29,674 nt of DNA, from positions 1-29,674 of the IMG/VR virus record IMGVR_UViG_3300050025_000048. One strand, written 5' to 3'. Source of the stretch: a virus. The first letter of the stretch is position 1; each line of letters starts with the position of its first letter. The position numbers were made by a program, and so were the translations under genes. Below the pieces are notes generated by a model. The model saw nothing but the letters and a program-made list of their open reading frames with translations. It had not been told where the DNA came from and ran no database searches. Of the stretch, positions 1 to 29,674 are shown in pieces.

Positions 1-29
1 TTATTGTTCGTAACAACGACGCTGTGCAT
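1..29 (-). CDS. Start of a leftward gene cut by the window edge
   Basis: Only the first nine codons are inside the window, reading MHSVVVTNN. The ATG is preceded by AAAGGAG with a seven-base spacer, the same arrangement as the other genes of this operon, so the start is credible. It follows the decoration protein gene by 21 bases and belongs to the head operon. In many tailed phages the next gene is a head-completion or tail protein, but nothing here identifies it. Confidence 0.6.
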
Positions 30-50
30 TGTTTATCTCCTTTTATGAGA

Positions 51-482
51 TTATCGGTCGCTCAACCTAATGAGCACCTTGGTTTGAGTTACCGTACCTG
101 ACACGTCGCCAATGGCCAGACCTACGGACTTGCCTGCCGCCGGAGTTCCAGCTGCGCCAGAACCATTGCCGCCGCCGTTGGTTACGATCAATGCTCCCGG
201 TGTCGTATAAGTTGCCGATGCTACGTTCACATCAGCAATGCCGGCAATCTGAATCCTGCCAATCCCGCCGGTTGCAATGCCACCCGGCTCGCAGCATACG
301 CCGAGAATGGCTATGCTATCGGCTTGCGACTGCTTGCCGACAAGATAAGGCTGACCGGCAACTTCGGTAGCGCCTGTAATGGTAACAATGTCGCCATAGT
401 TGATCGCGCCGGAAGCGATAATGTTCATAGTCATTCCGTCGTCGATAGTTGTTTTCTGTCCTACAATGTTCTTGAATTGCAT
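51..482 (-). CDS. Probable capsid decoration (DUF2190-like) protein
   Basis: The protein has 143 residues, rich in Gly, Ala, Thr and Val, with the alternating pattern of a small beta-sandwich. The segment GDIVTITGATEVAGQPYLVG followed by an 'AILGVCCEPGGIATGGIGRIQIAGIA'-type stretch resembles DUF2190-type head decoration proteins, which bind the outside of the expanded HK97-type capsid. The gene lies 12 bases downstream of the major capsid gene, the usual place for a decoration protein. The ATG has AAGGAGG seven bases upstream. There is no signal peptide or membrane segment. The assignment rests on position and composition; another small virion protein is possible. Confidence 0.6.
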   Translation of the reverse strand: MQFKNIVGQKTTIDDGMTMNIIASGAINYGDIVTITGATEVAGQPYLVGKQSQADSIAILGVCCEPGGIATGGIGRIQIAGIADVNVASATYTTPGALIVTNGGGNGSGAAGTPAAGKSVGLAIGDVSGTVTQTKVLIRLSDR

Positions 483-494
483 TGTCAGTCCTCC

Positions 495-1508
495 TTAGAT
501 GTTCTCGTAGTTCAGACCGCGAATCTGCGAGTTTGCCTTTGGCTTGACACCGACCAGTTCAGCAACCGTTACGACGGCGCCGACGTAGCCAAGCTGCATA
601 TTCGGGATAGTTGACTGGAATCCCGTAAATGCCATTGCCGCTGCCTCATGGATATGGAGAGACAGGTAGTTTGAATTGACCAGATAGCAGTAGCCTTCCG
701 GACAATAGGGGTCGCCGTAAATAGGAACGCCGGCAACCATAAGAGCCCTGAACCCTGACTCGACACCGCCGAGAGAGAATCCGGACCTTACATCATATCG
801 CTCCTGCGAGAGGAAGTCCTCTGCTAGACGCGTCCATGTGCCGAAGCCCATGAGACCGAATGTCGGAGCCTCACCGCACGCCTTGACGAGCTGGTTGATA
901 TAGACCAGCAGGAGAGCACGCGTCGGGTTTACCGTCGGGGAGTTCGCCGTATATGACGACTTCCAGAATGTGTTGCTTGACCTGGCGATATTCGCATAGG
1001 TCCCTACGTTGGTTGAATCGTCAATATATGCCGGCAAGCCGATGAAGGCCGACGTATTTGATGTGTTGTTATAGAGAGCGGTCGCCCATGCGTCCTTGGC
1101 AACGGCCTCCACGTCGTTCATTCTTGCTTCGATTAGAGGGATAACATCATGTCCGAGCTGGACAATGCCCTCCATTCCCAAAAACGGGACAGGGATAATG
1201 CTGAGTTTCAGGTCATACTGCGCGTCGAGAGCGCCGGTAAGAGCTGCCGGTTGTGAGAATGCTCCCGAGTAGTCCGACCACTGATGGTTCACGAATGACG
1301 AACCCTGAACCGGCTGGTTGATTGAATCAATACCACCGGAAGCAGTGTTGGCATTGGCGAGAACAGAAGCTACCAATGGGCAGGACTTGTACAACTGTAC
1401 GATCATCTTGGGTATAAATCCGCGTCTGGTAACTGCCGTCAATTCGGTCTGTACGTTGCCAGCTCCAGGAATTACACCTGTGCCGAGAGTTGTTACATAA
1501 GCTGCCAT
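495..1508 (-). CDS. Major capsid protein (HK97-fold type)
   Basis: The protein has 337 residues, a normal size for an HK97-fold coat protein that uses a separate scaffold. It opens with a Thr/Gly-rich arm, followed by a segment with RRGFIPKMIVQLYKSCPLVAS (long first helix region) and then Gly/Ala-rich sheet regions. The VEAVAKDAWATALYN segment near residues 130-145 fits the long spine helix. The order scaffold-like gene, one virion gene, this gene, decoration gene is typical for the coat position. AAAGGAG precedes the ATG with a six-base spacer. No protease or delta domain is visible. Coat identity is inferred mainly from size, composition and synteny. Confidence 0.82.
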   Translation of the reverse strand: MAAYVTTLGTGVIPGAGNVQTELTAVTRRGFIPKMIVQLYKSCPLVASVLANANTASGGIDSINQPVQGSSFVNHQWSDYSGAFSQPAALTGALDAQYDLKLSIIPVPFLGMEGIVQLGHDVIPLIEARMNDVEAVAKDAWATALYNNTSNTSAFIGLPAYIDDSTNVGTYANIARSSNTFWKSSYTANSPTVNPTRALLLVYINQLVKACGEAPTFGLMGFGTWTRLAEDFLSQERYDVRSGFSLGGVESGFRALMVAGVPIYGDPYCPEGYCYLVNSNYLSLHIHEAAAMAFTGFQSTIPNMQLGYVGAVVTVAELVGVKPKANSQIRGLNYENI

Positions 1509-1531
1509 ACTGTTTCTCCTTTCTTTTTAAT

Positions 1532-2098
1532 TTAGGTTAATAGTGAAAAATATCCAGGGAATGTCATGTCATAGAACACGGCATTAGGAACTACCGTGCC
1601 GTCGCTCAATGGCGTTGTGCCGCCAACAAAGTTTCCTGTCCCTGTAGGGTTGATTGTTAAATACGCTATAACGCAATATGCTACGTTAGGCGTAGGCATG
1701 ACAATGCCAGCCTGCGAAGATGCCTGAGTTCCAGCAGCAAACTGAGCTGCGCCGGAAGCATCCATCATAAGCCAAATTCCATTCCAGTTTCCGTTTGTCA
1801 CATTGCATGTCGTGTCCAGCGTCCAGAAGTTATCTGCGCCCGCCTTGGTGTATGCTTTTCCCTTAATGGTATATTGCACCGCGTTTACGGTCTTTGCCTT
1901 TTGCGTCGTTGTAGCGATAGCGGAGCCGGCCACGGAGAAGCACATAGAGTTAAGCGCCTGCATGATCGTGTTGAAGAGCTGCCCCATTTGGATAGAGTGG
2001 GCTGCCGGTGAATTGTCATTCACTCTGCCAAGATTCGCCGTTGATTCTAGGGGCGGCTGGTAAATTGTTACAGGCAATACTGGTTGGACGTATGCCAT
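1532..2098 (-). CDS. Virion-associated protein of unknown function
   Basis: The protein has 188 residues without charged clusters and is rich in Thr, Ala, Asn and Gly, as beta-structured virion proteins often are. Residues 30-60 (SIQMGQLFNTIMQALNSMCF) form the only obvious helix. It lies between the scaffold-like and coat genes and has AAGGAGG four bases before the ATG. I do not recognise the family. The composition and the head-operon position suggest a minor capsid or fibre-like component; a second decoration protein is an alternative. Confidence 0.6.
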   Translation of the reverse strand: MAYVQPVLPVTIYQPPLESTANLGRVNDNSPAAHSIQMGQLFNTIMQALNSMCFSVAGSAIATTTQKAKTVNAVQYTIKGKAYTKAGADNFWTLDTTCNVTNGNWNGIWLMMDASGAAQFAAGTQASSQAGIVMPTPNVAYCVIAYLTINPTGTGNFVGGTTPLSDGTVVPNAVFYDMTFPGYFSLLT

Positions 2099-2107
2099 AG
2101 GACCTCC

Positions 2108-2605
2108 TTATCTGCGACCTCTGAGTTCATCGACGGCCGCGTGTGCTTCGTTCCTTGCCCATTCAGTTGGATTTTCAAGTAGAGCTTTTTCAGTAGGCAT
2201 CTTCAACTGAACATACGAACTGCCATCAACCGTTGGAGTTGCTACCCTGCTGTTCATCTGCATTACTTCGGCTGCAGTCTTATGATCGCCTATTTTCTTC
2301 TCGATCATAATTTTCTCAACCTTCTCAATCCCCGCATCGTCAAGGCCAAATTCCCTCTTGACGGATTCGCGCTGCTTGTTTATTCCGGCAAGAATGGCAT
2401 CTTTTTCGTTTTGGGCTTTGAGAGCTGCAAGTTCCTTCTCCAATGGCGCTACTCGTTCCATGACTCGGGCTTCGGCATCGACCTCTGGTATGGGCAGATT
2501 AGGCTCAACTTCCTTAACAAGTTTCAGCTGCCTGTCCCTTGTTTTCGGATTGCCCAGTGTTTTTCTGAACATCTTAACTAATTCTTCATCGGTTCCGTCA
2601 GCCAT
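2108..2605 (-). CDS. Probable scaffolding protein
   Basis: The protein has 165 residues, is strongly charged and has a central predicted coiled coil (about residues 40-110: EARVMERVAPLEKELAALKA followed by Lys/Glu-rich helices). The C-terminal part is basic (WARNEAHAAVDELRGRR). Small, highly helical, charged proteins encoded just upstream of the coat gene are normally scaffolds, whose basic tail docks onto coat protein during prohead assembly. The ATG has AAAGGAGG seven bases upstream. No protease motif is seen, so a separate scaffold that is released intact is the simplest reading. The call is inferred from architecture and position. Confidence 0.65.
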   Translation of the reverse strand: MADGTDEELVKMFRKTLGNPKTRDRQLKLVKEVEPNLPIPEVDAEARVMERVAPLEKELAALKAQNEKDAILAGINKQRESVKREFGLDDAGIEKVEKIMIEKKIGDHKTAAEVMQMNSRVATPTVDGSSYVQLKMPTEKALLENPTEWARNEAHAAVDELRGRR

Positions 2606-2617
2606 GACGAACCTCCT

Positions 2618-2785
2618 TTATTTGGGTTTTTTGATTGCCAGCGCATCGCGCTTCTTGATATCTTTGCCTCCAGCCATTGCCGCGATCTCGGGGATTTCGG
2701 GTGGCTTTCCTGTTACTTTCGAGCTGTTGTTCCTCTTGAATCCTACTGCGTTCACTCTCGGGAAAAATAATTCTTTGCCTGCCAT
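2618..2785 (-). CDS. Small basic protein, 55 residues, unknown
   Basis: This is a short gene with AAAGGAG seven bases before its ATG and tight spacing on both sides (12 and 15 bases), so it is very likely translated. The product begins MAGKELFFPRVNAVGFKRNN and ends in a Lys-rich tail (KDIKKRDALAIKKPK). It has no Cys, no membrane segment and no recognised fold. In the head operon it may be a small capsid-associated or DNA-contacting component, but that is only inference from its charge. Confidence 0.6.
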   Translation of the reverse strand: MAGKELFFPRVNAVGFKRNNSSKVTGKPPEIPEIAAMAGGKDIKKRDALAIKKPK

Positions 2786-2800
2786 AGCTGTCTCCTTTCT

Positions 2801-3055
2801 TTATTCGTGTTTTGCTTTTGACATTATGCTCGCCGCACTCATTACGGCCATAAGTATAGGGTTGTTATTCTCTGTGTCCTTTGGCTTTACCGTACTTCTG
2901 TCGACCGCATTGAATCCCGGCCACTTGTCCTTTGCCGGTTTAAGCCCGACCCTGAACTGGTTGTCCATTTGCGTACGGACCACAACATCGGCCTTCTGTA
3001 CCGCATCCGTACCTTGTTCACATACATGATCGAACATGCAAACTTTTTTCTTCAT
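2801..3055 (-). CDS. Small virion-operon protein, 84 residues, unknown
   Basis: The start is taken at the ATG ending at 3055 because AAAGGAG lies seven bases upstream; a longer frame exists but would overlap the preceding gene by 100 bases. The stop codon of the upstream gene and this ATG share one base (TAATG), so translation is probably coupled. The product begins MKKKVCMFDHVCEQGTDAVQ, has two early Cys residues, a central DKWPGFNAVDRS segment and a short hydrophobic helix near the end (PILMAVMSAASIM). I do not recognise the family. Confidence 0.6.
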   Translation of the reverse strand: MKKKVCMFDHVCEQGTDAVQKADVVVRTQMDNQFRVGLKPAKDKWPGFNAVDRSTVKPKDTENNNPILMAVMSAASIMSKAKHE

Positions 3056-3738
3056 TACAAACTCCTTTCCACAAAACCAAGCTGGTATGAAGCTGCCGGG
3101 CTTGTAGTGGCCATTGAGGGACCCCAAGTATAGAGAGCCCAAAAGAATCCAGGCCAAATGATCACTGGCGGCGCTGCGAACATCTGCGCTATTGAGTTTG
3201 TTCCGCTGTCCTGCGATTGAGACATCCCCTGCTCTACGGAGCCGAAATTCAGGGTGTACATATCGCCTACTACCGGAATTGCGTTCCTGAAAATGCCCTT
3301 GCCAAGAAATCTTACGTTCGCTCCTGCGGCCGCTGCTGTTATGGCCCCGAAGTAGATTACTGCAGCCGAAGCTGTGAACGTCGCAAGTGACATGTCAGGA
3401 CGGTTAACAACGGCTGCTACGGTCCCGCCGGAAGTATATCTGTTCGTTGTATCGCCGTACATCGCCCAACGCCATGATGTTAAAGAGGCTCCGCCTACCG
3501 TCATAAAGAGTGTAAGGAAGTCGAGATATATCTTGTTCGTGCCGTTATTGAAAATCGTCATTGTCGGAGTGGTAGCAACGTAGCCGGTCTGAGTTACCCC
3601 GCCGGTGTTTATACCAGTTCCGTCTGCCGAATTTGTTGAATCAGACGTCACGAAGTACGTTCCCTCATCAGCGAACACATGGGACTTTAACCACAACTGC
3701 TGCGTAACTACAGCTGTTCTGCTGAGTGCCTGTACCAT
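3055..3738 (-). CDS. Virion structural protein of unknown function
   Basis: The protein has 227 residues, is beta-rich, and is dominated by Thr, Ala, Gly and aromatic residues. It starts MVQALSRTAVVTQQLWLKSH and has almost no Lys in the body. The composition resembles phage head or fibre proteins rather than enzymes. AAAGGAGG lies five bases before the ATG. It overlaps the next gene by one base. No catalytic motif, signal peptide or true membrane helix is apparent; the hydrophobic stretch IYLDFLTLFMTV is short and likely a buried strand. The function is unknown. Confidence 0.6.
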   Translation of the reverse strand: MVQALSRTAVVTQQLWLKSHVFADEGTYFVTSDSTNSADGTGINTGGVTQTGYVATTPTMTIFNNGTNKIYLDFLTLFMTVGGASLTSWRWAMYGDTTNRYTSGGTVAAVVNRPDMSLATFTASAAVIYFGAITAAAAGANVRFLGKGIFRNAIPVVGDMYTLNFGSVEQGMSQSQDSGTNSIAQMFAAPPVIIWPGFFWALYTWGPSMATTSPAASYQLGFVERSL

Positions 3739-3752
3739 TTATCCTCCTTTCC

Positions 3753-4130
3753 CTACATTCCCGGCGGTGCGCCTGCCGGCTTTCCGCCTGGTTTACTTTG
3801 CTGCATAATTTTTTTATAATCATCCGGCAAGCCCGCCATTGCATCAGCGACCTGTGCCGGTACTATCTCCTCCGATTTGTTGCCGGAGAATTTCTTTGCA
3901 AGCGTAGCAAGGGCTTTTAATACTGCCTGACCTTCTTCGCTTTGAGAGCCGAAGGAAGAAAGGGATTGTTCGAGCATAGAGATAGCGACGTGGATATTAG
4001 ACTTTGCTACCTCTGCGTCTCCCTTTGGTTCCTGCGGTTCTCCTTGAGGAGTAGCCTGCGGAGCTGGCATCGGAGGACTTCCCGCTCCTGGCACTGGTGT
4101 TGACGCCGGCATTGCATCTTGATCTGGCAT
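3753..4130 (-). CDS. Pro-rich small virion-operon protein
   Basis: The protein has 125 residues. The first 40 are disordered and Pro-rich (MPDQDAMPASTPVPGAGSPP onward), the middle is a helical region (about 45-85, IHVAISMLEQSLSSF...), and the tail is again Gly/Pro/Lys-rich (KPGGKPAGAPPGM). Such a helix flanked by disordered arms is common in small head-assembly proteins encoded between portal and scaffold. AAAGGAG precedes the ATG by seven bases, and a strong stem-loop (4152-4191) lies just upstream of that site. No enzyme motif is seen. Confidence 0.6.
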   Translation of the reverse strand: MPDQDAMPASTPVPGAGSPPMPAPQATPQGEPQEPKGDAEVAKSNIHVAISMLEQSLSSFGSQSEEGQAVLKALATLAKKFSGNKSEEIVPAQVADAMAGLPDDYKKIMQQSKPGGKPAGAPPGM

Positions 4131-4151
4131 GTCGGTTCTCCTTTCGTTAGT

Positions 4152-4191
4152 GGATGAGGGGCAGACGCGGCTTGTATCTGCCCCTTCATCC
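4152..4191 (-). promoter_or_regulatory. Strong stem-loop between two head genes
   Basis: Bases 4152-4165 and 4177-4191 are complementary over 14 base pairs with one bulged base; the loop has 11 bases. In the leftward transcript it falls after the stop of the 14-residue peptide gene and just before the ribosome binding site of the gene at 3753-4130. There is no U-run after it, so it is not a standard terminator. It may be an RNA processing or stability element that sets the ratio of portal to downstream messages. Confidence 0.6.
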
Positions 4192-4199
4192 GAAATTAC

Positions 4200-4244
4200 T
4201 TACCGTTTCTTGCTGCGCTTGCCGCCACGTTTCTTTCTCGCCAT
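4200..4244 (-). CDS. Very short, highly basic peptide (14 residues)
   Basis: The frame reads MARKKRGGKRSKKR and is preceded by a long, near-perfect ribosome binding site (GGAGGTGA) eight bases before the ATG. Ten of its 14 residues are Lys or Arg. It stands alone between the portal gene and the strong stem-loop at 4152-4191. The signal is better than that of many larger genes here, so translation is plausible. By analogy with small basic virion peptides it could bind packaged DNA, or act as a leader peptide. Both are inference. Confidence 0.5.
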   Translation of the reverse strand: MARKKRGGKRSKKR

Positions 4245-4305
4245 GGATGTTGTCACCTCCTCTCGCTCTTGTAAGCCAGCTGTGTTCCCCGACCTACAAT
4301 TATTA

Positions 4306-6012
4306 TCAGCCTTTGGCCGGTTTAGCGGTCATTTTCTTGAGCTTTTCGAGCATTTGAAGCATGTTTTGCTCGTTTATCTCGTTCACTATTCCGGCAATGG
4401 CATTCAGTTTGTTGTTTTCTTCCTCGCGTTTATGGAGTTTAGACTTCATATAAGCGCTGTTCTGGAACCTCATCATATCGATAAGGTCCTCTTTATCGAT
4501 AGCCCCGGCCTTAAATGCCTGCTCCGCTTTGTCCATTTGCTGGTCTATGAATATCGGAGAGCTGGAATGGGAGTCAACTTTGACGGCAGATCGGCTTGAA
4601 AGCATCTTGGCGGTGAATTTATACCCCTTTGGCTCGTCCAATTCGTAGTGGGTGGGGTCATATTTACGCATAAAGGCAAGTATCAAAGAGCCCACTTTTT
4701 CGACTGAATCTTCCAAAATAGCGGCCTTTTTCTTCACTCTGGAGCTTCCAACCCTTACCAAAAGGTCTGCGTGTGAGGTCGCGCGAACTCCCTTCTCGCC
4801 TTTTCCCTGCATCAACTCCCTGATTCCCGATACTTCGTCGAACATTGTCTCTATCATTTTGAGCTCGGAAAAGAGGTCGCCGGCCTGCGCCTGGAATAAA
4901 TTGAGGATATTGCCCGAAGGAATATCGGTTGCAATCCTGTCCCCAGGGTTTTCCAGCCATTTTTCTTCCACCACGCCTGACATTCCTATGCCGGCAAGAG
5001 GCGGGTCGGCTATTTTTGCCAGTACCCTGCGTATCTCCTGCACCCTTGTATTCATCCATTCCTGGAGCGGGATAAGGTGCATCAGCTCGGTCTTACCCCA
5101 AAAGTAATTCGCTATCATGTTCGGGGTTATTTTGATCAGGGGGAGCTCGTTCGGGACAAAAGTGTTCTCCATAGCATCGAAGAACGTAACCTTGCCATCG
5201 GCCATGAGGACCATTCGATAGTCTTGCGCGTCATCGTCATAGACCATAAGCTCATGGCAAACGAGCACTTTCTCGTTTATCTTTGGGTTCATGTCATACG
5301 TTGCGGTCACGTTTGACATTTGCCCCTGTACTCCGCCAGTTTGGGGATTGGTAGCGGTAACAATGAGCTTCGCTACCGGCAGCGGAAGGGTATCTCCGCC
5401 GGTCTCTACCTCGCTGAATCCGCCCCCTATTGCGTTCATTATGCGTGTCTTTTCTTCCTCTCCGAACTTCTCTATCCTTCGTTTGAACTCAGACTCTCCC
5501 ATGTAGAACTCATGGCATACGCACTCTTGATTATCGAGCATAGGCACATCTTCACGAAGCACGCCGACAAGTTGAGGCTCGACAAGATAAGCCCCAAAAC
5601 GCGCATTCTCATACGGGACGAGCTTTATGAACATGGTCGAATATACCAGCGCCCAATTCAATGCTTCGTTAAAGAGAATGTCGAGATTGCTGTCATGCCA
5701 ATTCTCTACCACTTTCGGAAGTATTACCTGGGCCTTGCGCTGTTCTGTGATGGGGTCCTGGCTATCTGAATCAACGGATGTTTCTATGACAAAAGCTGTG
5801 GTTTCGCCTGAAAAAAGGAATGAGGAGAGAAGGTCGATGTGGGCATAAAGTTTATTGTAATCAACCGCTTGAGGGAGTGATTGATTGCCATACAGGTAGT
5901 AGTTCTTGAGGACGGAATAGAGGTTCTTGCGATCTTCTCGCGAAGCGAAACATCGCGTGATAAGGTCAACGTAAAATGCTTCTCTTTCGTTAGGCTCTTT
6001 GGGAATTTTCAC
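4306..6012 (-). CDS. Portal protein
   Basis: The protein has 568 residues, within the usual range for portals that form the dodecameric ring at the capsid vertex through which DNA enters and leaves. Features seen are an N-terminal helical region, an internal PNELPLIKITPNM segment, a wing/stem-like stretch around WGKTELMHLIPLQEWMNTRV, then LMQGKGEKGVRATSHADLLV (tunnel-loop-like region) and a long helical charged C-terminus (KLHKREEENNKLNAIAGIV). The start is a GTG with a weak ribosome binding site that overlaps the zinc-ribbon gene by 23 bases, so translation is probably coupled. Synteny with TerL supports the call. Confidence 0.85.
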   Translation of the reverse strand: MKIPKEPNEREAFYVDLITRCFASREDRKNLYSVLKNYYLYGNQSLPQAVDYNKLYAHIDLLSSFLFSGETTAFVIETSVDSDSQDPITEQRKAQVILPKVVENWHDSNLDILFNEALNWALVYSTMFIKLVPYENARFGAYLVEPQLVGVLREDVPMLDNQECVCHEFYMGESEFKRRIEKFGEEEKTRIMNAIGGGFSEVETGGDTLPLPVAKLIVTATNPQTGGVQGQMSNVTATYDMNPKINEKVLVCHELMVYDDDAQDYRMVLMADGKVTFFDAMENTFVPNELPLIKITPNMIANYFWGKTELMHLIPLQEWMNTRVQEIRRVLAKIADPPLAGIGMSGVVEEKWLENPGDRIATDIPSGNILNLFQAQAGDLFSELKMIETMFDEVSGIRELMQGKGEKGVRATSHADLLVRVGSSRVKKKAAILEDSVEKVGSLILAFMRKYDPTHYELDEPKGYKFTAKMLSSRSAVKVDSHSSSPIFIDQQMDKAEQAFKAGAIDKEDLIDMMRFQNSAYMKSKLHKREEENNKLNAIAGIVNEINEQNMLQMLEKLKKMTAKPAKG

Positions 6013-6394
6013 TCTTTATGTCCCGGGTGTCATATATTTTGGTGACCTTTCCTATCTGGCTAAGTACTTTCCGTGTCTCGTCAACCTTCACTCCGCCGAA
6101 CATTGAAGGGTTGCTTGCGAGTACCTTGGCGAACTCTTTTTTATCGCCCCATAAACTTTTTGTGTCGCGTGTATGTTTTGTGTTCTCGTTATTAGAATAA
6201 TCTTTAAGGCCGGTTGACGCGACAAGAGCAGCAATGTTCCTGTCCTTGAATTTTGTCATATCGCCTTTGAGCTGGATTGGTGTTCTGAATTGTCTTTTGA
6301 GATTTGGTTCTGTGGCCCCGCATTTGGGGCATACTGGAAGGGTGTGTTCTACTTCTCCGCAACGGATACAAAGATATTCTTTCATTACCGGCAT
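5990..6394 (-). CDS. Zinc-ribbon protein upstream of portal
   Basis: The chosen start (MPVMKEYLCIRCGEV) has AGGAGG five bases upstream; an earlier in-frame codon lacks such a site. The product has 134 residues. Cys pairs CIRC (residues 9-12) and CPKC (about 22-25) form a compact four-Cys zinc ribbon. The rest is basic and helical (KFKDRNIAALVAS, GDKKEFAKVLASN). Its 3' end overlaps the portal start by 23 bases. It may bind nucleic acid or act in head assembly; the family is not recognised beyond the ribbon. Confidence 0.65.
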   Translation of the reverse strand: MPVMKEYLCIRCGEVEHTLPVCPKCGATEPNLKRQFRTPIQLKGDMTKFKDRNIAALVASTGLKDYSNNENTKHTRDTKSLWGDKKEFAKVLASNPSMFGGVKVDETRKVLSQIGKVTKIYDTRDIKSENSQRA

Positions 6395-6431
6395 ATACGC
6401 CTCCTGTGGTAAAAGTGACACACTAGTAGCG

Positions 6432-6461
6432 CATATACCATAAGATTCGTGGTACAGTCAA
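6432..6461 (-). promoter_or_regulatory. Possible promoter for zinc-ribbon and portal genes
   Basis: On the leftward strand TTGACT (6456-6461) is followed after 17-18 bases by GTATAT or TATATG (6432-6438). The -35 box is one base from consensus, while the -10 box is weaker. It lies about 40 bases before the zinc-ribbon start, immediately after the T-run at 6463-6469, so it could restart transcription of the portal-to-capsid genes. Confidence 0.4.
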
Positions 6462-6462
6462 T

Positions 6463-6488
6463 AAAAAAACGTGTACTATCTTTGTACG
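6463..6488 (-). terminator. Weak possible terminator
   Basis: In leftward direction a small stem (CGTAC/GTAC, with a seven-base loop) is followed two bases later by seven U residues. It lies directly after the stop codon of the 76-residue gene and before the possible promoter at 6432-6461. The stem is short, so it would be leaky at best. Confidence 0.3.
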
Positions 6489-6706
6489 GAGATATACTTC
6501 TTGATGTTATTCAGGCTAGAGGGGCGCAGAAGTTCGCCCCTCACCATGAGGAAGGAACGCCCAAGGTCGAGTGTGATGAGCTTTCCGCAGACGGTAATAT
6601 ACTTCCCGACCTTGACTGCAGGCGGCACGCGAGCATCTTTCCATTTGAGGTATATCTGTCCTGACGTGGGGCAGTTCAGGAGCGTCTGCCCTTTGAGTAT
6701 CGCCAT
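6476..6706 (-). CDS. Small protein, 76 residues, unknown
   Basis: The ATG start (MAILKGQTLLNCPTSGQIYL) has AAGG seven bases upstream. A TTG 48 bases earlier would give 92 residues but has no binding site. The sequence alternates hydrophobic and polar residues (KVGKYITVCGKLITLDLG, SFLMVRGELLRP), suggesting a small beta-barrel similar in style to an OB-fold. It has two Cys, far apart. No family is recognised. It is the last gene before the T-run, so it may end the first leftward transcription unit. Confidence 0.5.
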   Translation of the reverse strand: MAILKGQTLLNCPTSGQIYLKWKDARVPPAVKVGKYITVCGKLITLDLGRSFLMVRGELLRPSSLNNIKKYISVQR

Positions 6707-6746
6707 GACGTAACCTTGTACGATCAGTATGCTTGTTGCGTTCTTG

Positions 6747-6929
6747 TTAAGCAATTTTCAAAGCAATCGCTACGCGCTCGACTGTAAGCTCTCTCATTGC
6801 CGGCGTTTCGCCCCTGCGAAGCCGCAGCGCAATCTGGCGGTTAATCCCGAGCTTGTCGATCTCAACCCACTTCATAACTTTGATCTTCCTGCCGATCTTC
6901 CTGATGAGCCGTTCCATTTCTCTCGTCAT
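6747..6929 (-). CDS. Small helix-turn-helix protein
   Basis: The protein has 60 residues and is very basic. The second half reads like an HTH of the Cro/C1 type: INRQIALRLRRGETPAMREL followed by TVERVAIALKI, with the usual turn and a closing helix. AAAGGAG lies ten bases before the ATG, and the start overlaps the previous stop in an ATGA. It may be a small DNA-binding regulator or a packaging accessory protein. Being inside the late operon argues against a main lysogeny repressor. Confidence 0.55.
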   Translation of the reverse strand: MTREMERLIRKIGRKIKVMKWVEIDKLGINRQIALRLRRGETPAMRELTVERVAIALKIA

Positions 6930-7285
6930 TGTGATATTTCTCCTTTCTTCTTGGTAAAGTCAAACAGATTCGTAGGCGGTTGTCCTTGGGGCTGTTGTGG
7001 TACTAATTGGGCCGTTACAAGGTTAGACGTTACGTTCACCCATTCAAGATAATAGCTGTTCCTCTCGGACAGTACGGCTATCATTCTATCTTCGGGCAAT
7101 TCGCTAAAGTCTCCCACCATCGTCCCGACCGTAACAAGGTTTATTCCTTGAGGGCCAGGAAGCGGCAAGTCTTTCATGCTGACGGCATCTTTAAGCCCCG
7201 TAACCTTTCCATCGGTGTACATAGGGAGCCCGGCGAATATACCGAACTTTGTAAATACCGCGATCTTGTTATTTTCTGGTATCAT
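6926..7285 (-). CDS. Unknown protein with Pro/Gln-rich tail
   Basis: The protein has 119 residues. The N-terminal 85 are compact and beta-rich (NKIAVFTKFGIFAGLPMYTD, INLVTVGTMVGDF), followed by a flexible Pro/Gln segment (QLVPQQPQGQPPTN) and a Lys-rich end. AAGGAGG lies five bases before the ATG. The start and stop overlap neighbouring genes by four bases (ATGA), so it is translated as part of a coupled set with 7282-7641 and 6747-6929. The family is not recognised. Confidence 0.55.
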   Translation of the reverse strand: MIPENNKIAVFTKFGIFAGLPMYTDGKVTGLKDAVSMKDLPLPGPQGINLVTVGTMVGDFSELPEDRMIAVLSERNSYYLEWVNVTSNLVTAQLVPQQPQGQPPTNLFDFTKKKGEISQ

Positions 7286-7641
7286 TTTTCCTCCTTTTTA
7301 ATTTTTACAATTTTGTCGGCGGTGTTTTCTTCTTCGTACACTACTCCTAGATGTTCCATGAGAAGGTTGACTACCCTGCTTATCTCTACGCGCTTGCTAG
7401 GCGTAATATCAAGATAGTGCCGCGCACTTCTTAACGGATACATCTTTTCCGTATTGGCGGCAGTGTTTGCGATTGCTATTTCAAGGATTCTAACTTCATC
7501 TATCCGTCTTTCCTCCTCATGTCTTATTCTAAGATAAAGACCATCCTCGCAGATGTTCACATAGACAAACACGATGATGAACATGACTACAGTTACGACC
7601 CATCCGATGATAGAGCATACTGTTAAGGTTTCTAGTGTCAT
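7282..7641 (-). CDS. Single-span membrane protein with helical cytoplasmic domain
   Basis: The protein has 119 residues. Residues about 8-29 form one clear membrane helix (IIGWVVTVVMFIIVFVYV). The rest is a charged helical domain (RHEEERRIDEVRILEIAIAN) with a Lys/Glu-rich end. AAAGGA precedes the ATG by eight bases and the ATG overlaps the previous stop (ATGA). Such proteins in phage operons may serve in lysis control or at the host membrane; there is no motif to decide. Confidence 0.55.
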   Translation of the reverse strand: MTLETLTVCSIIGWVVTVVMFIIVFVYVNICEDGLYLRIRHEEERRIDEVRILEIAIANTAANTEKMYPLRSARHYLDITPSKRVEISRVVNLLMEHLGVVYEEENTADKIVKIKKEEK

Positions 7642-8174
7642 TTGAATTTCCTTTCCTGGATTTTTTTAAGAAGCTCGGGCCTATGGGTTGGAGTTTTCCT
7701 GGCCAGCTCTTTGACCCATTGCTCGAATGGATAACAATCTCCAAACGTTCCGCGCCGTCTCTTGTACTCAGTTCCGAAAATATCCATGAGATAGCGTTTT
7801 GCAATATAGTCAAGTTTGCAGCAGATGAAGCCTGCCTCGTCCTTTGACATGTTGGACTTTTTGGGGATTGCATATTTTTTTCTCACTCCTTCGTGTTCAA
7901 GTATCTCGCACCATCGTACAAGATTGTAATACCGTATCAGGTAGCGTTTGAAGTGTCCCGGCTTCCTTTTCGGCGGAGCCACTGCGGGCGCATGAGGCGA
8001 AATAGTTTTAAGTACCATTGCCAGCCGTACTTGCGTTTGCTCCGATATGTCTCCGGATAGAGCTCTGGATATGGTTTCTCTCGACAGCGCTGCTTGTGCT
8101 GCAAGCGCAGATATCGACCATAGCCCCACAAAGTGCAATCGTACCAGCGCATCAGTTATTTCCTTTTTTGTCAT
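7638..8174 (-). CDS. HTH protein near terminase; candidate small terminase
   Basis: The protein has 178 residues. Residues 15-60 look like a lambda-repressor-type HTH (LAAQAALSRETISRALSG, then EQTQVRLAMVLKTI). A Pro linker (SPHAPAVAPPKRKPG) leads to a basic helical C-terminal domain with three Cys and several aromatic residues. It is encoded two genes downstream of TerL, and small terminases are HTH proteins encoded near TerL, so that role is plausible. A late regulator is the main alternative. The 5' end overlaps the small membrane gene by 23 bases. Confidence 0.5.
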   Translation of the reverse strand: MTKKEITDALVRLHFVGLWSISALAAQAALSRETISRALSGDISEQTQVRLAMVLKTISPHAPAVAPPKRKPGHFKRYLIRYYNLVRWCEILEHEGVRKKYAIPKKSNMSKDEAGFICCKLDYIAKRYLMDIFGTEYKRRRGTFGDCYPFEQWVKELARKTPTHRPELLKKIQERKFK

Positions 8175-8313
8175 ATTCCCTCAATGCCTGGACTACCCGC
8201 TTCATCCGCATTGTCTGTTCCGATTCCCTTTTCCGGTGATTGAACTTTTCAATAACCCACACAGCGAAGCACGCGGAAGCTATGATAAGTATTATTACCC
8301 ATGTATCAGCCAT
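8152..8313 (-). CDS. 53-residue single-span membrane protein
   Basis: It begins MADTWVIILIIASACFAVWV, one membrane helix at the extreme N-terminus, followed by a basic, helical tail (EKFNHRKRESEQTMRMKRVV). GGGGGTGA lies seven bases before the ATG. It sits two bases after the TerL stop and overlaps the HTH gene, so it is co-translated with both. This topology resembles small spanin-like or membrane-tether proteins; the function is unknown. Confidence 0.55.
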   Translation of the reverse strand: MADTWVIILIIASACFAVWVIEKFNHRKRESEQTMRMKRVVQALREYDKKGNN

Positions 8314-8315
8314 TT

Positions 8316-10076
8316 TTATTTCACCCCCTGTTGTTTGAGAAAATTTAATACCAGCGATTGTATCCCGTTAGGATTGTTCTTTTCCTGTTTTGATACCGTC
8401 TCATACGTCTGTCCTGATCTCATAAGTGCAGGCCATTTCCACCTGATATGGGCCAGCACCGCGAGCGCAACGCCTATAACCCTGTCGTCATTGGCCCCTC
8501 CTCTCCCTTCAAGCACGTTGCCGTCCCTTGCGAAGTACTTTGCTTCGCTGATCATATCTGCGGAGTTTATGATAAGCTCTCCGCGCTCCCACATGTCCTT
8601 CATTCTGTTAAGCATGTTCTCTTTTTGTTCGCCCGACGTTTTCGAGTGGTAGGCGAATGACGTGCCGATCGAGTCCTCGCGCGAGTAGAGGAACCATGAC
8701 ATGCAGGATAGCGCGTCCCATATTTTGCCTCCATCTGTTTTACTAATGTGCCTAAATGATTTTTTAATGTTGTTGAGTTCATTGAGCACAGAATAGCCAG
8801 GTCCCGTAAGCTCAACGTTAAGCATCGAGCCGCGATAAGCTCCGGCAAGGTGAAGAAGGACCCAAGCGAATTGATCTGTTCGAATGCCTGGAGCACAAAA
8901 TTCTGCGACCTGCACAAGTCTGTTAGAATAGCACCTAAAGACTTCCGCAACTGATTTATCCGACTTATCATTAAGTCCATATGCAGGGTCTCCTCCGACG
9001 ACATAGACACCTCCTTTTACCGGCTCTTCCCATATCTTCAACTCGGCATTTACCTTCGTTGTAGGATGAATCATGGTATCTTCGAAGTTCGACCCGAAGG
9101 TATATCTGGCGCTCCTGTACGTTTGCTTCAAGGCATGTTTAAACGCTTTCGTGAGGAGCGTCGAGTTAAAGAACTTGTACCCGCTTACGACGAACGCCAT
9201 GTCCGCCGTCGGCGGATGTTCCTGATACATATTGTTAAGATCGCCGTGTTTCTCTTCGTGCAGCATCCACCGCCACCATGCCATTTGTTCTCCGGTGATC
9301 TCATGGCCATGGACTGCCTTTACTTCCTTGACCCACTCTTTTTCCTCGCCGGACAGCTTGCCGTCCCAATACACGCGATAGATTTGAGTGTCCTTCGCAA
9401 ATTGGTAAATTTCTTTAAGCCACCATCCGATGAATATAGCCTTTTGAGTGTGAGCTTTTTTAGCATCTTCCCACATATCGTAAAAGACTCCAAATCCACG
9501 AGCTGTGGACTCGAAGATGTAAAGGCGATGCTCATAGATTTGCGCAAGCGAATCGACAAGGGATAGCAGTTCATCTTCATCTGCGTAGGAAGCGCATTCG
9601 GTTGAATGCAGATAATTAAGTCCTTTAGCCCTTCCAAGCTCTCCTCCTTCCCGTTTTTTCCTTGTGCCGGCAGTAAGGTACGTCAAGAGGGATTTGTTCT
9701 TGAATACCAGCATTTCCCTGTTATGCGACAGCACCGGGACCTTCATGTTCCTGGGCAGGGAATCAAGGTAGCCGTTCAGTATAGACCTGAAATACGTCTT
9801 GTTGGAGTCCGTATCGGTTATGAATGCGCCTTGTATGCCCGGATACTGAAACAGCCAGTATGGCACTATGGCCACACCAGCTGTTGTAATCCCTCCCTGC
9901 CTGCCTTTGAGCACTACGAAATGATGTATCCCGTTCTCCAGCCCGCTCTCTATCTCCCTGGCGAAATGGCGCTGCGTGCCCCAAAACCTTAGAGGCACGC
10001 TGCCGTATTCCTTGCTCTGGATAACGAGCTTCGAGCAGAACTTTTCGTAGTTGGCGAATGGCCTTATGACTGCCAT
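8316..10076 (-). CDS. terL: Terminase large subunit (ATPase/nuclease)
   Basis: The protein has 586 residues. The start is placed at MAVIRPFANYEK because AAGGA lies nine bases upstream and the ATG shares one base with the preceding stop. It is the DNA-packaging motor: an N-terminal ATPase with Walker A KGRQGGITT (57-65), a Walker-B-like strand ending HSTE (157-160) and coupling motif FESTARG (188-194), then an RNase H-like nuclease domain starting at VVGGDPAYG (first Asp) and closing at GGANDDRVIGVALA (acidic third position). A 36-base segment of this gene is repeated exactly in a small early gene at 12621-12656. Confidence 0.93.
   Translation of the reverse strand: MAVIRPFANYEKFCSKLVIQSKEYGSVPLRFWGTQRHFAREIESGLENGIHHFVVLKGRQGGITTAGVAIVPYWLFQYPGIQGAFITDTDSNKTYFRSILNGYLDSLPRNMKVPVLSHNREMLVFKNKSLLTYLTAGTRKKREGGELGRAKGLNYLHSTECASYADEDELLSLVDSLAQIYEHRLYIFESTARGFGVFYDMWEDAKKAHTQKAIFIGWWLKEIYQFAKDTQIYRVYWDGKLSGEEKEWVKEVKAVHGHEITGEQMAWWRWMLHEEKHGDLNNMYQEHPPTADMAFVVSGYKFFNSTLLTKAFKHALKQTYRSARYTFGSNFEDTMIHPTTKVNAELKIWEEPVKGGVYVVGGDPAYGLNDKSDKSVAEVFRCYSNRLVQVAEFCAPGIRTDQFAWVLLHLAGAYRGSMLNVELTGPGYSVLNELNNIKKSFRHISKTDGGKIWDALSCMSWFLYSREDSIGTSFAYHSKTSGEQKENMLNRMKDMWERGELIINSADMISEAKYFARDGNVLEGRGGANDDRVIGVALAVLAHIRWKWPALMRSGQTYETVSKQEKNNPNGIQSLVLNFLKQQGVK
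8913..8948 (-). repeat. 36-base exact repeat, copy inside terL
   Basis: Read on the leftward strand this segment is identical, base for base, to 12621-12656 on the rightward strand. The bases just outside differ on both sides. In terL it encodes AEVFRCYSNRLV, in the nuclease domain just after the first catalytic Asp region. The two copies form an inverted repeat 3.7 kb apart. Confidence 0.95.
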
Positions 10077-10234
10077 TACTTGATGTCCTTCTGCGAACAT
10101 GCCTCTATGATCTTCCCTTCGACGGTCGCGGCCTGTTCGTCCAGCTTGGCAAGCTCGAGCTCCGCCATCATCTTCGCAAACATCCTCGCACACTCCAGAC
10201 CTACCCGACCATCACTATGAAAATTACTCGACAT
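10076..10234 (-). CDS. 52-residue helical protein upstream of terL
   Basis: It begins MSSNFHSDGRVGLECARMFA and continues as a charged helix (KMMAELELAKLDEQAATVEG). GAGG lies six bases before the ATG. It overlaps the upstream gene by 11 bases and the terL start by one base (TAATG), so it feeds translation of terL. The position directly before terL is where small terminases often sit, but 52 residues without an HTH is too short to claim that. Confidence 0.55.
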   Translation of the reverse strand: MSSNFHSDGRVGLECARMFAKMMAELELAKLDEQAATVEGKIIEACSQKDIK

Positions 10235-10427
10235 CTATTACCTCGTTCTTATCACAAAACCTGCTCCAATCCACATACCTCAAACACTTGCGATACTCCA
10301 ATAACTGCTCGACTATAAGCTCCAATAACTCCTCACGGCCCATGTCCCGTATTAACCTGCCCTTGTACGTCGCAGTATCGCTTAACTGCTCGACTATAAG
10401 CTCTAAATCGCTTAACCGATTCTCCAT
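10224..10427 (-). CDS. First gene of the leftward operon; internally duplicated
   Basis: The protein has 67 acidic, helical residues. The octapeptide LELIVEQL occurs twice (residues 8-15 and 35-42) because a 21-base segment is repeated in frame. The ATG at 10427 has no ribosome binding site and lies only a few bases after the transcription start expected from the promoter at 10438-10466, so the message may be leaderless. An upstream GTG would place coding sequence over the promoter. No family is recognised. Confidence 0.5.
   Translation of the reverse strand: MENRLSDLELIVEQLSDTATYKGRLIRDMGREELLELIVEQLLEYRKCLRYVDWSRFCDKNEVIDVE
10302..10403 (-). repeat. Two identical 21-base segments, 81 bases apart
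   Basis: Bases 10302-10322 and 10383-10403 are identical. The 81-base period is a multiple of three, so the gene carries a duplicated LELIVEQL motif. The rest of the unit has diverged, which fits an old internal duplication under selection for this motif. Confidence 0.85.
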
Positions 10428-10436
10428 ATTGATGGC

Positions 10437-10480
10437 AATCGTACCAAAGAATGTACGCTCTGTCAAGCAAAATCGTACCA
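10437..10480 (-). repeat. Direct repeat flanking the leftward promoter (possible operator)
   Basis: The 10-base sequence AATCGTACCA (rightward strand) is present at 10437-10446 and 10471-10480, 34 bases apart (about three helical turns). One copy covers the -10 box and the other lies just upstream of the -35 box. This spacing suits two same-face protein binding sites that would control the promoter. Confidence 0.5.
10438..10466 (-). promoter_or_regulatory. Sigma-70-type promoter of the leftward operon
   Basis: On the leftward strand a perfect TTGACA (10461-10466) is followed by exactly 17 bases and TACGAT (10438-10443, four of six consensus positions). The expected start is near 10431, just before the first gene of the packaging and head operon. 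The strong -35 with an imperfect -10 suggests it is used by host polymerase and may be regulated. A 10-base direct repeat overlaps and flanks it. Confidence 0.65.
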
Positions 10481-10696
10481 CTCTTTTTTTTGGGGTGGGA
10501 AATCAAGCGGGGCGATGACTCCACCAACCCCACGTCCCGATGCCTTTCCGGGTAACACCATCGGTTCACACTCATAACGACAACCACCTCGGCTTGGCTC
10601 ACTACGCCTGCCTCGGCTAGAACCACCGTCCGTACCTTGTTGACCAATGAGAAAACGGTCAGAGGCCACATAGCCACTACCGCCACGGCTAGTCAT
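10463..10696 (-). CDS. Doubtful Gly/Arg-rich reading frame
   Basis: The frame gives 77 residues from ATG (or 96 from a TTG at 10753), Gly/Ser/Arg-rich with repeats such as SSRGRRSEPSRGG, and ends QKKEWYDFA. Neither start has a ribosome binding site, and its stop lies in the -35 box of the leftward promoter. The repeated CCTCGGCT octamer (10587, 10611, 10769) explains part of the composition. It may be a chance frame in a control region; kept only because the end of the product looks protein-like. Confidence 0.2.
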   Translation of the reverse strand: MTSRGGSGYVASDRFLIGQQGTDGGSSRGRRSEPSRGGCRYECEPMVLPGKASGRGVGGVIAPLDFPPQKKEWYDFA

Positions 10697-10876
10697 AGTC
10701 AATACAAGGTTAAAGACAATACCTGATATGCCCCCGCCGACAGGGAAGAACAACGGCTCATTTGCCAGCCTCGGCTCATATGGCTTCCGTCGCCCGCCCG
10801 TTTGGTTGGTGAGTCTCGGGCGGGCTGGTTAGTTCGCCTACTCGTAGTTAAAATTCAATGTCAAAGGAGAATCACA
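10482..10876. other. Divergent control region between leftward and rightward operons
   Basis: This stretch of about 395 bases has no convincing gene. It holds three copies of the octamer CCTCGGCT (10587-10594, 10611-10618, 10769-10776) and a perfect 9-base-pair stem-loop GCCCGCCCG/CGGGCGGGC (10792-10800 with 10817-10825, 16-base loop). A possible -10 (TAAAAT, about 10850-10855) precedes the first rightward gene, but I see no good -35, so an activator or phage polymerase may be needed. GC content is higher than in the early genes to its right. Confidence 0.5.
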
Positions 10877-11293
10877 ATGTTAGACATCACAAAGTTTCCC
10901 GCAGTACCAAAGTACATGCCGTTAGTTTCAAAGAATAAAGCCTTCACGGCCATCAAAGCATTCGTAAAGGCACGCCAGACCATGATCTCCACCTACGGCG
11001 AAGTTCTTGGCGAAAAGTATGCACAGAGGGTTTTCAACGACAAGTTTGGACCCGACATTACGTTCGACGAAATTTGCGAATTATTTGCCGTCCATAAGCG
11101 TTATGACCTTATCCACGGCAGATTGATTCAGTTCGACGCCGAGAACCAGAAAAAGCGCTCTGCGCTGCAGAACGCCGAAACTGAAATCTTGCAACTCATC
11201 GCCACACGAAAGATGATAAATGCAAAAAACAACGACGGACAACTCACCAACGAACAACTCGACAAGCAACTTTCCGAAGGAGAATCATTCTAA
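10877..11293 (+). CDS. First gene of the rightward early operon, unknown
   Basis: The protein has 138 residues with AAAGGAG and a seven-base spacer before the ATG. It starts MLDITKFPAVPKYMPLVSKN, followed by helical stretches, and ends in a charged helix (EILQLIATRKMINAKNNDGQ). There is no membrane segment and only one Cys. First position in the early operon often belongs to host-takeover or regulatory proteins, but no motif supports a specific role. A 9-base-pair hairpin follows the stop. Confidence 0.6.
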   Translation: MLDITKFPAVPKYMPLVSKNKAFTAIKAFVKARQTMISTYGEVLGEKYAQRVFNDKFGPDITFDEICELFAVHKRYDLIHGRLIQFDAENQKKRSALQNAETEILQLIATRKMINAKNNDGQLTNEQLDKQLSEGESF

Positions 11294-11306
11294 CGCAAAC
11301 CTCTCA

Positions 11307-11330
11307 TGGCAGGCGGTAAAACGCCTGCCA
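11307..11330 (+). terminator. Perfect 9-bp hairpin after the first early gene
   Basis: TGGCAGGCG (11307-11315) pairs with CGCCTGCCA (11322-11330) around a six-base loop (GTAAAA). It is GC-rich and sits 13 bases after the stop codon. No U-run follows, so it may slow or attenuate transcription, protect the 3' end of the first message, or need antitermination rather than act as a full terminator. Confidence 0.5.
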
Positions 11331-11390
11331 CTTGAAATGAACCAAAGGAGAAAAAAATAAACGACTACTAATTGAACCCTGTAGGTAGTC

Positions 11391-11503
11391 AAATTCTCTC
11401 TTTTCTCGACAGCCAACGGCAAGCCACGCCAGCAAACCTTGAGAACAAAAACTTGTCATGCCTTGCTAAACCGTTAACCGTCGAAAGCGAAAAGCGAGAA
11501 TTT
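11391..11503 (+). ncRNA. Long regular hairpin, candidate structured RNA
   Basis: The two halves of this 113-base stretch pair as a series: AAATTCTC (11391-11398) with GAGAATTT (11496-11503), TTTTC (11401-11405) with GAAAA (11489-11493), TCGAC (11406-11410) with GTCGA (11480-11484), AACGG (11415-11419) with CCGTT (11471-11475), and CAAG (11420-11423) with CTTG (11462-11465). Small symmetric internal loops (tc/gc, agcc/aacc) separate the stems. The apical loop is about 38 bases. There is no open reading frame with a binding site inside. The regularity is far beyond chance and suggests a functional RNA or long leader of the 11584 gene. Confidence 0.65.
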
Positions 11504-11506
11504 TGA

Positions 11507-11561
11507 CGCTCTCTCTCTCGGGGGCTTATCAGCTGCGAAAGCCCCCTCGGAGAGAGGGAGC
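11507..11561 (+). promoter_or_regulatory. Second stem-loop before the 11584 gene
   Basis: GGGGGCTT (11520-11527) pairs perfectly with AAGCCCCC (11539-11546) around an 11-base loop. The outer CTCTCTCTC and GAGAGAGGGAG arms (11510-11519, 11549-11560) extend the stem with minor bulges. It starts right after the long hairpin at 11391-11503 and ends about 10 bases before the AAAGGAG of the next gene, so it can affect initiation or RNA processing. Confidence 0.6.
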
Positions 11562-11583
11562 TACTCTAAAAAAGGAGAAAAAA

Positions 11584-12195
11584 ATGCTATTACACCACAG
11601 GCAATTAATAATCGAAAAAGCAATACAAGACTATGAAAGCGTATTAGGAAAAGCGTCAGAGGAAGCAAAAGAGATCATTGAACTCTGTATCGACCAATTT
11701 TTAGACACGGAAAAAGACCCGCTAAACATGCCTGTAGAGATATACGACGACGACAAAAGAGGGGAGCAAGACATAGCCAATATGTATGGTTTTGAATCTT
11801 TAGACTCTGAATCAATCCCTTGTAACCAGACGTTTTGTAATGCCATAGCAGGCAAATTCTCATGTAAACTGTATAACGCACACGAACCAGAACACAGCCG
11901 CTGCCCGCGGTACAAACAAAATTTTACCCCCCCGACCATCACCGTAAAAAACAACACGCACGTAATAACTCTCCACTCCACAGCAAAACAACGAACCCAC
12001 CTCGCCATCACGCTGGACAGAATCAGAACGTCTGCGAACGCAGAGATAAACACCACTCGCAGAATGGAAAAAAGATATTCAACAACAAAGCATAAAAGCC
12101 AACCATCACAGCAAATCACTTACACAGCCGGATATTATGAAAACCCCAATCCAAAAAAAGGGCATTATATCCCTTGCGAAATCCACCCATATTAA
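11584..12195 (+). CDS. Early protein with a Cys cluster, unknown
   Basis: The protein has 203 residues. The start ATG at 11584 has AAAGGAG eight bases upstream; an upstream in-frame codon lies inside the stem-loop and was not used. The N-terminal half is a charged helical domain (IIEKAIQDYESVLGKASEEA). A Cys group follows (CNQTFC, FSCKL, RCPRYK), which could bind zinc. The last 80 residues are Thr/Asn/Lys/His-rich and look disordered. A run of seven C residues near 11927 is a place to check for sequence error. Function unknown. Confidence 0.55.
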   Translation: MLLHHRQLIIEKAIQDYESVLGKASEEAKEIIELCIDQFLDTEKDPLNMPVEIYDDDKRGEQDIANMYGFESLDSESIPCNQTFCNAIAGKFSCKLYNAHEPEHSRCPRYKQNFTPPTITVKNNTHVITLHSTAKQRTHLAITLDRIRTSANAEINTTRRMEKRYSTTKHKSQPSQQITYTAGYYENPNPKKGHYIPCEIHPY

Positions 12196-12405
12196 ACCAC
12201 CATATAAAACGGCTCAAAACACCGAGCCGTCAAAACTTTAACACTCAAAAAAAAAATTTCGCTCGCTTCGCTCGCCAAAGCGGTTGGTGAACCGTTGAAT
12301 CGGTTAATGATAAAAGCCAAAACTTACTCCGCCCGCCGGTTTTCTTGCGATTCGCCGTCGGGCGATAAATGCTGCCGGTACAGAATCAAAGGAAAGGAAT
12401 TGTCT
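12196..12405 (+). promoter_or_regulatory. Gap with hairpins and A-run
   Basis: No gene is seen in these 210 bases. ACGGCTC (12209-12215) pairs with GAGCCGT (12224-12230) just after the previous stop, a terminator-like hairpin without a direct U-run. A run of ten A residues (about 12247-12256) follows. Then CGGTT (12281-12285), AACCG (12290-12294) and CGGTT (12301-12305) permit two mutually exclusive small hairpins, a switch-like arrangement. The motif ATTCGCC recurs around 12350, 12410 and 12545. Confidence 0.4.
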
Positions 12406-12525
12406 ATGATTCGCCAAATCCGTATCGTAAAAAACACAAACATTGAAAAATATCGGTGTCACTTCATAAACGACAGAACCGTTATAATAAAAACAAAGGC
12501 AAGGCAACCCGCGGTGCTGTTATAA
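12406..12525 (+). CDS. 39-residue basic peptide
   Basis: The frame begins MIRQIRIVKNTNIEKYRCHF and is Lys/Arg-rich with an Ile/Val strand pattern. AAAGGA lies seven bases before the ATG. An in-frame extension to 12295 would start with TTG, overlap the alternating hairpins and lacks a binding site. It is small enough that coding status is uncertain. No family is recognised. Confidence 0.4.
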   Translation: MIRQIRIVKNTNIEKYRCHFINDRTVIIKTKARQPAVLL

Positions 12526-12588
12526 TCAATCGCAGTCCTTTTCGATTCGCCGATACAAAATAAAAAAGAAAGAAGAATGAGGACGATC

Positions 12589-12858
12589 ATGGCCAACAAA
12601 CAAAACGAAAAAGCAGTCCAGCGGAAGTCTTTAGGTGCTATTCTAACAGACTTGTGGATGTACATTCGGCTTATGAGCAAAATGATTGCCGGCGCATTAC
12701 CAAAGATCAAGATACCGACAATAAAGCCCAAAGCCAAACTTATCCGCGTAGTCAGCATCACGTCCGGAAAACATCACACATGGTGTGACAGCGACCAGGG
12801 ACTCATTCGGAAACCGATTTCGGCAATTCCGAAACGACTTCTTAAGGAGAAAATATGA
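12589..12858 (+). CDS. Small basic early protein carrying a terL-derived segment
   Basis: The protein has 89 residues. The chosen ATG (MANKQNEKAVQRKSLG) has GAGG six bases upstream; another ATG lies 12 bases earlier. Residues 11-23 (RKSLGAILTDLW) are encoded by a 36-base segment identical to part of terL, but read in another frame, so the two proteins share no sequence. The rest is basic with a Lys/Pro-rich middle (PKIKIPTIKPKAKLIR). Its stop overlaps the next start (ATGA). The gene seems to be a recent mosaic or a carrier of the repeat rather than a conserved enzyme. Confidence 0.5.
   Translation: MANKQNEKAVQRKSLGAILTDLWMYIRLMSKMIAGALPKIKIPTIKPKAKLIRVVSITSGKHHTWCDSDQGLIRKPISAIPKRLLKEKI
12621..12656 (+). 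repeat. 36-base exact repeat, early copy
   Basis: Identical to the leftward strand of 8913-8948 inside terL, with mismatches at both immediate flanks. Since terL is transcribed leftward and this gene rightward, both messages contain the same 36 bases in the same sense. Confidence 0.95.
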
Positions 12859-13085
12859 ACCTCAACCTAAGACTTTTGCCAACAGACAAGTTTCAAATAT
12901 ACAAAGAATCTCTAGAAGTTCATTATTTGACCGGACTTGCCTGTACAACCCATTGTCAAATCAACACTGTAAAAAACCTTTCAAAGCCGGTAAAAATATC
13001 CATTGTCAATACCCTGGACGAAATTGAAACCCACCTAAGAGCACTCAGGGCCAGAATGCTTGGCTATGCATTAAAACGATCATAA
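12855..13085 (+). CDS. Small early protein, 76 residues
   Basis: AAGGAG lies six bases before the ATG, which overlaps the preceding stop (ATGA). The product starts MNLNLRLLPTDKFQIYKESL and ends with a basic helix (HLRALRARMLGYALKRS). Two Cys (LACTTHC) lie in the middle. No family is recognised. The downstream gap holds the structured region at 13094-13165. Confidence 0.5.
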   Translation: MNLNLRLLPTDKFQIYKESLEVHYLTGLACTTHCQINTVKNLSKPVKISIVNTLDEIETHLRALRARMLGYALKRS

Positions 13086-13093
13086 AAACCTTA

Positions 13094-13165
13094 TACCGAC
13101 GAATTGACCGAATTTTGTCACCGCGAGATTAAATATCGGTACGCGGGATAACTCGTGAAGCCCGC
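13094..13165 (+). promoter_or_regulatory. Two adjoining stem-loops before the 13183 gene
   Basis: TACCGA (13094-13099) pairs with TCGGTA (13136-13141), enclosing 36 bases. Immediately after, GCGGG (13143-13147) pairs with CCCGC (13161-13165) around 13 bases. The structures end nine bases before the AAAGGAG of the next gene. They follow the same layout as the other structured early gaps but share no clear sequence with them. Confidence 0.45.
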
Positions 13166-13182
13166 ATCTGAAAGGAGATACC

Positions 13183-13371
13183 ATGAGAGACGCTAAAGAC
13201 CTTCACGCCTACATTAAATGGCTAGAGAAAAAAGAAAAAAAACACAAACTATTCTCACTTCATACTGTTCTTGAAGCTATAATTTTTTGGGAGTTGATCA
13301 TGCTATTTGGGTTCCTAATATTTAAGGGGGAAAAGCTATGGAATATTGTCAAACAACATTTGCTATTTTAA
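13183..13371 (+). CDS. Small membrane protein, 62 residues
   Basis: AAAGGAG lies seven bases before the ATG. The N-terminal half is charged (YIKWLEKKEKKHKLF). Residues about 30-48 form one membrane helix (EAIIFWELIMLFGFLIF). The tail is short and basic. Its last 34 bases overlap the next small gene. Early phage membrane peptides of this size are often involved in exclusion or host inhibition, but no motif supports a choice. Confidence 0.5.
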   Translation: MRDAKDLHAYIKWLEKKEKKHKLFSLHTVLEAIIFWELIMLFGFLIFKGEKLWNIVKQHLLF

Positions 13372-13463
13372 ACCCTAATGCAGATTGTTACACCTGCCCC
13401 AACATCCTTGTTTGTATTTCCAAGCTAGCACCAATCGAAAACGAAAAGAAAATCGCCGCATAA
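13338..13463 (+). CDS. 41-residue Cys-containing peptide
   Basis: The frame begins MEYCQTTFAILNPNADCYTC and has four Cys (residues 4, 17, 20 and 26) in a pattern that could hold zinc. AAGGGGG lies seven bases before the ATG. It overlaps the end of the membrane protein gene by 34 bases in another frame, which lowers confidence slightly, but the binding site is as good as in neighbouring genes. Confidence 0.5.
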   Translation: MEYCQTTFAILNPNADCYTCPNILVCISKLAPIENEKKIAA

Positions 13464-13496
13464 TAAAAATTGCGGTAATAAAAAAGGAGAGGAAAA

Positions 13497-13925
13497 ATGA
13501 TCTTACAATGGAATAGAAAAAATGGTCTCGATTTAAAAACAGCGTTCTTTCTTTGCTGGAAATTATGGGAATGGCTCGCAAAAACAGGTAATCAATTTAA
13601 ACGATACTGGCCTGAATGGAAAGAGAACGGAGGCGACGTTAATCTATGTTTTAATGAATGCCCTTGTTGCGAATATACATTCTCCACCTCCACCCCAAAT
13701 AGAGGATGCCACGAATGTATAATGATTGACCTATGGGGAGAACCTGATGAAAAAGACAAAGAAGAAAACGGAGTCCCATGTTCATTTTCAGATTCTCCGT
13801 TTAATCTTTGGTATGCAACCAAAAGCAAACCCTTAGCAATAAAAGAACGTAAAAAATACGCGAAGATCATTGCTAAAGAAGCAAAGAAAAAATATAAAGC
13901 CTTGTGCTTAAAGGAGAGAAAATGA
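13497..13925 (+). CDS. Cys-rich early protein, 142 residues
   Basis: AAAGGAG precedes the ATG by about eight bases. After an aromatic N-terminal helix (FFLCWKLWEWLAKTG) there is a Cys region: CFNECPCCEY, then RGCHECIM and VPCSF, likely a zinc-binding knuckle. The C-terminal 35 residues are Lys-rich and helical. The stop overlaps the start of the DUF932 gene (ATGA). No enzyme motif is seen. Nucleic-acid binding is a reasonable guess from the charge and Cys pattern. Confidence 0.55.
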   Translation: MILQWNRKNGLDLKTAFFLCWKLWEWLAKTGNQFKRYWPEWKENGGDVNLCFNECPCCEYTFSTSTPNRGCHECIMIDLWGEPDEKDKEENGVPCSFSDSPFNLWYATKSKPLAIKERKKYAKIIAKEAKKKYKALCLKERK

Positions 13926-15022
13926 CAGGAGCAAAAGAGAAATTACAAAGCATTATCGATGCAGGAACATCAAACGTCGAAGATACCCTGATGGATATCG
14001 AGGCAGAATTTAACTCACGCAAAGACATCATGGTAAAGCCGGCAATGATAAACTACGATATTCTGCCGCGCTACAAGGAAGGAGAGAGACAAGAAATAAG
14101 CGGAGGAGATTTGCTTATCAAAGTGAAAGACATTGGCGATTTCGAGCTGACTGACCACTCTGAACAGCAAATGTACGACAGACTTGCAATCCCTCGAGCA
14201 TACGGAGACAAGCTGCTAAAACTTGGCGAATTTGCCTTGCTGGAAAACAACCTCGATACTATGACGCACAGAATGGCGGAAGATGGACTCCTTTTCAGAA
14301 CCGTCAATAAGAAACTTAAAGGCTGGCTTTCGCCGTCATTTAAACGCATGGACGCTTCGCCAATATTTGAAGAGTTTGTACATGGCGCCCTAAGAATGGG
14401 TTTTGTGCCTATGGTCGGTCATAACACCAGCTATCGGTATCAAATAACCATGTTAATGCCTGAACTCTTTGAATTGGTACACGATGAATACATTGTTTTT
14501 ACCCTGACAATCACTACGGGCGATTACGGCGGAGTTGCAAATTCCATGCACCTTGGAATACTGCGTGTTATCTGCACAAACCTGGCAACCGGAATTGAAA
14601 TGCTGCGAAAAGTACATCTTGGCAGACGCTTCGACATGGAAGATAAGGACAGCATGATTCTTTCTCAACAGACCCATGAACTCGATACGAAAACGGTAGC
14701 CAGCGCAATCAAAGACATGATAAACACCACACCAAATTACATTGACGCGGTAAAGAAACAACTTCCGGCACTTGCAGGCAAGCCGATCAGCGTCAAAGAA
14801 GCCCTCGCGACACTTAAACGGCGCGGAATAGGGAAAGACATAGCCGAACAGGTTGCAACGCTGTATCAGGTACAAACGGCAGGAGCGCAGATACTTCCAC
14901 AAGCCCCTGGACTTTGGCGATGGTCAAACGCAATCAGCGCCATTGCACAATCACATAAACCCGATATTCGTATTGACCTTGAACGCGAAGCCATGAACGT
15001 TCTTGGTATCTCACTTAACTAG
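13922..15022 (+). CDS. DUF932-like phage/plasmid protein
   Basis: The protein has 366 residues, starting MTGAKEKLQSIIDAG with AAAGGAG seven bases upstream. The segments LLFRTVNKKLKGWLSPSFKR, then GDYGGVANSMHLGILRVICT with NLATGIEM, match what I know of the DUF932 family (phage/plasmid-like, TIGR03299-like), found in many phages and plasmids near recombination genes. Its biochemical role is not established. The C-terminal part is helical and ends in LEREAMNVLGISLN. It is followed at once by a seven-codon leader frame and a conserved structured element. Confidence 0.75.
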   Translation: MTGAKEKLQSIIDAGTSNVEDTLMDIEAEFNSRKDIMVKPAMINYDILPRYKEGERQEISGGDLLIKVKDIGDFELTDHSEQQMYDRLAIPRAYGDKLLKLGEFALLENNLDTMTHRMAEDGLLFRTVNKKLKGWLSPSFKRMDASPIFEEFVHGALRMGFVPMVGHNTSYRYQITMLMPELFELVHDEYIVFTLTITTGDYGGVANSMHLGILRVICTNLATGIEMLRKVHLGRRFDMEDKDSMILSQQTHELDTKTVASAIKDMINTTPNYIDAVKKQLPALAGKPISVKEALATLKRRGIGKDIAEQVATLYQVQTAGAQILPQAPGLWRWSNAISAIAQSHKPDIRIDLEREAMNVLGISLN

Positions 15023-15030
15023 GAGGACAA

Positions 15031-15054
15031 ATGGACTATCATTCCAGCTGGTAA
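15031..15054 (+). CDS. Seven-residue leader-like frame (MDYHSSW)
   Basis: AGGAGG overlaps the stop codon of the DUF932 gene and lies four bases before this ATG. The frame is MDYHSSW followed by TAA. It ends 12 bases before the conserved element at 15066-15142. The strong binding site with a tiny frame ahead of a structured RNA is the layout of a translated leader peptide that controls downstream expression. It could also be a remnant of a deleted gene. Confidence 0.4.
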   Translation: MDYHSSW

Positions 15055-15065
15055 CACTAACCCGA

Positions 15066-15142
15066 CGGTGTGAGTATCGGTGAGGCAGTTCAGGAATCAG
15101 CCTGATAGAGAGCATGTGCGCCACTGAGTTCACCGAGCCGCC
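15066..15142 (+). ncRNA. Conserved structured element, copy 1
   Basis: This shares a 23-base 5' end (15066-15088) and a 3' end with CTGAG, three bases, ACCGAGCCGCC (15124-15142) with the element at 22919-23049; the interior differs. The ends pair: CGG with CCG, then CGGTGA (15078-15083) with TCACCG (15130-15135), leaving a conserved asymmetric loop TGTGAGTAT opposite AG. Inside, TCAGG and CCTGA form a small hairpin. The element has 77 bases and ends 20 bases before the start of the 15165 gene. Confidence 0.7.
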
Positions 15143-15164
15143 ACAATTCTTAAAGGAGAAAACT

Positions 15165-15380
15165 ATGATTATTTTGAAAGAATGGGGAGTAAAAATCATT
15201 GACGGCGAAAAGAAGATTAGCGGTACGTTTGCCGTAATGAACGGAACGAAGGAAATTGCCGAACAACTTTTCAACACTCAGTACGGTAACAAAAAGATAA
15301 ATTTTCCGGCAAAACTCATGGTCGAAATAGAAGCACTCGACAAGAAAATCCTGGACGAACTCGATAGGTATTTCAGCTAA
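15165..15380 (+). CDS. 71-residue early protein, unknown
   Basis: AAAGGAG lies seven bases before the ATG. The product starts MIILKEWGVKIIDGEKKISG and has a small alpha/beta look with a charged C-terminal helix (EIEALDKKILDELDRYF). There is no Cys or membrane segment. It lies between two structured elements (15066-15142 and 15389-15445), so its expression may be set by the upstream one. Confidence 0.5.
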   Translation: MIILKEWGVKIIDGEKKISGTFAVMNGTKEIAEQLFNTQYGNKKINFPAKLMVEIEALDKKILDELDRYFS

Positions 15381-15388
15381 AAACAATC

Positions 15389-15445
15389 GGGGACTGGAGA
15401 GGTACGATCTAACGGAAAGCTGTTTTGAAACCTGCCGTGGTCCCC
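15389..15445 (+). promoter_or_regulatory. Structured gap before the 15468 gene
   Basis: GGGGAC (15389-15394) pairs with GTCCCC (15440-15445). Within it AGGT (15400-15403) pairs with ACCT (15430-15433). The internal loop is tggag opposite gccgtg. The element follows the preceding stop by eight bases and ends eight bases before AAAGGAG of the next gene. It has the same plan as the shared element (two nested stems with an asymmetric loop) but not its sequence. Confidence 0.5.
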
Positions 15446-15467
15446 ACAACTTAAAGGAGAAAGATAA

Positions 15468-15896
15468 ATGAACATTCATCAAAAACGCTACATGCAGAAA
15501 AGAGTACAGCAAGTTGCAGACAAAACACGACACGACATAAACGAAAAATTCAATTATAATGACAAGTGTTACCAGCCAAGCTACAAAACAAAAATCGATG
15601 AGATTGACAATGGCCGAATGAAGGCTCTTATTATGAGCCTAACAAATTTCAAGATCATGGATTATAACAACTACAACGCAGTTTCAATATACCATCCAAA
15701 ACTTAAGGCTCTAAAAGCAAAGCTTGACAAAGAAGTTGATACAATGGACGCCAACAAAGAAAAAAAGCGCATGGCACTTATGGCCAAAGTTGATAAACTG
15801 CAAGCGTCAATCACCGACAGCGTTATGCTCGGCGGAGTAGGCGAAAAAGAGCTCGAGAAATTCCTCAAAAAATTAGAAGCACTATCGGAGGTCTAA
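15468..15896 (+). CDS. Helical early protein, 142 residues
   Basis: AAAGGAG and an eight-base spacer precede the ATG. The product is almost entirely helical and Lys-rich: RYMQKRVQQVADKTRHDINE at the start and a long coiled-coil-like part (PKLKALKAKLDKEVDTMDAN, EKKRMALMAKVDKLQASITD). No catalytic motif is seen. Together with the next gene it precedes the recombination genes, so an accessory role in recombination or nucleoid binding is possible but unproven. Confidence 0.55.
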   Translation: MNIHQKRYMQKRVQQVADKTRHDINEKFNYNDKCYQPSYKTKIDEIDNGRMKALIMSLTNFKIMDYNNYNAVSIYHPKLKALKAKLDKEVDTMDANKEKKRMALMAKVDKLQASITDSVMLGGVGEKELEKFLKKLEALSEV

Positions 15897-15897
15897 C

Positions 15898-16221
15898 ATG
15901 GGACTACAGGACGAGATCAAGAAAATAAACGATGTTTATACAGAAGGACTAAAACAAGGCAAAAAAATAGAAATAAATAAAGAAAAACCGATCAACATAT
16001 CAGAAACATTCTGGAGGATACAGATATTCATTCCCGACGGCAGAACAAAATCAGATATGCGGGAAGCTGTAATTGAATTTGTGCGTGCACTAGGACTTCA
16101 TGCCGGCGAGTTTATCATTGATTATGCCACACCAAAACATTCATGGGATAGAAATATCGACGGAGTTCATTACGGGGAAATACTCCCTGCCAGTGAACGC
16201 AAGAGAAAGGAACTATTCTAA
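15898..16221 (+). CDS. 107-residue early protein, unknown
   Basis: GGAGG lies six bases before the ATG, one base after the previous stop. The product starts MGLQDEIKKINDVYTEGLKQ. It has a strand-rich middle (FWRIQIFIPDGRTKSDMREA) and an aromatic/His part (YATPKHSWDRNIDGVHYGEI). There is no Cys. I do not recognise it. Its position just upstream of the ERF gene suggests membership of the same transcription unit. Confidence 0.5.
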   Translation: MGLQDEIKKINDVYTEGLKQGKKIEINKEKPINISETFWRIQIFIPDGRTKSDMREAVIEFVRALGLHAGEFIIDYATPKHSWDRNIDGVHYGEILPASERKRKELF

Positions 16222-16256
16222 GGATGCTGTATATCGACTGTTAAAGGAGAAAATAC

Positions 16257-17315
16257 ATGACGGAAAATACATTACAGAAACATACGAACAACTTGCCGGC
16301 ACAACTGCCAAAGAGTGATGTTGAAACATATATCATGTCAGCCATCGAAAAAGGTGCAAGCGTTGACGTGATAGAGCGCCTGCTTGCCATGCGCGAAACA
16401 CTGCGAAAAGAGGTTGCAAAGCAAGAATATGACAAAGCATTTTCTAAATTCCAAGCTGCGTGTCCAGTTATCAAAAAAGATACGCCGGTCCTCAACAAAG
16501 ACAAAGCAACTGTCAGATATTCTTACGCGCAGATGGATTCTATCATCAATCAAATCAAGGTTCCGCTTGCTGTCAACGGATTCTCTTACTCTCTTACTTC
16601 TAAACTTGATCTCAAAGGAGATAAGCATTGGCTCACAGCTACGGCGAAACTATCACACATTGGCGGACATTCGGAAATTTCTGAATTTGAAATCCCGATC
16701 GACAAAGACGCGTTCATGAACGAACAGCAAAAATTTGCCAGTGCAAGAACATTTGCAATGCGCTATGCGTTCCTTGGAGTAACGGGCATCATGACCGGCG
16801 ACCAGGACGACGACGGCAACCAAACACCTATTAAGGGAAAAGTGGCCGACGACTTACCGCCAGAACAAACGAGCAAGCCAGATGACAAACAAGAACCAAC
16901 TAAAGAAAAATCATCTGCAGAAAACAAAACAGTCCTGACCGGAGCCAACCTGACCAGAGCCGGCAAAGACGAGAACAACAGAGAACTCCAGAACTCACCC
17001 GGCTGTATTTCAGCACCAGGAATTGTTCACTGCGAAGTAAAAGACGTCAGAATTAAAACAGGAACATCAAGCAGGGGCCCATGGACAATGTACAGTATCG
17101 AAATAGATAACGTCAGATATGGGACATTCGATACCAAAGACGGGCAACGATTACTTGATGCTAAAGACAGAGTAGAACCGATAAAGTTTACCTACACAGA
17201 AACAAAACAAGGAATGAAGATCACACCCGGAAGTATTATCAGTTTGTTTGACGAAGAAGCTCATGCCTTGGAAGGAGTAGTAATGGAAGGAGAACCCGAT
17301 GCGGATTACAAATAA
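16257..17315 (+). CDS. erf: ERF-family single-strand annealing protein
   Basis: The protein has 352 residues. The N-terminal 200 match the ERF superfamily: AFSKFQAACPVIKKDTPVLN, then YSYAQMDSIINQIKVPLAVN, then KFASARTFAMRYAFLGVTG and GDQDDDG. ERF proteins coat single-stranded DNA and anneal complementary strands in phage recombination and circularisation. A charged, disordered linker (PEQTSKPDDKQEPTKEKSSA) leads to a C-terminal beta-rich domain (GIVHCEVKDVRIKTGTSSRG...TMYSIEIDN) that may be an OB-fold. It overlaps the nuclease gene by 17 bases, the classic annealase/exonuclease pair. Confidence 0.85.
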   Translation: MTENTLQKHTNNLPAQLPKSDVETYIMSAIEKGASVDVIERLLAMRETLRKEVAKQEYDKAFSKFQAACPVIKKDTPVLNKDKATVRYSYAQMDSIINQIKVPLAVNGFSYSLTSKLDLKGDKHWLTATAKLSHIGGHSEISEFEIPIDKDAFMNEQQKFASARTFAMRYAFLGVTGIMTGDQDDDGNQTPIKGKVADDLPPEQTSKPDDKQEPTKEKSSAENKTVLTGANLTRAGKDENNRELQNSPGCISAPGIVHCEVKDVRIKTGTSSRGPWTMYSIEIDNVRYGTFDTKDGQRLLDAKDRVEPIKFTYTETKQGMKITPGSIISLFDEEAHALEGVVMEGEPDADYK

Positions 17316-18153
17316 ATACGGGCTACCAGAAGCAATCGTAAACGCAGTCCAGCAGCGGAAAGCCAGTGATGGGCGTATATCTGTTACGTCCCTCATTGAC
17401 TCTCCACAAATACGACAGCTTGTACTAGATCATTGGGATGAACTAGAGGACGATGCAAGCGATCGACTTTGGGCATTGATGGGAAATCTCTTCCATGACT
17501 TTTTGAAAACAAATAGCAACAACTCTTTTGTAGAAGAAGAATTAATATCAAATGTTAATGGACAACTCATCTCCTGCAGAACAGACATCATGGAAGATGG
17601 CGGGATAATCTCCGACTGGAAAGTAGTATCCGTTTGGCATTTGAAATTTGGGCTAAAAGCAAACGTGGAAAAACAACTAAATTGCTATGCCTACATCTGG
17701 AGAAAATCATCGTTTGATGTTACAAAACTTCAAGCTCATTTACTTCTACGAGACTGGACGCTAAACGAGAAATTACGTTATAATGATTATCCTCCAATAC
17801 CTTTTCAAACAGTTGAAGTACCATTATGGACCAAAGAAGAACAGTATAACTACATCACCCGACGAATCGCATTTCACACATTACCGCCAGCAGATAAAAC
17901 ATGCACCGACGAAGAACGCTGGAGAAAACCAAACAAATTGGCCATTATGAAAGAAGGACGCAAAACCGCAGTGCGAGTGTTTGATAGTGTAAAAGAAGCA
18001 GAAAAACACATGGACGAAAACAAACTCGACAATAAGCATAGCATTGTGGTCCGTCCTGGCGGCTATACCAGATGCGAAAATTACTGTATTGTATCTAAAT
18101 TCTGTCCGCAGTGGGCAAAAGAAAAACCAAAAGAACCATTGACAGAAGAATAG
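17299..18153 (+). CDS. Cas4/RecB-like PD-(D/E)XK nuclease with Fe-S cysteines
   Basis: The protein has 284 residues. Catalytic signature: His66 (GNLFHDFL), Asp96 (RTDIMEDGG), SDWK with Asp106 and Lys108, then motif QLNCYAYIW (126-134). Four Cys (202, 259, 263, 269; TCTDEERW and RCENYCIVSKFC) fit the iron-sulfur cluster of Cas4/AddB-type nucleases. It probably resects DNA ends to feed the ERF protein encoded just upstream. AAGGAG lies seven bases before the ATG. No helicase domain is present, as expected for the short phage form. Confidence 0.82.
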   Translation: MRITNKYGLPEAIVNAVQQRKASDGRISVTSLIDSPQIRQLVLDHWDELEDDASDRLWALMGNLFHDFLKTNSNNSFVEEELISNVNGQLISCRTDIMEDGGIISDWKVVSVWHLKFGLKANVEKQLNCYAYIWRKSSFDVTKLQAHLLLRDWTLNEKLRYNDYPPIPFQTVEVPLWTKEEQYNYITRRIAFHTLPPADKTCTDEERWRKPNKLAIMKEGRKTAVRVFDSVKEAEKHMDENKLDNKHSIVVRPGGYTRCENYCIVSKFCPQWAKEKPKEPLTEE

Positions 18154-18157
18154 CTTT

Positions 18158-18255
18158 GTGGTACGGTATGATTGCTGGCTAACTCCGGGTTGATCGCCTG
18201 AGGACAAGCCGAGCTGACTCCTTGCAGGGAGGCCCGCCAGCAACTTTTCTACCAC
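18158..18255 (+). ncRNA. Structured element before the initiator gene
   Basis: GTGGTA (18158-18163) pairs with TACCAC (18250-18255), and inside it TTGCTGGC (18172-18179) pairs perfectly with GCCAGCAA (18236-18243), leaving an internal loop of eight over six bases. Within the enclosed 56 bases CTCCT pairs with AGGGAG (18218-18231). It starts four bases after the nuclease stop and ends three bases before the ribosome binding site of the initiator gene, which itself uses a TTG start. It is the strongest folded gap after 11391-11503. Confidence 0.6.
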
Positions 18256-18268
18256 GGAAGGAGACGTC

Positions 18269-19252
18269 TTGAAACTACCCTATTTCCCTTTCTACGTTAT
18301 GGACTGGTCAACATCAGGCAAGATAGCATTAATGACAGACGCACAAAAAGGTATTTATGTATCATTGCTTGTAAAACAATGGCTTGACCCTTCATGCAGC
18401 ATCACAACAAACAAAGAAATATTGCAGAAACTCCTTCCAGGCTCGCGATGGAAAAACATAGAGCACGTAATTAAAAACTGTTTTGACATCGATGAACACG
18501 ACCCTGCAAAAGCCCGTAATTCAAGACTATTTGTAGAACACTGCATAGCAATAAACAAAAGCCAGAAGGCAAAGAAATCTGTTATGTGCCGAGAAGTAAA
18601 GAGAAAAAAGCACGTCGACGAAGATACGACAAGGATTGAACAAGGATTTGACAAGGATTTGACAAGGATTGGCAACAAACTACGGAACAACCAAGAACCA
18701 AACCACTTGAATCCCATGAGTTTAGAATCATCGAACGATGAACGAACGATGAACGAACGATCATCTATTCAGATTCAGACTCATATACAGACAGAACCTA
18801 TTATTAAGAAAAAAAAGATTCGGCCTGCTTTTGTTAAACCGACAGTTGAAGAGATAGAAGCCTTCTGCCGGCAAAGAAACAAAGGAATTAAAGGCCAGGA
18901 GTTCTTTGATCACTATGAAACTAGAGGGTGGGTAGTAGGCAAGAACCAAACACCGATGAAGGACTGGCAGGCAGCGGTACGGACATGGGAGGGAAATAAA
19001 AATGGACTTCAAGCAAGCAGCAGCCAACGACCAGCAGGTAGAAACTTCACCAAGGAGCGAGAACAAGAACAACGAGATAAATATGAACGACTACGTTCTA
19101 GAAATAATATTCTGCCTGGAAACCTTCACAAGGACAAATCTAACGGAACCGGAAATAGCAGTATGGCAAAACAGATTGATTCAGTTCCCAAAGTGGAAGT
19201 TGGACAGCTTGGGGGAATATGCAGGACCGATGAAGCTGGAGAACATTTCTAA
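18269..19252 (+). CDS. DUF1376-like replication initiator (replisome organiser)
   Basis: The protein has 327 residues and starts with TTG, with AAGGAG six bases upstream. The N-terminal domain (PYFPFYVMDWSTSG, TDAQKGIYVSLLVKQWLD) matches the DUF1376/YdaU type found in phage replication initiators. A variable, hydrophilic middle (about 115-175) is encoded by two clusters of 11-base iterons, which likely form the origin. The second domain (KPTVEEIEAFCRQRNKGIKG...MKDWQAAVRTWE) resembles a DnaD-like or replisome-organiser C-terminal part. The last 83 residues are low in structure and overlap the next gene by 251 bases. Confidence 0.78.
   Translation: MKLPYFPFYVMDWSTSGKIALMTDAQKGIYVSLLVKQWLDPSCSITTNKEILQKLLPGSRWKNIEHVIKNCFDIDEHDPAKARNSRLFVEHCIAINKSQKAKKSVMCREVKRKKHVDEDTTRIEQGFDKDLTRIGNKLRNNQEPNHLNPMSLESSNDERTMNERSSIQIQTHIQTEPIIKKKKIRPAFVKPTVEEIEAFCRQRNKGIKGQEFFDHYETRGWVVGKNQTPMKDWQAAVRTWEGNKNGLQASSSQRPAGRNFTKEREQEQRDKYERLRSRNNILPGNLHKDKSNGTGNSSMAKQIDSVPKVEVGQLGGICRTDEAGEHF
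18629..18761 (+). other. Probable replication origin: two arrays of 11-base iterons
   Basis: Array 1: ACAAGGATT starts at 18629, 18640, 18651 and 18662, exactly 11 bases apart. Array 2: GAACGATGAAC at 18733 and 18744 with a partial third copy (GAACGAT) at 18755, again 11 bases apart. As 11 is not a multiple of three, the encoded protein is not repetitive, so the repeats are kept at the DNA level. Phage origins inside the initiator gene are well known (lambda O type). An A-rich stretch at 18800-18825 could be the melting region. Confidence 0.7.
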
Positions 19253-19469
19253 TTGGATGAACGCAGCACAAAGACCAACCGAGCCAGAACCCAAAAAACA
19301 ACTGATGGACAATTCAGCCAGGGCCTGCGGAACAGAGCTTTGGACAGGACTGAAAGAAATAATGCGGAGCGAAACCAACGACCCGCGCGGTGATATACTA
19401 AAGCTCCTTGAACGCCTTGCCATTAAATACCCTCAACACGCGAAATATCTCACCTATCGAAAGGAATAG
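19002..19469 (+). CDS. Replication-region protein, long overlap with initiator
   Basis: The protein has 155 residues. GGGAGGG lies about seven bases before the ATG at 19002, which is 251 bases inside the initiator gene and in another frame; a later ATG at 19083 has a weaker site. Residues 28-90 (YVLEIIFCLETFTRTNLTEP, IAVWQNRLIQFPKWKLDSLG) look like a folded domain, and the end is basic and helical. The position after an initiator suggests a helicase-loader-like partner, but no ATP-binding motif is present. Confidence 0.55.
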   Translation: MDFKQAAANDQQVETSPRSENKNNEINMNDYVLEIIFCLETFTRTNLTEPEIAVWQNRLIQFPKWKLDSLGEYAGPMKLENISNWMNAAQRPTEPEPKKQLMDNSARACGTELWTGLKEIMRSETNDPRGDILKLLERLAIKYPQHAKYLTYRKE

Positions 19470-19470
19470 C

Positions 19471-19989
19471 ATGAATGAAAAAGAATTGCTCGAGTGGAGA
19501 AGAAAAGACAATACCAGAATCAGACAAGTTATCCATGAATACCGTACAGAAAACGCCGATAAGGTACAAGAAGCAGACAAAGTTCGTCTCCAATCGTTAT
19601 CAGAAAGACTTGTTAAAATATCTGTTCAGCAACGACAGTACAAGAGAAGCGATGCAAACTACTGGTATCTTTCCAAAATACGCAATGCAGTACACGACGC
19701 AATCAGGAAAACGATTTATACTATGCAGCAAAAGAATACGAATGATGTCGCTGGACAAGTTACTTCAGCAATGATCGAACACGCGAAAAACTATCCCATG
19801 GAAAACATAATAGAGTTCGACAGGGGATGGGCATGTTGCTTATGGCATGACGACCACAAACCATCGGCGAAGCTCCTGCCGGACAACAAGATCAGGTGCT
19901 ATGTATGCAACGAAAACCACGATGCTATCGACGCTTATCAGAAAGTCCATGGAGTAGAATTTCTGGAAGCGGTAAGGAAGATGCAATGA
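19471..19989 (+). CDS. Protein with primase-type (CHC2) zinc finger
   Basis: The protein has 172 residues. Residues 115-170 match the DnaG N-terminal zinc-binding domain: CCLWHDDHKPSAKLL with Cys122/123 and His126, then CYVC (143-146), then DAIDAYQKVHG. It could recognise template sites for primer synthesis. No TOPRIM catalytic domain follows, so by itself it cannot be a full primase and may partner with a host or other phage enzyme. The N-terminal 110 residues are charged helices. AAAGGA lies six bases before the ATG. Confidence 0.7.
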   Translation: MNEKELLEWRRKDNTRIRQVIHEYRTENADKVQEADKVRLQSLSERLVKISVQQRQYKRSDANYWYLSKIRNAVHDAIRKTIYTMQQKNTNDVAGQVTSAMIEHAKNYPMENIIEFDRGWACCLWHDDHKPSAKLLPDNKIRCYVCNENHDAIDAYQKVHGVEFLEAVRKMQ

Positions 19990-20222
19990 CACACAGACAT
20001 AAAGAATGGATATTGAAAGTACCGGACTATATTCTAAATGCAGCGCAAGCACTTGCAAAATATGACCATGAAGGAAACGAACAAACCGATGTTATAGATT
20101 TGTTAGCAGACCTTATGCACCTATGCGTGAACGAAGGATGGGACTTTGATTCCTGCCTTGAAACTTCTCGTAATTACTTCAACGAAGAAGATGCAGAAAG
20201 GATAATAAATGAACTTGGATGA
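19986..20222 (+). CDS. 78-residue protein downstream of CHC2 gene
   Basis: AAGGA lies seven bases before the ATG, which overlaps the preceding stop (ATGA). The product is helical and acidic: YILNAAQALAKYDHEGNEQT, then DVIDLLADLMHLCVNEGWDF. It resembles small phage replication-region proteins in size and charge, but no family is recognised. It overlaps the next gene by 14 bases. Confidence 0.55.
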   Translation: MTHRHKEWILKVPDYILNAAQALAKYDHEGNEQTDVIDLLADLMHLCVNEGWDFDSCLETSRNYFNEEDAERIINELG

Positions 20223-20373
20223 TATTGTATCTGGAGTGTTTATCATGGACGAAAAAGGACTGACTCGAAAAGCAACCTACAGAGATTTACTCCCACTCAT
20301 GCAGAAATTTGTTCGTGATGGACTAATCGAATGCACTCACGAAATGGAAATGGGAGGAGGACAAGAGCATTGA
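20209..20373 (+). CDS. 54-residue protein, unknown
   Basis: The frame begins MNLDDIVSGVFIMDEKGLTR and ends MGGGQEH. AAAGGA lies six bases before the ATG. It overlaps the gene before by 14 bases, and its stop overlaps the TTG start of the next gene (TTGA). The tight overlaps on both sides are the best evidence that it is real. It may be a small helical or HTH-like accessory protein. Confidence 0.5.
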   Translation: MNLDDIVSGVFIMDEKGLTRKATYRDLLPLMQKFVRDGLIECTHEMEMGGGQEH

Positions 20374-20774
20374 GAACGGTAAAACTAATACTTCCATTCA
20401 AACTTCCTACATGGAATCAACTATTTAGAATGACATGGAGAGAGAGAAAGGCGATCAGAACATGGATACACGATGCAGTATTGCGGTGCACAATAAGCGA
20501 ACCCGTTTTGCAGACGCCGACGGCATCAGTGCTAAAGCTGTCATTGACGGACTTAGAATTGCAAAAATACTCCCTGATGATGGACCCAAGTTTGTCAAGG
20601 AAGTCACGTTTAGCCAGGAAAAAGTCGGAAGTAAGCTCTTCGAGCAAACAATCATCACAATTACCTTCCCGGATTGATGTCAAACAGTATAAGGAACTCA
20701 TAGGAAGCGGGCTAAAACCCCGCTTCTCCACGACAGGCTTGAACGCATTGAAGGCAAGTAAGGGCAGTAAATAA
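20370..20774 (+). CDS. Phage protein with LPF-LPTWN N-terminus
   Basis: The protein has 134 residues and starts with TTG overlapping the previous stop, with GGAGGA nine bases upstream. The N-terminus (RTVKLILPFKLPTWNQLFRM, RERKAIRTWIHDAV) resembles a small phage protein family often found near Holliday junction resolvases. From about residue 35 to 103 the sequence is Ser/Leu-rich and less typical, because a second gene (20462-20677) is encoded there in another frame. The end (KQYKELIGSGLKPRFSTTGL) again looks like a normal protein. Confidence 0.5.
   Translation: MRTVKLILPFKLPTWNQLFRMTWRERKAIRTWIHDAVLRCTISEPVLQTPTASVLKLSLTDLELQKYSLMMDPSLSRKSRLARKKSEVSSSSKQSSQLPSRIDVKQYKELIGSGLKPRFSTTGLNALKASKGSK
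20462..20677 (+). CDS. RusA-like protein nested in another gene
   Basis: The protein has 71 residues. RTRFADADGISAKAVIDGLR followed by LPDDGPKFVKEV matches the RusA/Holliday junction resolvase core, with the DxD and DD acidic residues that bind metal; DGL and DDGPKFVKEV are the best-conserved parts. RusA proteins have about 120 residues, so this is short, lacking the N-terminal strand. AAAGG lies 11 bases before the ATG; an ATG at 20435 is an alternative. It lies wholly inside the 20370-20774 gene in another frame. A frameshift in the assembly is a possible alternative. Confidence 0.6.
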   Translation: MDTRCSIAVHNKRTRFADADGISAKAVIDGLRIAKILPDDGPKFVKEVTFSQEKVGSKLFEQTIITITFPD

Positions 20775-20794
20775 ACAAAATAAGGAGGCAAATA

Positions 20795-21505
20795 ATGAAT
20801 AATTTATATTGGCACTTTCTACCTGATGATGGATGCTTACGGTTCGGCACGAAGGAAAAAGTAAAAGTAAAACATACGCTCATGCTTCCGCCTGATACCA
20901 AGCTGATACCATGTGAAATTGGTTTCCATGCTTCAAAGAGGGCATTGGACGCTTTACAGTATGCGCCTGGGAGTATCATATGCCGAGTAACGCTGCACGG
21001 TGAAAAAATACCGCATGGAAATCCCATCGATAAATACTGCGCTCATGGGAGAACGGTAGTACAAATGGCAAATGCAGAAGAAGTATTGAGAATTTTTGCT
21101 AGAAAATGCGCCTTGTCCGTTATCCACCTATGGAACGCTCCGCAAATAGCTATTGATTATCTGAATACAGGGGATGAAAAATTAAGAGCTGCTACTTGGG
21201 ATGCTTCTTGGGCTGCTACTAGGGCTGCTAGGGCTGCTTGGGCTGCTGCTAGGGCTGATGCTAGGGCTGCTTGGGCTGCTACTAGGGCTGCTAGGGCTGC
21301 TTGGGCTGCTGCTAGGGCTGATGCTAGGGCTGCTAGGGATGCTGCTGAGGATGCTAGGGATGCTAGGGATGCTGCTGAGGATGCTAGGGATGCTGCTGAG
21401 GATGCTGCTGGGACTGCCGCTGGGGCTGCCCAAAACATACTCCTTGAGGAATTACTTACTACGCACCTTAATAATCAGGAGGCAAATAATGAATTATATC
21501 GGTGA
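20795..21505 (+). CDS. Phage protein with Ala-rich repeat tail (DUF7666-like)
   Basis: The protein has 236 residues. The N-terminal 130 (NLYWHFLPDDGCLRFGTKEK, CEIGFHASKRALDALQYAPG, CRVTLHGEKI) match a domain common in phage genomes, DUF7666-like in my reading. From residue 138 the tail consists of Ala-rich helical repeats with Trp, Arg and Asp (AAWAAARADARAAW). A 63-base unit occurs twice exactly (21212-21337). Function unknown. AGGAGG lies six bases before the ATG, and the same binding site and start context is repeated before the next gene. Confidence 0.65.
   Translation: MNNLYWHFLPDDGCLRFGTKEKVKVKHTLMLPPDTKLIPCEIGFHASKRALDALQYAPGSIICRVTLHGEKIPHGNPIDKYCAHGRTVVQMANAEEVLRIFARKCALSVIHLWNAPQIAIDYLNTGDEKLRAATWDASWAATRAARAAWAAARADARAAWAATRAARAAWAAARADARAARDAAEDARDARDAAEDARDAAEDAAGTAAGAAQNILLEELLTTHLNNQEANNELYR
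21212..21337 (+). repeat. Two near-exact 63-base repeats in the Ala-rich tail
   Basis: Units 21212-21274 and 21275-21337 encode AATRAARAAWAAARADARAA twice, differing only at the last codon (Trp, then Arg). Shorter GCT-rich repeats continue to about 21425. Such sequences expand and contract by slippage, and open frames in the other reading directions here are by-products. Confidence 0.85.
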
Positions 21506-21656
21506 TAAGACGTCTCAATCCCTTCTTGATCAGGTCAGTGTTCAATCAGTACAATGCAGTAATTATGGATTAATGAGCGATATGGTATCTACCTGTTTAC
21601 AAACATATCATAAAACATATTTTAAGTATTACTTAGATGAAATAGGAAAGGAGTAA
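21489..21656 (+). CDS. 55-residue protein, unknown
   Basis: AGGAGG lies six bases before the ATG, in a context (aggaggcaaataatgaat) copied from the start of the 20795 gene. The product starts MNYIGDKTSQSLLDQVSVQS and ends YYLDEIGKE. It overlaps the Ala-rich gene by 17 bases. It has two Cys and no membrane segment. Function unknown. Confidence 0.5.
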   Translation: MNYIGDKTSQSLLDQVSVQSVQCSNYGLMSDMVSTCLQTYHKTYFKYYLDEIGKE

Positions 21657-21664
21657 AATAAAGT

Positions 21665-21865
21665 ATGAAATACTTTTTGATAATAATAGCGATAGTATTA
21701 GGGTTGGCGTTTTACTCGGAGCGAAATGCTACTTGTAAGTCAGCCTATGGGGAACCCGGATATGGTCAAGTTTTGTGCTGTTGCCAAACCTCAGACGGTG
21801 GACAATGCTGTGCTTGGACTACGTTCTGCGGAGGGTATGTTCCGGGGTGTTATAATTGCAGATAA
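21665..21865 (+). CDS. Cys-rich small secreted protein
   Basis: The protein has 66 residues. An N-terminal hydrophobic signal (YFLIIIAIVLGLAFYS) is followed by a 43-residue part with nine Cys (TCKS, VLCCCQ, QCCAW, FCGG, GCYNCR). This is a disulfide-rich secreted peptide by appearance, unusual for a phage. AAAGGAG lies 11 bases before the ATG. It may act outside the cytoplasm or in the periplasm. A metal-binding role is another possibility. Confidence 0.55.
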   Translation: MKYFLIIIAIVLGLAFYSERNATCKSAYGEPGYGQVLCCCQTSDGGQCCAWTTFCGGYVPGCYNCR

Positions 21866-21909
21866 GCAAAATGTTGCAATATGTAGTCAAAATGACACAG
21901 GGGGTAATT

Positions 21910-22005
21910 ATGTGGTATTCAAAAGAGACTCATGAAGCATTAATGAAGGTCTTGGAGAGAGTAGCGTGTGAGTTTAACTGTAAACTTATAAAAGCACAAC
22001 TGTAA
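21910..22005 (+). CDS. 31-residue peptide truncated by a repeat
   Basis: The frame begins MWYSKETHEALMKVLERVAC and ends LIKAQL. GGGGG lies five bases before the ATG. The stop is created by a 22-base tandem duplication (21976-22019), which shifts the frame. Removing one copy would extend the protein by six other codons (about 36 residues). This suggests a small gene altered recently. Confidence 0.4.
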   Translation: MWYSKETHEALMKVLERVACEFNCKLIKAQL

Positions 22006-22019
22006 ACTTATAAAAGCAC
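21976..22019 (+). repeat. Tandem duplication of 22 bases
   Basis: Bases 21976-21997 and 21998-22019 are identical. Since 22 is not a multiple of three it shifts the reading frame of the small gene at 21910. A recent slippage or recombination event is the simple explanation. Confidence 0.9.
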
Positions 22020-22058
22020 AGATCTCTCATAACCTAACATGCTAACTACGGGGGTATT

Positions 22059-22442
22059 ATGATTAATTACGATGAATGGGCAAGTAAGTTTGTAGGTCGG
22101 TGCTGGCATAAGTTTGAGCAGTCAGATACCGATTATTATTATAATGTTTATTATACCTGTACCAAATGCGGTATAGAACAAATAGGAAATACCAACTTCC
22201 ACCCGACACTTGATGACCGTGACTACCTTGAGTTAGTCAGGTACGCCATGAAACATGAGAAGTGGGATGAGTTTATTAAACCTCATTGTTCAGTATCATA
22301 CAAAGTTCCGATAGAATGGATTAATTTATATACAGTGCAGGGCAAAACATTTTTAGAGAGTGAATTTGTAATGTTGCTCTTCGACCGCGAACTCGGTACG
22401 AAGGCGATATATGAATTTTTCTCAAATGAGGTGGGGATATGA
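22059..22442 (+). CDS. Phage protein with CxxC finger, 127 residues
   Basis: A GGGGG tract lies four bases before the ATG. The N-terminus has aromatic and acidic residues and a half zinc finger ([12 protein letters not shown], with WHKFEQ upstream). A mixed alpha/beta domain follows ([20 protein letters not shown]). It resembles small phage proteins of the BC1872 (ABA sandwich) kind, though I cannot confirm this. The stop overlaps the next start (ATGA). Confidence 0.5.
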
Positions 22443-22906
22443 ATGAAATAAAAAATAGATTTACAGATGCAATAATCGTTGAGGCTGGCAAGTATGAGAC
22501 TATCAGAGAAGCGGTAGAGAAAAATAAAGCCTACTTGACTGGAGCTGACTTGACTGGAGCTAACTTGTATGGAGCTGACTTGACTGGAGCTAACTTGTCT
22601 GAAGCTAACTTGACTAGAGCTAATTTGTCTGGAGCTAACTTGTCTGGAGCTTACTTGACTAGAGCTGATGGAGCAAAACTCACGCTACTTAAAAACAATC
22701 CTATGCTCTGTATCGGCCCTATCGGTTCACACCAATCGTATATGACAGCGTATAATACGAATAAAGGAATATACATCAAAACAGGTTGTTATTTCGATAC
22801 CATCGAGAATTTTAAAATAGCGGTTCACGAAAAACATAAAGACACTAAACATACATACAATTACATAACGGCGATAGCATTTATTAAAGCTGTGATGCGT
22901 ATATAG
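22439..22906 (+). CDS. Pentapeptide-repeat protein with phage C-terminal domain
   Basis: The protein has 155 residues. Residues 31-80 hold about nine pentapeptide repeats ([25 protein letters not shown]), which form a right-handed beta-helix; such folds can mimic DNA. The C-terminal 75 residues ([35 protein letters not shown]) match a domain often fused to pentapeptide repeats in phages. Function unknown. The repeats are also visible as 15-base DNA repeats. The conserved RNA element begins 12 bases after the stop. Confidence 0.75.
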
Positions 22907-22918
22907 TCTTTTCATGGG

Positions 22919-23049
22919 CGGTGTGAGTATCGGTGAGGCAGGCTCTTAACGCAATCGTTGGCGACCCGTGGCCGTTCCGACGAGCAACAGCTGTCCACGG
23001 TAGAGGAAAGAGAAGATGGCTCTAGTGCCTCTGAGATTACCGAGCCGCC
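22919..23049 (+). ncRNA. Conserved structured element, copy 2
   Basis: Its first 23 bases (22919-22941) are identical to 15066-15088, and its 3' end repeats CTGAG, three bases, ACCGAGCCGCC (23031-23049). GGCGG (22917-22921) pairs with CCGCC (23045-23049), CGGT (22931-22934) with ACCG (23039-23042), and GAGGCA (22935-22940) with TGCCTC (23026-23031). The interior is longer than in copy 1 and has its own stem CCGTGG/CCACGG (about 22967-23000) and CTCTT/AAGAG. It ends 13 bases before AAGGAGG of the next gene. Confidence 0.75.
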
Positions 23050-23073
23050 TTTTAATTTAGCAAGGAGGGAGAG

Positions 23074-23367
23074 ATGGAAGAAACCCGTAGTATAAAAATA
23101 GTAGGGAGATATTCAGTAGGTCAAGCTAATCCAGAAGATTGCCAAACATGTCACAACGCTACATGGGCAACTACTTTAATAGACGGGATATGCCTTGACT
23201 GTTTTATTGCTTACGAAAAGTCTGTTTATGCTATTCAAATATTAAACTGTAAACATGAATGGGGAATATGTCCTGAAGCCAGAGAGGATAGCGTTTGCAT
23301 ACATTGTGGCATTCTTTATTCATATCTTCCAATTGATATTAGCGGAGGCACCCATGACACTGAATAG
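23074..23367 (+). CDS. Double zinc-knuckle protein, 97 residues
   Basis: AAGGAGG lies about six bases before the ATG. Two Cys/His groups are seen: CQTCHNATWATTLIDGICLD and CKHEWGICPEAREDSVCIHC. Each can bind one zinc ion. Small proteins of this kind are common in phage accessory regions and may bind nucleic acid or host proteins. The specific family is not recognised. It follows the second conserved structured element. Confidence 0.6.
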   Translation: MEETRSIKIVGRYSVGQANPEDCQTCHNATWATTLIDGICLDCFIAYEKSVYAIQILNCKHEWGICPEAREDSVCIHCGILYSYLPIDISGGTHDTE

Positions 23368-23381
23368 CAAGGAGGGGAGAG

Positions 23382-23621
23382 ATGAATTGTAAGCAAATGA
23401 TAGAAGCACATCTAATGGTAAATGGATATGAAGGACTTTTTAATCAAAATGTGCCGTGTGGTTGTGAACTTTCAGACCTTGTTCCATGTGATGGTGAAAT
23501 AGCAGATTGCGAAGCAGGATACAAACATTTTGACCCACGCCAACAGTGCAAAGAGCGATGGGCAATTTTCTTATGCAAAGAGACACCAGAAGAATCAGAT
23601 TGGGATGAGATTGATTATTAG
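23382..23621 (+). CDS. Small Cys-rich phage protein (CELSDLVPC type)
   Basis: The protein has 79 residues. NGYEGLFNQNVPCGCELSDL, then VPCDGEIADCEAGYK matches a short protein family seen in many phages and prophages, with four conserved Cys. Function unknown. GGAGGGG lies about six bases before the ATG. The stop lies nine bases before the next ATG, and GGAGG sits between them. Confidence 0.65.
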   Translation: MNCKQMIEAHLMVNGYEGLFNQNVPCGCELSDLVPCDGEIADCEAGYKHFDPRQQCKERWAIFLCKETPEESDWDEIDY

Positions 23622-23630
23622 GAGGCACCC

Positions 23631-23987
23631 ATGACACTCAGGGATGAGATAGCAAAAATAATTGTCAAACATTGTATCAGACAAAATATAGAATTATTTC
23701 CTAATCCAATGGCTGATGGCATCCTCTCCCTGCTCTCCAAGAGGGTGGGGATGGAAAAGGTAGAGAAGTGTGATAAATGCTGGGGGATACCTCATACTGG
23801 TCATGTCTGCGAGAAGTGTCATGGTTCCGGCGAACTCGTCACCGTCCTCACGCTTGAGGAAGCGATAGAGGTACCTAAGATGCTATTAAACGGGAAGGCA
23901 TTTCTTTACTATAAAGATAATATGCTATCTAAGGTGGCTATGTTTATTGAGTTACCCGATTGCTCCAGAATAAGGGTGAAGGAATGA
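23631..23987 (+). CDS. DnaJ-type zinc-finger protein, paralogue 1
   Basis: The protein has 118 residues. The middle carries CDKCWGIPHTGHVCEKCHGSGE, two CxxC(xGxG-like) knuckles like DnaJ. The end (FIELPDCSRIRVKE) is nearly the same as in the 24040-24402 protein (LPDGSRLRVKE), and both have VEKC and SGSGE or HGSGE. GGAGG lies five bases before the ATG. Its stop overlaps a short frame that copies the start of the lipoprotein gene, so this gene and a piece of its neighbour were duplicated together. Confidence 0.6.
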   Translation: MTLRDEIAKIIVKHCIRQNIELFPNPMADGILSLLSKRVGMEKVEKCDKCWGIPHTGHVCEKCHGSGELVTVLTLEEAIEVPKMLLNGKAFLYYKDNMLSKVAMFIELPDCSRIRVKE

Positions 23988-24013
23988 AATACTTATTACT
24001 CACTATTAACTAG
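23984..24013 (+). pseudogene. Nine-codon remnant of a second lipoprotein gene
   Basis: The frame MKYLLLTIN ends at a TAG. The DNA around it (23973-24009) is nearly identical to the start of the SGNH lipoprotein gene at 24388-24424, including the overlap with the preceding zinc-finger gene. It is the leftover of a duplication of zinc-finger gene plus lipoprotein start, after which this copy was cut off. Confidence 0.75.
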
Positions 24014-24039
24014 CCCATTCGGGCAAGGGGGGAGAAGCC

Positions 24040-24402
24040 ATGAGTAGACGGTATGAGACAGCAAATATAATTGAACAAGGAATATATGATTTAATAGAAG
24101 TGAGCGAGCGACACTCTGGAGCGTTAAAACTTGCTGATAAGATTATCGCCCTAGACAAGCCAACGGGAGTGGTGAAGGTGGAGAAGTGTACTTGTAACCT
24201 TGCCTATAATGACAATAAATTTCGTGAAGAGTGTGAATGTAGTGGCTCCGGCGAGATAGTCACCGAGCTTAATCCTGATCAGTGTGTGGAATTGATAAAA
24301 GAAATATTAAATCACGACCATGTTACACTTATCAGCTATTATAAAAATGGAAAACTATATTTTAAATTACCAGACGGCTCACGACTTCGGGTGAAGGAAT
24401 GA
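24040..24402 (+). CDS. Zinc-finger protein, paralogue 2
   Basis: The protein has 120 residues. CTCNLAYNDNKFREECECSG forms a modified zinc knuckle, with the spacing changed relative to paralogue 1. The C-terminal YYKNGKLYFKLPDGSRLRVK matches the YYKDNMLSK...LPDCSRIRVKE part of the 23631 protein. The N-terminus (RYETANIIEQGIYDLIEVSE) is different. GGGGAG lies seven bases before the ATG. The stop overlaps the lipoprotein start (ATGA), as it does in the truncated copy. Confidence 0.65.
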   Translation: MSRRYETANIIEQGIYDLIEVSERHSGALKLADKIIALDKPTGVVKVEKCTCNLAYNDNKFREECECSGSGEIVTELNPDQCVELIKEILNHDHVTLISYYKNGKLYFKLPDGSRLRVKE

Positions 24403-24956
24403 AGTACTTATTACTCACTATTACCGTAGTACTTATTGCATCGTGTAGCGGAGGGGGATCGCAGCATCAAGCTATCGAAGCTGTGCAATATACTTCTCCC
24501 GTATCTCAAGTTACCATTAAGGGCGATAGTATGGCGGCTGGCGGAGCAGGATATACTCAAACTGATTATTGGAGTCAATGGGGATTATCAGTTGAGAATG
24601 ACGGAGTTTCGGGGACAACGATTGAGTGGCAGTTAAATAATCCTGATCATAGACAACTTCAAACGCTTGTACTTTTCATGGGGCATAATTCCCTCGTCAA
24701 GGAATCCGTACAGTCAGCGGTGAATGATTATGGATTAGTAATGAACGGTCTTACGTTTACCAAACTTATCTGCGTAGGAATACCCTATGGAACTGTTATA
24801 TCAAATGCCGATACGGATGCTTTCAACGCTGGCGTTAAACTACTCTGCCCGCACTACGTGGATACGAGTGATGCTTTAATACAAACCATTGACGGAGTTC
24901 ATCCTGACCATTCATCGTACATGATTATAGGGCAGAGGATAGGGGTGCTATTGTGA
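24399..24956 (+). CDS. Lipoprotein with SGNH (GDSL) hydrolase motifs
   Basis: The protein has 185 residues. A signal with lipobox IASC places Cys16 as the lipidated residue. The mature part holds the four SGNH blocks: GDS with Ser44, the block II Gly (about 69-72), GHN (95-97), and DGVHP with Asp165 and His168. This would be an esterase or acetylhydrolase anchored at the outer leaflet of a membrane. It could remove acetyl groups from host surface polymer and so block superinfection, or act in lysis. Those roles are inference. It is 185 residues, typical for this fold. Confidence 0.72.
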   Translation: MKYLLLTITVVLIASCSGGGSQHQAIEAVQYTSPVSQVTIKGDSMAAGGAGYTQTDYWSQWGLSVENDGVSGTTIEWQLNNPDHRQLQTLVLFMGHNSLVKESVQSAVNDYGLVMNGLTFTKLICVGIPYGTVISNADTDAFNAGVKLLCPHYVDTSDALIQTIDGVHPDHSSYMIIGQRIGVLL

Positions 24957-24991
24957 AAGTGTGCTATACTTACATAAGAAAGGAGTCCACT

Positions 24992-25132
24992 ATGCTTACA
25001 GTCATGGTAATACTCGTAGTTGGTGCTTTCGTAGCCACAGTAGTTTCGGCTATGGGAAAATGTCCGTTGTGGGTCGCTGTTACACTTCTCTGTATCATTG
25101 AGTTGATTCGTGTACTTCCGATGGGAAAATGA
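24992..25132 (+). CDS. 46-residue two-span membrane protein
   Basis: MLTVMVILVVGAFVATVVSA is followed by a short polar turn (MGKCPLW) and a second hydrophobic segment (VAVTLLCIIELIRVL). AAAGGAG lies seven bases before the ATG. A TGTGCTATACT sequence about 20 bases upstream looks like an extended -10 and might drive it separately. It ends just before the terminator. It resembles a small holin or a membrane-active peptide, but the lysis genes are on the other strand. Confidence 0.5.
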   Translation: MLTVMVILVVGAFVATVVSAMGKCPLWVAVTLLCIIELIRVLPMGK

Positions 25133-25139
25133 GGAAGGT

Positions 25140-25193
25140 AGGCGGCTGGTACAAGTACCACTTACGGTCCGCAGACGCCGCCTGTTTTCTTAT
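25140..25193 (+). terminator. Terminator of the rightward operon
   Basis: AGGCGGC (25140-25146) pairs with GCCGCCT (25177-25183), followed by GTTTTCTTAT. A smaller hairpin GGTAC/GTACC (25148-25159) lies inside. It sits eight bases after the last rightward gene, where it converges with the leftward lysis genes. On the leftward strand no U-run follows the stem, so it works mainly for rightward transcription. Confidence 0.7.
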
Positions 25194-25345
25194 ACCTTCG
25201 TTTCTATTTTCGTTACGTCAGTCTTTAAATCCGCTACTGTCCGCTGAATCTGCTTGACAATTTTCGGGTACAAAGCATACGTCAAGATTGCACCTACGAG
25301 AAAACAGACCATGCCCACTACTATGTTGATTAAAATTGCTTCCAT
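25190..25345 (-). CDS. 51-residue membrane protein of the lysis cassette
   Basis: The start ATG at 25345 has AAAGGAGG six bases upstream. MEAILINIVVGMVCFLVGAI forms one N-terminal membrane helix, and the rest is a helical charged tail (KIVKQIQRTVADLKTDVTKI). This topology suits an inner-membrane spanin-like or antiholin-like protein. It is the last gene of the leftward lysis group. There is no outer-membrane partner with a lipobox next to it. Confidence 0.55.
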   Translation of the reverse strand: MEAILINIVVGMVCFLVGAILTYALYPKIVKQIQRTVADLKTDVTKIETKV

Positions 25346-25358
25346 TATTTGCCTCCTT

Positions 25359-25742
25359 TCATTTAGAAAGTTTACTTCCAAACCAAGAACATATTGCAGC
25401 CTCATAGACATACATGGCCTCTTGTGGAATTGCAACTTTCCAATGGGCCGCAAGTACGATATGAACCGCAGCAACCACGGTGACAAACGGTCTAATCATC
25501 GCCCTTATGTCAGATACCCACACGCTGATAGTCCCCGATATATCCGCATTGACACTTGCATTCTCGGCACTAATAAGCTTTGCCTGTGCTTCAACATATT
25601 GAGCTAAAGCCGCCGGATTTGTCGATGCCAGCCCTGCCAACACTTGCTCTGGAGTTTGTTTCGCCCCGAACCATCCCCTGACCAAATCTATTATTTTAGG
25701 ACCCAACAACGATACCAACGCTACTATTGCATCTGCTCCCAT
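25359..25742 (-). CDS. Probable holin (three-span, GTA-holin-like)
   Basis: The protein has 127 residues. The N-terminus has a hydrophobic amphipathic helix (ADAIVALVSLLGPKIIDLVR), the middle is Gln/Ala-rich (QYVEAQAKLISAENASV), and one or two membrane segments follow (IRPFVTVVAAVHIVLAAHW and EAMYVYEAAIC). This fits the family of three-span holins next to endolysins. The ATG shares one base with the stop of the lysozyme gene (TGATG). It would time lysis by forming membrane holes so the lysozyme can reach the wall. Confidence 0.65.
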   Translation of the reverse strand: MGADAIVALVSLLGPKIIDLVRGWFGAKQTPEQVLAGLASTNPAALAQYVEAQAKLISAENASVNADISGTISVWVSDIRAMIRPFVTVVAAVHIVLAAHWKVAIPQEAMYVYEAAICSWFGSKLSK

Positions 25743-26194
25743 CACGCCACCCCCGTTTTCATTACTTCCGCCAGATGATCGGCTCGTAAGCCAACTTCGT
25801 CAGCCCATGGTGTTTTAAGCATGTGCTCGGACGCTTCCTCATACTTTCCATACTGGACAAGAAGCAATGTATTTTTAAACTTTAAAAGTTTCATTATCCC
25901 CATGTTAAACGTCATATCAATCAACACGTCCTGCCTGACAGAATCCAATGAATCTACCCATGGACAATACTTTAAAAGACTCTCTGTAGCAGATGCAATA
26001 TCAGCGTCAAGTAATTGTAGGGCATAGTCATTATTTATGCCAAAATGCTGGTAATAATCAATTCTAGCCAGCATTGCAGGGTCGCTCATTATGTTATGGC
26101 CTACTCCGATCGTCCAGTTTCCTCTACTATCTTTATAAGGGAATAAGCGCAATCCCTCTTCTCGGATTAATCTGTCACGCAACATTTCGGCCAT
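25742..26194 (-). CDS. Endolysin, T4-type lysozyme (GH24)
   Basis: The protein has 150 residues, close to T4 lysozyme (164). The catalytic triad Glu-8x-Asp-5x-Thr is present: Glu13 (IREEGLRL), Asp22 (YKDSRGNW), Thr28 (TIGVGH). The C-terminal helical domain includes DVLIDMTFNMGIMKLLKF. It cleaves the N-acetylmuramic acid/N-acetylglucosamine bond of peptidoglycan. There is no signal peptide, so release depends on a holin. GGAGGA lies five to six bases before the ATG. Confidence 0.9.
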   Translation of the reverse strand: MAEMLRDRLIREEGLRLFPYKDSRGNWTIGVGHNIMSDPAMLARIDYYQHFGINNDYALQLLDADIASATESLLKYCPWVDSLDSVRQDVLIDMTFNMGIMKLLKFKNTLLLVQYGKYEEASEHMLKTPWADEVGLRADHLAEVMKTGVA

Positions 26195-26196
26195 GG

Positions 26197-26544
26197 CTAT
26201 CCTCCATCGTAACTTTCCCCGAATACTTTTTTTATGACAAGTTTTTGCTTGCCATCAACCTCTGCTATTTTTGATGCAAGAACCGATTGACAATCGTTTA
26301 TTTTTTCTATCTTATTGCCAAGAGATTCCCCAAGTTCTCGAGCTGTTTTTTTTACTTCATCCGCCCGATCACGAATAGCTTTAAATTCCTGTTTTGCCAG
26401 TATTCCTACAATAGCAAGAAGAATTGAATTGATCGTTGACCCGACATTCCAGGAAACAGATTCTCCAGCAGCGACTGCATTTGCGGCATAGCCGGCAGAA
26501 CCAAAAATCAGCACCCAAAATACAGTCTTAAATATCGGCATCAT
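26197..26544 (-). CDS. Membrane protein upstream of the endolysin
   Basis: The protein has 115 residues, with two membrane segments: about 5-24 (FKTVFWVLIFGSAGYAANAV) and 37-51 (TINSILLAIVGILAK). A charged coiled-coil tail follows (FKAIRDRADEVKKTARELGE). AAGGA lies five bases before the first ATG, and the start overlaps the previous stop. It may be a second holin or an antiholin, or a spanin-type protein. Both are plausible from position alone. Confidence 0.55.
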   Translation of the reverse strand: MMPIFKTVFWVLIFGSAGYAANAVAAGESVSWNVGSTINSILLAIVGILAKQEFKAIRDRADEVKKTARELGESLGNKIEKINDCQSVLASKIAEVDGKQKLVIKKVFGESYDGG

Positions 26545-27194
26545 GGCTGTCCTTCTTGTTTTTCAGAAGGTCTATCAAGGTCTTTTGCCACAGCTTCCGT
26601 GTATGCCTTATCGGACTGCAATTCTTTCGCAGCGTCATTCGCCAACCCTGTTCCTGTAGTAATTCTTGGCGGAGCTTGAGGTTTCTTTGTCGGGTCTGAA
26701 TCTTCAACCCAAGGGCTGTCTTTGTGTTTTGCTGACCACTCTGCGGCATAAGCCTTAAACTTTTCAAGATATTCCTCCAGCCATTTCTGAAATTCTGCCA
26801 TTTTCATAATAGCTTCATTCGGCTGCTGTTGTTTTTCCTGTTCGGATTTTGTAGGGTCAATTACATTGTCTGACATATCCTCTCCTTTCTTTGCTTGATT
26901 TTCATGTAATTGTTGTGCGTAAGAATTGGCTTCTTCTACGCTTTTAAACTTCCCTAAATGCTCACCGGTTTGGTGATAGTGTTCTATAGCTTCTTCGTCG
27001 GTAAGCGATTTGCCATCTATTACAGTAGGGACAAGAACCTCCATGCCATCTTCCTCAAATGACATTGACCTGGTTGTAGAATATGAACCGTTGTCGTTTT
27101 GAAGTTTCGGGCGGTCGTAAAGATTCTCGATCGTTCCAGGGACCGCCGGCTTCGCCTTCATAACAGCGTCAAGTTTTTCTATATCCTCTGCCAT
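26541..27194 (-). CDS. Virion-associated protein with a second internal start
   Basis: The protein has 217 residues. Residues 15-100 (GTIENLYDRPKLQNDNGSYS, TTRSMSFEEDGMEVLVPTVI, TGEHLGKFKSVEEANSYAQQ) match a short domain found in phage virion or tail-associated proteins. From residue 107 (MSDNVIDPTKSEQEKQ) the sequence is charged and low in structure. That Met has its own AAAGGAG eight bases upstream, so a 111-residue product (26541-26876) is probably made too. A fusion of two once-separate genes is the other reading. Confidence 0.6.
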   Translation of the reverse strand: MAEDIEKLDAVMKAKPAVPGTIENLYDRPKLQNDNGSYSTTRSMSFEEDGMEVLVPTVIDGKSLTDEEAIEHYHQTGEHLGKFKSVEEANSYAQQLHENQAKKGEDMSDNVIDPTKSEQEKQQQPNEAIMKMAEFQKWLEEYLEKFKAYAAEWSAKHKDSPWVEDSDPTKKPQAPPRITTGTGLANDAAKELQSDKAYTEAVAKDLDRPSEKQEGQP

Positions 27195-27201
27195 AATAAC
27201 C

Positions 27202-27417
27202 TCATGATTTTTTGTAGAACTGATACCGTGGCTTAATATAAGAATCTAGGTAGCGACCAGGACTACCCGCTGATTTAAGAGCATCGAATACAGTTCTAGG
27301 AACATCGCCATACACATACGTCCCTCCATCAACAAACTCGATCTCCAACTCCAGCGTATCCCTATCATGACCTATAGCCGCGATTCTCGACGAACCCATT
27401 ATCTCAACCATTTCCAT
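27202..27417 (-). CDS. KTSC-domain protein
   Basis: The protein has 71 residues. SSRIAAIGHDRDTLELEIEF, then GGTYVYGDVPRTVFDALKSA and SPGRYLDSYIKPRYQF match the KTSC domain (about 60 residues), found alone or fused to larger proteins in phages and bacteria. It may be a small nucleic-acid-binding or protein-binding module; its function is not established. GGAGG precedes the ATG by six bases. Confidence 0.75.
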   Translation of the reverse strand: MEMVEIMGSSRIAAIGHDRDTLELEIEFVDGGTYVYGDVPRTVFDALKSAGSPGRYLDSYIKPRYQFYKKS

Positions 27418-27418
27418 G

Positions 27419-27892
27419 CTACACCTCCAAGAGTTTTATACCTTTAGGTGGCGGGTCCTTACCATAAACCTTCTTGTATGAGGCTTCGTACACCGTCCAC
27501 TCACGGCCGTACCCATCTCTAACCATTCTCGCCATGAGCGCGTTTTGGTCTGCTCGATTGCTCCAACTAGCATTCCACATTTTATATCGTGTTTTCCACA
27601 CTTCAAATGTAAAGTAGTGATACTGGCACTCTCCATAAGCCAACCCTCCATCACCCCAAATCCCTTCATGCCTACAACCTGATTCCCTCATTTTCATTTC
27701 GTGAAGGAGCTCATGAAACTTTGTTAATTTCTGCATCCTCTCCTGTTTAACTATATTGTTGGTATATGCTTGACCGGTCAAGGACATGCCATAAACCATG
27801 AACACCGTGACCAAAAGTATTGGTAAAAATTTAATAATGAACATGGTGAAAGTTCTGTCCTTCCGGTACAATGGTAAGGGCAACTGTTTCAT
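27419..27892 (-). CDS. Membrane-anchored lysozyme-like protein
   Basis: The protein has 157 residues. One membrane helix (about 17-38, MFIIKFLPILLVTVFMVYGM) is followed by a domain with Glu70-Ser71, GDGG (80-83), YGECQYHYF with Gln90, and an aromatic-rich end. The ES...GDGG...G..Q order is that of lytic transglycosylase/lysozyme-like folds, with Glu70 as the likely catalytic acid. It would cut peptidoglycan from the membrane. It may serve in entry or in lysis, in addition to the GH24 enzyme. GGAGG precedes the ATG. Confidence 0.6.
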   Translation of the reverse strand: MKQLPLPLYRKDRTFTMFIIKFLPILLVTVFMVYGMSLTGQAYTNNIVKQERMQKLTKFHELLHEMKMRESGCRHEGIWGDGGLAYGECQYHYFTFEVWKTRYKMWNASWSNRADQNALMARMVRDGYGREWTVYEASYKKVYGKDPPPKGIKLLEV

Positions 27893-27902
27893 CCTTTTCC
27901 TC

Positions 27903-28181
27903 CTATCGTTTTTGCTTCATGTAACGCCAGAGTATCGGCCAGAACACTCCAGCCGTGAATAGGCATGACGTTACGATTTTCATTGGTGACGGGTCATAGA
28001 GCGTCCACGCAAAGAATCCGGCAGCCACAAGAGTAGCGATAAGCAGAAGTATCTTATCGGACAGAACTTCAAACGCTATATTGATTGACTTGTAAACCAA
28101 TCGCTCTCTGTTCTTCGATTGCTCTACCTCATGTTCTCTACGCTCTAACTCTCCTAAGTCCATCTCATTCTGTTTTGCCAT
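27903..28181 (-). CDS. Two-span membrane protein, 92 residues
   Basis: The start ATG at 28181 has GAGGAGG six bases upstream. The N-terminal half is a charged helix (LGELERREHEVEQSKNRERL). Two membrane helices follow (ILLLIATLVAAGFFAWTLY and IVTSCLFTAGVFWPILW). It overlaps the next gene upstream by 17 bases. Such small proteins near lysis genes may be holin-like. No family is recognised. Confidence 0.55.
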   Translation of the reverse strand: MAKQNEMDLGELERREHEVEQSKNRERLVYKSINIAFEVLSDKILLLIATLVAAGFFAWTLYDPSPMKIVTSCLFTAGVFWPILWRYMKQKR

Positions 28182-28404
28182 GTTCTTCCTCCTCTGCCCA
28201 ATTAGGATTGTAGTCATTCCCTCCGTCTTTTCCCATCTTCTTTCCCTCCCATTGAACAGCAAGCTGGACCGCTTTTGCCAGCTCCCCGAAGTCTCCGCCA
28301 GGAATCATCTTCTTGCAATGAGGGCATTCAAACTCAGTCTTTTCGGCTTTAGCGTACAATGTTTGAACCATCTTGTCAACTTTTTTCTCGGTAGATTTGC
28401 TCAT
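28165..28404 (-). CDS. 79-residue protein with CPHC motif
   Basis: The product begins MSKSTEKKVDKMVQTLYAKA and has one zinc-knuckle half (FECPHCKKMIPGG). The second half has no further Cys, so a full zinc site would need a partner. The C-terminus is acidic (NWAEEEEHGKTE). GGAGG lies four bases before the ATG. It overlaps the 27903 gene. Confidence 0.5.
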   Translation of the reverse strand: MSKSTEKKVDKMVQTLYAKAEKTEFECPHCKKMIPGGDFGELAKAVQLAVQWEGKKMGKDGGNDYNPNWAEEEEHGKTE

Positions 28405-28413
28405 TCATCCTCC

Positions 28414-29674
28414 CTAAAATAATTGATCGTTGATAAAATCTACTTCTTCCTCAAGACGTTCAAGGGAATCATACGACCTGGTTCTCGATTTCCTAGCATG
28501 TTGAAGTTTCCTGTTAAGCATATCGGCAACTTCCTGCTTAGTCTCTAGATCGTCGAGCTTGTTGTAAACCTTTATTGTTTGTTCGATAGTGTTCCCTGAT
28601 AACCAAACAAGAATCCTATCCGTTTCTGATTTGTGCTCGAGCTTCTTGACAAGAGATTGAGGGATTGAACCGCCATCAACCAGCTCTGACAACTCTTCAT
28701 CGGTAGCGTCGAAATCCGAACGTAGTTTGTTGATCATCTCTCGCCGGAAAACGGCCTGCTCCTTGCCTTCTTCTGTCATTTCCCCTAGCTTGCTAAACGC
28801 AAAATTACGGGCAAGGGTTTCCGAAGCATTCGTACCTTTTTCGCTAAAAGTTATTCCCATGGCCGATTTGCCTGATTTGATAGCCGTATCAAGAATATGC
28901 CCTACATGACTCATATCGCCGACAGGAGACTTTGATAAAGCCTTAGCTATCATCCCCTGTTTAACATTCTTGTCCTGTTCTCCGACGGAAAAAAATAACG
29001 GGTTTAACTCCCTAAACGCGCCTTTTATATTTTCTTTTGTTTGCGCCAATCCGCCCTCCGGCGCCTTGTATGCAGTTTGCTTGCCGGTAAGCAAGTCCTT
29101 TCCTGAATACGCTTTATATGCAGTTGAAAGCATCGGGCCGTAGAACGGATGAGACACGGTTGAAAGCGCCGTGGTCTTGGCATTCTCCAGATATTGCTCG
29201 GGGTCCTTGCCTTCAACCAATCCCTGAGCAACCTCTCCCATGCCAGTAAGTGATAAGAACCTTGCAAAGTGGGAGTCACGAAAAACATTGAGCTTCATAC
29301 GCTGGCCGTTTTCGTCCGGCTCTGACAGTACTACCGTTCCGATAGGGGAGTTCTTATCAGGACCGAACACGTTGCCCCATAGGTAATAATTAACTATCAT
29401 AGGGATTGTCGCAGCCATGAACGGCGCGGCAAGATTGACAGTCCTCATTTGAATTTCAGCTTCTTTTGTTTTTCCTGGCACTCCAGAATAACCAGTTGCG
29501 GCCCAAATAGAATTTCTGTTCATAGTCCTGCCGGCAACAATGAATGGGGACAATGCGTAATTCCTCATCAATCGGGAAACGGGGCCCATGAGCCTATCGT
29601 TGTATTGACCTACCTGCTCTATGAAATGGCGCATCTCAATATCCGTACCATGTATCATTCCCTTCTCTTTCATA
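28414..29674 (-). CDS. C-terminal part of a very large virion protein (partial)
   Basis: The frame is open at the right edge of the window, so only the last 420 residues are seen. They hold helices and a region with NLAAPFMAATIPMIVNYYLW and PIGTVVLSEPDENGQRMKLN, FRDSHFARFLSLTGMGEVAQ, which resembles the end of large internal virion (polyvalent) proteins of short-tailed phages. It ends with long charged coiled coils (RMNRKLQHARKSRTRSYDSL type). Such proteins are ejected with the DNA and help entry. The first visible Met is the last codon in the window and may not be the true start. Confidence 0.6.
   Translation of the reverse strand, partial: MKEKGMIHGTDIEMRHFIEQVGQYNDRLMGPVSRLMRNYALSPFIVAGRTMNRNSIWAATGYSGVPGKTKEAEIQMRTVNLAAPFMAATIPMIVNYYLWGNVFGPDKNSPIGTVVLSEPDENGQRMKLNVFRDSHFARFLSLTGMGEVAQGLVEGKDPEQYLENAKTTALSTVSHPFYGPMLSTAYKAYSGKDLLTGKQTAYKAPEGGLAQTKENIKGAFRELNPLFFSVGEQDKNVKQGMIAKALSKSPVGDMSHVGHILDTAIKSGKSAMGITFSEKGTNASETLARNFAFSKLGEMTEEGKEQAVFRREMINKLRSDFDATDEELSELVDGGSIPQSLVKKLEHKSETDRILVWLSGNTIEQTIKVYNKLDDLETKQEVADMLNRKLQHARKSRTRSYDSLERLEEEVDFINDQLF

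Follow-up and report, generated by a model that had tools for sequence, protein, structure and literature searches.

A 36-nucleotide inverted copy of terL in a small early gene of an uncultured phage, probably a single templated insertion

The window analysed here is the complete 29,674-base stretch of the IMG/VR virus record IMGVR_UViG_3300050025_000048. Its late genes are read leftward and include terL, a portal-sized ORF (4306-6012), for which the sole PHROG match is a weak one to a head-tail adaptor, and the gene of the major head protein (495-1508). The rightward early block starts at about 10.8 kb and includes the genes of an Erf-type annealing protein and of an exonuclease that is likely its partner. 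The empty-site comparison below relies on a second viral contig, IMGVR_UViG_3300014839_000053 (20,489 b; G001). The features needed for the argument are:

8316..10193, minus strand: terL, terminase large subunit; 625 aa ORF, conserved part from about residue 45, PHROG 2 E=2e-13
8913..8948, minus strand: 36-mer copy in terL, the donor (ancestral) copy as judged by alignment; codons AEVFRCYSNRLV, nuclease domain
12589..12858, plus strand: small early gene with the insertion; 89 aa from the ATG at 12589, 93 aa from the ATG at 12577
12621..12656, plus strand: derived 36-nt insertion, an inverted copy of 8913-8948; in frame, adds RKSLGAILTDLW
12620..12657, no strand assigned: insertion point; empty site in G001 CCA/GATG, with a 1-nt placement ambiguity
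16257..17315, plus strand: Erf-type single-strand annealing protein; Pfam PF04404 E=9.8e-17, PHROG 155 E=9.9e-30
17299..18153, plus strand: exonuclease; PHROG 2139 E=2.2e-32

The window contains several other repeats. An exact 23-nt direct repeat, CGGTGTGAGTATCGGTGAGGCAG, opens two intergenic elements (15066-15140 and 22917-23050), and each closes with GAG(T/A)T(C/T)ACCGAGCCGCC, followed shortly by a ribosome-binding site and a start codon. The pair resembles a leader RNA or structured element present twice; neither has an Rfam match, their folding z-scores are unremarkable, a scan of viral contigs did not recover the pattern of paired motifs, and outside the window the 23-mer was found in G001 only. 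A perfect intergenic 22-nt tandem duplication (AACTGTAAACTTATAAAAGCAC twice) lies at 21976-22019, and, within ORF 20795-21505 (weak DUF7666 match), a coding tandem repeat at 21179-21433 whose steps alternate between 9 and 12 nt. The imperfect 62-nt direct repeat at neighbouring gene ends (23947-24008 and 24362-24423) suggests that a gene has been duplicated locally in tandem (23631-23987 and 24040-24402). The gene at 22439-22906 encodes a pentapeptide-repeat protein (Pfam PF00805 E=4e-22). The pentapeptide-repeat fold can mimic DNA, and a role of this gene in host interaction or counter-defence is possible.

Bases 8913-8948 and 12621-12656, one in terL and the other in the early gene 3.7 kb away, are reverse complements with 36/36 identity. 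The identity breaks off abruptly at both ends of both copies, the terL copy being flanked by ATCAGTT and CAGGTCG and the early-gene copy by CAGTCCA and GATGTAC. An earlier note on this DNA had described the repeat with its sharp ends, had called it too long for chance and had placed the two copies in different reading frames, and our analysis bears out all of this: the chance expectation for a 36-nt inverted match is ~1.2e-13, and the same bases encode AEVFRCYSNRLV in terL and (Q)RKSLGAILTDLW in the early ORF. Even allowing 3 mismatches, the 29,674-base record holds the 36-mer at these two sites only, and no third copy was found in viral contigs. Among 86 loci (876,639 bases) of this TerL/phage group, the pair is the sole dispersed exact inverted repeat of at least 24 nt. 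Two related phage records contain exact direct repeats of 45-46 nt, about 0.6-0.7 kb apart (L093:31187/31869 and L029:2918/3504), and these are possibly further short dispersed copies. Such copies are rare in this phage group, yet not unheard of.

The terL product shares 32-46% identity with TerL proteins that are annotated as such or inferred. In the region GGDPAYG...SVAEVFRCYSNRLVQVAEF, AEVFRCYSNRLV aligns gap-free with four further TerL proteins, which share 32-46% identity overall; this alignment identifies the terL copy as native and the early-gene copy as derived. The earlier note had suggested comparing relatives to find the ancestral copy, and both this alignment and the lack of the early-gene copy in G001 place it in terL. 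The early gene was rejected as the ancestral source, since the TerL homologues carry the segment natively. The donor has been retained, and therefore the event was copy-and-paste and not movement. The 36-mer is also an imperfect palindrome that folds with -10.5 kcal/mol as RNA, as a small hairpin able to move by itself might; equal folding, however, is reached by 3-4% of the 36-mers of this genome as RNA and by 6-11% as DNA, the terL copy is unremarkable, conserved coding DNA, and there is no third copy. In place of the several dispersed copies that define a mobile palindromic element there are two, one of which is native terL, and we regard such an element as extremely improbable. In Rickettsia, palindromic elements (RPE) of about 100-150 bp are inserted in frame in genes and form multi-copy families. 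The insertion described here resembles them in being short and in frame and in having some self-complementarity, but it is a lone copy, and what it copies is an ordinary stretch of terL.

In the scan of viral contigs, G001 is the only other record carrying the 36-mer, as a single copy in terL that is identical to that of the window. Across window positions 1-16342 (16,342 bases) the two contigs are ~99.9% identical, with 13 substitutions and a single indel between them. This indel consists of exactly the 36 nt at 12621-12656, with both flanks contiguous, and at 16796-16817 G001 has the empty site GCAGTCCA/GATGTACATT, joined as GCAGTCCAGATGTACATTCGGC. Features expected of a copy-paste insertion are present: the inserted sequence is identical to a donor elsewhere, the donor is kept in the window and in G001, and a close relative has an empty site with contiguous flanks as the only indel in 16.3 kb. 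The capture of a terL piece, one of the meanings the earlier note had considered, is strongly supported by this 99.9% identical contig. By the note's own reasoning a related genome with one copy would point to chance capture or misassembly, and G001 is such a genome. No second carrier of the insertion was found in viral contigs, so the allele is known from one record only. No DNA relatives were found among named phages, and no prophage relatives with this TerL were confirmed in genome contigs by a search covering close relatives only. Of the 13 substitutions, three fall no farther than 511 bp from the insertion (p ~0.04 for an interval picked post hoc), and we rejected this clustering as a sign of error-prone repair because it is too weak to use.

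The same comparison bears on the earlier proposal that recombination between the copies inverts the intervening 3.7 kb and thereby flips the control region. Perfect homology over 36 nt, together with the Erf/exonuclease pair of the phage, could support rare recombination. An invertible switch is recognised by conservation of both copies, by the presence of both orientations and by intact genes, and none of these is seen here. The idea of a conserved inverted pair was rejected, as the closest contig, the near-identical G001, lacks the early-gene copy; no conserved pair was found at all. No inverted form of the interval occurs among the viral contig records bearing the 36-mer, and the phage proteins scanned include no invertase. 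Moreover, inversion would break terL, joining residues 1-427 of TerL out of frame to the early gene in a predicted product of 470 aa without the conserved C-terminal DDRVI, which makes a switch implausible. We therefore give a functional inversion switch hardly any credence. The further suggestion of an RNA that mimics the terL message is unsupported, the copy being present in one genome only and not conserved.

The junctions can be read base by base. The acceptor is AAAAGCAGTCCA/GATGTACATT, the insert runs from GCGGAAG to ACTTGTG, and in the donor the same stretch is preceded by AAATCAGTT and followed by CAGGTCGC. The joins of the filled site are GCAGTCCA/GCGGAAG and GACTTGTG/GATGTAC, and the empty form is GCAGTCCA/GATGTAC. 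The insertion can be placed at two adjacent positions only. No target bases were lost, junction analysis found no target-site duplication beyond the 1-nt placement ambiguity, and microhomology at the joins amounts to 0-1 nt. Target-site duplication is the hallmark of transposons and of Cas1-Cas2-type integration; its absence, the lack of base loss and the microhomology of at most 1 nt disfavour ordinary transposition and Cas1-Cas2-type integration. The joins also fall short of the ~2 nt or more of microhomology expected at MMBIR/FoSTeS switch points. Template switching, the route named in the earlier note, is a possible origin of the captured piece, although such joins make its classic, microhomology-driven form less likely.

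How does the insertion affect the acceptor gene? It adds 12 stop-free codons in frame, extending the product from the 77 aa of the empty-site form in G001 to 89 aa (start at 12589), and the overlap of the stop with the next start at 12855 (ATGA) is preserved. If random genome fragments of 20-60 nt were inserted at this point, ~20% would be expected to keep the frame and lack a stop, and it is for this reason that the open frame lends mild support to a tolerated, real allele and does not prove function. Apart from G001, no homologues of the early gene were found in viral contigs, phage records or 80 related TerL loci, and Pfam and PHROG searches gave no family match. The kept frame and ATGA overlap could also mean that selection has retained the insertion, the 12 residues having altered an early protein with, for example, an accessory or host-takeover role. 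Against this stand the single allele in a single genome, the early gene without known homologue or function and the ~20% expectation by chance, and we consider selection very unlikely. The insertion is probably neutral, lengthening an accessory protein of low conservation by 12 residues while leaving the downstream overlap intact.

Could the insertion have been made in the tube, by whole-genome amplification or library PCR, and then have entered the assembly? A displaced strand would have to prime on terL, copy 36 nt and return, and the product would have to be amplified enough. Of the chimeras formed by phi29 polymerase, 85% are inverted and mostly join segments less than 10 kb apart (PMC1855051), and the geometry here is the same; the insertion allele is, in addition, known from a single record. 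However, two switches are needed, with a return to the exact same base, and complementarity of 2 bp or more was present in 93.5% of the inverted phi29 chimeras below 10 kb (PMC1855051), compared to 0-1 nt here. The usual phi29 (MDA) chimera is a simple junction at which intervening sequence has been deleted, and it differs in this from 36 inserted nt with a perfect return. A rare product should normally be outcompeted by the majority path during assembly, and its in-frame, stop-free outcome would be luck (~20%). An assembler alone could hardly make both joins with intact flanks, which suggests that such molecules or reads existed. Taken together, we judge an in-vitro chimera unlikely, while it deserves to be taken seriously.

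The insertion is thus shown to be a derived one that comes from terL, joins cleanly and keeps the frame, and we infer that the event took place in the phage rather than in the tube. Our preferred explanation, which we hold to be probable, is a recent, single, short inverted templated insertion. While phage DNA was being replicated or a break repaired, 36 nt of terL, in cis or on another genome copy, would have been copied and inserted in inverted orientation into the early gene 3.7 kb off, without loss or duplication of the target. The piece could have been captured at a break as a short DNA fragment by end joining, or a polymerase could have switched template twice. Because microhomology is only 0-1 nt, which fits neither classic template switching nor most phi29 chimeras, end-joining capture appears slightly likelier than a classic microhomology-driven switch. 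The phage proteins that were scanned include none with an end-joining function.

Insertions of this class are already known and have been studied mostly in eukaryotes. At double-strand breaks in yeast and human cells, templated insertions form with 0-20 nt of microhomology (Yu et al. 2024, PMC11724301; PMC5087911). As in the phage, they are short copies from elsewhere in the genome that leave the donor unchanged, occur in either orientation and have junctions with none to a few nt of microhomology. They have been described, however, in eukaryotes with end joining and Pol delta/theta, whereas our case comes from an uncultured phage. Short template-switch mutations of the MMBIR/FoSTeS type likewise place an inverted copy of nearby sequence in one event (PMC2621351, PMC7954356), but usually act at short range and/or with microhomology, in contrast to the 3.7 kb and at most 1 nt found here.

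Whether the insertion is real or a chimera, there is no evidence for a regulatory switch at this locus. If it is a chimera, it is a useful reminder that a single long inverted repeat in a metagenome contig should be checked against the reads. If it is real, it is a base-exact short inverted templated insertion, complete with its empty site, in an uncultured phage. It is also conceivable, at a very low probability, that phage or host has an active route that takes fragments of about 30-40 nt from the genome of the phage itself and pastes them, without microhomology, into accessory early genes; such a route would be a source of new peptide segments, and the window would hold a freshly caught example. 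A real insertion, by whichever route, would illustrate one way for small phage genes to gain in-frame segments.
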